This document shows, piece by piece, positions 1-64,000 of a DNA stretch of 64,000 bases (position 1 is its first letter; the number at the start of each line of letters is the position of its first letter). The notes under the pieces are model-generated. The model worked only from the letters and a program-made list of their open reading frames with translations, made no database searches and was not told the DNA's origin. The stretch lies in the NCBI GenBank assembly GCA_009829735.1, contig CM020620.1:25948951-26012950 (forward strand), written 5' to 3'. Source of the stretch: Pyropia yezoensis. Its lineage: Eukaryota; Rhodophyta; Bangiophyceae; Bangiales; Bangiaceae. The position numbers were made by a program, and so were the translations under genes.

Positions 1-2488
1 CCAGAATATCCTTCTAGCGTACTGAAATCCAGGTTCCCAAAACGACAAACCACGACCACACACAGAGAGACCACAGTCTGAAGTCCAGAACAGATTGGGT
101 ATGACCCATTGCTCATCCAATCACCCACCTCTGTACCAGGTAAAGTTAAACAAGACAAAGCCCTAAGGAGGAGGAACCCAAAGCACTCTTGATTTTTCCA
201 GACGACCCCGGGGAGAACCCCGCAGCACCCCTCGAGAACCTCCCCCCCTGGCCCCTTCAGGGGCCCAGAACAAGGCCCCTAGAGAAAGTCCCCAGGGGGC
301 CCAGTGCCAGCAAGTCACCGGCCGCTCACCGGGCCAACAGACGAACAGCAAGTGAAAATTCCTCCACACACAAATGTCAATCCCCCCAAAAAACCCAGTG
401 GGAAGAAGGGGAAACACACGAATTCACGAAAGGAAAGTAAATGCGAGAAATCAAGCAAATAACCCAAAGGTCACTATGCCCCCAACAGGGCACGTCCACC
501 TCTCCGGGGGAGCAATCAGTGCACCGGGCGTGTCGCCAAGGCCCCGGGCCACCGATGCAGGGATCCCAAGCCAGCGCGTGGCTCCACGTGACGCTGCCGG
601 CCGGGTCTTACGTTAGTCTCGCTGGTCCCAACGGTACCTCGAGGCCATAAGGCCACACTCGTCGCCGCTCGGTCAGGCGGGTCTGCCGTGACCTGCAATG
701 GACTGTTTGCATATGCGTGGAAAGCCCAGGGCATCTCCCAGAAGAGTCACTGCCCGGGCTACAGAGCTCAGATTGTTCGATAAGAACTAGGCGGCGTTGC
801 TTGGACGGCTGCTGTGACCTGTGAGGGCCGCTGGAACCTGCTTTCAATCGCCGAAGCTGAGGAATCCAGGCATTCAGTCACGTTCGGGAGGCGATCAAGG
901 CACTCGGGCAAGGGACCTGTACAGCTCTCAGAAGTGCAACGGAAGAAGGTTGCAGGAAGAGTCCCAAACCAAAGGAAACGTATGTGATTCATGCTGCTCC
1001 CACTTCCTGTGCGATCGAGGGAGCTCACAGGCCGGCCACAGTAATTTCTGCTTTGGAGGAGGTTTGCTTGGGCATGCATGGCGTTCTCCCCTTGTCTCAC
1101 CACTTGCCTAAGAAGCGTCGTACACAGCAGGGTTCGATTCAGGGTTCGAATCAGTTCGGAAGCAATGAGGGCCAACGGTTCGGTTACCGAAGACAATGGA
1201 GAGGTGAGGGATTGATTCTTCGGAGGCTAGTGCCTCAATGCCGAACCACGTGATCCCACCATGCAGGTCTGGTCGCTGAGTTCTGTCCTCGTGACTTGAG
1301 ATTGAGTCATAGAGTCGATTTCTGAAATGCACGGACACAGCATTGGCTGGACAGCGCTATCAGTTGCTTGACACTTCAATCATGTGGTAGCATGCCGGGC
1401 CAGAAAAATCCCCACCTGTGTTCCACGGCTTTCTCGCTGAAGCTTGTTGTAGTGTCAAAACCACTTAACAGGGAGACCTTTGCAAGAGTACTTCTTTCCC
1501 CAGACAAGTGAAAAGAGGACCGTGCAACTGCAGTAGTGTGTAGGGTCATATCGGCACAAGACTCGGTCCCAGCATCGTATCTGATAGGCTGCAGAGCATG
1601 TCAGACCCCCTTGGCATTTGCTTTGGTCGAATGCGCCCGCGGCGCATCGGCGTGGTCATGCAGGGCAGTGTCCTTACTGCGCGGCATCTGATGCGAGCCG
1701 CGGGCGTCAGATGATCTCGCACGTCCCCGGCCCGTGTCTTGCCACCAAATTTTGGGCGTGCCCGCCTCCATATTCGTCCGGCCCCCCCTGCCATCCCGGG
1801 GGCCACATGGCCCTCTCGAGTGCACCCCTGTGCAAATTGTTTAATCTGGTGTATTCCGCGGCCCTGCCCCAGCCACGGCGTTCTCCGCACCTTCAAGGGA
1901 GGGCTCCATGAAAGTGTTTTACGATATATGACTATGGTGCCGGCTCCATCGCTCTCCTGCTTCAAAACGTACCCTCACCCTTGGCCACCTTGGTCGTCCT
2001 CGGCGTCGACGGCGACCGTCCCCTTCCCCGCTTCCGCACCTTCAAAACGTACCATCCGCGCCCAATCCACTCGGTCTTGGGATCTGCTCCCCCCCGCTAT
2101 GGCCACTTCCCCTCCCCCTTCTTGCCTCTGCTTCGAGCTGCTCGGAGCGCGTGCTGGCGACGCAGTTTTTTTTTGCGGCGGTGGACGCCGCCACGTATCA
2201 CGGCTGCTATCGCTCCGCGCTTCGCGGCCCCGGCGGCTTCACCTCGCCTCCTTTATCCCCTTTACTCCGACTCATCCCAGCAGCGCGGAGCTATCAAGCT
2301 TGAAAGATTGACGCCGCAGAAGTAACCGAGGCGCTCGCTACATCCCAGTTGCCCACCACCCGATTTTCAAACAGGCACCCTTGGTGCTGATTGAGCATAA
2401 AGTGCACGAAGCGAGGCCGTCCCCAGGTGAGCATACGACTGCGTTTCGTCCGTACTGGGGGATCATCATCAGAAACTATTGTGCCTTC
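1..2488. other. Flanking DNA without a recognised gene
   Basis: No reading frame here resembles a known family, and the open frames on the two strands are short and overlap one another. A T-rich run lies near 2168, and the short string TTCAAAACGTACC occurs twice near 1965 and 2040. The first kilobase is less GC-rich than most of the window. This is the left flank of element A: its last five bases (CTTCC) are duplicated on the far side of the element, so it was once continuous with the DNA starting at 10301. Confidence 0.5.
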
Positions 2489-2493
2489 CTTCC
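2489..2493. repeat. Target-site duplication of element A (left copy, CTTCC)
   Basis: The five bases CTTCC directly before the left LTR recur at 10296-10300 directly after the right LTR. A 5-bp duplication is usual for Ty3/gypsy integrases. It fixes both ends of element A and shows that it is a genuine insertion. Confidence 0.9.
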
Positions 2494-3064
2494 TGTGGTA
2501 TAAAACTCGATCCTGTCAGAATGGTGTCAATATCCCTCGGGGGAAAGGGACAGGTAACACAGAAAGGGGAACTACGAGAATGGTATGCCTGTTGCCTCAC
2601 GTGCCTGCTCGCAGAGCAAACAGATACGCACGGTAGTGCACACGGGGAAGAGGAAAGCAAACGCGCAGTTTTCTTTTTCCTGAGGGCGCGGGCCAAGGGC
2701 GCCTCGCTGTCCCTCTTAACGTGCATCTGGGGGAGCCTCGGCACGTTGGCCAGGTAGCCCCCCCATAACCCCGAGTGGCCCCGACCCGAGTCTAACCTCG
2801 TCAGGTCGGGGGCCACTATCACTACTAATTCTATTCCCACTCACTAATCTCACACTCAAATTCTCTCAAATCAAGTCCCTCACAAGTATGCAAAAACCCA
2901 TCAGAAATCCCTCTCTCACGTGTGGATAGCGTAGTCCACCGCATCCCAGTGCCGGGCACGGGCCACGGCCGCCAACCATCACCACACGGCGGGCGTGTTC
3001 TGGCACCTCGTGCCCTCTGGTTGTAGTCCCGGGTCGGCGCCAAGTCGGGGCCAGGGATGCTACA
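2494..3064 (-). repeat. Element A 3' LTR (571 bp)
   Basis: Direct repeat of 9725-10295. On the plus strand it starts TGTGGTATAAAAC and ends GGGATGCTACA, so it has TG...CA ends. It adjoins a pyrimidine run (purine on the minus strand) at its inner edge, which identifies it as the 3' LTR. Any open frame inside it is also present in the other LTR and is not evidence of a gene. Confidence 0.92.
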
Positions 3065-3078
3065 TAGCTCCCTCCCTA
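3065..3078 (-). other. Polypurine tract of element A
   Basis: On the minus strand this reads TAGGGAGGGAGCTA directly upstream of the 3' LTR. That is the position and composition expected for the primer of plus-strand DNA synthesis. Confidence 0.7.
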
Positions 3079-3519
3079 GTCCGGCACGTCCTCGGGCCGA
3101 ACCAGGTGCCATCGTGCACAGCCTCGAGCACGTCCACACCGGTGCCGAGGTCGAGCGTCTTCACCCTGGTGCTGGGCACTTACGCCAGCGTCTTGAACAA
3201 CGTGGTTGACCGGGTATTTGCTTGCGCGGACAGCGGCCAGATGTCGAACAGCCCGGTGGTTGGCGAACTTCTGGCGACCTTGACGCGGCATGGCTTGGCC
3301 CAGCAGTGGTCAGAAACCTTCACTGGCTTCCAGGGGCGCCGACGGGCATATCTGGATGAGCGGGAGCCCCCGGCCACTACCGGTACTACTCCGATGGCGT
3401 CATACCGGGATGCACCGCGTCCACCGCACTACGTCATCCCGTCTTCCTCCGGTTCCCGTCGTGCCGCGGAGGCAGCGCTGGAGGACACTCCCGCGGCTCA
3501 GCGTCCGCGCCGGGAGTAG
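3065..3519 (+). pseudogene. Antisense ORF remnant in element A
   Basis: An open frame runs antisense to the element from inside the 3' LTR to a stop at 3519, tail to tail with pol, which ends at 3665. The only clear in-frame ATG is at about 3243. The part outside the LTR encodes about 150 residues. A stretch with the pattern V-DR ... V--LL-TLTR--LAQQWSE (about 3190-3330) resembles the C-terminal helical part of the larger antisense ORF of element D (about 50380-50530, V-DRL ... LV-LCTEVTR ... IADRWS). I infer a shortened relative of the antisense ORFs of elements C and D that has lost its N-terminal part. The similarity is weak and judged by eye. Function unknown. Confidence 0.45.
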
Positions 3520-3664
3520 TAGTTGGAGGCAAGGAGGGTGAGGGTCTTGGGAGAAGCTAGGAGGGAAGAGGCGGAGAGAAGGGTTGCCCGAGCGGGTGCT
3601 TGTTTTCCTTGATTGTTCCATGCTTGTATTGCGTGTTCTCCTTGATATACCCGTTTCCTTCTTC

Positions 3665-6600
3665 TCAATCCTCTTGTTCCGCATCCGTTGCGGATGAACT
3701 CGGCTCGACCCGAGGGTCTTGGTTGGCCCCATCCTCTTGGTCCTCCTCCGAGTCCGACTCCAGAATCTTGCCGGCTCTGGCCACTGGAGTGCCCTCTATC
3801 CCGTTCCGTCGCGTGTAGGCACAGACATCCGCGATGGGTAGCCGGTTTGAGGGTTCCCAGGTATCATCTGCCGGGTTAAAACCGAACCAGCGTACTCGCA
3901 GGTACAGGCGTCCGTCTCTCCAGGCATGGTCCACAAACTTGACGTAGACATATTCCCGACCTTCTTCTTGGGATAGCCAGGGTACTGCGGCCCGCTTGCG
4001 CCGGGTCAAGTCCCGTTGGCTTGGCGGTGGGGCTCGGGTGACATGGTCGCTGCTCACGCGGTACGGGGAGCCATCCACGTCTAGAAGAAAGGTCCAACCG
4101 TCCGTATTCAGGATCTCATAACGTCCATCCGTCATCGAGTCCAGCTTCCCCCGGGTCTTGCTATGGTTGTCCACAAAAACCCAGTCGCCACCACCCAGTT
4201 CCTTGTTCTTTTCCCGAACGCCCTTGTCATAGCCACGCTTGTATCGCTCCTGGGTCTTCGAGATTGACTCCTTGACTCTTGGGAGCAGGAGCTTCAGTTG
4301 TTCAAGGAACTCATCCTTTGCCTTGGGACCTGACTTCAGTGCAGGCTGGAGACCGTCTGGTATTCTTTCCAGGGAGAAGTTGGTCAGCCGCCTTGGGGTG
4401 ACAAAGTCGAGTGGAGCGACCCCCGTTGTCCGGTGAACTCGGGAGTTGTAGGCTAGAGTGAGGACAGCCAGGAGCTCGTTCCAGTCTTCTTGGTGCTCCT
4501 CCACGTAGTGCCGTAGCATGTCTACTAGGGTCCGGTTGAATCGTTCCACCTGGTCGTTCGTTTGAGGGTGGTACGTCGTAGTGTACAAGTTCTTGATGCC
4601 CATCAGGTCACAGACTCCTTGGAAGAACAGGGATGCGAACTGGGGACCGTTGTCGGTTAAGACGGAGTCTGGAGGGCCATAGGCAGCTATCCAGTACTCG
4701 CAGAAGGCTGACGTGACATCCAGAGCCGTGATGGTCCTCAGCGGGATTGCTCGAGTGAACTTGGAGAACCGGTCACAAATGATGAGCAGGTATATGTTGC
4801 CACTGGATGTTTCAGGTAGGGGCCCCAGGATGTCCATGCTTAAGCTTGCAAAAGGCTCCGCCGCCGGGAATAGGCGTAGCTTAGAAGTCTTCTTCCTCTG
4901 GGAGAACCGGTTCCTTGCACACGAAACACAAGCCTGCAGGTACTTATGGACGTCACTGGCCATGGTTTCCCAGTAATAGTGTCGTCTCATGGAAGCATAC
5001 ATCCGATTGATACCAGGATGTCCGGCCTGGGGAGACGAGTGCTCCAGGCGTAGGATGTCAGCTCGTAGGCCCCGGGGTACGTAGACTTGAGTGGCCCCAT
5101 CGAAGGGTGACACCCGTACTAGGAGTCCGTCCGTAGACTCGGAGAAACGACTGTTCCGGTTCAGGTCCATTTGGTGGCGAAGCTCCAAGCATTGAGGATC
5201 CGTCAGTTGTGCCTCCAGCATCCGGTGAATGGTCACCGGTTGATGAGCTTCAGGTGTCTCATACAGGGGAGCGTGCCAGCCACGTCCGACATTCGGGAGG
5301 ATGAAGCAAGGTATTTCCTCCGGGATAGGACCGGTATCGGCTGCAGGAGTCTCCAGCCGGGACATGGTGTCGGCGCAGTGGTGCTCCCTCCCTGCTCTGG
5401 TGCACACCTTGTACTTGAACTCCGAAAGGCGTAGGCGCCACCGGGCGACCCTTCCTTGACTGCGGTCCATGCATAGCAGCCACCTTAGACTGGCGTGATC
5501 CGTCCGGATGAGGAACTCTTGTCCTTCAAGATATGGCCGTAACAGGAAGCAAGCCCAGACGACTGCCAAGCACTCGCGCTCGGTCGTGGAATAGTTCTTC
5601 TCAGCTGGAGTCAAGACGCGACTGTAGTAGCCTATCGGGAGAAAGTGCCCATCAGGTTGCTGCTGGAGTAGTGAGCACCCCACCTGGACGCCACAGGCAT
5701 CCGTCTCCAGAACAAACTGGCCCTCCCGCTTGGGTAACGCCAGTACTGGAGTGGTGGTCAGGCGCTTCTTGAGCTCTTCGAAGGCCGCGGTCTGCTTCTC
5801 GTCGAACACCGGGAGTTGTGCGGGAAGCTTCTTGCTGGTCAGCTTGGTCAGTGGCCGGGCAATCAGAGCATAGTCCCGTACGAACCGGCGATAGACGTTG
5901 CACATACCCAGGAAGCTCTTGAGTTCCGTCTGGGTTTTGGGTTGCCGTGCATGCCGGAGGGCCTTGATGTTCTTCTCATTGACTCGGAGCTCCCCCGGAC
6001 TCAGCACATGCCCCAGATACTCCACCTCAGTCTCAAACAGGTGGCACTTCTCGGCCTTGAGGGTAACTCCAGCCTTGGACAGGAGGGCCAGGACCTCCCA
6101 AAGGTGCTCCAGATGTTCCGCTGGGGTCTTGGAGAAAACGATAATGTCGTCCAGGTAGACCAAACATGTTCTCCACCTTAGCCCGGACAGGATGATGTCG
6201 ATGGCTCTTTGGAAGGTCGCCGGAGCATTGGTAAGACCAAAAGGAAGACGCTTGCACCGGAATAGTCCCAGGTGGCACGTGAAGGTGGTCTTGTCCTTGT
6301 CCTCGTCAGCCAGAGGGATCTGCCAGTAACCGGCATTACAATCCAGCGTCGAGAAGAGGGTGGCATCACCAAGAAAGTCGAGGCAATCATCCATCCGGGG
6401 TATCGGGTATACGTCCTTGACTGTCATCTCGTTCAGGCGCCGGTAGTCAACGCAGAAACGGAAGTGACCGCCGGTTTTCGGGACGACTACCACCGGGAAA
6501 GCCCACTCGCCATCAGACGGCTCGATAACATCCATCTTGAGCATCTTTTTAACCTGCTTCTCAATCTCATCCCGGCGATGAGGTCCGGCCCGATATGGTT

Positions 6601-7762
6601 GCATGTGCACTGGCTTAGCTTCCGGCTTGAGTTGAATCCGGTGTAGAGTGGCGTCCATCTTGCCCAGCTCTCCCGACCACAGGTGCCGATATTCCTGGAG
6701 AAGCTTCTCCAGTGCCTCCTTCAAGTCGGGAGGGACATTTTCTTGCTTGACCTTCGGCATCCCGGGTGGTGTTTGTTCGGGTTTCGGAGTAGTGCTGCCA
6801 GCCTGCTCTTGCTGCGGAGGTACGTCTAAGGCCGTCAAGCTGGATGCCAGTTCTTGTTGCAGGTTCAGGAGGTCTTCCTTGCTCATAGCACGGGCGGATC
6901 CCCGGTAAGGCTCTGCTGTACCAACTCGGGTGCCCTTGGCGAGGGTTATTGGCTTCCGGCTCACGTTGAAGATTAGCACCGAGAACGGGGTGTGCCTTTC
7001 TACCTTCTTGTGATGTCCGTGGGCCAAGTATAACCGGTGTTTCGCCAGAAATTCCTTACGTCCGTAGATCAGGCATTGACCTGCAATCCGGGTCGTTACT
7101 TGAACCTTGGTCTCCGAGCGAGGAGGTAGGAGCACCGGTTTGAAGAGAGTCAAGGTAGAGGGTGGGATGTGTCCCCTCTTGCTCTTGGCTACACGAACCT
7201 TGGCGTCCAGATGTTCCAATACCAGTGACACAAACCCATGGTTGAACTGGACCTTCCCTTCTCCGGGTAGGATGCTCTTGACATGCTGCTTCTGGAAGTC
7301 CCAGCCTAGGATGAGGGGGACTGATAGGGTCTTGACTACTAGAAAGGGAAAAAGCATTGGTTCATTGTTGACATAGATGGCGACAGGAAGACGGCCAAGC
7401 GGTCGTAGGGTTTGACCCGAAGCGTCGACGATATGGGTCCGGGTAGGCGCTCTCCAGGCATGTCGACGCCAGCCCGGAGGTAACAGGTTCTCAGTGATGA
7501 CGCTTGGTCCGGCTCCCGTGTCAACCACCGGCGTAACAGCTTGGGGGAGGCTATCCCCCACACGCATACGAGCATTAATCTTGAGGTTTTCTTTACGCAG
7601 GACGAGCAATGTCCCCTTGAACAAACAGGGTGTCCAGGCGGCTACCGGTTGAGCAGGTAACCGCCGTCCTTTCTCCCGGCACGCAAGGGGAGAACAGGTA
7701 GAAGTACCTTGCCGTTGGAGGTTCGGGAAGACACTTGGGGAGAGCGCCTGCCCTACTCGTTT
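3665..7762 (-). CDS. pol: Element A Pol polyprotein (protease-RT-RNase H-integrase-chromodomain)
   Basis: Encodes the enzymes that copy the element RNA and integrate the DNA. The frame is open from the gag frameshift site at about 7762 to the stop at 3665. It has no good ATG near its start, so it is probably made as a -1 Gag-Pol fusion. Numbering from the TTG at 7624: aspartic protease motif DTGAG at 35-39; RT with YLDD at 490-493; RNase H acidic residues in ETDA (640s), TERE (680s) and RTDH (708-710); integrase zinc residues H862, H869, C899, C902; catalytic D931, D991, E1027 with the D-35-E spacing. A chromodomain-like segment follows at about 1215-1270 (REYVYVKFVDH ... VRWFGF ... DTWEP). 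No stop or shift is seen, so the enzyme looks intact. Confidence 0.93.
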   Translation of the reverse strand, partial: KRVGQALSPSVFPNLQRQGTSTCSPLACREKGRRLPAQPVAAWTPCLFKGTLLVLRKENLKINARMRVGDSLPQAVTPVVDTGAGPSVITENLLPPGWRRHAWRAPTRTHIVDASGQTLRPLGRLPVAIYVNNEPMLFPFLVVKTLSVPLILGWDFQKQHVKSILPGEGKVQFNHGFVSLVLEHLDAKVRVAKSKRGHIPPSTLTLFKPVLLPPRSETKVQVTTRIAGQCLIYGRKEFLAKHRLYLAHGHHKKVERHTPFSVLIFNVSRKPITLAKGTRVGTAEPYRGSARAMSKEDLLNLQQELASSLTALDVPPQQEQAGSTTPKPEQTPPGMPKVKQENVPPDLKEALEKLLQEYRHLWSGELGKMDATLHRIQLKPEAKPVHMQPYRAGPHRRDEIEKQVKKMLKMDVIEPSDGEWAFPVVVVPKTGGHFRFCVDYRRLNEMTVKDVYPIPRMDDCLDFLGDATLFSTLDCNAGYWQIPLADEDKDKTTFTCHLGLFRCKRLPFGLTNAPATFQRAIDIILSGLRWRTCLVYLDDIIVFSKTPAEHLEHLWEVLALLSKAGVTLKAEKCHLFETEVEYLGHVLSPGELRVNEKNIKALRHARQPKTQTELKSFLGMCNVYRRFVRDYALIARPLTKLTSKKLPAQLPVFDEKQTAAFEELKKRLTTTPVLALPKREGQFVLETDACGVQVGCSLLQQQPDGHFLPIGYYSRVLTPAEKNYSTTERECLAVVWACFLLRPYLEGQEFLIRTDHASLRWLLCMDRSQGRVARWRLRLSEFKYKVCTRAGREHHCADTMSRLETPAADTGPIPEEIPCFILPNVGRGWHAPLYETPEAHQPVTIHRMLEAQLTDPQCLELRHQMDLNRNSRFSESTDGLLVRVSPFDGATQVYVPRGLRADILRLEHSSPQAGHPGINRMYASMRRHYYWETMASDVHKYLQACVSCARNRFSQRKKTSKLRLFPAAEPFASLSMDILGPLPETSSGNIYLLIICDRFSKFTRAIPLRTITALDVTSAFCEYWIAAYGPPDSVLTDNGPQFASLFFQGVCDLMGIKNLYTTTYHPQTNDQVERFNRTLVDMLRHYVEEHQEDWNELLAVLTLAYNSRVHRTTGVAPLDFVTPRRLTNFSLERIPDGLQPALKSGPKAKDEFLEQLKLLLPRVKESISKTQERYKRGYDKGVREKNKELGGGDWVFVDNHSKTRGKLDSMTDGRYEILNTDGWTFLLDVDGSPYRVSSDHVTRAPPPSQRDLTRRKRAAVPWLSQEEGREYVYVKFVDHAWRDGRLYLRVRWFGFNPADDTWEPSNRLPIADVCAYTRRNGIEGTPVARAGKILESDSEEDQEDGANQDPRVEPSSSATDAEQED

Positions 7763-9512
7763 CCCGGGTCCGAGGAGTCCTTAGAGGTTTCGGTCTCCAG
7801 GTCGAAGTCCGTAGGAGCTTCCCTTGCCAGGGCCTCCGTGATGCTCTGTAAGGTTGCCACTCGGATTGCATGTACCTGTGCCTTGTCCATCTTGGAGGGT
7901 GCCCGCCGGTCAGCCCAGTTGACCGCCTTTGCAAACACCAGTCCTTGACGCTTGAGTTTCTCCTGGAGGTCCTTGGGAATGGTCGGGCGCTGGTAGGACA
8001 TGTGATCCTCCTTCTGGCACAGCCAACAAGACCGGAACCGCTGGTTCTTGACTTGCTTGGGGGCGACCAGGGATGGTTGCTCCTTAGTAACGAAGCCGCC
8101 CCACTTGTCCCCTGACCCCATGGGTGAGGCCTCGCCAACTGCGAGTACCGGTACAGGGCTATCACCTCCCTTATACTTGTCGGGTCCGGGTCGAACTCGC
8201 GACAACGGCTTGGGAGTTGATACCATGGGAGCTTGGAGGGCCCTGGCTTGCCGGTACTTGCCCTGGGTGTAGGCCATCAACTGCTGGAAGGAATGTTCTT
8301 GATGTTCCTGGTTGTAGTTCTCCGCATCCACTTGAAGATATTCAGGAAGCCCTTCCGAGAAGATCATCTTGAGCCTGTCCTCAGGGTAAACGTTGCCACA
8401 AGCATCGCTCATCTCCCGGACACGACGGACGAACGCCTCTGGAGTCTCTTGTCTTTCCATGGTTGCCCGGTTCAGCCTGCCGACTGCTTTACGCAGAGAG
8501 TCCGCGTCAGCGTAGTTGGACAGGAGCCAGTTGACCGCCTCCGGATAACTCGCGACGGTACGTCCGACAATGTGTCCGGCAGAGTCTGGTAGAACCTGTG
8601 CAAACCGCTGTTCCGCTTCTCCGGTCATGAAGTTAACCAGGAGGTAGAGAGCCTTGCGTCAGACACATCGTTGTCATTGCATGCCTTGACGAACCGGCGC
8701 AGGAAGGCAAAGATAAGAGCCGGTCTCTTCCCGGAAAACTTAGGATGTCCCCCGAAGCTCGGCTGCATTCGCCGGTTCAGGGACGCCATCTTCTTGGCCA
8801 TCTTCCGGGTGTAACCTTGGTCTTGGTTCTCCAGCCGGTAGTTACCCCAATACGTGACCTTGTTCAGGGTGGCATCTCCCACTTGGTGGGCAGGGAAGTC
8901 AAACTCGACTAGCCTGCGCCGGGTGGGACCGGGAGATGCATCCCAATCATATCCCTCCTCAGAGCTGGAGAAACTGGTCTCGCTGGTGCTAGAGCGACGG
9001 CGATGACGCCGACGCCTTCGGCTGCTCCGGTTACCGGTCTTGGAGCTCCCCGCCCCATAGGATGCAAGGGGAGGAAAAGCTTGGCCGGTCCCAGGAGTCG
9101 AGGTCTCAGGGAGACCCGTAGAACCAGTCACAACGGTGCCTCTGGCATCGCTAGTGCCCACAGGAAGAGGTGTATACACCCAGCTGCCATGTGTGGGTCC
9201 AGGAGTAAACACACCAGGGGCTATCCCTGGAGGTTGAGGAGTAGAACCGACAGGAGGGAGACGTCTGCTGCGAGCGGACTCAAACGCCGTTGACCCCGGG
9301 GTGGCTCCCACAGGAGGAACAGCCGGAGGAACGGGAGCAGGTGGTGCTTGGCCGCCTGTGGACTCCAGTCCGCTACCGGATGTCACACCCAGGTCTGCTT
9401 CACCCGTAGGGAGAACGCCGGGTTGGGCACCGTCCCCCGCGGTGACCAGGGATGCGTCAAGGGACGCGGGGTCTACCCCTTCGGGCACCGTCGTGCCAGG
9501 GAGGGTAGCCAT
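7753..9512 (-). pseudogene. gag: Element A Gag, broken by a one-base deletion
   Basis: Structural nucleocapsid-like protein of element A. The likely start is the ATG at 9512 (MATLPGTT); a longer frame to 9635 uses only a GTG. The N-terminal half is Pro/Gly/Ser-rich, followed by an Arg-rich run with a Ser/Glu tract. At about 8655 the frame changes by one base, so the first part stops at 8625 and the second is read from 8628. The Gag proteins of elements B and C are continuous through the same point (AMYLLPEF, AFYMLQEL), which shows a deletion here and not a real gene boundary. The zinc knuckle near 8000 reads C-x2-C-x4-H-x4-R: the last Cys is Arg (CGC). The protein ends in acidic residues and GNE before the stop at 7753. 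Confidence 0.85.
7759..7765 (-). promoter_or_regulatory. -1 frameshift heptamer G GGA AAC at the gag/pol junction of element A
   Basis: On the minus strand the gag codons are CCG GGA AAC GAG TAG. The heptamer G GGA AAC fits the X XXY YYZ slippery consensus and sits in the gag frame one codon before the stop. In the -1 frame the sequence is open through 7624 into pol. The same heptamer occurs at the same place in elements C and D. Confidence 0.75.
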
Positions 9513-9703
9513 GTTGGTCTCTTGACAGCCACAGTCCAGTTGCCTGCGTGTCCAAAGATCGCCCGACCACAAGAGAGGGGTTGGAGAACCAGGAATGGGA
9601 TTCCCGTGAACGGGTGCAAATAATTCCCAAACCACAGAAAAAGACAGAACAGGAACAACCCAACCGCTGCTCCCAAATGTCTCTTCTCAAACACTCCAAT
9701 CAT

Positions 9704-9720
9704 CCCCTGCTGCTCCACCA
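9704..9720 (-). other. Primer binding site of element A
   Basis: On the minus strand TGGTGGAGCAGCAGGGG lies four bases inside the 5' LTR. It is complementary to a tRNA 3' end finishing in CCA. The same 17 bases occur beside the 5' LTRs of elements B and C. Confidence 0.8.
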
Positions 9721-9724
9721 AATA

Positions 9725-10295
9725 TGTGGTATAAAACTCGATCCTCTCAGACACGTGTCAATATCCTTCGGGGGAAAGGGACAGGTAACACAGAAAGGGG
9801 AACTACGAGAATGGTATGCCTGTTGCCTCACGTGCCTGCTCGCAGAGCAAACAGATACGCACGGTAGAGCACACGGGGAAGAGGAAAGCAAACGCGCAGT
9901 TTTCTTTTTCCTGAGGGCGCGGGCCAAGGGCGCCTCGCTGTCCCTCTTAACGTGCATCTGGGGGAGCCTCGGCACGTTGGCCAGGTAGCCCCCCCATAAC
10001 CCCGAGTGGCCCCGACCCGAGTCTAACCTCGTCAGGTCGGGGGCCACTATCACTACTAATTCTATTCCCACTCACTAATCTCACACTCAAATTCTCTCAA
10101 ATCAAGTCCCTCACAAGTATGCAAAAACCCATCAGAAATTCCTCTCTCACGTGTGGATAGCGTAGTCCACCGCATCCCAGTGCCGGGCACGGGCCACGGC
10201 CGCCAACCATCACCACACGGCGGGCGTGTTCTGGCACCTGGTGCCCTCTGGTTGTAGTCCCGGGTCGGCGCCAAGTCGGGGCCAGGGATGCTACA
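9725..10295 (-). repeat. Element A 5' LTR (571 bp)
   Basis: Partner of 2494-3064, with the same length and TG...CA ends. It adjoins the primer binding site and so is the 5' LTR for the minus-strand element. Confidence 0.92.
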
Positions 10296-10300
10296 CTTCC
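10296..10300. repeat. Target-site duplication of element A (right copy, CTTCC)
   Basis: Identical to 2489-2493. Confidence 0.9.
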
Positions 10301-11610
10301 CGCAACCCCCCCGGCTTCGCCCAAACAAGGCGCCACTCGCCGTGGACCCCCAGAAAAGGCGCCACAGGGAGAGCGCCCTGCCGTCGGGGGTGGCGGCGCA
10401 GAGGGTAGTGCACAACCCACCTAGCGGCGGCCGTTGCCGTGGCGGCGGGGGTTGCAGTCGCGTCGGCGGTGGGGAACGACACGCAATTCGGCCGCGTGGC
10501 GCTCCCGACAGGGGGCAGGGACAAAGAGGGGCGGGAGGGGGGGGTGCGTGTGACCGCTTCCAGTGCTGAATGGCGCCGGTGACGGGGGTGGCGGCGGTAG
10601 CAGCGGCGGCTGCGGCAATGGAGGCGGCGCAGCTGGCCGCGGCAGTGGCTGAGGTGGTATTGGCGGCGCAGTGCTGTCGAAAAGCACCGCGTCGTCGTTG
10701 TCGTCAGCAGCGCGGAGCGGCAACAACTGGCCGCCGTCGGGCAGGAAGGGGTGGGAAAGGGGCTACTCGAGAGGCAGAAGCGGGGGGATCCGAGGAGGGG
10801 GTGGAGGGTAATCTTGGTGGCTTTGCGGGTTGGAGGGAGAGTTTACGAAGCATGGAAGTGTGGGCACTTTTGTGGCGCCACCCCGCTCGCTTTCGTCGCC
10901 GTCTTGCGGCCGGCCGCCCCTATCCCCGTATCCTGTCGCGCCTCCCCCCCCTCTGTCGTTCCCAGCTCATTTTTTTGCAGCAGCACTGCCGCTCGCCGCC
11001 CCCTCCTCCATGGCCCGGCCACCAGATGGGAAGAACATTGCAGGGGGGGGCGCCGCCGGCATGGATTGGCCGCCGCCATGTTCGGGGGCGCCACCGAAAT
11101 GGTTTAACACCAGTGGGGATTGCCTGCCGTCAACAAGAAAGCACCGGAGGTCCGATTGCCGCCAGGTTAGGTCTGCTGATGTCACTGGGGGGGGCAACTC
11201 AGGATGGCACGCTGCTTGAAAGCGAGGTCGGCGCCGTCACGAGGCGGGCGCGCCACAGGGGAGGGTGCCGCGAGTCGGGCTTGGCCGCGGCTAGAGGGGG
11301 GGGGCGCGGGAGAAGCAGGTGCTGCCCGGTGGGGGCCGCCTCTGCCGGACGGGAAGGTGCGGCGGTGCGGGGTCTGCCAGGGAAAAGCTGCTGTCGCAAG
11401 GGGGCTGTCGCGCCCACCAGGAAGGGGAAGCGTCACGAGGAGGGGCGCCGCGAGGAAACGGCGGCCGCCGCCAGAGGGCAAGGAGCGGGCATCTTCAAGA
11501 GGAGGGGCTCCGCAGGGGCGGGGCACCGCTAGAGGGGGGAGGTCGTAGGGGGGGATGGCCGGAGAGGGGGGTGACCGCGACTACGAGGGGAGGGGGTGTG
11601 GAAAAACGAA
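10301..11610. other. GC-rich DNA without a recognised gene
   Basis: Very GC-rich, with many GGCGGC and G-run motifs. Open frames occur on both strands but consist of Ala, Gly, Arg and Pro runs as expected from base composition. I see no domain or motif. It continues the flank of element A. Confidence 0.5.
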
Positions 11611-11803
11611 CAAGTAGATATCGGAGAGGCGGAATCGAACCCGCGCCCTTGAGATGTAAGCAGAGTGGCGCGCTTAAACCACGAGGCAACCAGGCGAAAT
11701 CCCTGCCATCTCGGGCCAGATTTGGGGTTAAGTTTTAGTTCCCATCTCATTACGAGTACCTACCTTTTAGGTAGGCCGATTAGTGGTCATGTAATATGCT
11801 ACG
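11611..11803 (-). repeat. tRNA-like short interspersed repeat, copy 1
   Basis: On the minus strand this unit has an A box-like TGGTTTAAGCG (11671-11681) and a perfect B box GGTTCGATTCC (11631-11641) about 29 bases apart, the spacing of a tRNA internal promoter. The flanking acceptor strands do not pair, so it is not a working tRNA gene. A diverged second copy lies at 12030-12217. Both share a non-tRNA part with CTCATTACGAGTACCTACC and end in TAATATGCTAC. It is SINE-like, although the tRNA-like part is at the 3' side of the minus-strand reading; a miniature LTR-type element is an alternative. Confidence 0.5.
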
Positions 11804-12029
11804 TAACCCCCTCCCAAAGTCCAAATCGTCCCCGATTCGGTCCAAGTCCTTAGCCCTCTCGATCTGGTATTCCCCAACTCCAGCAACGACACCTATTTCC
11901 TCGTCATTCCTTACAGTCGGTTCCCGCCTCGTGTATTTTGGCCCTGTTCGCACGTCACGTGTTGCCATGTGTATTTTGGCCTTGTCCGCAGGTGCGGGAT
12001 CCTCTGCTGCTCCATCATTGTGGAATAAC

Positions 12030-12217
12030 GAAGAAGTAGATGTCACAGAGTGGAAACCGAAGCCGGGCTCTTAAAAGTAAGCGGAATGGTGCGCTTAAGC
12101 TATTGGCAACAGGGCGATGTCCCGGGCATGTAGCACCAGATTTGGGGTCTTGTGCCTATCTCATTACGAGTACCTACCGTTTAGGTCGGCCGAACGGTGA
12201 ATATGTAATATGCTACA
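12030..12217 (-). repeat. tRNA-like short interspersed repeat, copy 2
   Basis: Diverged direct copy of 11611-11803 in the same orientation. It keeps the A box-like segment (GCTTAAGCG on the minus strand) but has a decayed B box (GCTTCGGT). The tail with CTCATTACGAGTACCTACC is well kept. Confidence 0.5.
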
Positions 12218-12314
12218 GGGGGGAGCGAAGCCAAGGGGCCGTCGGCGCCAAGGTTGGCGCCGAGCGTGTCGCCCGACCTGGAGTACAGGTACGAGCGGAA
12301 CCACATGTACTGTA

Positions 12315-13600
12315 CAGTGCCCTCCTGAAAGGTTATTCCCACCTCTGCATTTGAGGCGACTACACTCGGACGCTAAGCACACAGCCCCATAAACACGGCC
12401 ATTTCGGGGCATGGTGCTGCTCTTCTTCTCGGCCGTCGGCTTCTGCGTCAGCCATTCTCCCCTCTTTTGGCTATATGATCGCCATGGGAAAGCGCTACCG
12501 GTGCGTGTCCGCGGCGGAGCGGACCACCATTGACGAGCTCACCCTTCGTGGACTATCCAATAGGGCTATAACTCGCCAGGTTGGCGTCAAAAAGTCAACC
12601 GTGGCCCATATTGCGAAGCGCGTGCGCCGTACTGGCCGCACTGCCCTCCCTACTCGCTCCAAGAGGCCACCGCTGGTCGATGATCGAGGCTAGCGGCGCC
12701 TGCTGAGAATTGTGCACTCTGAGCGCTTTGCTACTCTGGCCGAGTCGAGAGCTGCCTACAACACTGGGTGTCACAAGCCGGTGTCACTGTCAACCCTTCG
12801 TCGTCGCATACATGAGGCTGACATTGGGTCCCGCCGGCCGGCGGCAAAGCCGTATGCCGGGCCAATCAACTGGCGAAAGCGGCTGACATGGTCGCGTCGC
12901 GGCCTCTACTTGACCGACGAGTGGATCAGCTTTGTCTTCTCTGATGGGAGCCGGGTTGAGGTCCGCGGACCTCGGACGTACGCTCGTGTGTGGCGCGGCT
13001 CGGGAAAAAGATGGCTCCCTGAAGGCCTCTCGCCCACCTTCAAGTCTGGGAGGGGGAGCGTGATGGTATGGGCTGGCAATTGCAGCCGTGGGCACACACC
13101 GTTGGTGCTCTTCGACGGGTCGATGAACGCCACAGCCTACCAGGAGATGCTGGTGTTTGGTGTTTACACACATCTCCTCCGCCGCTTCGGGTCTACGAAC
13201 ACTTTCTTGCTTTAGGAGGACATGGCGCCCCCGCACACGGCTCTTAACAGCTACCAGGTGCAGCAGGACCTGGGGCTTCGCTGCCGGCCGTGGGTGCCGC
13301 AAAGCCGCAACTTGAACTGCCTGGAGAACGCTTGGGACTGCCTCGAGCGCCACGTTCGGGCGATTGAGCACGCCCCTTAGGACACGGAGGAGCTGTTCTT
13401 GGCGTTGCAGCAGGTGTGGGATGCTATCCCCTAATCTTGCTTTGCCCGTCTTGTCTCTTCAATGCTGGGACGCCTGGCCGCGGTTGACAAAGCCAAGGGT
13501 TTCCCCACAAAGTAACAGTAAAAACGGCGATTTGAGAGCGACATATTTCAGTTTCCTCGAGTGGTCGCCCAAGTTGGTAAAAGCTTTTGTGGGGGCACTG
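12315..13600 (+). mobile_element. Tc1/mariner element (1,286 bp) with both ends visible
   Basis: The left end CAGTGCCC (12315) and right end GGGGCACTG (13600) are inverted and each is flanked by TA, the target dinucleotide of this superfamily. Similarity continues imperfectly for about 50 bases inward, for example GGCGAC near both ends. The single gene inside is a DD34E transposase with four in-frame stops, so the element can move only in trans, if at all. Confidence 0.9.
12475..13515 (+). pseudogene. Tc1/mariner transposase pseudogene
   Basis: Cut-and-paste DDE transposase. The N-terminal part (12484-12670) has paired helix-turn-helix features (TIDELTLRGLSNRAITRQVGV, then RTGR). The catalytic core is recognisable: the first Asp in FVFSDGSRVEV (about 12940), the second in EDMAPPHT (about 13219), and the Glu in LENAWDCLER (about 13320). 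The family C-terminal SMLGRL ... KAKGFPTK closes at 13513. A single frame is kept over the full length, interrupted by TAG at 12691, 13213 and 13378 and TAA at 13432. The stops at 13213 and 13432 sit where Gln is common in relatives, consistent with CAG/CAA to TAG/TAA changes. No frameshift is seen. Confidence 0.88.
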
Positions 13601-13602
13601 TA

Positions 13603-15719
13603 CCCATCGAGTAATTTCCTGCTCACGTGATAGGGGAGCTCAGCTGAGGCCGTCGACCCTGACGGGACCAGATCCGCTACCAGAGGATTCGAAATATCGG
13701 ACTGACGGACGGGCCAGGCCGCCCGCCCAGGCCGGCCGGTGGCCCGCAGCACCCGCGCTCCGCCGTTGGCGCATTCGACCAAAGAAAATTCGAAGAGTGT
13801 CCCCTTGGACGACGCTGCAAGCCCGTCTGAGAGAGGCAGTCTCCGTCACCCAGGACAAAAACAGAACGCAAGAATGGTTGGCCAGAGTCCAGTGAACAAC
13901 AAGTGGCACCTCGTTAAACTTTTTTTAAATGCTATTTTAAGCATACAGCCGCCGCTCCAGGAGTGTGCCGACATCATTTCTATCAAGAGTCCCTCGGAAC
14001 ACTTTTCGGAACAGTTTTAAGTACAGTTCAGAGAATCTGTTGGGATTGTGTGCCGTGAATCTTTCGAAACTACTTCTGCCTAGTTGATGTCGAAGAGTCT
14101 CTTCCGAAGCGATTGACAACGGGACAAGAAAACTCAGGTTGTAAGTTTCAGAATCTCTTCCCGGAACAATTTTCTTTCTGTTGGGGAGGTTTGAATGGAA
14201 ACGGTAGCTGCATCGCTGCTTGTCGCAGATGCTTTGCAAATTGATGCTCTCCCGCCTTGGTGACGTCGATCAGGATGGACGAAAGTCGAAGGAGACGCTA
14301 AATATAGGGACGAACGACTCTTCAATCCTTGGGCGTGCTGTGATCTGCGGATGTATGGGAGTGAGCGCTGGAACAATTGTTATGAAGCTCGGATTTATTT
14401 TTGTATTCACGTGCACGGTGTGGATCGGCACGTGGATTAACGTCTTGGTCTCCTCCGCACCAATGCACCCAGCTCAAATCGCAAGCACGAGCAGTCACAA
14501 TGCCGGAGAGTGAGGAGCTCGGGGGATAGGTGCAACTTGGTCGCAGGTAGCCAGCTGCCGAGAGCTTCAAGGACGCGGGAGGGCGGAAAGCACGCGGGGG
14601 TCGTGCGTTCAACGCCCGCCTGCTTGCCCGCCCGGTTGAGGAGGGGCCGAGGACGCCGCTGACAACACTCAAATGCGCACAACTTTGCCATATACAGTGG
14701 ATTGCCGTCGGGAGCGCCGGCGTGTGCCAGTGTTAAGGATCGTCAGCGAGGCATGGAGCTCAGTGCCCGCAGAGTGCTGCCAAACAGCAGACTGGCCTGA
14801 GATGGCGTGTCATCCTGGGTCAAGACAGCAAGTAAAGACCCTGTTCAACGACAGAAGTGTCGTACCTTTCGACAACAGAACAAATCGTGAGGACGACGTA
14901 GTTCAGAAATTACAAGTCAAAAACAATGAAAAGCGAAAAGTGCTCTCTGAACGAATCTTCGAACTGTTCCTGGGATCGATCTTGACGAGTGTATCGAGAC
15001 TGCGGGTGTCAGATTCATCATGGGATCCGCAACCATATCTCAGAGAGCATTCGCGGGCCAAACTCGGAATCAACTCGAAAAATCTTGTCTGGCCATTTCT
15101 GCGGTGCGACGGCGATAAAGACGATCTCCGTTGCGACGTGAGGAGTTTCAAAAAGTTCCACAACGCGTAAGAGTTTCCTGCGCTATATTATCCAGGAAGC
15201 AAGTTGTGAACGTTTATGAGATAGGTTCGAGATTCCTGTCCCCGAGACACCTTGAGGCAGTGCCTGTGAAGATCCCGGGCTCGGTAGGATAACTGTCCAA
15301 GTTAACTTCGCTGCACTTTTTCCAGCAGGTCATGCTCAGTTTCGACAAAGCCGGCGCAAAATGGCGAGGAATCGATTACTTCGTTCATTCATAACGAGAT
15401 AAACCGGTCTCGGATTCCCCCAAGTAGAGGCTACTGTGCATGATAGTAAGTTCAGCTTTGAATTGAGGCGTTTCTCCATTCTGTTCGGCTTGAGATATCG
15501 TGTTACCGAGTGAGCAGGTACATGGAAAAGACATTCTGATTGGCAAGCTTCGGAGTGGTCCCTGCATGAAATATGGAAGAGGCGGCCGGGTTGGGGCTCG
15601 CTTTTGCGTCCCGACCCATAAACTGCGGTTGCTCGCACCATAAAATTGCTTTGTAGTGGACGGTTTGCTTGACAACAGAGGCAGCATGTGTTCGACTTGC
15701 ACTGCTTCAGGCTCCTTCA
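13603..15719. other. Stretch without a recognised gene
   Basis: Base composition is more balanced than in the surroundings, and the open frames are short and resemble no family I know. I see no terminal repeats or long direct repeats here. Confidence 0.45.
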
Positions 15720-17140
15720 ATAGGGGAGACAGCCCATGTACACCTCCCGTCTGTTGTGCAGTTTGTGCGTGAGGTTGTTGCCACAGCTGTGCAAGAGATT
15801 CCGAGAAAAAGTCAAGAAAATGCAGCTTCGCCTGCGACTACGGCTTAGTGCGCCTCTATCAGTGCAAGAACAGTGAATACCTTTTCCATTCTGTGTGTAG
15901 ATCGACAATCGGAAGGACCATATTGGAATGGTAACCACTACCGCCGCGAGGGCGGTGAGCCACCCTACGCGCGACGCCGCGGCGCCGCTGCCGGCGGCAC
16001 CGGCGTCCGCTCCCACCGACGCGACCGCCTCGGCCACCGCCCCGACCGCCTCGGCCACCGCTTCGACCACCGACGGTGCGGGGGAAGACGGGGCGGCGTA
16101 CTTAAGGTAGGGGCACAGGTCCGCCAGCAGTAGCCGCACCTGCCCCGTGCTGTGACCCGCGGAGCCCGCTGCGAAGGCCGGCACGTCGTCGGACTGCGGC
16201 GACAGCGCCGCAATCCATCACGGGCGTCCGAGAGCTCTGCTTCCCGCGTCGACATGAGCCATTCCAACAACCACAGCCGCTGCACCAGCACCGCCACCTG
16301 TTTCGGGTCTTCACCAAGGGTGGCGGCAAGGGCGGCGGCAGGTTTCTTCGCGGACGTTGCCGATTTGGTCGACTGCGTGAGCGCTAACTCGAACGCCGCC
16401 GCGTTCGCTGCGGCGCCCTCCACAGCCGCCTCGCTTCGAACAAGGAGGTTGTCAGAGAGGGCGTCAGCCCCTGCAACCACGACCTCCTGCGCCGCCTCAC
16501 CCAAAGCCACGGCCAACGCCACCGCCATCGCCGCAAGCTCTTGCTGACGAAGTACGCCTCGGCACCCCGACCGTGAGTCGGCGAGCACCATCATAGTGCT
16601 GCAGCCGACGCCGATGAGGCTCGGGTCGACCAGTGCTGTGCTGGCTTTAAACCGCCAATGGCGCGGAGCGCGGGAAGGATGCCCGCGGCGGGATGGAGCT
16701 GCCCTCGCCCTCCCGCTGGCGGCTGCCGCCGCTGCGGCCGCTGCCGCCGCTGCTGCCCGTGCCACGGCCGCCGACCCGAGCCGGGGACGACTTTTTCCGC
16801 CGCCGCCGCCGCCGCCAACTGGGCCAGACTGCCCCCCGCCGCCAGTTGGGTCCGACAGCCTCCAGCTGGCGCCTGTGGCATCGCCCCCTAGCCGTATCCG
16901 CCCCGCGTCGGCCGTCAGCTGCAGCAAGATCCCCACCTGCGATGGGGCGGTCGGCGCTCGAAGAAGCGGTTGCCACGGGGCGGCCCCGCCTGCTGGGGAT
17001 CCCCCAGGCGCGTGGACCTCGCCACCGCGGGCGAGTGGCAGCGCCGCAGGTGCCCCTCCACCCTCGCGGCCGGCGAGCCTTCTTCCTGGAGCGCGTCTAC
17101 GTCCAGCGTCGGCCGGACACGGCCACTGTGGAACTGCCAC
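15720..17140 (-). CDS. Unrecognised minus-strand coding-like fragments
   Basis: Two overlapping minus-strand frames read more like protein than the others. One spans 15965-17140 and includes an Ala-rich helical stretch at about 16200-16560 (FKAST, LIGVGCSTMMVLAD, LRQQELAAMAVALAV). The other spans 15720-16184 and includes HSTGQVRLLLADLCPYLK and a hydrophobic segment (VGWLTALAAVVVTIPIW) that could span a membrane. The change between frames at about 16170 suggests a frameshift or an intron. The stretch 16700-16780 is trinucleotide-rich. I do not recognise a family. This may be a decayed host gene, or composition alone. Confidence 0.22.
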
Positions 17141-18107
17141 CGGTCTTCAGAGATATTCAGAGGTAAGCGGGGACGCTGGCATGGAGGGGACGGCCGCGCC
17201 CGCCCCAGCGGACAGGCGAGGGAAGGGCACCGCGCCGACCCGGATGAGGGTATGCCTCACCGCTGCTGCTGCGGCCGCCGTGGCGTCGTCCATCGTTGCC
17301 GACACGGCTGCCATCTCCGAAGGTACTGCAGTGGGCACCAGCAGCCGGTGGCCGACGCCGGCGGCGCCGAGGGTCCCGGCCACGGGAGTGCTCCCGCTGC
17401 GCGGCCCGCCAGCAGCGTTGCGGTCTTCGTGCGTGGCGCGACGGGACCCAGAGATGTAGAAGTGATTGCAAGGAGAGACCGCGTATGCCAAGAAGATCAA
17501 TTTGTATTCGTCGAGCCACGAAAAAAAAATCCCGAGAGTGATGAAGAGAGACACTATCAGACTGAAAAGCCGTCCAAAAAAGAAAGAATGTGCAATGAAG
17601 GAGCTCCTTGCTCCCAGGAAGGCGGGCAGAAAGCGAATGCAGCGGACGTGCCAAGCAGGTCGCCGGGAGACAGACGTGGTGGCGCCTGCTTTTATGCCCC
17701 CCTGGCCTCCCCATCCCTCTACCCGCGGCCGCCGGTCGCCGGCGGCGGCAGGGGCTGTTTTCGGTCAGCTGTGCCCCGAAAGGGACCGGCAAATAGCCGG
17801 CGACGGCGGCGGCAGCTGACTCGGGACAGCAGCCCCGAACGGCGAAACGTTTCGGGGCAGGAGTCTGTGGCAAGGTGGGGGGGGGTATCGGGAGCTAGCC
17901 CAATCCTCGCGGGTGTGGCTGAGTTCTAACCAGACACACAGCCGCCCAAGCATCCGCCCACAATCAAAATAGAAACCAGCGAGGAACGCCAACGGCTTTT
18001 TAGCCTCGCATCAAGCGACAAGCGCAGCCCAAGCGCCTGCCGCTGCGCCAGCACTGGCCGCTGAGCCAGCGCCTGCCGCTGCGCCAGCTTGTTTTCCCCT
18101 GCTGGCT

Positions 18108-18779
18108 CTAGTACCTCCCCCCGGGCAGCCCGCTCAGCCTGCTGCACGGCGCCGCCATCCTACCTCGCACGGCGCACACGCGGCGGCTGGCGGCGTCGGC
18201 TGGGGATGGCCGCTCCTCAGCTGCAAGCACGACGGTGCCGACCGCCGCGGCCGCCGCCGAAGCATAGCGTAAACACCCGTCAGCTGTGGCGGCCGTGGCA
18301 GTAGCAGCGCTGTCTGTGGGTGGGGCGCCCGCAGCGGCGTCGGTGGCGACGGTGGCGGCGGGCCTAGCGGGCGCAGAATGCGCTGGGCGCACATGAAGGC
18401 CTCTACCGCCTCCAGCGTCGGGAAGGCTGCCTAGGGCGGCGGGGCCACGGATTGACAAAACGATGCCCGCGGTGGCCGCAAAGAACGCCATACACGTCCA
18501 CCTCAAGCCCGTCAGGCTGAATGCATCCAATATTCGAAGCATCTCCGCCGCGGCGGGCAGGTGCAGCTCAGACAGCCCCGCCGCCTCGCACGTGCGCTGC
18601 AAGGTCGGCACCCTGCCGACGTCTGCGCCGCTCTCACCCGCAGCGGCAGCGCCGGTGCCGGTGCTTCCGGCGAGCTCCACCGAAGCGCCGAAAGCGGCAA
18701 CTGTCGGCAGGTGCGCCCCCGCGCCGCCAACCGCGGCGTCGAGGACCTCACGCTCTTGTTCCAGTCGCCGCCTTCGCAT
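18108..18779 (-). CDS. Unrecognised Ala-rich minus-strand frame
   Basis: A 223-codon frame starting MRRRRLEQEREVLDAAVGG. A helical stretch is followed by a hydrophobic segment (RWTCMAFFAATAGIVLSI, about 18450-18510) that could span a membrane, then low-complexity Ala/Thr. The layout loosely resembles the fragment at 15720-16184, so the two may be related. No known domain is seen. Long frames are expected by chance in DNA of this GC content, so confidence is low. Confidence 0.2.
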   Translation of the reverse strand: MRRRRLEQEREVLDAAVGGAGAHLPTVAAFGASVELAGSTGTGAAAAGESGADVGRVPTLQRTCEAAGLSELHLPAAAEMLRILDAFSLTGLRWTCMAFFAATAGIVLSIRGPAALGSLPDAGGGRGLHVRPAHSAPARPAATVATDAAAGAPPTDSAATATAATADGCLRYASAAAAAVGTVVLAAEERPSPADAASRRVCAVRGRMAAPCSRLSGLPGGRY

Positions 18780-19090
18780 CTGTCCTCTCCGTCATCATCA
18801 TTCTCTCTGGCCGCACCCCGCGGCCCCCTACGCCGCCGCGGTGCGCGCCGTATCCTTTCCCCATGTCCCTACCGCGCCCGAGCCGCGGAGACCTCCCCGC
18901 CGGGCGTACGCCGCGGGCAAAGTGGCGCCCCCACTCTTCGCTGGCGGCGCCACCACACACAGCACGTGGTGGCCCGCAGTGACTCCAACTACTTCCCGCG
19001 TCATCCGCACGTGGTCAGACCCAGCCGGCAGCGCGTGCGCCTCCGCATGCCGCGCGCTCCGCCCCCCGCAGCTGTCTCTCCAGGCATCCA

Positions 19091-19248
19091 TTACACGTCG
19101 CCCAGCGCGTCCACCGCGAGCAGATGCTCGTCGGTGGCGGCCACGCCAACCGCGCAGCGGTCGCCAAGCAGGCCTGACAGGATAAGAACGGCGGTGTGGG
19201 TGCCCACGCCGACGAAGCTCGCCCTACGGGAGATTTACAGGGCCTCGG
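19091..19248 (-). CDS. Possible terminal exon of an unrecognised gene
   Basis: On the minus strand a short frame ends at a TAA (19091-19093) and reads SFVGVGTHTAVLILSG, then LLGDRCAVGVAATDEHLLAV. This is more protein-like than the surrounding frames. An AG acceptor-like site lies just before it. Upstream on the same strand, the frame from about 19800 (MTTSASAVPMGQQSS) may be the start of the same gene, but I cannot join them. Function unknown. Confidence 0.18.
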
Positions 19249-20149
19249 CAAAGCGTTCCTGACAACGGCATAGAAATGGGGGGGACCGCCAACTGTGCGG
19301 GCACAACACCCGCCAGCGCTCCGCGAACACTTCGACTTGGTAGTGGGGCGCACGGCTCGTCGTCTCGAGGAGCGTGGTGTGTGGACGGCGAAGGAGCTTG
19401 GGATAGCGAGGAGGGCACGAGCAGGGACGAAGACATGGATGGGGACGAGGGGGGAGGCGGTAACGGAGGGGTAAATGAGAAGGGCAAGGGGGTGAAGATG
19501 GCCGAGGACGTTGAGGCAAGGGATGTGGTGGGGAGAAGGGAAAAGGGGGGTGCGCGGGGACAAGAGAGGGGTTCTGGCGGCGGCCGTGGTGGGAGCCGTG
19601 TGGAAGGGTGGGTGGGTCTTTATTGATGGGGCGTCTGCGGCCGAGGTGACGGGGGTGGCCCGAGAGGTGGCGGGAGCAGCTGCCAACGCTGCAGCCCCAT
19701 CGTTGTTCCAGGAGTCTGCGCCGTCTGCCGCTGACGCTCCGCCGCTGCTTGCGGCTACGGATGATTGTTGACCCATCGGTACGGCGGACGCTGATGTGGT
19801 CATGCAAATGATACCTTCGCAGAGGTACAGCGCCCGGAGTGGTGGATGGGCACGGAGACAGGTACGTAAGTGTTTGGGCGAGGGTCGGGTGCGGAACGAC
19901 ACATGACGGGCACGCCGTTTGCGGCAGTGAGTTTTTGTGGGCGCATGCGGCAGTGCACTGCACGTGGGGAGGGAAGCATGGAGCGGAGGGTTCTGCACGT
20001 ACCGCAGCATGGCAAGACTGGCGTGAGTGACGGTGGCTGCGAAGTTGGACCCGTGGAGGGAGGCGCCGCGCGTGTAGCTTGCTGGTCGGCGGTGCCCCCA
20101 CCTCCGCGCAGCCGGCTGGTTCTCGCAACGCGTACATGTTGCTAGGGGC

Positions 20150-20639
20150 AGAGCGGCGGTAGGGACCTTGGAGACTGGAGTCTCACCGTAGGTGAGGGTG
20201 TGCTGGGTAGGATTTCAAAAAGTATGCCCGTGGCCATGAAACATCTGCGCGTTCCGAAAATCGTGACCATATAAAGAAAAAAAAAGGTGCCAATGGACCG
20301 AGCTGTCATGGCACCATTAGGAAACCCCTCGTTCCCTGCCGTTGGTAACTCGAGTTGTGACGATTGTTCGTGTGGCAGTTACCACAGTACATCGACGCGA
20401 TCGTCTGAATGATCGGGAGGATCCCCTCCTGCTTACCTCAGCTGCCCTCGACCCCGTCCTACCTCCCCAGCAGGAAGCCGCGCTCTCCGCGGCGGCATCT
20501 CTCCAGCTCCCCTGCGCACCCACCTTCGCGCACCCTCTTTGCTACCGCGCGACCGGTGCTCTCCTGGGGTCTCTCCCAGTGGCTGTCTCTTTGGCGACGG
20601 TGGGCACCGCCGATGCATGTCCGACGAGCCCTGGAGGAG
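20150..20639. other. Stretch without a recognised gene
   Basis: Contains a short A-rich run near 20274-20286 and no convincing reading frame. It leads into the minisatellite. Confidence 0.4.
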
Positions 20640-21443
20640 GGGGGGTGCAGGGAAGGGGTGGGGGGAGTAAGGCGGCGGCGGCGGGTTTGTGTCGAGCGCA
20701 CCCTGGAGAAGCTGCTGGTGCGGTTGCTACCGGTGGGGAGGCGGCTGATGCAGGCGGGGGTGCTGCTGCTGCCTGGGGGGGCGCTGCTATCGGCGTGTGG
20801 GCGGCTGCCTCCTGTGGCGGGGCGGGGGGGCGGCTGTGACCGGGGCGGGGGGACGGCTGCTACAGGCGGGGAGGCGGCTGCTACCGGCGGGGGGTCGGCT
20901 GCTGCCGGCGGAAGGGGGGCTGCTGGTGTGCGGCCGGCCGGAAGGGAGGCGTTCGCTGGTGGGGAGGCGGGGTGGCTACTGCTACCTGGGTGGGGCAGCG
21001 GCTGCTACCGGCGCGGTTGGCCGGCTACTGCTGCGTGGGGGCGGGCTGTTACCCGCGGGGGGTGCGGCTGCCTGGATGGGGCGGCGCCTGCATACGAGGC
21101 GGGTGGGCGGCTGCTGCCGGCGGGGGGGGGGGGGGGCTGCTACGCGTCATGGGGCGGTCTGCTGCTGCTTGGGGTGCGGCTGCTACCAAGAGAGCGCAGC
21201 TGCTAACGGGCATGAGGCGGCTGTTGTCGCGTGGGGGCGGCGGCTGCCGGCCATAGAGCGACCGTAGGGGCGGCGGGGGGGCGGCAGCTGCCTGTGCGGG
21301 GGCTGCCGTTGGCGGTGGGGGGGCGACTGCTACCGATTGGGGGGCGGCGGGGCGGCTGCTGCAGTTGGCGAGGCGGCTACTAATGGGGCTGGCGGGCGGC
21401 TTCTGCCGGCGGGAAGGGGGCTGCTACCTGCTGGGGGTGCCCC
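20640..21443. repeat. GC-rich degenerate minisatellite, left part
   Basis: Imperfect tandem copies of a unit like GGCGGCTGCTACCGGCGGGG, roughly 20-30 bp long, with long G runs (near 21119). Frames through it encode Gly/Ala/Leu repeats and are not genes. The same unit resumes at 30367, so element B was inserted inside this array. Confidence 0.75.
21439..21443. repeat. Target-site duplication of element B (left copy, GCCCC)
   Basis: GCCCC directly precedes the left LTR and recurs at 30362-30366 directly after the right LTR. Confidence 0.8.
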
Positions 21444-22084
21444 TGTGGGGGTTAACCGCACCCCTCGGGCTAGGGGCATCCCCCTTGAGGGGGAGGCGGA
21501 TCGTGGCGACCTCTGCCCCTGACGAATCCGGGGCAGGAGGGGGTCGCTCCTCCCTCGGGATGGGCACGCCACGTCATCCTCGCTGGATCCCCCCATGAAT
21601 GGGGGGGGAAGATAAGATAATATCGGGTAGAGCGATTACGCCCGCTCGATTGGAATTGGCTTTCTGGCCAGTGAAGGGAAGTTACCTAGGGCGGGCTACT
21701 TCCGCCCCAATCTGGCTGAGATTTACTGAGATCCCACCACTAAGCGTGTTTTGCGTGGAAAGATGTGTTGGAGGGTTCTGAGTGTTTTGATTGGGTGTTT
21801 AGTGTAGGGAGTGTTGGCCCGCACTCCGGGGTCCCACAGCGGGCCCTGGACCGGCGGGCCAAAGAGAGATATCTGCGCGTGGGGCTGTGCCCGTAGCTTC
21901 CCCCTCACAAAAAATCAACCTTGCGTTACCCTCGTGTTCCCCGTCCCGGACGCTTCCACCTTCACGTGGAGCTCTACGTTCCGGCGGTTCTGACTCCAGG
22001 GTTTATACCCCGGGTTCCCCACCATCTCCTTCAGGAGGATAAGGTACCCCGTTGGTGTGGGCTTGCGCCCAGAGAACCACCGCA
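21444..22084 (+). repeat. Element B 5' LTR (641 bp)
   Basis: Begins TGTGGGGGTTAAC and ends AACCACCGCA. It is a direct repeat of 29721-30361 and adjoins the primer binding site. Confidence 0.9.
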
Positions 22085-22086
22085 TT

Positions 22087-22103
22087 TGGTGGAGCAGCAG
22101 GGG
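22087..22103 (+). other. Primer binding site of element B
   Basis: TGGTGGAGCAGCAGGGG, two bases after the 5' LTR. Identical to the sites of elements A and C. Confidence 0.8.
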
Positions 22104-22229
22104 AGGGGATTCGCTCCGCCTTCTGGTGGAGTGTCCTCTCTTTTGTTGGGTGGTTTCTTGGTCGTGTGCTCTGTGGTTGGGTTGTGACCCTTGGTACCTT
22201 TTCTTTCTAGCCTTTACAGGTGGGTCAAG

Positions 22230-24033
22230 ATGCAGTCTGATACTTCTACTCCTCTTCAAGGAGGAGGTCCTACACCTGAGGAAGCGTCAAACGTGACAGA
22301 AAGCACCGGCGAAGCTCCCGGTGGCGCCTCACGGACCAACCCTGGTGCTGAGTCGGCCGCTCAGCGGGAACGCACGAGGTTGTCCCGTTTGGACCTGCCT
22401 CCGGGTGGAGTGCCAGGCGCCGGTGAAGCTCCCGGCCTGGTACAAGCCACTCCAGGCGCGACCCCTGATGGGGAGGCAGCCCACGGCTTGGGCGACCGCT
22501 CTACCTTAACCTCCCGCGAGTGGGGGGCCTGGGCCTCACCCACGGGTGGGGGTACGTTTACATCTCTCACCCAGGACCGTATGGATACGGATAGTTTTAG
22601 AGGCGCCCCTTTGGGGTGCGTACCCGCTGTGGGGGGGTCGTCCTCCACGGCTATGGGAACTGTTCCTCTGGCGGCTTTCCGCCAGATGTTGACTGAGGTG
22701 GTGTCACCAATTTCTGCTCGACTCGATAAGGTCGAGGGTTCAATCTCTCGATCTGGTCGGCGGACTCGCCGCCGACCCCATGGTTATTCACAGACACGTT
22801 CCTCTTCAGAGGCAAGTGATGTTGATCCTGAGAGGCGTGGGGCGAGGCGCTTAAGCGCTTCGACCCACCGCCGGGTGGCCCGTGTGCTATCCCCCGGACG
22901 CAACGGGGAACCAGAGCGGGTTATCCCGCTCAAGATAATACCCGATGATGATACCTTTAAAGGTATCCTGGATTGCGAGTCTTATGCACTCGCCAACAAG
23001 AGCGTACGCTATGATGAAGAGATGGCTCATGGCTTAGTCCAGAAGCGCAAAGAGATATCCCTCACGTTCGGGCGTGACGCCCTTTGGGACGGGACCCCCC
23101 GTCTAGGGGTGTTCGAATTCCTAAATCGCTTCCGTAAGGCTAGCGATGACACCGACCTGTCAGAAGGCCGAGCTATGTACCTCCTTCCGGAGTTTACCAA
23201 AGGGGAACTCAAGAAGGAGCGCTTCTCCCTTATCCCCTCTGAGGCGGGGGGACGAGCGGGAGAGGCCACTTCGTATCTGAAGGTGGTTAACTGGCTCCTC
23301 CGCAGTTATGCGGACGAGGAAATTGTATCATTCCAAGTGGCAGCGTTTAATAACGTTGCCCAAGAGGAGAATGAAACCGAAACCGCCTTTTACCGGCGCG
23401 TCCGCGACGCAAATGCGCTCTGCGGGTATATTCATACTGCGAGCCAACTTAAGGGCCGCTTTATGCAAGGGGTCTGGTGGGATGTACGGACTGATGTCCG
23501 TGAATTTAATACACCAGACACACCCATAGAGGCGTTCGCACGCTATGCTCAACGCAAAGGCGACATATGTCGCCGGCGCAATGAAGAGCTGCGGGCCCAA
23601 TGGTCCGCAGACGCCGCGGAGCGTCGGGCTCGGCGCAGTGCGTCTAAAGGCATTGCAGCGGGGGTGGGTACTACCCCCAGCGGTTCCTCCGTATCTTCGT
23701 TGTACGGGGGGAAGGCCAAAGTTGGCACTGATGCGGGGAGGTAGCGTTTAAATCGCTACCCCTGCTTGGCTTGTAACAGCCATGAGCATTTTACGCGCCA
23801 CTGTCCCGACCTTAGTGTCGAGACGCGGGCCAAGTTTGAGAAAGCTCGTAAGGAGCGCGCACGGGTTGAGGTCCGTACCCCGCGGGGTACGGCGGGGACG
23901 GCGCAGCCCGTAGCGGATGTCACTGAGGGGGGGGCTTCTGGCGCCCCTAAAGAGGGGGCCTGGCCCCCAGGGGAATATTGAAGAGTCAGAGGACTATTCA
24001 TCTGAGGATACCCCCGCCTCAAAAATCGATTAA
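22230..24033 (+). pseudogene. gag: Element B Gag, with premature stop and frameshift
   Basis: Gag from the ATG at 22230 (MQSDTSTPLQ). The N-terminal part is rich in Gly, Pro and Thr and includes an Arg-rich run at 22750-22900. The conserved Gag core follows at about 22930-23600 (GVFEFLNRFRKA, VVNWLLRSYAD, FYRRVRDANALCG). A TAG at 23742 stops it just before the zinc knuckle (about 23763-23804, C-x2-C-x4-H-x4-C, intact). A one-base shift near 23970 follows, after which an acidic tail (EESEDYSSEDTP) ends at 24031. The parts align well with Gag of element C, so these are lesions, not exons. Confidence 0.85.
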
Positions 24034-27000
24034 GGGGGAGGCCTGATGAGAATGATTCCTCCCCCGGGGAAGAGGATGTCGTGTTGAAACGCATCTTACC
24101 CCGACCTCGTGGGGTAAAGCGTAAGATGATCCGCCCTAAAGGGAAGGACGAAGCTAAACAAGCAGCTCGGATGTTGGCATGAGTGTCACCACCCTCGGCT
24201 TATCAATTAGCCGTACGGCTGTTTATTACTAAGCGATATGAATGGGCGACGAGGGCCATCCTCGATACCGGGAGTGGCCCTTCGCTCGTCCGGAACCAGG
24301 CATTACCTCGGGGGTTTCCCATGGAACCCCTGGGAGACCTGGAAACCTTAGGGTTTTATGATGTGGACGGGGGATGGCTCCCCATAGTGGAAAGCGTCAA
24401 CCTGGGGGTCTGTGTGGGAAAACAAATCTCATACATATTCTTCGGCGTGGTTCCGAATATGTGAGTCCCTGTTATCCTGGGGAACACATTCGTGGACCAC
24501 GAAACTAAGAGTATTAACTCGGAGGACCAGACGGTCACCCTCTTATCGGGGGAGACCGTCCCCATCCTGCGAGGGGCTCAGAAGAACCCCCGCCGCAAGC
24601 CGAACAGGGAGGCGGTGTGTGCGTGTCCACGGGGGGGACACGCCCGCCTAGTCCTTACCCACAAGACGCTTATGCGTCCGGGTACAATTGCGCACGTTCA
24701 AGTTCGTGGCAACTTTCAAGGCCACGGATACATCCGTGTCAAGAGCACATTGCACTCCATTCATGGAGCGCAACTGGCCGTGGGGCCCGCCACGCTTAAG
24801 CCTGGTCAGCCTACTACGGTACAGGTTATGAATCCGACCAAGCGGCCGGTACGTGTACGTGCCGGCATGGCCATAGGACACATTACTGTGTTTGATGGCG
24901 TCAGCCAAGAGGCTACTACCAAGGAGTTGAAGGATCCGGAGCCGAAACCGGCTCCGAAAGAGTCCTCCCTCGCCCCAGGCATATACCAGGGGAAGGTGTC
25001 CGAAGGCCTACGAGCTAAGCTCACGGCGCTTTTAGAGAGATATAATTCTCTCTGGGATGGCACCCTCGGGACTATCAAAGAGACGGTACACCGTATCCGG
25101 CTTATGCCAGGAGCGGTCCCCGTCCGACCACATCCCTATAAGTCTGGTCCTGAGACCTGTCTAGTGGAAGAGGAGCAAGTCCGATTAATGGACTCTCTCG
25201 GGGTCATAGAACCCTCCCACGGGGAATGGGCTAGCCCCGTGGTAATCTTCCCCAAGCCTGGGGGCGGTAAACGATTTTGCATCGACTACCGTCGTCTTAA
25301 TGAGATGACGGTGAAGGATGCATATCCTATCCCGCGTATGGACGAGTGCTTAGATTCACTCCGGAACGCCAACGTCTTTTCGACGTTGGATTGTAATGCT
25401 GGTTTCTGGCAAATACCGGTAGCCAAGGAGGATCGGCCGTTAACGGCCTTTACTTGCCACTCTGGCACTTGGCAGTGCAAGCGCCTCCCTTTTGGGTTGT
25501 GCAACACGCCAGCCACCTTTCAGCGTGCCATGGACATGATCCTGGCAGGCGTGAAGTGGCAGATATGCCTCGTCTACTTGGATGACGTTTTTGTCTTGTC
25601 AAAGTCGGCGGAGGATCATTTAGAGCACCTTGAGACGGTGCTCTCCCTCCTCAAGGCCCATGGGGTTTCCCTCAAAGCCAAAAAGTGCCACCTCATCCAA
25701 GAGGAGGTCGACTACCTCGGCCATGTCATAAGACCTGGCCGCGATCTCGTTAACGAGAAAAATACGAGAGCGCTACGAGGGTTGCGATACCCTCGTACAC
25801 AAACCCAGATGAAAAGTTTTCTGGGGATGTGCGGCGTCTATCGGCGCTTCTTACGGGTCCTCGCCAAAGTAGCGAAGCCCCTAACCACGCTGACAAGTAC
25901 CAAGCTTTCTACGAAGCTATCTCCCCCCACAGAGGTGGAGTGGAACGCTTTCGAGACGCTACGGGGGCTGCTTTCATCACCCCCCGTGTTAGCGATACCT
26001 CGGATGGGCGGCCACTATATAGTGGACGTGGACGCGAGCTATGAGCAGCTCGGCTGTTGTTTATTACAACAGCAACCCGACGGGGAATACCTCCCTGTAG
26101 GGTACTACTCCCGGCCGTTGAGCCCGGCCGAGACAAATTATCACGTCACCGAGATTGAAGCGCTTGTGTCGTATGGGCCGTGACACACCTACGATCCTAC
26201 CTTGAAGGGGAGGAATTTGTAATATGGTGTGATCACCGTGCTCTTTTGTCGGTGCTGGCTACAAATAGCCTAAACATACGGATTAACCGTTGGCGGCTTC
26301 GGCTGTCAGAGTTTACTTACAAACTCCGGTATAAACCGGGGGCCGACCATAAGGTGGCCGACGCTCTGTCACGCTTGCCCACGGACGAGCCTGACAAGGC
26401 TCCTATAGATGAGGACCTTCCGGTCCTCGCCACGGTGACCAGGTCTGCTCAGGCTTTAGCCGGGCGGAGCGAGAAGCATCGCCCTTTGGGGCCAATTACG
26501 GTAGAGGAGCTTATAAAAGCTCAGGCTGAGGACACCTTCTGCCTGAAACTGCGGAAGGAATGGGAGTCGGTACCTCCCCCTGACCCCAAATGGGCCAGGA
26601 AGGCTTTCTTCTTCGAGAACGAAGAAGGAATACTATGCCGGAGGTCCTTCTTCCTGGACACCACTCAGATGGTAATCCCCACAGCTCTACGGTAGCATCT
26701 TATGACGTACCACCATGAATTACCATTGGCGGCCCATCCTGGGGCTCGCCGGATGTACGCCACGCAGAGGCGTGGGGTCTACTGGCCCACCATGATTGCA
26801 GACGTTTACAAACACGTCTCCCAGTGCACGGGGTGTGCTCGGAATAGGCTGGATGAGCGTAGGCCCACGTCTACGCCTAAGCTATTCCCAGCCAACGAGC
26901 CCTTCGCCAGCCTGGCGATGGATATTCTCGGACCCTTACCCGCTTCTGAAAACGGTAACAGGTTTATACTTGTCATGGTGGGCCGTTTTAGTAAGCTCAC

Positions 27001-28060
27001 ACGGGCGGTCCCCATGAAGGAGATTACCGCGGTGGCAGTGGCCTCGGCCTTTATTGACGTCTGCGTAGCGTCTTATGGCATACCCGACTCAATGCTGACC
27101 GATAACGGTCCACAGTTTGCTTCCGTCTCTTTCCAGGGGGTCTTAGGACTCCTAGGGATTGAGGCGAAGTATACGACGCCTTACCATCCCCAAACAAATG
27201 GGCAGGTGGAGCAATATAATCGCTCTATTATGAGGCAGCTCCGGGTTTATGCCGCGGAGCACCCAAAGGAGTGGGACCGTTACGTCTCTCTTCTCACAAC
27301 GGCCTATAACACTCAAGTGCATTCTGGCACTGGGCAGGCCCCCCTCATGTTTGTGAGCCCAAGGCGGCTCCAAACAATGGGGGTCGAGCGCCTCCCGAAG
27401 CTCCGTCCCCTTCAGGAGAAGGAGGAATTGGGGGAAGGCGAGGACGAGGACTCCCAGACCGCAGCCTTACGGTCTGTAGAAGACTTGAAGAGCATTATCC
27501 CCCAGGTGCGTAATCTCCTGGCCAAGGCGCAGGAGGCGTATAAGAAAACCTTTGACGCCACTGTCGCGGAGAAGAATAAGGACCAACGGGAGGGGGACTG
27601 GGTTTTCCTGGCCTCCCATACCCGTAAGGGGTCTAAGATCGCTCATAAGAGCGTGGGCCCCTACATGGTCTTGAGGACCGATGGGCGACGTTTCACTGTG
27701 GAGACCCCTTCAGGGATCCAAACGATTACGAGTGACCATGCCACTCGTGCCCCGGCACCCCAAGCAGGCCATCCTGCCCGGGCACGTGCCGAGGCAACAC
27801 GAGCCAACTTTAAAGTGGCTCAGCCCTCCCCGAGTACAGGGGATGGCAGAGAGTACGTGTTCGAGAAGTTTGTGGACCACCGCTTGAATGCGGAGGGAGC
27901 GCTTGAATTACGCATACGCTGGTTCGGCTATGGCCCTCAGGTTGATACCTGGCGGCTAGCAACGGGTTTGCCGGCTGAAGCCGTGCCAAATTTTGCAGAA
28001 GAAGGAAGCTTAAAATTCGGGTTACCCCGAGTGGCATCTTCTTTTATGCAACTGCACTAA
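24034..28060 (+). pseudogene. pol: Element B Pol, with several stops and a frameshift
   Basis: All Pol domains are recognisable in order. Protease DTGSG is at about 24264-24278. RT includes RFCIDYRRLNEMTVKDAYP, with YLDD at 25575-25586. RNase H lies at about 25990-26400. Integrase lies at 26700-27260, with the zinc region ending CTGCARN and the catalytic triad in MDILGPLP, LTDNGPQF and QVEQYNR. A chromodomain-like end is at 27840-28010 (REYVFEKFVDH ... IRWFGYGPQVDTW); the usual WEP is WRL here. Lesions: TGA at 24180, TGA at 24462, a one-base shift at about 26165 in RNase H, and TAG at 26693. Pol lies in the -1 frame relative to the gag tail. The site corresponding to G GGA AAC in elements A, C and D reads AAAAATCGA. 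Confidence 0.88.
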
Positions 28061-28799
28061 GAGGTAAGGGGCGGAAGCTTGGACTTTAATGGAAGTCGCC
28101 CTCTCCGATCTTTCCCGCCGACTGTGACGACTACGCTTGCGACAAAGATGACACGGAGCATCGCACGGTATAAGACCATTCTGCGCTAGCATTATGGGAA
28201 AATGTTCGATATACGACTATAAGGTCGTGGGTTCAGGTTGACGACATCAGTCGTCGACCTCCCCCGCGAGGCTATCACCGCCGTGAGGAAGCGCAAGGCT
28301 GACGACGATGGCGGACGCCGTCGTCGTCGCCAAAGCCTTTTGCGTCGACCCCATATGGGGTCGCCTTGCTAACGGCGTCGATGGCGTACGCCCCGACGGC
28401 CGTTTACACTGGTACCGTGGTACCACTTGGCCAACTCACCCGCCAGAAGGGGGTGATAGACGCGTACGTTTACACGTGTGCGTGGCTTGGCACGTGGCCG
28501 TCGTCACCCCCATGGGGGTGCACAGGCACAGGGCCTGCAAGCAGAGTGACGGGAGAGCGTTATAAGACGCTCCCACAGTTGCCGCCCTTGACGATGGCAA
28601 CAACGACCGCTCGCCCTTGCCCTTCGTGAAGTCGTACCGATCCACGTCAATAAGGACGAGCGGCACGCCCAGGTGGGTGTCGACCCCATCAGGGGTTGAC
28701 CCACGGTCACCCTCCGGTAATTCATCCACCCCCATAGGGGGGTGGTCTCCCGGAGACGACATAGCGGCCGCCCAGAAGGGCGGCCCTGCAGTAAGGTAA

Positions 28800-29200
28800 G
28801 AGGCGCCCGCCCACAGCGGCGACGCGTCCGGCACGATGTTGCCCGCCAACAGAGGGGGCGCGACGACAACAAGAGCGCCCGCCCTTGGTGGCGGCGCAAC
28901 GGGGGGGAAGAGGTCCGCCGACAGCGGCGGCGCAGCCACGACGACAGCGCCAACCCGCAGCGGCCGGACAAAGACAGCGGCGACCGCCCACAGCGGCGGC
29001 GCAAGAAGGACGACAAGGGCGGCCCACAGCGGCCGGACAACAGCAAAGTCGCGCGCCCGCAGCAGCAGCGCGGCCACAACAACGCCGGCCCACAGCGGCC
29101 GGACCACAGCAACGGTGCCCGCCCGCAGCGGCGGCGCGCTAAGGAAGAGGTGCGCGCCCGCAGCGGCGGCGCACAAAGGAGCCGATGGTGGCCGCCCGGA
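28800..29200 (+). repeat. Degenerate tandem repeat in the 3' non-coding part of element B
   Basis: About ten imperfect copies of a 33-36-bp unit beginning CCCRCAGCGGCGGCGC or CCCACAGCGGCCGGAC. The long open frames across it on both strands (Pro/Leu/Trp/Ala or Arg/Gly/Ala repeats) arise from the repeat. The place corresponds to the antisense ORF in elements C and D. Confidence 0.75.
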
Positions 29201-29707
29201 AGGCCGGCACTCTTCAAGCGGAGACCCCCCTTTAAAGGGGGGAAGGGGGGGGGGGCGAGTACCTCAACGGGCCAAGGTGCCCTGCCGAGAAACGGTGGGG
29301 TCCCACAAGGAGGCCGGTGGCTCCACCGTATGGTGGGGCCAAGGACGTGGTCGACAAGGAGGGGAGGGGTGACACTCTCTCTCCCCTACAGACCACGCGG
29401 TTGCACCCTCGTATGAGGGTGCGAAGGGCGAAGACGCCCGGGAAAGCCCGGGTCGCACCCGTTCGGCACAGGCCCGGTGCCCCCGGGTGAAGGCACGTGG
29501 GTTGGTCACCCCGGGTGAAGAGCGGCAAGCAGGGGGTGCGTGTGTGCACCCCCCGTGCGCTCCGTCTGAGGGCACCCCCCTGAAGGGGGTCGCCCAGGGC
29601 GGGGAGGGGGTGCGATGGCCGTTCCAAAGCGGCACCCCCTTTGAGGGGTGCGTCACACGCCCCCTTCTCGTCAGTGTCGGCATATGCCACACGGGACACA
29701 CGGCCTT

Positions 29708-29720
29708 GAGGCGTGGGGAG
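29708..29720 (+). other. Polypurine tract of element B
   Basis: GAGGCGTGGGGAG directly before the 3' LTR. Not a pure purine run. Confidence 0.5.
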
Positions 29721-30361
29721 CGTGGGGGTTAACCGCACTTCTCGGGCTCGGGGCATCCCCCTTCAGGGGGAGGCGGATCGTGGCGACCTCTGCCCCTGAC
29801 GAATCCGAGGCAGGAGGGGGTCGCTCCTCCCTCGGGAGGGGCACGCCACGTCATCCTCGCTGGATCCCCCCATGAATGGGGGGGGAAGATAAGATAATAT
29901 CGGGTAGAGCGATTACGCCCGCTCGATTGGAATTGGCTTTCTGGCCAGTGAAGGGAAGTTACCTAGGGCGGGCTACTTCCGCCCCAATCTGGCTGAGATT
30001 TACTGAGATCCCACCACTAAGCGTGTTTTGCGTGGAAAGATGTGTTGGAGGGTTCTGAGTGTTTTGATTGGGTGTTTAGTGTAGGGAGTGTTGGCCCGCA
30101 CTCCGGGGTCCCACAGCGGGCCCTGGACCGGCGGGCCAAAGAGAGATATCTGCGCGTGGGGCTGTGCCCGTAGCTTCCCCCTCACAAAAAATCAACCTTG
30201 CGTTACCCTCGTGTTCCCCGTCCCGGACGCTTCCACCTTCACGTGGAGCTCTACGTTCCGGCGGTTCTGACTCCAGGGTTTATACCCCGGGTTCCCCACC
30301 ATCTCCTTCAGGAGGATAAGGTACCCCGTTGGTGTGGGCTTACGCCCAGATAACCACCACA
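29721..30361 (+). repeat. Element B 3' LTR (641 bp)
   Basis: Direct repeat of 21444-22084. Its first base has changed, so it starts CG instead of TG; it ends AACCACCACA. Confidence 0.9.
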
Positions 30362-30366
30362 GCCCC
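30362..30366. repeat. Target-site duplication of element B (right copy, GCCCC)
   Basis: Matches 21439-21443. Confidence 0.8.
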
Positions 30367-30639
30367 TACTACCGGCGGGGAGTCTCCTTCTACCGGGGCG
30401 CGCGGGCAGGTGCTGCCAGCGGTGGGGGGGCGGCTGCTACCGGGTTGGGGACAGTGCTGCTGCTGCGGGAGGTGGGCTGCTACCGGCTCGGAATGCGGCT
30501 GCTACAGGTGGGGGCGCTGCTGCTGCCGTAGGGGGGCTGGATGGCGGCCGTTACCGGCGGGGGGCGGGCGACCTGCGGCTGCGGGGTGGGGCTTGGTACC
30601 GGCGGGGTGTCGGCCGCTACCGGTCGGGGGGTGAGGGGG
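30367..30639. repeat. GC-rich degenerate minisatellite, right part
   Basis: Continues the GGCGGCTGCTACCGG-type array interrupted by element B. It ends where the LTR of element D1 begins. Confidence 0.7.
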
Positions 30640-31001
30640 TGTAGCACAATAGGTATCCGCTGCACATCCACTCTCAGGGAACACTCACCAAGGGGGATAG
30701 GCACCAACGTCACCGGGAGGCCAAGGTTGCTGTCCTTGGAGCGCAAGCCACGGGACCAAGATGGGAGCCCAAATGGGAGTGGTTTGTTGTTCTACCTTGG
30801 CCGGCCGTGGATTCGCCGCCGGCCCCCTCGTTATAAACTCTCGGAGACACTACTAACAACCCTCCACCCCAAGATGCAAGTCCCTCTGGTCATACGTAAC
30901 TTATAGATACCGTGACCAGTACGGACTCCCAAACTGAAAGTTAAGGGTTAGAAGTAGCCCCCCTAATATAGGGTCACAATACGGTCAACGATATTGCTAC
31001 A
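30640..31001 (-). repeat. Element D1 3' LTR (about 362 bp)
   Basis: Starts TGTAGCACAATAGG and ends ATATTGCTACA, with 7-bp inverted ends TGTAGCA/TGCTACA. Homologous to 47166-47528. The inner edge is inferred from the inverted end plus the adjoining pyrimidine tract, because no 5' LTR is available for comparison. Confidence 0.75.
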
Positions 31002-31015
31002 TATCCCCCCCTTAG
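31002..31015 (-). other. Polypurine tract of element D1
   Basis: On the minus strand CTAAGGGGGGGATA directly before the 3' LTR. The same sequence occurs in D2. Confidence 0.65.
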
Positions 31016-31590
31016 ATTCGGCCCGTCCTCGGGTCGAGTTGCATTCGGGTTTCCGAATGTAAGTGGGTCGCGTGACCGTTTACCAGTCGGGTGGGGCTTT
31101 GCGCCCTGTCGCGACAGACACCCCTTTTCGAGGTTGTATGAGGGGGGTGCCCCCCTTTGTGTGGTACACACACGATCCGTTTTCCGGACCGTTAAATTCC
31201 CGATGCGGGTTTCTGTTCACGACCTCCCTTTCCGAGGGGTGGTGCAAGCGGATCCGCCACCAGGCGTCTGGTGGTAGGGGGGCCCCTCTCGTGTGGACCA
31301 TTGAGTAGGGGGCCGGGGCTGCCCGCGTTGCGTGGGGGCGGTTGGGGGTGACCTCCCTTGATTACCCCGTATGGGGGGGGCGTGGCCCCGATCCAGGTGC
31401 CTGGGTGGAGCGCCCTCGCAGCTCGGCTGGCGCGGGTCGTCCCGCGCTGCCGTATCGCTCGTGCTGAGCTGTGTGGTTATAAGCGCGGGTGCCCGCGCTT
31501 CCCTGGCTCGTCCGCGCGAGCGTTCCTTGTACCGGGTCGAGCCGGCTGCGGCTTTTCTGCACAAGGCGCCCCTGCTACCCCGGCTCCACC

Positions 31591-33930
31591 ATGTCGGACC
31601 CCCAGGTACCCGGGGGCGAGGACCACCTCCTGCTTCAGGAGAAGAAGGTGATGCAGGACGACGTTCCCGTCTCCGCCACCGCTGCCGAGTGCTGCTTGGC
31701 GAGCTCGTCGGAGGAATAAGGCGACCGGGTGACCGTGCGTGTGGCCCCGGAAGGCGCGCCGGGCGGATTGTCGTCCGTGTGCAGCGGCACGACGGCTCCG
31801 TCGGGTGGCGGTCAACCGCGTGTAGCGGCTGCGTCTACTCCCACTCCTCCGGCGACCTGGATGGCTTCTGTCGCCGGTGCCGGCGCGGCTCTACCCCAAG
31901 ACGGCGCAGCTGGCGTGTCGGACGGTCGTGGCGGCGCCCCGGCCGGGACGGTGGGTCAAGACGGTGCGGGTGCCCGCCCGGTTGGTGGTGTGTCCGTGGC
32001 GGCGGGTAACGGGTCTACCCCTTCCGTCCCCGTGGAGCCCACGTCGGGCCCGGATGGCGGCGATGCTCTGCCAGCGGTGCCGCGGGCCATTGGTGGTTAA
32101 GACGTGTCTTCCCCGATGGCGGTGGACTCCGGGAGCTACTCCGGGCGGGCGCCCGCCCTTCTTATTCCTTCTCGGCCCTGTGCTCCTCCGGTGCCGGCCC
32201 ATCTGCCGGTGGAGCTTCCCCCGGCGCCCCCGATTCTTCCTGGTCCTGCCCGGGTTGCCCCTTTGGGTGGCGGCGTCGCCTTGGCGGCGCGTTCACCCGC
32301 CATGTCGATGTACGACTTGGTGGCTCGGGTTCGAGGTGTGACTGTGCAGGAGTCGATGGAGTCCGCTAGGCGGATGCGGGTGGACTTCCACCAGCCGCGT
32401 CTCCCTGGAGAGACCTCCCGGCGCGTCAAGGTGGACCCGAGTTGGGAGCGAGAATTGGTGCGGCTGGTCAACCAGCCGAAAGCGGTCCGGGTGGAACACC
32501 ATTGGATCCTGAGTCAGCCGGACGACCGGCATGCGCAGCTCTGGCGCACCCGGGTGGGGCGGGGTGAGGTCTACCTCGACTCCGCCTTTGGGATATGCGA
32601 CTTGATTGCCCCCGCGTTGCCGCGGGAGGTTGACTACCGGGCTAGTGCTCGGGGGGTCGCGGCGGCGGCGAAGCCGGTGGCGTTTGGGGAGACGGTGGGC
32701 GAAACCGGCCGGTATCCCGGCTTTGAGTACTTCCCGGGGGTATCCCCGTATCTGACGTTGACGTCTCCCTACCCGCCTATGGCGGGGTTGAAGTCGGCGT
32801 CCAGCTGGCGGCGCAACCATGGTGTCATGGCGGATGCGTTCCGCACCGATATAACGTGTGCGTTGCAGACCGGCAACGGTCGTGCGCCGGTATGCACTCC
32901 CGTGCGCCCGCCTTTGTGGCAGGAGTGGTGGGAACCCGCCCCTGCTTTCCGGTTTAACACCGGCTCCTGCCTCCGATACTTCGGGCGTGTGTTGGCCTCC
33001 CGGCCGGTCCACCTGTTGCAGGGGACCTTTACCCTCGAGGTTACCCTCGGGCAGGCTTCATCCTTCTTGCTGTCCGTCCGCCGGCAGGGTCGTCTGTTTC
33101 ATCTTCCGACGGGTGTCCGTCGGCACATCGCGCAGTTGGGCGTGGATCTGATAGCCGCCAAGACCGGGTTGGCCCGGGAGTTGGAAGCCCTGCTGGCTGT
33201 TCACGATGCCGTGAACTGGGCTGGGGTGTTGGCCCTTCCCCCGTACCGGGACCCGCAGGCTGGGGCTTCCCCCTTGCCTCGTCACTCGTTGCGTATCCGG
33301 CGTACTCAGCCGGGTGAGCCCAATTGCTGTGGGTGGGCGTCCACCGAGGCCGTTCCTGACCTGGGTATTCCCATGGATATCCATGACCCTCTTCAGGTCT
33401 TCGCCCTGTGGTTCGGTAACCCGGTACCGATGGCGGTTGGCCGTCGTCGCCGAGAGTGGGACTCTGCGGGTGGGGGGCGTGAGGTGTCCCGTCGCCGGGC
33501 GGAGCCCCGCCTGGTTTACGGTGGAGCCCCTTCGGTGGGGTCCTACCGGGCCTCGTATCAGGCGCCACCGGCTCCGGTGGTGGCCGTGTCGGCTCCTGTG
33601 GCTCCTCTGGCTGCGCCAGTGTCACCTTCTGCCTCTGTCATGCCTGACGGGGGTCCCCGTCTCTGGTATGAGGGCGTTGACGCCCTTATTGCCCGCGCGA
33701 TGCGGGGGGGTCTCTCTGTTAGCTGAGGGGATATCCCCCCAGGTGCTGTGCTGGTTGGGTCAGCGCGTTGCTTCGGTGGCGTGCTTGACCGCCTCCAGAC
33801 AGCTCTGGAGGACGTGAAGGCTGGCCGCAGCACCCTCGTCCAGCTATGCACCGAGGTAACTCGGGTGATTGACCGTCATGAGATTGCCGACCGGTGGAGC
33901 CTGGACGTGTACGCGCTTACGCGTGACTAG
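31591..33930 (+). pseudogene. Element D1 antisense ORF with three in-frame stops
   Basis: Homologue of the D2 antisense ORF (48116-50563), starting at the ATG in MSDPQVPGGED. One frame holds from 31591 to the stop at 33928, broken only by TAA at 31717, TAA at 32098 and TGA at 33724. The central part (about 32290-33320) is very similar to D2 (RVKVDP.WERELVRLVNQP, HLPTGVRRHIAQLGVDL). The end keeps the helical stretch CFGGVLDRLQTALED. The Pro/Gly-rich N-terminal third is the most diverged. It is an inactive copy; product and function are unknown. Confidence 0.8.
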
Positions 33931-34062
33931 CCTCCCTTGCGCAGTGGGTCTACCCACTGAGGAGAGCTATTGTTTGTGAGGGAGAGGGACCCGATGACCC
34001 TTATGGTGGCCGGGTAGTAGTGAGTGTACACTCATCCCCCGTTGGGGCGTTTGCATGATACC

Positions 34063-34531
34063 TGTGGCAAAAACCACTTGCACACACGACACCCAAGTTG
34101 GGGCGGTGTACAAGGGCTGCCTCCCGTGTCGGAGGAGCCGTAAGAAGTGCAAGTCGCACACACTCTGTCCCTGTTGTGGGGCAAACCCCCCACTGACAAA
34201 CAAGAGGGTGGTGTGTGGTCCAACAGTTTCTTGGTCGGGACGGGGACGCAGGGCCAAGCCCCGCTGTCCCTCCCGTTATCCCCCCAGGGTCCCCTCAGAA
34301 TCTCGCCACTCAGAATCTCCCACCCCAGCACCTGCCCACCGGGCCACACAAAAATTCAAGACGATAAAGGCAGAAAACCCTCAAATCCAAGTTGGATTTA
34401 CTACTAAGCTAACGATCCCAAACTTAGGGAATATGGACCCAAATGCAGGGGGAGGAACGGATCAGGCTAGTGGCCTGCCGCCCCGTGCATGGCACGTGTT
34501 GCCCCCCTACCTGGGGGTCAATACTGCCACA
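34063..34531 (-). repeat. Solo LTR of the C family (469 bp)
   Basis: Same length and ends (TGTGGCA ... TGCCACA) as the two LTRs of element C. No internal region is attached. The 64 bases following it (34532-34595) match those following the right LTR of element C (44135-44198) with one difference. No target duplication flanks it. Confidence 0.88.
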
Positions 34532-34758
34532 GTCAATCTTTTCCGCTTCAGTGATGTCTGGGATGTGCACGACCACGCTCAGGAAAGTCTTGTTAGTCTC
34601 GGAACCGCGATCCACAAGCGCCCATCAGCAAATCACAGCGTCCTGACAGCTGAGCAGACGTAAAAGTGATTCTGATTGGCCCTCCAGAGAGTTCCAGGCT
34701 TTGCTGTCAGAATCATCCAGCTGATTCCAGAAACACCCAAGAATACTCTGGAAGCATC
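34532..34758 (-). other. Remnant between the solo LTR and element C, with a piece of element X gag
   Basis: The first 64 bases encode, on the minus strand, NKTFLSVVVHIPDITEAEKID, the same as the end of the X gag fragment at 44135. The remaining 160 bases are not recognised. Confidence 0.6.
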
Positions 34759-35227
34759 TGTGGCAAAAACCACATGCACACACGGCACCCAAGTTGGGGC
34801 GGTGTGCATGGGCTGCCTCCCGTGTCGGGGGAACCGGAAGAAGTGCAAGTCTCACACACTCTATCCCTGTTTTGGGGCAAACCCCCCACTGACAATCAAG
34901 AGGATGGTGTGTGGTCCAACAGTTTCTTGGTCGGGACGGGGACGCAGGGCCAAGCCCCGCTGTCCCTCCCCTTATCCCCCCAGGGTCCACTCAGAATCCC
35001 GCCACTCAGAATCTCCCACCCCAGCACCTGCCCACCGGGCCACACGAAAATTCAAGACGATAAATGCAGAAAACCCTTAAATCCAAGTTGGATTTACTAC
35101 TAAGCTAACTATCCCAAACTTAGGGAATACGGACCCAAATGCAGGGGAAGGAGCGGATCAGGCTAGTGGCCTGCCACCCCTTGCATGACACGTGTTGCCC
35201 CCCTACCTGGGGGTCAATACTGCCACA
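34759..35227 (-). repeat. Element C 3' LTR (469 bp)
   Basis: Starts TGTGGCAAAAACC and ends ATACTGCCACA. Direct repeat of 43666-44134. The adjoining pyrimidine run marks it as the 3' LTR. Confidence 0.92.
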
Positions 35228-35242
35228 CTCCCCTCTCCTCAG
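35228..35242 (-). other. Polypurine tract of element C
   Basis: On the minus strand CTGAGGAGAGGGGAG directly before the 3' LTR. Confidence 0.75.
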
Positions 35243-35565
35243 TTCCGACCGACCCGGTCGGCCCTGTGAGGGGGTGCGTAAACGCACGTCTCGGAGTTGG
35301 GGGCGCGACTTGCTGTCCCCTCCTTGAGTACGTAACGCGGATGTGGAGGCGGTCACGTTGACCGCCCCTCTCCTCAAGCTTGCCCACTCGGCAGCTTGCT
35401 CTCCTCGGTTCACACTTCACCATCTCCAGCACCTCCCCTTCACCCTCCACGAGGCCGCCCCACGCTGGGGAGGCCACCCGTCTACCCACGATCCGAATCC
35501 CTCTCAACTCGAGGCGGGTCTCGTGCAGCTGTAGCCAGGGCGTCTCTCCCCAACTTGGGAAGGCC

Positions 35566-37509
35566 ATGGCGACCCCGGGAGTGGAGACGGACTCTCTCGA
35601 CGAGCGTATGGAGGACACCTCCTACGGTAGAGCGCCCGCCGGAACTTCCGGCGGGGGCTCCGCGATCGCTCTGGGGGATGGGACTCCCGCGTCACCCGGC
35701 TTTGGGTTAACGGCGGGGTCTCCCCCGGAGGCGGGACAAGTTGTCCCGCGTGAGGCCTTGGGGCGGTGGTTTTACCCCGCTTGGCCTCTCTATGAGGAGG
35801 GGTTGACTGTTCTTCGCTGTCGCCGACTTGGCGCAGCGATGGGTCGGGTATGGGACCGCCTACGGGAGAAGTATCCCCGTAGGGTCGGGTTCCCTGCCGG
35901 CTTCAGGACGGACCAGTTTGCCTTCCTGGACGATGAGGAGGTTGAGGACGTTCAGCGTGCCAAGGCCATGGTGGACCGCGGGGGAACTATCCCGGGTCCC
36001 GGCGACTTGCCGACCTTTACTTGGGACGCGGTGGCAACTCGCCCCCCGTACCTCCACGAGGCCGATCCGCACACTCATCACTTTGATGTGCGGATGGAGA
36101 AGGACTTCCGGCGAGGTCCCTACTTGGTGACCTCGGCTCAACTTGAGTTTCCTCAACAGTCTGCTGCCAGTAAGAAGCAGTACTATCAGAAGAAGCCCGA
36201 GTGGTGGCCTCAAGTTGAGGTCCCCTACGGGTTCCCGGCATTGTTGCCACGGTTGCTTGACCACTTTGGCTCCGTCATGTTGACGGCTGGCCCTGATCAC
36301 CTGGTGTGGGCCATGTTGGCCACCCAGTGGCTCCTCGAGGTCATGTCGACCTGGGTATCCTGTGTTCAGCGGCGGGGGATGCTCTGGCATCTCCCCCTCC
36401 GGCTTATCCAAGGTTTGGAACAGCTCACCCCTCAGCTAGTTGCTGAGGGGTGCTCATCAGGACAACTCACTCTACTTGAGGAGATGCTCCGTCTTCACAA
36501 GTTTATCGAGTGGGAGAGCATTGAGCACAAATTGCGCCGCCCCACTCGTGGGCCCAAGGACGATGGCGCACTTCGCCAGTTCGTGTGGGTCGCTCGTGAA
36601 CTTCACGACGGCCGTGTGGTCCTACGAGAGGGGTTGGGCATCGGGGTCTACCCGTATGCCCCGGGAGTGGATCGCCACACTGCACCACCCCCGGACAGGC
36701 CCATAGTTATGGCCGTGCCCTCATATGATGACCATATGACTCAACCCACTGCGGGGGCCCCAAGTCGGGGTCGCGGTTACACCCGGGTCCCGCCACCTCG
36801 GCGTGCCCCTCCGCTTCCTCCTGTCCCCTACCAGCCGCACGGGGACATCCCGATTAGCGTGGCCGTTGAGTCGTCCACCCCGGTGTCCCCCAACTTGGGG
36901 GCCACCCTCCTGACGGTATACCCCAAGTTGGTATTACCGCCCACGCCTCTAACCTCAGAGATGATGATCACCACGTTGGTGCGCACCATTTCCTGGTTGG
37001 CCGCGTCGACCGCAACCCTACAGAGTTCCGAGACTTCTCAACTTGAGGAGCGCGTTCGTACTGCAGTGGCGACCGCGAGTTGCGAGTCGGTGGCGGAGTT
37101 TATGACGGCCGAGTTGGCTCGCATTGGGGCTATTATGCCCCAGCCAGCCCCGCTTGGGCGTGGCAAACGTCGCGCGAGCCGGGCATACTCGCCTCCTCGC
37201 CGTCGTCGCCGACACTCGCGGCGCTCTCCCTCCGTGTCGGAAGACGAGTTGTCTTACTCCGTCACGGAGTCCTCGACTCCGTCAGAGTCGGAGTCGGTCC
37301 GGCGTCTGCGTCGCCAGCTTGCGCGCAAGACTAAACAGAAGAGCAGCCGCGGTCGTCGCCACTTGCGCGACCGTGAGGGGCGCGACGGTTCCGACTTGGA
37401 GCCGCCGGCCCCGCCGACTCGTGGGGAGCATTATCGCCGTGGGTCTCGCCGCTCGCCTCCACGTGAGGGCGAGGGCCGTGGGGTTGGAGAGTCTAGCATG
37501 CATGCCTAG
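35566..37509 (+). CDS. Element C antisense ORF (647 residues), function unknown
   Basis: An intact frame antisense to gag-pol, ending 111 bases from the end of the chromodomain frame (tail to tail). The first good ATG is at 35566 (MATPGVETDSLDERMED); the open frame extends upstream to 35380 without an ATG. The centre is globular and rich in Trp and Leu. The segment at about 36358-36510 (V-RRGMLWHLP ... LVAEG ... LLEEMLRLHKFIEW) matches the antisense ORF of element D at about 49672-49820 (VRRQGRLFHLP ... LIAAK ... LEALLAVHDSVNW). A Pro-rich linker, a helical stretch at 36960-37130, and a basic Arg/Ser-rich tail (37150-37500) follow. That tail suggests RNA or chromatin binding, or nuclear targeting; this is inference. 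No known domain is recognised. An accessory retrotransposon protein is the likely class. Confidence 0.75.
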   Translation: MATPGVETDSLDERMEDTSYGRAPAGTSGGGSAIALGDGTPASPGFGLTAGSPPEAGQVVPREALGRWFYPAWPLYEEGLTVLRCRRLGAAMGRVWDRLREKYPRRVGFPAGFRTDQFAFLDDEEVEDVQRAKAMVDRGGTIPGPGDLPTFTWDAVATRPPYLHEADPHTHHFDVRMEKDFRRGPYLVTSAQLEFPQQSAASKKQYYQKKPEWWPQVEVPYGFPALLPRLLDHFGSVMLTAGPDHLVWAMLATQWLLEVMSTWVSCVQRRGMLWHLPLRLIQGLEQLTPQLVAEGCSSGQLTLLEEMLRLHKFIEWESIEHKLRRPTRGPKDDGALRQFVWVARELHDGRVVLREGLGIGVYPYAPGVDRHTAPPPDRPIVMAVPSYDDHMTQPTAGAPSRGRGYTRVPPPRRAPPLPPVPYQPHGDIPISVAVESSTPVSPNLGATLLTVYPKLVLPPTPLTSEMMITTLVRTISWLAASTATLQSSETSQLEERVRTAVATASCESVAEFMTAELARIGAIMPQPAPLGRGKRRASRAYSPPRRRRRHSRRSPSVSEDELSYSVTESSTPSESESVRRLRRQLARKTKQKSSRGRRHLRDREGRDGSDLEPPAPPTRGEHYRRGSRRSPPREGEGRGVGESSMHA

Positions 37510-37620
37510 TTGGCAGCTGCCTTTGTTGTGAGAGCGTGAGGGTTAGGGCTGTAGTGAGAAGCCACTCTGCGTACCACTTCGACTTGAAGCACTCTCTTGG
37601 CACTGTTGCTCGGCCTTCCC

Positions 37621-37929
37621 TCACGTTGAGGGGGGACTGTTAGGGTCAATCTCATTCCGGGCACAGTATGCCCGGACCTTCTCGGCGGGAAGGTCCTCCA
37701 CATACTCCCACGTATCATCCTTGGCTTTGTAGCCGAACCAACGCACCCTCAACATGAGGCGGTTAGTGTCCTCATCCCAGCCGTGGTCGATGAACTTATA
37801 GAACACGTACTCCTGCGAGCCCTGTCTGTCCGCAGGCAGCGAGGGGAGGCGCCACGCTTCCAACGAACGCGCCCAAGCTGGGTCGCCTGCAGGCGGTGGT
37901 GCGAATTTGACCACGTCCTGTCCGTTCAC
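37621..37929 (-). pseudogene. Chromodomain end of element C Pol, split off by a frameshift
   Basis: About 100 residues with a chromodomain-like pattern QEYVFYKFIDH ... VRWFGYKAKDDTWE, homologous to the C-termini of Pol in elements A and B. The upstream part of the correct frame is found at about 37930-37980 (RTDGRRFT, as in element B). A one-base deletion near 37981 therefore cut this domain from the integrase. Chromodomains direct chromovirus integration to particular chromatin. Confidence 0.8.
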
Positions 37930-40900
37930 TGTGCGGACCCTATCGTCACTGTCGATGGTGAAGCGCCGCCCATCAGTACGAGGACCTCGTACGGCCCCTT
38001 CGTCTGGAATACCAACTTACCCCCAGTTGGGGTGTCTGAGTGTACCAGCACCCCGTCACCCTGATCGGGGACATGCTTAGCATTGCGCACCTTTTTGTCC
38101 AAGGTGCGCTTGTAGCGCTTTTGTGCTTTGTCCATCTCAGCCCTGTCTTTAGGGATGAGGTTTTCAAGCCTAGCAGCGAACTCCGCCTTACTCTCAGTAG
38201 GAGTAGGCGTACTGCCACCATCCTGCCTAGTTGGGAGCGGCCGCCGCACGGCAATAGACCGCACGCGACAGGGGGTCACAAAAGCGAGGGGTACTTCCCC
38301 GGTGGATGAGTGAACCTGCGAGTTGTAGGCAGTGGTAAGAATAGAAATGTATTGGTCCCACGTTTTCACGTGCTCACTCACATAGTGGCGCAGCTGCCTA
38401 ACAACAGTTTTGTTGAAGCGCTCCACCTGCCCGTTCGTTTGTGGGTGGTAGGGGGTGGCATAGTTTGCCCACACCCCCAACATATCCAGCACTCCCTGAA
38501 ACAGTACAGACGCAAATTGCGGTCCATTGTCCGATAGTGTACTATCCGGAATGCCATACGCGGCAACCCAGTGATCTAGGAAGGCTGACACGACCGACAT
38601 GGCCGTGATCTCTGCTAGTGGGATCGCTCGCGTAAGTTTCGTGAAGCGGTCACAGATGACCAGGAGGTACTGGTTGCCCTCCTCGGTCACTGGCAGTGGC
38701 CCAAGGATGTCCATCGCCAACGCGGCAAAGGGCTCCTTGGCCGGGAACAATAGCATAGCCGTACTAGGCCGCCGTTCCATCAGACGGTTCTGTGCACAAC
38801 TTGTGCAGGCAGCCACCCAACTGTAGATGTCCACCACCATGGACGGCCAGTAGTACCTGGTCCTCAGGGTCTGGTACAGTTTACTAGACCCCAGGTGTCC
38901 ACCTGTGAGAGCGTTATGCTCCCTCTCAAGGATACTGTCGTTGAGGGATGCGGGGACGACAAGTTGTTCGGTCCCCTGGAATACCCCCCCCCTCATGAGG
39001 AGGCCATCGTCCCCCAGAAAGAACCGCGTCTCCGCCACTGTATCCAGTGTATCCCTCTGCGACTTGCAGAAGGGATGCTCGGCCTGGGCCTTCACCACCT
39101 CGTCCAGGGACAGGGGCAAGTACTTCTTGTTCCCTGGCGCCTCGGGGTTCAACACCTGACCCGAGCGCGTGACTACCCCCACGATGGGGACGTCCTCATC
39201 GACTGGGTTAGTGTCCAGCCCCTCGGTAGGTACCCGAGAGAGGCCGTCGGCAAGGGCATGTTGCCTGCCAGGTCGGTACTCAATGTCAAAGTTGAAGGGT
39301 GCCAGTCGCACCCTCCACCGATTGAGACGAGTGTTCGTACAGTCCGTCTTAAAGATGAACTGCAATGCGCGGTGGTCACAGCGGATGAGGAACTTCTCAC
39401 CCTCTAGGTAGTGACGAAGTGACGTCACCGCCCATACCACTGCGAGTCCTTCCAACTCGGTGACTCCGTAGTTCTTCTCGGCCGAGTTCAGCCCCTTGCT
39501 GAAGTATCCCACCGGCAAGTACTCCTTGTCCGGCTGCTGCTGAAGCAACACACAACCAAGTTGGTCGTAGCTAGCGTCCACATCCAGGATGTAGTGGCCT
39601 CCCAACCTGGGAATAGCGAGGATCGGGGGCTTCAGCAGAAGGTCCCTAAGAGTCTCAAAGGATTCCTGCTCCACCCGACTTGGGGGAGGCAGGTTCTTCG
39701 GTAGCGTCGAGCTCACTAACTCATTCAACGGCTTCGCCACCTTGGCGAAGCCCTTGTTGAAACGTCGGTACACGTTACACATCCCGAGGAAGCTCCTCAT
39801 CTGGGTCTGGGTCCGGGGGTACTGAGCCTTACGGATGGCCCTCAAGTTCTTTTCGTTGACACTGAGACGCCCCGGACGGACAACATGTCCCAAGTATTCC
39901 ACCTCTTGAGTGAAGAGGTGGCACATGCTCGTCTTCAGTGACACACCGGCGTCAGCAAGTAGCTTGAACACCTGGCCAAGATGGCCAATGTGTTCCTCCG
40001 GACTTCGGGAGAGCACAATGATATTGTCTAGGTACACGAGACAGATCTGCCACCGTACTCCGGCCAGAATCATGTCCATTGCGCGCTGGAAAGTTGCCGG
40101 CGCGTTACACAGACCAAACGGTAGACGCTTGCACTGGTAGGTACCACAGTGACAGGTAAAGGTAATTTTATGCCTGTCTTCCGAGGCAATGGGAATTTGC
40201 CAGTACCCTGCGTTACAGTCCAGGGTAGAGAACACGTTTGCCTCCCCCAGAGAGTCCAGACAGTCGTCCATCCTAGGTAGGGGATAACTGTCCTTCACCG
40301 TGCTCTCGTTGAGCTTACGGCAGTCGATACAGAACCGGGGGGTCCCATCAACTTTGGGGACGATAACCACCGGACTCGCCCACTCGGCGTTACTGGCCTG
40401 GATCACATCGAGGGCCTCCATGGGAGCAACTTGCTCCTTAACCAGGGCCCTTGAACGGGGTCCTCCCCCATACGGTTGTTGGCGTATAGGGGGTGCACCA
40501 GGCTTCAACTCGATCCGGTGTTGGGTAGCTCTCATGAGTCCCAATTGACCATCCCACAACTTGTGATATTGGTCAAAGAGGCGTTCAACTTGAACCCTCA
40601 ACCTGGGTTGAACACCCTCCATGTTCACATGGGGCCGAGGAGAGGCGGCCGACTTGGCTTGATGCTTCTCCTTTCCGGACTTCGGGTCGCTACTTGCGCC
40701 CGCGTTGAGGGTGACCGCTACTACCGGTCCCTCATGTTGGTCGATATAGCCGAACTTGGCTCCCGACTTGAAGTACTTGGGCGACGAGCTCAGGTTCATC
40801 ACCTGGATCCTCCACGGGACTCCGGCTTTGGAGTCCATCGTGCCAAGGGCAACATGCACTTGGTGCTTGCGAGCAAGACGGGGGTAAGGGTGCACCAACC

Positions 40901-41603
40901 CGTTCCCCGTATAATCAGTTACAACGTCAACGTGCGCCACCGAGTTGGGGGGCAACGTGACTTTACGGGCTAGACGCAGGGTAGCAGTAAACCCTTCCCT
41001 CACAGAACAAACAGGCTTAGACTGTGAGACTGTCACAGGAGCCACAGACTTTCCCTTACCAAGGATGGGGATAGTCTCCCCATTCATCAACTTGACCCAG
41101 TACTCAAGGCCACAAATCAAAGGCACTTGTGTTACGACATAAGGGGTACCCAGAAGCAGGGGTACCGATATATTCTCAACTACACCATAGGTCACGTCGA
41201 CCTCATGGGTCCCCAACCTAGTTGGTAGGTTCACGGCACCAACGATGGGAAGTACCCCGCCATTGATATCGATCAGATGGTCAGCTTTAGACTTCCAGCG
41301 TTGGAGATTCATCTCATTTGGTAATAGCGACTTGCGTATCAAGGAGGCTCCTGACCCGGTATCAAGTACGATACGGGCAGAACAGGCGCGGCCGGGGGCA
41401 AGTTGCACCCGTCCAGCCACCTGGAAGTTCTCACCCGTCAGCACCGCGATGACCCGACGTGGGTTTACGTTCTTGGGGAGTCCTACCCGAGGTGGGCGGA
41501 CTCCCTTAGGTCGCCGCAGTATCCGGCACGGTTGATTCGTCCTCTTGACCCACTTGGCAGAGGCTGCCGTTGTGAGCTTCGGACGACCAGCTCCAACGGT
41601 CAT
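37926..41603 (-). pseudogene. pol: Element C Pol (protease-RT-RNase H-integrase), RT active site mutated
   Basis: Starts at the ATG at 41603, which overlaps the gag stop as ATGA, and is also reachable by a -1 shift at 41606-41612. Protease DTGSG is at residues 81-85. RT has RFCIDCRKLNESTVKDSYP (CRK where relatives have YRR), and the catalytic motif at 524-527 is YLDN: the second Asp is Asn (codon AAT at 40023-40025), which should abolish polymerisation. RNase H shows LDVDAS, TELEG (Glu-Gly where relatives have Glu-Cys), IRCDHRAL and ALADGLS. Integrase has the zinc region ending CTSCAQN and the triad in MDILGPLP, LSDNGPQF and QVERFNK. The frame goes wrong near 37981, before the chromodomain, and stops at 37926. 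Confidence 0.88.
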
Positions 41604-43546
41604 TCGTTTCCCGCTGACTTGGCGTCCGAATCTGAGGACGAAGGGGAAGACGACGAGTCCGAGGACGACGTGTCTGCCCCCTTCGCCCAGGGCGTGGCGA
41701 CCGCCACCACCGGTCGAGACCCACCCTCGCGGCGTGAACGTACCTCGTTCGTAGCCGACATCTTACTCGCATTCCTAACAAGTTGTTGGATGCGTTTACT
41801 CAACTTGGGGCAATCATATGCCCAGTGTCCATCGGAGTTGCAGTTCCAACACCGATTGTCAGTTCCCGGAGGGGTCTTCCCAACTGGGGAAGACGAAGAG
41901 GTACCCTGGGAAGTTCCCACGGCAGCTACCACCCTCTCCTTGCGGATTCGGCGTGCCTCTCTCAACTCTCTGGCCTGGCGCGCCTCCTCCCGTTCCTTGG
42001 CCAACTCGGCTTGACGCTCCTGGCGTTGCTTCTCCCGCAACTTGCGGTAGGCCTCGCCTCTGCGGTAGGCGAACCTAGCCAACTCGGCCAGGGTCGCCCG
42101 GGCAGTGCTATGCTCCCGGGTCTCCATCCGGACTGACCAATGGAGCCCCTCCACAAACCGACTCTTCACAACAGCTTGTGGATGAAGAAACCCACAAAGA
42201 TTGTTGAGCTTACGGACTCGCTCCGCAAAGGACAACTCGTCCTCCGCCTCTTCCTGATTGGCTTGCGTAAACTCCTCGACTTGAGAAGCCAGCGCCGCTT
42301 CATCAACCATGGATCTCAACAACCAGTTGACGAGCTCCAAATAGGACGTCACCTCCCCAGCGCCTCCACTTGAGGAGCTGGGCATGACGGACATAAGTTC
42401 TGTCCGCAGGTCGCCCTTCGTAAGCTCCTGTAGCATGTAGAAAGCCATGCCTTCACTTATGGCATTGTCGTCACAGGCTTTTGTGGAACGACGTAGGAAC
42501 TCAAAGACACGGAGGGGGGGAGTTCCATCCCACTCCGCTTTGTGCCCAAAAGAGTGAAGTTCATTCTTCTTGGCACGGCCCATAGCTCGGGCCTGGTCAG
42601 GACCATACGCCACCGACTTGTTGTGGAGGGCGTAGGTCTCACAGTCAAAGATCCTCTGGTAGACCGGGTTGGCTACCTGGATCTTGGGTGGCACCTTATG
42701 TTGAGGGAACAGCCGCTGTGGCACTGGGGTAAGTTCACCCTCAGTGCCTGTAGTCCGGCGCGGCGCGCTTGGTGTAGCCGCCGGCGTTGCCGGTGGGAAC
42801 TCCCCCATGAAGGGCGTATGCCCCACCGAGTATGGTGTGGCTCCCTCGTTGGGAGTCACAGGTGTCGCCTCCTGTTTGGGACGACCCGAGATAGGCGTGA
42901 GGGGGGGTCCCCCCTGCGCCTGCGGGCTCGAAAGCCCCGATCCGGTCTGGACATTAAGGCCATCTGGCAAACTCGCCACAATCTGATTCAGAATTGTATT
43001 CGTCATCGTGACCACGAGGTCCGGCAGAGGCTTCCGCAACACATTGGTCGCCTTCCGACGGACAGTTTCCGCCAGGAGTGGATTGACGACTCCAGTTGAG
43101 TCTCGGTCCGCCTCCGGGAGTCCACCTGAGGGGTAACCACGTTCCTCAGGGGTCTCAACCGGGGGCATGGGCGCGAGCCCATCGCCGACCAACGGAGGTC
43201 CGCCGTCCTCCGAGAGCCTAGTTGCCGACGGCTCCAAGCCAAAGTTGGCTCCAACCCGAGTGGAACCCGCGGGGACAGTCCTCACCCCTTGGGACGTTCC
43301 CGTTGAGTGTACCACACGGTGGCCAGACTTCAGCCCACCCACATCAGAAGTGTCACCCGAGTGAACTCCCGACTGAGTCGGGGTGGCCTGTTGCCCACCC
43401 GCACTTCCAGTCCTGCTGGCTTGTGGGACCTCTAGTCCCTCTGCGACCCCAGGTAAACCCACCTGTGTCTCACCAGTATTCAAAGGCACTGAAGTACGTG
43501 CGTCACCCGTGTACTCCCCGGACGACGGGGGGTCCGAGCTAGCCAT
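41600..43546 (-). CDS. gag: Element C Gag
   Basis: Intact Gag of 648 residues from the ATG at 43546 (MASSDPPSSGEYTG); an upstream GTG at 43570 is less likely. A long Pro/Gly/Thr-rich N-terminal third is followed by the Gag core at about 42170-42640 (LRVFEFLRRSTKACDDN, LVNWLLRSMVDE, FAERVRKLNNLCGFLHP), an Arg/Glu-rich helix, and a complete zinc knuckle at about 41810-41850 (C-x2-C-x4-H-x4-C). The tail is a Ser/Asp run ending AGNE. The stop TGA overlaps the pol ATG. It forms the particle that packages element RNA. Confidence 0.9.
   Translation of the reverse strand: MASSDPPSSGEYTGDARTSVPLNTGETQVGLPGVAEGLEVPQASRTGSAGGQQATPTQSGVHSGDTSDVGGLKSGHRVVHSTGTSQGVRTVPAGSTRVGANFGLEPSATRLSEDGGPPLVGDGLAPMPPVETPEERGYPSGGLPEADRDSTGVVNPLLAETVRRKATNVLRKPLPDLVVTMTNTILNQIVASLPDGLNVQTGSGLSSPQAQGGPPLTPISGRPKQEATPVTPNEGATPYSVGHTPFMGEFPPATPAATPSAPRRTTGTEGELTPVPQRLFPQHKVPPKIQVANPVYQRIFDCETYALHNKSVAYGPDQARAMGRAKKNELHSFGHKAEWDGTPPLRVFEFLRRSTKACDDNAISEGMAFYMLQELTKGDLRTELMSVMPSSSSGGAGEVTSYLELVNWLLRSMVDEAALASQVEEFTQANQEEAEDELSFAERVRKLNNLCGFLHPQAVVKSRFVEGLHWSVRMETREHSTARATLAELARFAYRRGEAYRKLREKQRQERQAELAKEREEARQARELREARRIRKERVVAAVGTSQGTSSSSPVGKTPPGTDNRCWNCNSDGHWAYDCPKLSKRIQQLVRNASKMSATNEVRSRREGGSRPVVAVATPWAKGADTSSSDSSSSPSSSDSDAKSAGNE
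41606..41612 (-). promoter_or_regulatory. -1 frameshift heptamer G GGA AAC at the gag/pol junction of element C
   Basis: Minus-strand gag codons GCG GGA AAC GAA TGA. A -1 slip gives GGG AAA CGA ATG ACC, which runs straight into pol. The ATGA overlap also allows stop-restart, so two mechanisms are possible. Confidence 0.75.
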
Positions 43547-43646
43547 GCTGGCTGACGATCCGTATGACACGGTCCAACACCACCGTTCATCTGAGACAGA
43601 GGGTCCCCTACACCCGGGTGCACCCGGAGGTAAAGTTTACCTCTGT

Positions 43647-43663
43647 CCCCTGCTGCTCCACCA
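43647..43663 (-). other. Primer binding site of element C
   Basis: On the minus strand TGGTGGAGCAGCAGGGG, two bases after the 5' LTR; identical to elements A and B. Confidence 0.8.
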
Positions 43664-43665
43664 AA

Positions 43666-44134
43666 TGTGGCAAAAACCACATGCACACACGGCACCCAAG
43701 TTGGGGCGGTGTGCAAGGGCTGCCTCCCGTGTCGGGGGAACCGGAAGAAGTGCAAGTCTCACACACTCTATCCCTGTTGTGGGGCAAACCCCCCACGGAC
43801 AAACAAGAGGATGGTGTGTGGTCCAACAGTTTCTTCGTCGGGACGGGGACGCAGAGCCAAGCCCCACTGTCTCTCCCCTTATCCCCCCAGGGTCCCCTCA
43901 GAATCTCGCCACTCAGAATCTCCCACCCCAGCACCTGCCCACCGGACCACACAAAAATTCAAGACGATAAATGCAGAAAACCCTCAAATCCAAGTTGGAT
44001 TTACTACTAAGCTAACTATCCCAAACTTAGGGAATATGGACCCAAATGCAGGGGGAGGAACGGATCAGGCTAGTGGCCTGCCGCCCCTTGCATGGCACGT
44101 GTTGCCCCCGTACCTGGGGGTCAATACTGCCACA
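43666..44134 (-). repeat. Element C 5' LTR (469 bp)
   Basis: Direct repeat of 34759-35227, beside the primer binding site. Confidence 0.92.
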
Positions 44135-44672
44135 GTCAATCTTTTCCGCTTCAGTGATGTCTGGGATGTGCACGACCACGCTCAGAAAAGTCTTGTTAAA
44201 CGTCCCGACGTCCTTAATCTGTCGCCATGCGTGCAGCTTGTCCCGCGCCGCCTGCGTCTTGTTCAGGGGACTGAAGCGCCGGATGAGTGCAGCACGGAAG
44301 GCGTCCCAGCTCGAAACGTCTGTAGTCTGACTATAGGTATGCCACCAGTTGAACGCTTTTCCATCGAGATAGGTGCAAGCGACACGACACGCTTCGGCGG
44401 GTTCACTCAGCCGGACGTAGGAGTCATTGTGGGAGCACCGCGCTTCAATGGTCCCGGGTTTGCCAGAGATCAGCCCAGGCTTGTTCGGCCCTGCGGGTTC
44501 TGCGTTCTCGCGGGCTGCTGCCGCCTTGGTCTCGGCGAGCTGCTGCTTTGTGTCTTCCAACTCCACTTTGTGTGCCTCGAGCTCGTCATGCATTTGCGTC
44601 ACAAATGTCGTAAGCTGATTCCATGCCTCGACACTGGGGGTGCCGGATGTCGACCCAGAGCTCTATCCGGTA
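44135..44672 (-). pseudogene. Gag fragment of a different LTR element (X), interrupted by element C
   Basis: Minus-strand frame of about 180 codons, open from about 44672 down to the LTR of element C. A coiled-coil-like N-terminal part (MHDELEAHKVELEDTKQQLAE) is followed by a typical retrotransposon Gag domain: ACTYLDGKAFNWWHTY, SSWDAFRAALIRRFSP, ARDKLHAWRQ, GTFNKTFLSVVVHIPD. It differs from the Gag proteins of elements A to D, so X belongs to another lineage. It is cut at EKID by element C. The next few codons of the open frame are LTR sequence and do not belong to it. Confidence 0.8.
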
Positions 44673-45167
44673 ATACGAATCTTATCTCGGGGCCTGGGGC
44701 GTGGTCGGGGCCAGGGACGATCGATGTGCCATGATTGCGCGTTAGAGGGTGGTGATGCGAAGACTCGGGACCTGGCACTCGAACTCCAGGACGAATGGCG
44801 AGAATACATTTCAAATAAGAGCCAACTGCCGTTGCAGTGGCACCAAACGCCGTGCGTTGAGGGCCCCTTGTCCACACAATCCAGCCACTCGCGTCAGCGT
44901 GGCTGTGGCCCAAGGCGGCATGGCGTGACCATGGCGCGCCAGCGCCGTCGCACCAACCAGTGCGCGCCTGTCCCCATAAACGAGAACCAGCCCACAGTCG
45001 CCTGCTGCTTCTCTGCTCCCACCCCTGATATCCCAGACTACAGCCGCCATCTGCTTCTCTGCCCCCACCCCAGGTGTCCCGGCCCACAGCCACCTCTTGC
45101 GTCTCTGCCCCCACCCCGGTTAGCCCGCCCCACTGCCGGGCTGTCCCCGTTCCCTCGTTTTGTTGTC
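44673..45167. other. Intergenic stretch with a 46-bp tandem repeat
   Basis: No recognised gene. At about 45005-45120 a unit beginning CTGCTTCTCTGC is repeated about two and a half times at 46-bp spacing. The left border of the PIF/Harbinger element should lie here or to the left, but I cannot see its terminal repeat. Confidence 0.45.
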
Positions 45168-46721
45168 ATGCCCTCTCCGCGGGCCCCCTCACCTGGCACT
45201 GGGCTAGCGCGCCTTAACGGCGCCGGTGACCCTGGCCGGACGGCGGACATCCCAGCCTCGGCTGGCGGGGCTTCGGCAGTCACAAGCGACCTGCGCCAGA
45301 CAGCCCTGCCGTGGGCGGTCGTTCTGCCAAGAAGGGAAAGTCGGCGAAAAATGTCCATTGGTCATCCGCCGCTACCCGGCAGCTGTTGGACTTGCTGGCT
45401 GAGTCCAGCGAAGTGCGCACAGCTCTCAAGAGTGCAAACAAGAACAAGAAGTTGAGTCACATCTACGCACGGTGGGCAGGGATGCTGAACAACTCCAACT
45501 CATCGCAAGCGTTTGAAGGCCCCAAGGTGAAGAGCAAGATCAAGAAGATGTCCAGCTCATGGCGGGCTGTGCACGAGCAGGTCTCTAAGCTGCGTAATCG
45601 CGGTGCGGCTACAGCTGAAGTCGAGGACAAGAAAAGTACGTAGCGCTCCTGCTGACCCCACAACTTGCTATCCTCGATGCCTTTGTGTCCGTGTGGCTGA
45701 TTTTCTGGGCCACCGTACTGTCTTGTACTGATGGGGTTGGCTGCCAGTCTTTTCCTTTTTTACTCGAGACTGACTCTCCTTTTATGACTGCCGGGCACGT
45801 CATGCTTTGCGCGTCTGATGCTTGTCTCTTCCCGCAGGCGATTTCGAAGACTATGATAAGGGGCACGCCATTTGGGGTACTGCGGCGGAGGTGGAGCGCC
45901 AAATAGTTCTCGAGTCTGGCCTCTCAAGCCATTCCCCCTCACCTGCCTCTCCCCCTCGCGCCGAGGCACGCGGGACCTCTCCATTGGGCGGGTCACAGAA
46001 GGATGGCTCCCTGGCACTGAACCGGGATGGCACCGAGGGGGCTGGCGCTGTGTCCGCTAGCAGTGGCTCCGTGAACAGTGCCGTCATCCTCACAAGCGCC
46101 AATTCTACGCCCCCCTCTCCCTCCCGTCGGGGTACGGCTAGCGGCTCTGCCGCAGAGTGCGCGAGTGGCCGTGCCAATGGCCATCTCCCGCGCAACCCTG
46201 CCTTTCCTCCGTCGGGCGAAGAGCTGTCACCCCTGCCGGCAAAGCCACCTCGGGTGGTCCCCTCTGGGGCTCTAAAGAGCAAGCAGCAGGGAAGTGGAAA
46301 AAAGCTACAAGTTCTGAATCGCGTGGCGGAAGCACTCGCGTGCTCCGAGACGGGCCGCGCGGACCGCCTCCGTGCCATGAACCAGCAGGCCGAGTGGACT
46401 AAAGAGTACCAGACCGGACGCCTCGCCCGAGCTGAGCGCGTGGTGGCTGTACGCGAGAGAGAGGCGGCGCTGGAGGAGCAGAACAACGCGGCGGAACAGC
46501 AGCGCAAGAAGAGTGAGAGCATTACGGCACGCATGCTGCAAATTGCATACTCAAGCAAGTCTGTGGCCGAGGTGCTAGCAATGCAACGCGAGTGGGTCGA
46601 GGGGGGTGGAGAAGACATGACTTCGTCTCGAGAGATGGGTGTTGCGAGGGGGGGAGGGGGTGGAACTGGATCCGGCCATGGGGGTGCTGACGTGGGGGGG
46701 GTGGGGGGGAGTAAGGCCTGA
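45168..46721 (+). pseudogene. PIF/Harbinger-associated Myb/SANT-like protein (two exons, possible frameshift near the N-terminus)
   Basis: DNA-binding partner protein of PIF/Harbinger transposons. The trihelix/Myb-like domain is in exon 1 (about 45350-45610): VHWSSAATRQLLDLLAESSE, YARWAGMLNN, VKSKIKKMSSSWRAVHEQVSKL. Exon 1 ends at 45635 with GTACGT. Exon 2 starts at 45838 after a pyrimidine-rich CTTCCCGCAG. The split codon joins in frame (one base plus two), which supports the 202-bp intron. Exon 2 is Ser/Pro-rich, then has a coiled coil (about 46400-46560, VAVREREAALEEQNNAAEQQRKK) and a Gly-rich end. The Myb frame has no ATG upstream. A good ATG at 45168 lies one base out of frame, suggesting a one-base lesion between about 45230 and 45320, or an unseen small intron. 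It faces the transposase at 46780 tail to tail. Confidence 0.7.
45636..45837 (+). other. Spliceosomal intron of the Myb-like gene (202 bp)
   Basis: GT at 45636 (AAA/GTACGT) and AG at 45836-45837 after TTGTCTCTTCCCGC. Removal keeps the reading frame between the two coding parts, and the intron itself has stops. Confidence 0.7.
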
Positions 46722-46779
46722 CACCGGGTGATAGGCGCACAGCACTTATTTTACTCTTCTCGTAAGGGGCACAGCAAAA

Positions 46780-47165
46780 TCAAAGCAGTGGTTGTCGCCT
46801 CTCTTTACTCGTGATACACTTCCCACAGTTCGTCCGCCTGTTCCTCACGCATTTGCAATGCAAGCTCGTGTGATACACTTCCCACAGTTCGTCCGCCAGT
46901 TCCTCACGCATTTGCAATGCAAGCTCGTAGTCGTCACCCTCAATAGCATCCGCTGCCGTGCTGCCGTTGTCGTCCTCTCGGAAGTTCATTATATCTTCCC
47001 ACCCGTCCCCCTGGTCTAATAAAAAGTTAGCACGCATGCCTCAATAACGTGGGGCACCAACTCAGTCTCGGTTGATATGCCACTGTGGAGCACCCTCCAC
47101 CGACCCTTCAACACCCCGAAAGCGTCCTCCACGACGGCGCGGGGGGAACATAGAAAGCGGTTGAA
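46780..47165 (-). pseudogene. PIF/Harbinger transposase, C-terminal fragment
   Basis: Minus-strand fragment of a DDE transposase (DDE_Tnp_4 type). NRFLCSPRAVVEDAFGVLKGRWRVL holds the last catalytic residue, the Glu coded at 47127-47129. The helix ELVPHVIEACVL follows, the position where the family has LHN. At about 47034 the frame shifts by a small deletion and continues as NFLLDQGDGWEDIMNF ... ALQMREELADELWEVYH. A 59-bp tandem duplication then extends the end. The 5' part is missing because element D2 was inserted exactly at 47166; the rest may lie beyond the right edge of the window. Confidence 0.8.
46811..46928. repeat. 59-bp tandem duplication in the transposase 3' end
   Basis: GTGATACACTTCCCACAG...GCAAGCTC occurs at 46811 and again at 46870 with about two differences. 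It duplicates the last coding residues of the Harbinger transposase. Confidence 0.85.
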
Positions 47166-47528
47166 TGTAGCACAATAGGGATCCGTCGCACGTCCACTCT
47201 CAGGGAACACTCACCAAGGGGGATCGGCACCAACGTCACCGGGAGGCCAAGGTTGCTGTCCTTGGAGCGCAAGCCACGGGACCAAGATGGGAGCCCAAAT
47301 GGGAGGGGTTTGTTGTTCTACCTTGGCCGGCGGTGGAGTCGCCACCGGCCCCCTCGTTATAAACCCTCGGAGACACTACTAACTACCCTTCACCCCAAGA
47401 TGCAAGTCCCTCTGGTCATACGTAACTTATAGATACCGTGACCAGTACGAACTATCAAATTGAAAGTTAAGGGTTAGAAGTAGCCCCCCTGATATTAGGG
47501 TCACAATACGGACAACCATATTGCTACA
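47166..47528 (-). repeat. Element D2 3' LTR (about 363 bp)
   Basis: TGTAGCACAATAGGG ... CATATTGCTACA, with 7-bp inverted ends. Homologous to 30640-31001. The inner edge is inferred from the ends and the polypurine tract. Confidence 0.75.
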
Positions 47529-47542
47529 TATCCCCCCCTTAG
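47529..47542 (-). other. Polypurine tract of element D2
   Basis: On the minus strand CTAAGGGGGGGATA beside the 3' LTR, as in D1. From here to 48115 lies a GC-rich leader without a gene. Confidence 0.65.
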
Positions 47543-48115
47543 ATTCGGCCCGTCCTCGGGTCGAGTTGCATTCGGGGTACCGAATGTAAGTGGGTCACGT
47601 GACCGTTTACCCGTCGGGTGGGGCTTTGCGCCCCGTCGCGACAGACACCCCTTTTCGAGGTTGTCTCAGGGGGGTGCCCCCCTTTGCGTGGTACACACAC
47701 ACGATCCGTTTTCCGGACCGTTAAATTCCCGATGCGGGTTGCTGTTCACGCCCCCCCTTTCCGAGGGGTGGTGCAAGCGGATCCGCCACCAGGTGCCTGG
47801 TGGTAGGGGGGCCCCTCTCGTGTGGACGATTGAGAGGGGGGCGGGGGCTGCCCGCGTTGCGTGGGGGCGGTTGGGGGTGACCCCCCTTGCTTACCCCGTG
47901 TGTGGGTGTGGCCCCGTCCCGCCCAGGTGCCTGGGTGGAGCGCGGTCGTAGCCCCGTGGGGCGCGGGTCGACCCGCGTGCCTGCGGCGCTTCTCGTGGCC
48001 GTTTGTGGTCATAAGCGCGGGTGTCCGCGCTTCCCTGGCTCGTCCCGGTTATCCCACCGTACCGGGTTGTAGCCGTCGACGGCTTGTGGGCGCGGGGGAC
48101 TCCGCACCCGTTATC

Positions 48116-50563
48116 ATGTCCTATCCCCAGGTGCTTGAAGAGGAGGAAGACCTCCTGATCGGGGAGGAGATGGAGGACGACGCGCCTGTCGGTCCCGACG
48201 CCGCGCGTTACGGGGTGAGCTCGTCTGACGACGACGGGCCTGCGGTGTCCGTCCGTCTGTCGGCCGGAGGACTGTCGTCCGTGTGCAGCGGCACGACGGT
48301 GCCGTCGGCCGGAGGTCAACCCGGCGGTCAACCGCGCGTGGCGGCTTCTACCCCCTCTCTGCCGGCTGCCCGGATGGGGCCTGGTGCCGATGCCGGCTCA
48401 CCGCAGGTACCTCAAGATGGTCCGCCCTGCGGCGGAGGTCGCGACCCGCAGCCGACTCCGGCTGGTCAAGGTGGTCCGGGTGTCCGGGCGGTGACTCCTC
48501 GAGGCGGTCCCGACGTTGACGCGGGTGGTGGTGGCGGTGCGACACCCGGTGCGGCGGGTCAAGACGGTGCGGGTGTCCGCACGGCCGGGTCTCCGGCTCC
48601 GGAGGCTGTCCAAGTGCCTTCCCCTTCCGAGGCGGGGGCTACGCCGACGGGTGGTGCCGGCGCCGGTGCCGTACCTGCGGTGCCGCGGGCGTCGAGCGGT
48701 CAAGACGCTCCTTCTCCCATGGCGGTTGACACCGGGAGTTACTCCGGGCGGGCGCCCGCCCTTCTTCTTCCTCCTCGGCCTCGTCCATCTCCGACGTCGG
48801 CCCCTCTGCCGGTGGTGCGTCCCCCGGCGCCCCCGATTCTTCCTGGTCCTGCCCGGGTTGCCCCGTTGGGTGGCGGCGTCGCCGTGGCGGCGGGTCAACC
48901 CGCCATGTCGGTGTCCGACTTGGTGGCTCGGGTTCGAGGCCTCACGGTGCAAGAGTCGATGGAGTCCGATGGGCGTATGCGGGTGGACTTCCACCTGGTG
49001 CATCCCCGTGGAGAATCCTCCCGGCGCGTCAAGGTGGACCCGTGCTGGGAGCGGGAGTTGGTGCGGCTGGTCAACCAGCCGAACGCGGTCCGGGTGGAAC
49101 ACCATTGGATCCTGAGTCAGCCGGACGACCGGCATGCGCAGCTCTGGCGCACCCGGGTGGGACGGGGTGAGGTCTACCTCGACCCCAACTTCGGGGTCTG
49201 CGACTTGATTGCCCCCGCGTTGCCGCGGGAGATTGACTACCCGGCTAGTGCTCGGGGGATTGCGGCGGCGGCGGAGCCGGTTGCGTTTGGGGAGACGGTG
49301 AGCCGTACCGGTCGGTATCCCGACTTTGACTACTACCCGGGGGTACCCCCGTATCTGTCGTTGACGGCTCCCTACCCGCCCATGGCGGGGTTGAGGTCGG
49401 CGTCGAGTTGGCGACGTAACCATGGTGTCATGGCGGATGCGTTCCGCACGGATATAACGTGTGCGTTGCAGACCGGCAACGGTCGTGCTCCGGTATACAC
49501 TCCCGTGCGCCCGCCGCTATGGCAGGAGGGGTGGGAACCCGCCCCTGCTTTCCGGTTTGACACCGGCTCCTGCCTCCGATACTTCAAGAGTGTGTTGGCC
49601 TCCCGGCCGGTCCACCCGTTGCAGGGTACCTTCACCCTTGAGGTTACCCTCGGGCAGGCTTCATCCTTCTTGCTGTCCGTCCGCCGGCAGGGTCGGCTGT
49701 TTCATCTTCCGACGGGTGTCCGTCGGCACATCGCGCAGTTGGGCGTGGATCTGATAGCCGCCAAGACCGGGTTGGCCCGGGAGTTGGAAGCCCTGCTGGC
49801 TGTTCACGATTCCGTGAACTGGGCTGGGGTGTTGGCCCTTCCCCCGTACCGGGACCCGCAGGCTGGGGCTTCCCCCTTGCCTCGTCACTCGTTGCGTGTC
49901 CGGCGTACTCAGCCGGGTGAGCCTAGTTGCCATGGGTGGGCGTCCACCGAGGCCGTTCCTGACCTGGGTATTCCCATGGTTATCCATGACCCTCTTCAGG
50001 TCCTTGCTCCGTGGTTCGGTAACCCGATGCCAGCGGCGGTTGGCCGTCGTCCCCGAGAGTGGGGCTCTGTGGGTGGGGAGCGTGAGGTGTCCCGTCGTCG
50101 GGCGGAGTACCGCCGTGGTTACGGTGGAGCCCCTTCGGTAGGGTCCTACCGGGCCTCGTATCAGGTGCCACCGGCTCCGGTGGTAGCCGTGTCGGCTCCT
50201 GTGGCTCCTCTGGCTGCGCCAGTGTCACCTCCCGCTCCTGTCCTACATGACGGGGGTCCCCGTCTCTGGTATGAAGGCGTTGACGCCCTTGTTACCCGCG
50301 CAATGCGTGGGGGTCTCTCTGTTAGCTGGGGGGATATCCCCCCAGGTGCTGCGCTGGTTGGGTCAGCGCGTTGCTTTGGTGGCGTGCTGGACCGCCTTCA
50401 GAAAGCTCTGGAGGACGTGGAGGCTGGCCGCAGCACCCTCGTCCAGCTATGCACCGAGGTAACTCGGGTGGTCGACCGTCGTGACATTGCCGACCGGTGG
50501 AGCACGGAGGTATACGCGCTTACGCGTGAGTGGCCTCCCTCGGGCAGTGGGTCTACCCACTGA
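48116..50563 (+). CDS. Element D2 antisense ORF (815 residues), function unknown
   Basis: An intact frame antisense to gag-pol, between the 3' LTR and pol. The chosen start is the ATG in MSYPQVLEEEEDLLIGEEMED, because D1 has a matching start (MSDPQV) and C a similar acidic one. The frame is open 85 codons further upstream without an ATG. An acidic N-terminus is followed by a long Pro/Gly/Ala-rich region (to about 48900) and a globular part (about 48900-49990). The latter includes VRRQGRLFHLP ... LEALLAVHDSVNW, shared with the ORF of element C. An Arg/Pro-rich linker and a final helical domain (about 50270-50540, WYEGVDALVTRAMRG, VLDRLQKALEDVEAG, DIADRWSTEVYAL) follow; the last part is also seen in element A. 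I know no matching family. An accessory protein of the retrotransposon is inferred. Confidence 0.78.
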   Translation: MSYPQVLEEEEDLLIGEEMEDDAPVGPDAARYGVSSSDDDGPAVSVRLSAGGLSSVCSGTTVPSAGGQPGGQPRVAASTPSLPAARMGPGADAGSPQVPQDGPPCGGGRDPQPTPAGQGGPGVRAVTPRGGPDVDAGGGGGATPGAAGQDGAGVRTAGSPAPEAVQVPSPSEAGATPTGGAGAGAVPAVPRASSGQDAPSPMAVDTGSYSGRAPALLLPPRPRPSPTSAPLPVVRPPAPPILPGPARVAPLGGGVAVAAGQPAMSVSDLVARVRGLTVQESMESDGRMRVDFHLVHPRGESSRRVKVDPCWERELVRLVNQPNAVRVEHHWILSQPDDRHAQLWRTRVGRGEVYLDPNFGVCDLIAPALPREIDYPASARGIAAAAEPVAFGETVSRTGRYPDFDYYPGVPPYLSLTAPYPPMAGLRSASSWRRNHGVMADAFRTDITCALQTGNGRAPVYTPVRPPLWQEGWEPAPAFRFDTGSCLRYFKSVLASRPVHPLQGTFTLEVTLGQASSFLLSVRRQGRLFHLPTGVRRHIAQLGVDLIAAKTGLARELEALLAVHDSVNWAGVLALPPYRDPQAGASPLPRHSLRVRRTQPGEPSCHGWASTEAVPDLGIPMVIHDPLQVLAPWFGNPMPAAVGRRPREWGSVGGEREVSRRRAEYRRGYGGAPSVGSYRASYQVPPAPVVAVSAPVAPLAAPVSPPAPVLHDGGPRLWYEGVDALVTRAMRGGLSVSWGDIPPGAALVGSARCFGGVLDRLQKALEDVEAGRSTLVQLCTEVTRVVDRRDIADRWSTEVYALTREWPPSGSGSTH

Positions 50564-50877
50564 GGAGTGCTATTTGTTTGTGAGGGAGAGGGCCCCGGCA
50601 ACCCTTATGGTCGCCGGGTAGTAGTGAGTATAAACTCATCCCCCGCTGGGGGCATTGCTTGCCTCTGTTTGCTGCCCTGGGGAGTACCCCTTCTGGCTCA
50701 GTGGTGCCTTGCCTCCCGCCCAACTTCTTTCGGTTGGTTCATGCTTGGGGAGGTTATCCTCCCTCACTTTGTGTCTTGGCTTGGGGAGGTCATCCTCCCG
50801 TGTAAGCTCCCTAGTTACTTCGATATTATCGGAGTTAGCCTTTACCTTTAAGTTAACTTATTAAGGTTCAGGTTTTT
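50564..50877. other. Spacer between the convergent antisense ORF and pol of D2
   Basis: The only AT-richer part of the element, with TTTAAGTTAACTTATTAAGG at about 50848-50867. No gene. It could hold cleavage/polyadenylation signals for both converging transcripts; this is inference. Confidence 0.4.
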
Positions 50878-50973
50878 ACTTAGTTACCTAAGCTTAGCTC
50901 TACTTAGTTACCTAAGCTTGGTTCGACTTAGAAACCTAAGTCTGATTTGACTTAGAAACCTAAGTCTGCCGTA
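50878..50973. repeat. Four 24-bp palindromic tandem units (D2)
   Basis: Units start at 50878, 50902, 50926 and 50950, exactly 24 bp apart. Each has ACTTAGNNACCTAAG, an inverted repeat CTTAG/CTAAG around four bases. The loop is TTAC in the first two and AAAC in the last two. A related CTACTTAGTAGG follows at about 50987. They lie between the stops of two converging genes. Confidence 0.85.
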
Positions 50974-51044
50974 ACCATGTCACACCCTACTTAGTAGGTA
51001 TAAGCCTCACCCCCCAACAGCCGAAGTCGGTGTCGGTTGGGTTG

Positions 51045-54000
51045 TTACAGGAGGCGTCGTCGCCTCATGTACGGCATGAGGAGTTGGCGGGGTATATTCG
51101 CCGCCTGTTCCCAGGTGGGTGAGTCGTATCCGACCCACATAACCTTGACGTACCAGGGTCCTGGTATGTCCGGGTCGGTGTGTCCGACCACGCTCTCTAC
51201 TTGGTATGGAATCCCATCCGGTCCCACCGGGTCATCCGACCGGTGGGTTGTAAGAGCTTCATGTAGCAACCCAGCCGGTACCGGCTGAGGCTGTTCCGGC
51301 TTCGGAGCAGGTGTGACATCATTCATACTGATGCGTTGGATCTCCGTATCGGAGTGTAAGATAACAGAGTGGTCATCTCTGTGGAGGATCTGGTACGGTC
51401 CCTTGACCGGTTGCATAAGCTTGTTCCCTCGGAACTTCTGGTGTCTGATATAGACCCAGTCACCTGTTACCAGGGTTGCGTTGCGCACCCGTAGTCGGGC
51501 GTCGAAGTTCTTCTTATACCGAAGTTGTGTTCTGTCAAGGGCACCCTTGAGCTTAGGAATCATCCACGATAGCTTGGCCAACCAAGCTAGGTGGATGCGT
51601 TCGGCGGGTCGGCCCTTCGGTGTATCATACCGAGTGCACCTGCCGGGTGGCAGCGTCAGGTTACCGACGCCTAGTGGCATGACCCACTCCAGCGGAGCAA
51701 TGTTTGTGCTCCGATGTGGCCTGGCATTGTATGCCAGGGTGAGTACGGACAGAAGCCTGTCCCAAGTGTTCGTGTGCTCGGCCACGTAGCACTGTAGCAT
51801 CTTTACGATGGTGCGGTTGAACCGCTCCACCTGCCCGTTGGACTGCGGGTGGTAGTCGGATGCCCGACGTGGTTCGATACCGAACATGCCCAGGACCTTA
51901 GTGCAGAATGCCGACGTAAGGTTTGCTCCGTTATCGGAGAGGAGTTGCTTCATGACTCCGTATGCACTGATCCAGTGGTCAACCACTGCGTTCATGATCG
52001 TGTATGCCGTATCATTCGGGATGGCTGCCGCTCTTGACAGCTTAGTGAAGCGGTCAGACATGACCAGGATATGCCTGTTCCCTTCTTCCGTTATCGGAAG
52101 TGGCCCGAGTATGTCGATAGCGACTTGCTCGTTGGGCCCATCAGGTGGGAATAGCTTCATGGCAGACGCCCGCCTATGTAGACTCATGCGGTTACGTGCA
52201 CAGGGGTGGCATCCCCGTACGTGGTCGACCACGTCGACGGCCATTGCTGGCCAGTAGAAGAACCTTCGCATTGCTGCGAACATACGTGAACCCCCCGGGT
52301 GTCCGGCTGTAGGGTTCTCATGTTCTCGTTTCATGACGGCTTGCCGTAAGGACACGGGAACCACGACTTGATGTCGTCCATCGGCGGGTGCCCGCCGGTA
52401 TATGAGTCCGTCTTCGTTCTCGGAGAAGATGCCGGCCGTACCGGCCAGGAGGTTAGCACGATGACGTCTACAGTCATCGTCGTTGGCCTGTGCCTCGCGG
52501 AAGTCCGCGAGGGTCAATGGGCACGCAAGGTGTGCCATGGTATGGTCAGCCATACCCTGGGTAGCATTACCCACCATGCACACCGGTACTACCGGGATGT
52601 CCTCGTCCACCGGGCGGGTATCCCCGCTCGGGGTGTCGAGCCGAGACAACGCGTCTCCGAGGTGGTGGGTTGACCCAGCCTTATACACCGTGCGGTAGTC
52701 GTGCTCGGCCATCTTCAGCCTCCATCGGGCTAGCCTCCCATGGCTATCGGAAGCCTTGTCACCAAGGTTGAGGAGCCATCGTAGGGGTTTGTGGTCGGAC
52801 CTCACGATGAACCTGGAGCCTTCCAGGTATGGACGGAGCAGTTGCACTGCCCATATAACTCCGAGGCATTCACGCTCGGTGGCACTATAGTTCCGCTCAG
52901 CCGGGTTGAGTGTCCGGCTGAAGTACCCTACCGGACGTAGGTCCGGGATAACGTTATCGGTACCGATCAACGTCTCTCCCTGTAACAGGGTGCATCCCAC
53001 TTGTGTATCACACGCATCGACATCGATGACGAAGGTACCCCGTCTATGCGGTAACGCAAGGACGGGTGGGGCTAGTAGGGCTCGCTTCAGCGACTCGAAT
53101 GCCTCCTCTTCGCTAGGCGAAGGGGGTTGGAGTACCTTGGGTAAGGTACTGCTCGTAAGAACCGTTAACGGTTTAGCTATCCGAGCGAAGTCCTTGACGA
53201 ACCGTCGGTATACATTGCACATTCCCAGGAAGCTCTTGAGCTGCGTCTGGGTGTTAGGGAACCGGGCATCCCGGAGTGCCCGGGTATTGGCTTCGAGTAC
53301 CCCTAGTTTACCAGGGGTTATCTGGTGGCCCAGATATTCGACCGTCTGTTGGAAGAAGGCGCACTTCTTCAGACGCAGGGTTACCCCGGCGTTCCTCAAG
53401 AGGGTGAGTACCTCGTCAACATGTTGTACATGGTCATCCATGTTACGCGAGAAGATGATGACGTCATCGAGGTACACTAGGCAGTTACGCCACTTCACCC
53501 CCGACAGTATGATGTCGATAGCCCGCTGGAATGTAGCGGGGGCGTTGGACAATCCGAAGGGCATCCTTAGGAGCTCGTACACTCCACTGTGACAGACGAA
53601 TGCCGTCTTGGGGATATCCTCGTCCGCCACCGGGATCTGCCAGTATCCGGCGTTGCAGTCGATGGTGGTAAACACCGTAGCCTCCCCCAGGGAGTCGATG
53701 CATTCATCCATCCTTGGTAAAGGGTATGAGTCCTTCTTGGTAACCAAGTTGAGGCGTCGATAATCGATGCAAAACCGAGGGGTTTGATCCTTCTTCGGCA
53801 CAATAACGACTGGGGCACCCCATTCCGACATCGAAGGTCGGATCACCTTAGCTTCACTCATCCTCTTCACTTCTCCATCAACGATCTCTCGTTGCATAGG
53901 TCCCGCTCGGTGCGGTTGTGACCGGGCGGGTCGTGCGCCTGGTACCAGGTCTATACGATGTTGGGTTGCCCCAATGGTCCCCAAGGCCCCGCCTGTCCAC

Positions 54001-55211
54001 ATAACGTCATGCTTTCTTAGCATCCGTCGTACCCCTTCGGCTACCGAAGGGGGAAGGTGGTCGAGGTCAGCCTCGGCCAGTGCCTTCAAGGCCTCTTGGT
54101 CCTTTGGCGGCAGGTCCGCCGGAGCCGCCGATGGGTTAGGCTTCCCGTCATCGGGTTGCTGTCGCTCGGTGGTCTCGGCGACCGCCAGTACTTCAAGTGG
54201 TTCCACTTGACCTTCCTTATCAGGGGTAAGGATATCTCCTTCGTAGAGTTCGGCAATCCCGAGGATAGTTCCCTTCGGGAGGGTGACTGCCTTACGGCGG
54301 TAGTTCGCCATCACTAGGAGGGACGACCCTCCTGCTGGGAGGTCTATGAGACCGTTGGCCATGGTCAACCCATGGCGCTTGTACGTCCGTAGGTTGGACT
54401 GGACTCTGCAGATGCCTGCGAGGTCACAGTTAACCGGGAGGACTGTCTCTGACAACGGCTCAAAGCGAGTTCGCTTGGCCAACCGAAGTGTCTTCGGCTC
54501 GACGCTTGCGTACACCTCAGCCACGTTAACGTGGCTTCCTTGTAGCGTCAGGTCCCTGACGATAGCCGTGTGTCCTCGCTTCGTCCCGTCGGCTTCTTGA
54601 AGCTCGACGGTCCTCCGGCCTGGCCGGATTGCATCAACGTGAACGTTGATGAAGGTGCACCCCAGTATGCAGGGCACCGATAGCGTTTCACATACCAGGA
54701 AGTCAACTTCCGTGGTGAGATCCCCGATGGTAACCTGCAGCGACATCGCTGCGGTCGTACGAATGAGTCGACCATTCGCGTCCTTGATGGTGGGTCCCCG
54801 AGTCACTCTGACTCGTGGAAGCCACTTGTCCGGGAGGGTATCCTTCCGGATAAGGTTGGGTCCAGCCCCTGTGTCCAGTACAGGGTAGTACGATCGTGTC
54901 GACTGGGGGTCAACCCCCAGTGTGGCTGATACCTTGAAGTTCTCCAAGGTAAACAACACATGTCCTACACCGATATCCGGTGTAGCTCGGGCATCCTGAA
55001 CAGGGCCCTTGTCTGGTTCAACGTGACGGGGCTTCCCGTCCTCTCCTCCCAACCTTGGAGGTTGGTCATCAATCCCCTGACGCCGTGTCGTCGGGGCCGG
55101 AAGGTGTACCCGGGGGTTGATGCGGCGTCGGCTCAACCGCGCTCTCCGTGGGGCTTTCCCCGCGGTACTCCGGGGTGGCTTGCTTGGGTGACCCCAGCGC
55201 CCCCCGGTCAT
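51045..55211 (-). CDS. pol: Element D2 Pol polyprotein (protease-RT-RNase H-integrase-chromodomain)
   Basis: Intact 1,388-residue enzyme frame in the -1 frame relative to gag; the first ATG is at 55211. Protease DTGAG is at 113-117. RT has FCIDYRRLN at about 480-488 and YLDD at 580-583. RNase H shows VDVDACD (729-735), TERE (778-781), RSDHK (804-808) and GDALSRL (852-858). Integrase zinc residues are H964, H971, C1001 and C1004; the catalytic residues D1033, D1093 and E1129 have the D-35-E spacing. A chromodomain-like C-terminus is at about 1335-1385 (YQVESVVGH ... VKVMWVGYDSPTWEQ). All key residues are present, so it should be active. Confidence 0.95.
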   Translation of the reverse strand: MTGGRWGHPSKPPRSTAGKAPRRARLSRRRINPRVHLPAPTTRRQGIDDQPPRLGGEDGKPRHVEPDKGPVQDARATPDIGVGHVLFTLENFKVSATLGVDPQSTRSYYPVLDTGAGPNLIRKDTLPDKWLPRVRVTRGPTIKDANGRLIRTTAAMSLQVTIGDLTTEVDFLVCETLSVPCILGCTFINVHVDAIRPGRRTVELQEADGTKRGHTAIVRDLTLQGSHVNVAEVYASVEPKTLRLAKRTRFEPLSETVLPVNCDLAGICRVQSNLRTYKRHGLTMANGLIDLPAGGSSLLVMANYRRKAVTLPKGTILGIAELYEGDILTPDKEGQVEPLEVLAVAETTERQQPDDGKPNPSAAPADLPPKDQEALKALAEADLDHLPPSVAEGVRRMLRKHDVMWTGGALGTIGATQHRIDLVPGARPARSQPHRAGPMQREIVDGEVKRMSEAKVIRPSMSEWGAPVVIVPKKDQTPRFCIDYRRLNLVTKKDSYPLPRMDECIDSLGEATVFTTIDCNAGYWQIPVADEDIPKTAFVCHSGVYELLRMPFGLSNAPATFQRAIDIILSGVKWRNCLVYLDDVIIFSRNMDDHVQHVDEVLTLLRNAGVTLRLKKCAFFQQTVEYLGHQITPGKLGVLEANTRALRDARFPNTQTQLKSFLGMCNVYRRFVKDFARIAKPLTVLTSSTLPKVLQPPSPSEEEAFESLKRALLAPPVLALPHRRGTFVIDVDACDTQVGCTLLQGETLIGTDNVIPDLRPVGYFSRTLNPAERNYSATERECLGVIWAVQLLRPYLEGSRFIVRSDHKPLRWLLNLGDKASDSHGRLARWRLKMAEHDYRTVYKAGSTHHLGDALSRLDTPSGDTRPVDEDIPVVPVCMVGNATQGMADHTMAHLACPLTLADFREAQANDDDCRRHRANLLAGTAGIFSENEDGLIYRRAPADGRHQVVVPVSLRQAVMKREHENPTAGHPGGSRMFAAMRRFFYWPAMAVDVVDHVRGCHPCARNRMSLHRRASAMKLFPPDGPNEQVAIDILGPLPITEEGNRHILVMSDRFTKLSRAAAIPNDTAYTIMNAVVDHWISAYGVMKQLLSDNGANLTSAFCTKVLGMFGIEPRRASDYHPQSNGQVERFNRTIVKMLQCYVAEHTNTWDRLLSVLTLAYNARPHRSTNIAPLEWVMPLGVGNLTLPPGRCTRYDTPKGRPAERIHLAWLAKLSWMIPKLKGALDRTQLRYKKNFDARLRVRNATLVTGDWVYIRHQKFRGNKLMQPVKGPYQILHRDDHSVILHSDTEIQRISMNDVTPAPKPEQPQPVPAGLLHEALTTHRSDDPVGPDGIPYQVESVVGHTDPDIPGPWYVKVMWVGYDSPTWEQAANIPRQLLMPYMRRRRLL

Positions 55212-55219
55212 CCTTCCTC

Positions 55220-56201
55220 TTACTCGTTTCCCGCCCTTGGTAGGGTGCTGTCCGCCGGGACATCCGGCTGAGGAGGTGCCCCCTCGACGGCCAGTACTCC
55301 ACCTGGAGCTGGCTGCCTACCCGGTGCGGGTCCGGGTGCTCGGCGGGATACCCCCGGTGGATGCCTTGCGTTGCGCCGCTGCCCCGCCGAGACTCCTCGG
55401 GGATGAGTGGGCAGGAAGACACCCAGTGCTGGGGATCCCCACACAACATACATCCGGACGTGCCGGTCCCCCCTTGAGGTCGCATCGGGGTAGCCCCGTA
55501 GCTACGGTTGCCTCCCTCGGGCGCCCGAGTGCCTGCTCCCTGGTAGGCCTTGGGTCCTTGGGTCAACCGGAACATGGACTCCCCCCAACCGGTTGGGTCG
55601 GCCCGCAATCTGCGGGGGTGCCTCCGTGCGCACCGCCCATGTTGGCAAGGGATGGTGAGGGTTACCCGTCACCGGGGAGTACCCCGTAGTCCGCACATAC
55701 GGGACGCGCCGTCCCGTTCCTTCGTTGACCTGGAACTGGGTTCCAGCCGGGCGATGTACGCTACCGTACCATGTTCATCAATCACCGGCGTCGCCGGTAG
55801 CAACAGGTGGCCCTGTTGGTCGACTAGAGGGTCACCCTCACCAATAGGGGTATGTTCGGTCGCCACCAGTACTGGTGCGGCTTTACGTTCCACCTTCTCT
55901 TGCCTCGGTACCGGGGTAAGACTGGGCTTGCCTCCCTCACCCTTGGGCTTCGGGGCCAAGGCACACTCCGGGTGTAGAACCCGGTAGGCGTCCCCTAGGG
56001 ACTTGCACATATGCATCAGTCGACTGAAGTTCGTCCGTGCCGTGTTGGCGCCCCGTGCGGATATCCGCACGTAGTTGGGTACTCCTGCGAACAGGATGGC
56101 CCGCAGCTCCCCTTCTCCGAGGAGCTTCCCCAGCTCGTAGTCGAGCTCTTGGATCCGGCGTCCAAACATCTCCTCATCCTCCCAGGACTGGGCGGTGGCA
56201 G
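55220..56201 (-). pseudogene. gag: Element D2 Gag, end of the left contig (apparent frame breaks)
   Basis: C-terminal two thirds of the Gag that is read in full at 62284-63999. Against that copy it shows single-base length differences in C and G runs (for example near 55350, 55370, 55390, 55578 and 55750) plus a few substitutions (near 55826, 55888, 55978). The length differences break the frame. They cluster in the last kilobase before the gap, so I take most to be consensus errors at a contig end; a second haplotype is the alternative. Confidence 0.7.
55226..55232 (-). promoter_or_regulatory. -1 frameshift heptamer G GGA AAC at the gag/pol junction of D2
   Basis: Minus-strand codons GCG GGA AAC GAG TAA. 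The -1 frame (GGG AAA CGA GTA AGA GGA AGG ATG) is open into pol. The copy in the second contig is at 62290-62296. Confidence 0.75.
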
Positions 56202-56701
56202 NNNNNNNNNNNNNNNNNNNNNNNNNNNNNNNNNNNNNNNNNNNNNNNNNNNNNNNNNNNNNNNNNNNNNNNNNNNNNNNNNNNNNNNNNNNNNNNNNNN
56301 NNNNNNNNNNNNNNNNNNNNNNNNNNNNNNNNNNNNNNNNNNNNNNNNNNNNNNNNNNNNNNNNNNNNNNNNNNNNNNNNNNNNNNNNNNNNNNNNNNNN
56401 NNNNNNNNNNNNNNNNNNNNNNNNNNNNNNNNNNNNNNNNNNNNNNNNNNNNNNNNNNNNNNNNNNNNNNNNNNNNNNNNNNNNNNNNNNNNNNNNNNNN
56501 NNNNNNNNNNNNNNNNNNNNNNNNNNNNNNNNNNNNNNNNNNNNNNNNNNNNNNNNNNNNNNNNNNNNNNNNNNNNNNNNNNNNNNNNNNNNNNNNNNNN
56601 NNNNNNNNNNNNNNNNNNNNNNNNNNNNNNNNNNNNNNNNNNNNNNNNNNNNNNNNNNNNNNNNNNNNNNNNNNNNNNNNNNNNNNNNNNNNNNNNNNNN
56701 N
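56202..56701. other. Assembly gap of exactly 500 N
   Basis: A round-number gap as used for unknown length between scaffolded contigs. The sequence on its right side (from 56702) restarts inside the D2 antisense ORF, at the position equal to 49636. Confidence 0.98.
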
Positions 56702-57627
56702 CCTTGAGGTTACCCTCGGGCAGGCTTCATCCTTCTTGCTGTCCGTCCGCGGCAGGGTCGGCTGTTTCATCTTCCGACGGGTGTCCGTCGGCACATCGCG
56801 CAGTTGGGCGTGGATCTGATAGCCGCCAAGACCGGGTTGGCCCGGGAGTTGGAAGCCCTGCTGGCTGTTCACGATTCCGTGAACTGGGCTGGGGTGTTTG
56901 GCCCTTCCCCCGTACCGGGACCCGCAGGCTGGGGCTTCCCCCTTGCCTCGTCACTCGTTGCGTGTCCGGCGTACTCAGCCGGGTGAGCCTAGTTGCCATG
57001 GGTGGGCGTCCACCGAGGCCGTTCCTGACCTGGGTATTCCATGGTTATCCATGACCCTCTTCAGGTCCTTGCTCCGTGGTTCGGTAACCCGATGCCAGCG
57101 GCGGTTGGCCGTCGTCCCCGAGAGTGGGGCTCTGTGGGTGGGGAGCGTGAGGTGTCCGTCGTCGGGCGGAGTACCGCCGTGGTTACGGTGGAGCCCCTTC
57201 GGTAGGGTCCTACCGGGCCTCGTATCAGGTGCCACCGGCTCCGGTGGTAGCCGTGTCGGCTCCTGTGGCTCCTCTGGCTGCGCCAGTGTCACCTCCCGCT
57301 CCTGTCCTACATGACGGGGGTCCCCGTCTCTGGTATGAAGGCGTTGACGCCCTTGTTACCCGCGCAATGCGTGGGGGTCTCTCTGTTAGCTGGGGGGATA
57401 TCCCCCCAGGTGCTGCGCTGGTTGGGTCAGCGCGTTGCTTTGGTGGCGTGCTGGACCGCCTTCAGAAAGCTCTGGAGGACGTGGAGGCTGGCCGCAGCAC
57501 CCTCGTCCAGCTATGCACCGAGGTAACTCGGGTGGTCGACCGTCGTGACATTGCCGACCGGTGGAGCACGGAGGTATACGCGCTTACGCGTGAGTGGCCT
57601 CCCTCGGGCAGTGGGTCTACCCACTGA
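56702..57627 (+). pseudogene. Second copy of the D2 antisense ORF (3' part), start of the right contig
   Basis: Equals 49636-50563 except for four single-base indels within the first 500 bases (near 56750, 56900, 57040 and 57157). These break the frame; from 57229 on it matches the intact frame. The placement of the errors next to the contig start suggests low consensus quality, not mutation. Confidence 0.8.
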
Positions 57628-57941
57628 GGAGTGCTATTTGTTTGTGAGGGAGAGGGCCCCGGCAACCCTTATGGTCGCCGGGTAGTAGTGAGTATAAACT
57701 CATCCCCCGCTGGGGGCATTGCTTGCCTCTGTTTGCTGCCCTGGGGAGTACCCCTTCTGGCTCAGTGGTGCCTTGCCTCCCGCCCAACTTCTTTCGGTTG
57801 GTTCATGCTTGGGGAGGTTATCCTCCCTCACTTTGTGTCTTGGCTTGGGGAGGTCATCCTCCCGTGTAAGCTCCCTAGTTACTTCGATATTATCGGAGTT
57901 AGCCTTTACCTTTAAGTTAACTTATTAAGGTTCAGGTTTTT

Positions 57942-58037
57942 ACTTAGTTACCTAAGCTTAGCTCTACTTAGTTACCTAAGCTTGGTTCGACTTAGAAACC
58001 TAAGTCTGATTTGACTTAGAAACCTAAGTCTGCCGTA
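57942..58037. repeat. Second copy of the four 24-bp palindromic units
   Basis: Same as 50878-50973, within the probable assembly duplicate. Confidence 0.8.
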
Positions 58038-58108
58038 ACCATGTCACACCCTACTTAGTAGGTATAAGCCTCACCCCCCAACAGCCGAAGTCGGTGTCGG
58101 TTGGGTTG

Positions 58109-61100
58109 TTACAGGAGGCGTCGTCGCCTCATGTACGGCATGAGGAGTTGGCGGGGTATATTCGCCGCCTGTTCCCAGGTGGGTGAGTCGTATCCGACCC
58201 ACATAACCTTGACGTACCAGGGTCCTGGTATGTCCGGGTCGGTGTGTCCGACCACGCTCTCTACTTGGTATGGAATCCCATCCGGTCCCACCGGGTCATC
58301 CGACCGGTGGGTTGTAAGAGCTTCATGTAGCAACCCAGCCGGTACCGGCTGAGGCTGTTCCGGCTTCGGAGCAGGTGTGACATCATTCATACTGATGCGT
58401 TGGATCTCCGTATCGGAGTGTAAGATAACAGAGTGGTCATCTCTGTGGAGGATCTGGTACGGTCCCTTGACCGGTTGCATAAGCTTGTTCCCTCGGAACT
58501 TCTGGTGTCTGATATAGACCCAGTCACCTGTTACCAGGGTTGCGTTGCGCACCCGTAGTCGGGCGTCGAAGTTCTTCTTATACCGAAGTTGTGTTCTGTC
58601 AAGGGCACCCTTGAGCTTAGGAATCATCCACGATAGCTTGGCCAACCAAGCTAGGTGGATGCGTTCGGCGGGTCGGCCCTTCGGTGTATCATACCGAGTG
58701 CACCTGCCGGGTGGCAGCGTCAGGTTACCGACGCCTAGTGGCATGACCCACTCCAGCGGAGCAATGTTTGTGCTCCGATGTGGCCTGGCATTGTATGCCA
58801 GGGTGAGTACGGACAGAAGCCTGTCCCAAGTGTTCGTGTGCTCGGCCACGTAGCACTGTAGCATCTTTACGATGGTGCGGTTGAACCGCTCCACCTGCCC
58901 GTTGGACTGCGGGTGGTAGTCGGATGCCCGACGTGGTTCGATACCGAACATGCCCAGGACCTTAGTGCAGAATGCCGACGTAAGGTTTGCTCCGTTATCG
59001 GAGAGGAGTTGCTTCATGACTCCGTATGCACTGATCCAGTGGTCAACCACTGCGTTCATGATCGTGTATGCCGTATCATTCGGGATGGCTGCCGCTCTTG
59101 ACAGCTTAGTGAAGCGGTCAGACATGACCAGGATATGCCTGTTCCCTTCTTCCGTTATCGGAAGTGGCCCGAGTATGTCGATAGCGACTTGCTCGTTGGG
59201 CCCATCAGGTGGGAATAGCTTCATGGCAGACGCCCGCCTATGTAGACTCATGCGGTTACGTGCACAGGGGTGGCATCCCCGTACGTGGTCGACCACGTCG
59301 ACGGCCATTGCTGGCCAGTAGAAGAACCTTCGCATTGCTGCGAACATACGTGAACCCCCCGGGTGTCCGGCTGTAGGGTTCTCATGTTCTCGTTTCATGA
59401 CGGCTTGCCGTAAGGACACGGGAACCACGACTTGATGTCGTCCATCGGCGGGTGCCCGCCGGTATATGAGTCCGTCTTCGTTCTCGGAGAAGATGCCGGC
59501 CGTACCGGCCAGGAGGTTAGCACGATGACGTCTACAGTCATCGTCGTTGGCCTGTGCCTCGCGGAAGTCCGCGAGGGTCAATGGGCACGCAAGGTGTGCC
59601 ATGGTATGGTCAGCCATACCCTGGGTAGCATTACCCACCATGCACACCGGTACTACCGGGATGTCCTCGTCCACCGGGCGGGTATCCCCGCTCGGGGTGT
59701 CGAGCCGAGACAACGCGTCTCCGAGGTGGTGGGTTGACCCAGCCTTATACACCGTGCGGTAGTCGTGCTCGGCCATCTTCAGCCTCCATCGGGCTAGCCT
59801 CCCATGGCTATCGGAAGCCTTGTCACCAAGGTTGAGGAGCCATCGTAGGGGTTTGTGGTCGGACCTCACGATGAACCTGGAGCCTTCCAGGTATGGACGG
59901 AGCAGTTGCACTGCCCATATAACTCCGAGGCATTCACGCTCGGTGGCACTATAGTTCCGCTCAGCCGGGTTGAGTGTCCGGCTGAAGTACCCTACCGGAC
60001 GTAGGTCCGGGATAACGTTATCGGTACCGATCAACGTCTCTCCCTGTAACAGGGTGCATCCCACTTGTGTATCACACGCATCGACATCGATGACGAAGGT
60101 ACCCCGTCTATGCGGTAACGCAAGGACGGGTGGGGCTAGTAGGGCTCGCTTCAGCGACTCGAATGCCTCCTCTTCGCTAGGCGAAGGGGGTTGGAGTACC
60201 TTGGGTAAGGTACTGCTCGTAAGAACCGTTAACGGTTTAGCTATCCGAGCGAAGTCCTTGACGAACCGTCGGTATACATTGCACATTCCCAGGAAGCTCT
60301 TGAGCTGCGTCTGGGTGTTAGGGAACCGGGCATCCCGGAGTGCCCGGGTATTGGCTTCGAGTACCCCTAGTTTACCAGGGGTTATCTGGTGGCCCAGATA
60401 TTCGACCGTCTGTTGGAAGAAGGCGCACTTCTTCAGACGCAGGGTTACCCCGGCGTTCCTCAAGAGGGTGAGTACCTCGTCAACATGTTGTACATGGTCA
60501 TCCATGTTACGCGAGAAGATGATGACGTCATCGAGGTACACTAGGCAGTTACGCCACTTCACCCCCGACAGTATGATGTCGATAGCCCGCTGGAATGTAG
60601 CGGGGGCGTTGGACAATCCGAAGGGCATCCTTAGGAGCTCGTACACTCCACTGTGACAGACGAATGCCGTCTTGGGGATATCCTCGTCCGCCACCGGGAT
60701 CTGCCAGTATCCGGCGTTGCAGTCGATGGTGGTAAACACCGTAGCCTCCCCCAGGGAGTCGATGCATTCATCCATCCTTGGTAAAGGGTATGAGTCCTTC
60801 TTGGTAACCAAGTTGAGGCGTCGATAATCGATGCAAAACCGAGGGGTTTGATCCTTCTTCGGCACAATAACGACTGGGGCACCCCATTCCGACATCGAAG
60901 GTCGGATCACCTTAGCTTCACTCATCCTCTTCACTTCTCCATCAACGATCTCTCGTTGCATAGGTCCCGCTCGGTGCGGTTGTGACCGGGCGGGTCGTGC
61001 GCCTGGTACCAGGTCTATACGATGTTGGGTTGCCCCAATGGTCCCCAAGGCCCCGCCTGTCCACATAACGTCATGCTTTCTTAGCATCCGTCGTACCCCT

Positions 61101-62275
61101 TCGGCTACCGAAGGGGGAAGGTGGTCGAGGTCAGCCTCGGCCAGTGCCTTCAAGGCCTCTTGGTCCTTTGGCGGCAGGTCCGCCGGAGCCGCCGATGGGT
61201 TAGGCTTCCCGTCATCGGGTTGCTGTCGCTCGGTGGTCTCGGCGACCGCCAGTACTTCAAGTGGTTCCACTTGACCTTCCTTATCAGGGGTAAGGATATC
61301 TCCTTCGTAGAGTTCGGCAATCCCGAGGATAGTTCCCTTCGGGAGGGTGACTGCCTTACGGCGGTAGTTCGCCATCACTAGGAGGGACGACCCTCCTGCT
61401 GGGAGGTCTATGAGACCGTTGGCCATGGTCAACCCATGGCGCTTGTACGTCCGTAGGTTGGACTGGACTCTGCAGATGCCTGCGAGGTCACAGTTAACCG
61501 GGAGGACTGTCTCTGACAACGGCTCAAAGCGAGTTCGCTTGGCCAACCGAAGTGTCTTCGGCTCGACGCTTGCGTACACCTCAGCCACGTTAACGTGGCT
61601 TCCTTGTAGCGTCAGGTCCCTGACGATAGCCGTGTGTCCTCGCTTCGTCCCGTCGGCTTCTTGAAGCTCGACGGTCCTCCGGCCTGGCCGGATTGCATCA
61701 ACGTGAACGTTGATGAAGGTGCACCCCAGTATGCAGGGCACCGATAGCGTTTCACATACCAGGAAGTCAACTTCCGTGGTGAGATCCCCGATGGTAACCT
61801 GCAGCGACATCGCTGCGGTCGTACGAATGAGTCGACCATTCGCGTCCTTGATGGTGGGTCCCCGAGTCACTCTGACTCGTGGAAGCCACTTGTCCGGGAG
61901 GGTATCCTTCCGGATAAGGTTGGGTCCAGCCCCTGTGTCCAGTACAGGGTAGTACGATCGTGTCGACTGGGGGTCAACCCCCAGTGTGGCTGATACCTTG
62001 AAGTTCTCCAAGGTAAACAACACATGTCCTACACCGATATCCGGTGTAGCTCGGGCATCCTGAACAGGGCCCTTGTCTGGTTCAACGTGACGGGGCTTCC
62101 CGTCCTCTCCTCCCAACCTTGGAGGTTGGTCATCAATCCCCTGACGCCGTGTCGTCGGGGCCGGAAGGTGTACCCGGGGGTTGATGCGGCGTCGGCTCAA
62201 CCGCGCTCTCCGTGGGGCTTTCCCCGCGGTACTCCGGGGTGGCTTGCTTGGGTGACCCCAGCGCCCCCCGGTCAT
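58109..62275 (-). CDS. pol: Second copy of D2 Pol (probable assembly duplicate)
   Basis: Encodes the same 1,388 residues as 51045-55211, with the same motifs and lengths. I see no difference between the two proteins. Count it once if the overlap is confirmed. Confidence 0.9.
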   Translation of the reverse strand: MTGGRWGHPSKPPRSTAGKAPRRARLSRRRINPRVHLPAPTTRRQGIDDQPPRLGGEDGKPRHVEPDKGPVQDARATPDIGVGHVLFTLENFKVSATLGVDPQSTRSYYPVLDTGAGPNLIRKDTLPDKWLPRVRVTRGPTIKDANGRLIRTTAAMSLQVTIGDLTTEVDFLVCETLSVPCILGCTFINVHVDAIRPGRRTVELQEADGTKRGHTAIVRDLTLQGSHVNVAEVYASVEPKTLRLAKRTRFEPLSETVLPVNCDLAGICRVQSNLRTYKRHGLTMANGLIDLPAGGSSLLVMANYRRKAVTLPKGTILGIAELYEGDILTPDKEGQVEPLEVLAVAETTERQQPDDGKPNPSAAPADLPPKDQEALKALAEADLDHLPPSVAEGVRRMLRKHDVMWTGGALGTIGATQHRIDLVPGARPARSQPHRAGPMQREIVDGEVKRMSEAKVIRPSMSEWGAPVVIVPKKDQTPRFCIDYRRLNLVTKKDSYPLPRMDECIDSLGEATVFTTIDCNAGYWQIPVADEDIPKTAFVCHSGVYELLRMPFGLSNAPATFQRAIDIILSGVKWRNCLVYLDDVIIFSRNMDDHVQHVDEVLTLLRNAGVTLRLKKCAFFQQTVEYLGHQITPGKLGVLEANTRALRDARFPNTQTQLKSFLGMCNVYRRFVKDFARIAKPLTVLTSSTLPKVLQPPSPSEEEAFESLKRALLAPPVLALPHRRGTFVIDVDACDTQVGCTLLQGETLIGTDNVIPDLRPVGYFSRTLNPAERNYSATERECLGVIWAVQLLRPYLEGSRFIVRSDHKPLRWLLNLGDKASDSHGRLARWRLKMAEHDYRTVYKAGSTHHLGDALSRLDTPSGDTRPVDEDIPVVPVCMVGNATQGMADHTMAHLACPLTLADFREAQANDDDCRRHRANLLAGTAGIFSENEDGLIYRRAPADGRHQVVVPVSLRQAVMKREHENPTAGHPGGSRMFAAMRRFFYWPAMAVDVVDHVRGCHPCARNRMSLHRRASAMKLFPPDGPNEQVAIDILGPLPITEEGNRHILVMSDRFTKLSRAAAIPNDTAYTIMNAVVDHWISAYGVMKQLLSDNGANLTSAFCTKVLGMFGIEPRRASDYHPQSNGQVERFNRTIVKMLQCYVAEHTNTWDRLLSVLTLAYNARPHRSTNIAPLEWVMPLGVGNLTLPPGRCTRYDTPKGRPAERIHLAWLAKLSWMIPKLKGALDRTQLRYKKNFDARLRVRNATLVTGDWVYIRHQKFRGNKLMQPVKGPYQILHRDDHSVILHSDTEIQRISMNDVTPAPKPEQPQPVPAGLLHEALTTHRSDDPVGPDGIPYQVESVVGHTDPDIPGPWYVKVMWVGYDSPTWEQAANIPRQLLMPYMRRRRLL

Positions 62276-62283
62276 CCTTCCTC

Positions 62284-63999
62284 TTACTCGTTTCCCGCCC
62301 TTGGTAGGGTGCTGTCCGCCGGGACATCCGGCTGAGGAGGTGCCCCCTCGACGGCCAGTACTCCACCTGGAGCTGGCTGCCTACCCGGTGCGGGTCCGGG
62401 TGCTCGGGCGGGATACCCCCCGGTGGATGCCTTGCGTTGCGCCGCTGCCCGCCGAGACTCCTCGGGGATGAGTGGGCAGGAAGACACCCAGTGCTGGGGA
62501 TCCCCACACAACATACATCCGGACGTGCCGGTCCCCCCTTGAGGTCGCATCGGGGTAGCCCCGTAGCTACGGTTGCCTCCCTCGGGCGCCCGAGTGCCTG
62601 CTCCCTGGTAGGCCTTGGGTCCTTGGGTCAACCGGAACATGGACTCCCCCAACCGGTTGGGTCGGCCCGCAATCTGCGGGGGTGCCTCCGTGCGCACCGC
62701 CCATGTTGGCAAGGGATGGTGAGGGTTACCCGTCACCGGGGAGTACCCCGTAGTCCGCACATACGGGACGCGCCGTCCCGTTCCTTCGTTGACCTGGAAC
62801 TGGGTTCCAGCCGGGGCGATGTACGCTACCGTACCATGTTCATCAATCACCGGCGTCGCCGGTAGCAACAGGTGGCCCTGTTGGTCGACCAGAGGGTCAC
62901 CCTCACCAATAGGGGTATGTTCGGTCGCCACCAGTACTGGTGCGGCCTTACGTTCCACCTTCTCTTGCCTCGGTACCGGGGTAAGACTGGGCTTGCCTCC
63001 CTCACCCTTGGGCTTCGGGGCCAAGGCACACTCCGGGTGTAGAGCCCGGTAGGCGTCCCCTAGGGACTTGCACATATGCATCAGTCGACTGAAGTTCGTC
63101 CGTGCCGTGTTGGCGCCCCGTGCGGATATCCGCACGTAGTTGGGTACTCCTGCGAACAGGATGGCCCGCAGCTCCCCTTCTCCGAGGAGCTTCCCCAGCT
63201 CGTAGTCGAGCTCTTGGATCCGGCGTCCAAACATCTCCTCATCCTCCCAGGACTGGGCGGTGGCAGTGCGAAGGGCCCGATAGTGGTCCTCGCACTTGTC
63301 CTCACTGAGGTAGCTGCTCAGCAGCTCCTTCAATATTCCACGGTAATCCATGGGGGTGGCCGCGACCCTCATTCCCGGCATCGGGGATGCCTGGCGAAGA
63401 ATGCCTCGCACCCGTTCATCAACAAAGAACGGGAGGATCTCCAGGGCCAGCCCCTCGTTAACGAGCGCCTTGTCTGCGGCTGCCTTGAAGCTAGTCAAGA
63501 AGCCGATGACTGCCAACGGGCGTCCGTTCGGCCCCCCGAACATAGGGACTCCCTTCATAAGGGTCTGCATAGAGCGGATCGCCCGATGCGACGTATTACG
63601 CATCGATTCCGATACGGTGGTAGAGCGGTCCTCCAAACGATAACGTTCCGGAGTAAGAACCGACCGGAAGACCTCGTTGACGATCTCCGTGTCAGCGTCC
63701 TGGATATCCAGTCGCTTAGCCAGTTGATGAGCGAACTCATCGGACTCCATCCGCTTCAGTAGGCTCGCAGTTACCTGCGCGGTCATAGATTCCACCACTG
63801 AAGATGGTACTTCAGGCGTCGGCACCTCGGGAACCCGAGTTGCCGGGCCTCCTTCGTCGTGAGGGTACTGCGAGAGGGTACCCCCTCCTCCAATAACCGA
63901 CTCTCCCCCGGCGTACGTATCCGCCGGGTCGTGTCCGCGGAGTCCGCTTCGGGTGCTCCGAGCGTATCGCTCCGTGTGACTCCGTTCCAACTCTGCCGA
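62284..63999 (-). CDS. gag: Element D2 Gag (best copy; N-terminus beyond the window)
   Basis: An open frame of about 570 codons reaching the right edge without a credible ATG, so the start lies outside. An N-terminal region with Gly-rich stretches is followed by the Gag core at about 63230-63640 (VIGFLTSFKAAADKALV, LKELLSSYLSEDKCEDHYRAL), a Pro-rich linker, and a zinc knuckle near 62500-62540 (C-x2-C-x4-H-x4-C, intact). The tail ends PRAGNE at 62284, as in elements A and C. Pol follows in the -1 frame. It is uninterrupted here, unlike the copy at 55220-56201. Confidence 0.85.
   Translation of the reverse strand, partial: SAELERSHTERYARSTRSGLRGHDPADTYAGGESVIGGGGTLSQYPHDEGGPATRVPEVPTPEVPSSVVESMTAQVTASLLKRMESDEFAHQLAKRLDIQDADTEIVNEVFRSVLTPERYRLEDRSTTVSESMRNTSHRAIRSMQTLMKGVPMFGGPNGRPLAVIGFLTSFKAAADKALVNEGLALEILPFFVDERVRGILRQASPMPGMRVAATPMDYRGILKELLSSYLSEDKCEDHYRALRTATAQSWEDEEMFGRRIQELDYELGKLLGEGELRAILFAGVPNYVRISARGANTARTNFSRLMHMCKSLGDAYRALHPECALAPKPKGEGGKPSLTPVPRQEKVERKAAPVLVATEHTPIGEGDPLVDQQGHLLLPATPVIDEHGTVAYIAPAGTQFQVNEGTGRRVPYVRTTGYSPVTGNPHHPLPTWAVRTEAPPQIAGRPNRLGESMFRLTQGPKAYQGAGTRAPEGGNRSYGATPMRPQGGTGTSGCMLCGDPQHWVSSCPLIPEESRRAAAQRKASTGGYPARAPGPAPGRQPAPGGVLAVEGAPPQPDVPADSTLPRAGNE
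62290..62296 (-). promoter_or_regulatory. -1 frameshift heptamer, second contig copy
   Basis: Same site as 55226-55232. Confidence 0.75.
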
Positions 64000-64000
64000 C

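Follow-up and report, generated by a model that had tools for sequence, protein, structure and literature searches.

Antisense open reading frames between pol and the 3' LTR of two diverged chromovirus-type elements of Pyropia yezoensis: a candidate accessory protein family

The antisense frames and the elements that carry them

The window, i.e. the whole stretch of 64,000 nucleotides of Pyropia yezoensis DNA that we analysed, contains four element families (A, B, C and D), and long open reading frames antisense to gag-pol were found in C and D, both of which have reverse transcriptase, RNase H and integrase in the Ty3/gypsy order expected of chromoviruses (Table 1). These antisense frames (aORFs) lie between pol and the 3' LTR, which is the arrangement of the aORF-3R class. 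The initial annotation had described the frames of elements C and D2 as intact and as lying tail to tail with pol in this slot, and the coordinates and strands were verified in both cases; the opposing minus-strand frames (pol and, in C, the chromodomain) together span 37621-41603 in C and 51045-55211 in D2. The gap between the stop codons of aORF-C and the chromodomain frame is 111 bp (37510-37620) and that between the aORF-D2 stop and the end of D2 pol is 481 bp, and the ORF starts lie 338 bp (C) and 587 bp (D2) from the LTR.

Table 1. Coordinates of the antisense frames and of associated features, numbered from the first base of the window
Feature	Position	Strand	Basis or remark
aORF-C, antisense accessory ORF of element C	35566..37509	+	ATG, 647 aa, TAG
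Conserved core of aORF-C, residues 95-319	35848..36522	+	BLASTP span
Basic cluster / nuclear-localisation-like stretch of aORF-C, residues 531-560	37156..37245	+	K/R windows, bipartite pattern; function inferred
3' LTR of element C	34759..35227	-	
Chromodomain frame of element C	37621..37929	-	Pfam Chromo E 2.2e-5, 24.7 bits against a cut-off of 25.1
pol of element C (RT, RNase H, integrase)	37926..41603	-	Pfam
gag frame of element C (zinc knuckle)	41600..43570	-	Pfam zf-CCHC
Primer-binding-site-like sequence of element C	43649..43663	-	common to A (9706-9720) and B (22087-22101)
5' LTR of element C	43666..44134	-	
D1, decayed D-type antisense ORF copy	31591..33960	+	tblastn, translation, alignment to D2; four in-frame stops
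3' LTR of element D2, then polypurine-tract-like sequence	47166..47528	-	
aORF-D2, antisense accessory ORF of element D2	48116..50563	+	ATG, 815 aa, TGA
Conserved core of aORF-D2, residues 361-572	49196..49831	+	BLASTP span
Bipartite basic pattern of aORF-D2, residues 644-662	50045..50101	+	also in P0002 and P0013; function inferred
pol of element D2	51045..55211	-	Pfam; no Chromo match, chromodomain-like C-terminus read by eye
D3 antisense-ORF fragment	56702..57624	+	near-identical duplicate beside 500-N gap

The spacers between pol and the 3' LTR have a GC content of 63-65%, and long frames arise in such DNA by chance. We compared the stop-to-stop frames with 500 dinucleotide shuffles of each region. 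The frame in C has 715 codons against a shuffle maximum of 350, and that in D has 909 codons against a maximum of 495. In the corresponding stretches of elements B and A the longest frames (293 and 150 codons, respectively) fell below the 95% shuffle level (316 and 177). A promoter and terminator scan of 47166-48200 gave no match; it was of the bacterial type, which is inapplicable to a eukaryote.

The Chromo match of element C lies in a separate frame that overlaps pol by 4 bases, and the Chromo matches of A (E 0.00069) and B (E 0.0099) are both under the cut-off. The primer-binding-site-like sequence is 15 bases long, begins TGGTGGAGC, is identical in A, B and C, and adjoins the 5' LTR. An additional C-type LTR lies to the left of C (34063-34595, matching 43666-44198), accompanied by about 63 bp that are found next to the right LTR of C as well; it adjoins the end of the similarity between D1 and D2 (34047). 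No matching 5-bp target-site duplication was found for C, and the extra LTR, the shared 63 bp and this missing duplication suggest local duplication or recombination. Target-site duplications of 5 bp are present for A (CTTCC) and for B (GCCCC). In B, pol is split into several frames, and the spacer between pol and the 3' LTR (28061-29721) is GC-rich, with a repetitive-looking translation and no aORF relative. Several long overlapping ORFs occur on both strands of 15965-20010 (about 68% GC); three of these, as well as the ORF at 10570-11532, had no Pfam match.

Family D is present as more than one copy. D1 has its own 3' LTR at 30640-31001. D2 and D3 belong to two stretches of 6.57 kb each (49636-56201 and 56702-63266), split by a gap of 500 Ns (56202-56701). 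The stretches differ at 12 places, nine of which are single-base indels, and the differences cluster towards both ends. The repeat looks like one element assembled twice, or like unpolished contig ends, and not like a true tandem, and the frameshifts in D3 look like assembly errors. Given so few differences from D2, mostly single-base indels, in repeats that adjoin the N gap, D3 was not used as independent evidence.

Comparison of the C and D antisense proteins

In a single BLASTP comparison, residues 136-319 of the C protein aligned with residues 389-572 of the D2 protein at 25% identity (189 columns, E 3e-9), and hhalign matched a D group of five sequences with a C group of two at a probability of 86% (E 4.8e-6, 185 columns). 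The C core scored 124 against D2, where the best of 3000 window shuffles that keep local composition reached 70, and 102 against P0004, a D-type database relative, where the shuffle best was 77. For the full-length protein the scores against D2, P0003 and P0004 were 124, 126 and 118, compared with shuffle bests of 91, 89 and 93 (500 shuffles each), and the reversed sequence likewise stayed below them. The profile match between the two proteins is therefore significant by hhalign and by the shuffle test. In contrast, hmmsearch with default filters, run on window frames of at least 40 aa, did not link the two types in either direction (the D profile missed C and the C profile missed D, E<=10); with the filters off and one target, the D profile found C (E 5.2e-7 for the domain and 0.0025 for the whole sequence). 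The two types also remained unbridged in three large-database protein searches, in each of which the 8000 best word-sharing candidates were scored: the C query retrieved P0001 only, and the D2 query and a mixed alignment retrieved D-type proteins only. Judging from these comparisons, we take the aORF-C and aORF-D2 proteins to be genuine, though distant, homologues.

The shared motif noticed in the initial annotation is real and lies at 36364-36513 in C and 49679-49822 in D2, but its spelling needed small corrections. It reads V-x-R-[RQ]-G-x-L-x-H-L-P, then L[VI]A, then LE-x-[LM]L-x2-H-x4-W, i.e. it has one x fewer than first written and permits M beside L. The similarity reaches beyond the motif in the BLASTP and hhalign alignments and in the core shuffles. 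The identity between C and D is 24-25% in the antisense protein and 24% in Gag. The split between C and D is thus similarly deep in the two proteins, which favours a common ancestor that already had the gene.

The acidic N-termini reported for both proteins were confirmed, with net charges over the first 25 residues of -10 (D2) and -4 (C), and stretches resembling DLL-EEE are present in the D relatives P0003 and P0005. The Pro-rich part was found in both proteins after the core, but a long stretch rich in Pro, Gly, Ser and Ala before the core is confined to D. We searched for basic clusters as 16-residue windows with at least seven K or R, and for the bipartite pattern. Besides the cluster listed in Table 1, aORF-C has a second basic part at residues 575-607, and its basic part is RS-like; the C-type cluster is strong in C and P0001, and neither a basic cluster nor the bipartite pattern was found in 11 other relatives, several of which are partial. 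The order of these parts differs, as the basic part of C follows the Pro-rich stretch and the bipartite pattern of D2 precedes it, so the basic features of C and D2 need not correspond.

In agreement with the first reading of the locus, which had recognised no family for this protein, no Pfam family scored above its cut-off in C or D2, there was no credible sequence match in the PDB, and no convincing Pfam family recurs among the 16 members of the alignment. The Pfam scans recognised no DNA-binding domain. Two candidates were rejected: DUF6214 (best E 0.014, in two of 16 members, the first member's score being under the cut-off) was judged a chance match, and a relation of the antisense protein to Gag reached a best E of 0.058.

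Coding constraint, relatives and distribution

Selection was examined in one nucleotide pair, i.e. D2 and the dead copy D1, and the evidence for purifying selection comes from dN/dS and from indels in multiples of three. All six indels inside the ORF (6, 3, 12, 12, 3 and 90 bases) are multiples of three. The flanking sequence that was aligned has four internal indels (2, 1, 6 and 1 bases), of which one is a multiple of three; a further flank gap of 2 bases, with which the alignment begins, was excluded as an end effect. In the ORF frame dN/dS was 0.60, a value as low as which occurred in none of 1000 permutations (permutation mean 0.94). Leaving out the N-terminal part did not alter the ratio (0.60, with values as low in 2 of 1000 permutations); the N-terminal part by itself gave 0.58 (12 of 1000), and the core region at 49300-49870 gave 0.41 (5 of 1000). 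The remaining two plus-strand frames gave 1.00 and 1.10. One minus-strand frame gave 0.61, yet it has 22 stops in D2, and its low value arises because its third positions are common with those of the ORF frame. Some of the change in D1 has probably accumulated by neutral decay, since this copy is dead, and would have increased dN/dS. A sense-strand ORF at 48398-49423 (minus) was rejected as a real gene, since omega in its own frame is 1.01 and it has two stops in D1; across the same bases the antisense frame has an omega of 0.64 and one stop in D1.

By a codon score trained on gag and pol, the ORF frame came first among the six frames of each of C, D2 and D1. The scores (in bits per codon) were 0.002 for C against -0.077 for the next frame, and -0.121 for D2 against -0.159; those of gag and pol, which are themselves the training set, were higher (0.043-0.152). 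The ORF frames share with gag and pol a high-low-high pattern of GC by codon position.

Three protein searches yielded 14 relatives, one C-type (P0001, 96% identical to the C antisense protein) and thirteen D-type (P0002-P0014), of which six are Pyropia vietnamensis loci, seven come from lgn and one from ena. Conservation across copies and families, as in the aORF-3R class, therefore extends over C, D2 and D1 in the window and these 14 proteins. Against D2, identity was 94% for two of the thirteen D-type relatives and 47-66% for the other 11, which indicates that the frame has been kept in diverged lineages. The relatives are known as protein sequences. Six are annotated as hypothetical proteins of P. 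vietnamensis (Bangiales, Rhodophyta), i.e. MMPV_009242, MMPV_001347, MMPV_008948, MMPV_009449, MMPV_008454 and MMPV_006872 (P0004, P0005, P0006, P0007, P0008 and P0010, in that order), and their membership of the aORF family suggests that they are probably mobile-element genes. No relatives were found in viral contigs with aORF-D2 and the pol of C as queries, or in genome contigs with P0004 as query.

These results bear on whether the frames could be chance products of GC-rich DNA, alike only through a common low-complexity bias. The GC content of the spacers, the length of the shuffled frames and the failure of default hmmsearch to connect C with D are what such an origin would lead one to expect, but it is opposed by BLASTP, hhalign, the shuffles, ORF length, the triplet indels and dN/dS, and the 14 relatives together with the coding pattern of substitution refute it in practice; we give it almost no weight. 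They bear also on a captured host or viral structural gene, e.g. for a capsid or a movement-type protein, that would give the element a particle or cell-to-cell function. P. vietnamensis is the sole organism named among the relatives, which leaves room for such an origin, and a passage of PMC11963269 considers that the Retand antisense genes may derive from an unknown virus. There was, however, no credible Pfam or PDB match, and the basic, acidic and Pro-rich low-complexity parts would be unlike a compact shell protein, so that we consider a captured structural gene very unlikely.

Within the window the aORF is confined to two of the four families. No homologue was found in A or B (best tblastn E 0.085, in B). 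The pol identities among the families are 43-52% (1030 shared columns), and all 500 resamplings of the unrooted four-taxon split of pol paired B with C and A with D; the Gag identity between C and B is 45%, and that between C and D is 24%. The presence of the aORF in C and D runs against the pol split, and therefore two losses, two gains or a transfer are required. The proposal that the accessory protein is ancestral to this group of elements is the simplest reading for C and D, but the gene is not universal, being absent from two of the window's four families.

Proposed role and comparison with known antisense genes

We propose, with a probability of roughly one half, that aORF-C and aORF-D2 descend from one gene and that bangialean chromovirus-type elements encode in it an accessory protein, which would be made from an antisense mRNA and act in the nucleus as a regulator on the LTRs. 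The C and D lineages would have inherited the gene from a shared ancestor, and A and B would have lost it. Transcription of its mRNA may begin within the 3' LTR or within the 338-587 bp that separate the LTR from the ORF, and would proceed towards pol and stop inside or close to the interval that divides the stop codons of the two genes. The protein could enter the nucleus by means of the basic residues behind the core, and the acidic start, conserved core and Pro-rich linker would together equip it to regulate the element, most likely as a transcription cofactor acting at the LTRs of that element, like HBZ of HTLV or GENE23 of maize Grande. We infer the separate antisense transcript, the nuclear protein and the action on LTRs by analogy with antisense genes that occupy this slot elsewhere.

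The same features may be read as those of an integration accessory factor that travels with the pre-integration complex and provides nuclear import or target choice, with no regulation of transcription. Basic clusters are present, C and D2 keep pol, the chromodomain matches of A-C are present though below the cut-off, and a section of PMC7264820 considers that such proteins might help the complex into the nucleus. However, the product of a separate antisense mRNA would have to find the particle, and no relation to Gag was found. Chromodomain integrases, moreover, already supply targeting. We regard an integration factor as unlikely, but as deserving serious consideration. It is also conceivable that antisense transcription itself matters, i.e. 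that RNA from the 3' LTR region pairs with genomic RNA and the resulting dsRNA damps the element, the protein being secondary. The genes are indeed tail to tail, and control of this kind is discussed for these elements in a part of PMC7264820, but an open frame, triplet indels, an omega below 1 and conservation at the protein level would all be unneeded, which makes this a distinctly improbable explanation.

The protein-based regulator that we favour would join a described class, as passages of PMC7264820 and PMC11963269 report accessory genes that run antisense in the interval from pol to the 3' LTR. The suggestion that this is an undescribed accessory protein consequently stands for the protein family in the literature searched, but not for antisense accessory genes in this slot, which were already described and are known also from the fungal element Boty. 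No description of the aORF protein was recognised in the portions of the open-licence PubMed Central literature consulted, and a description elsewhere is possible. The kind of gene is thus known, and the protein family and its setting in red-algal chromoviruses seem new in the literature searched.

The maize Ty3/gypsy element Grande, which is not a chromovirus, has its antisense gene gene23 in the same slot between pol and the 3' LTR as the aORFs. It differs in coming from a land plant and from another element lineage, and it is likened to the aORFs by description. Sections of PMC7264820 and PMC11963269 report that its product is a nuclear protein and that it has its own upstream promoter. In Retand, as described in part of PMC11963269, the antisense ORFs carry TRP28 with predicted DNA binding and are conserved across the lineage. 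Their place and orientation are as in the aORFs; Transposase_28 (PF04195) itself was found in none of the 16 alignment members at E<=1, a search in which the HMMER filters drop most matches above about 0.1, and was absent from the full-length C and D2 proteins at E<=0.1. Boty of Botrytis is a chromovirus, and its gene brtn is an extra antisense gene, as in C and D, the likeness again being one of description. Boty/BcGypsy1 is presented in passages of PMC7264820 and PMC8365987 as a fungal Ty3/gypsy element with this gene. An antisense gene is likewise known from HTLV-1, where HBZ is a bZIP protein of a retrovirus; unlike HBZ, the aORF proteins had no bZIP or other Pfam domain that passed the cut-off. 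According to parts of PMC11963269 and PMC7264820, HBZ has its promoter inside the 3' LTR and is a nuclear protein. For the element genes, the authors of PMC7264820 and PMC11963269 suggest a role in regulation or nuclear entry.

If the proposal is right, the antisense accessory gene, as found in some land-plant and fungal elements and in retroviruses, extends to red-algal chromoviruses and there encodes a protein that belongs to no recognised family. More tentatively, and with rather less than even confidence, we suggest that this is an undescribed, ancient family of rhodophyte chromoviruses whose antisense nuclear regulator may have arisen independently of those of Grande and Retand, Boty and HBZ, such regulators having evolved repeatedly in the gap between pol and the 3' LTR of LTR elements as a general solution to self-control. 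With one conserved core and many copies, the aORF family offers a testable case for what such proteins do, and repeated origins at one site and on one strand would speak for both site and strand being functional and not accidental.
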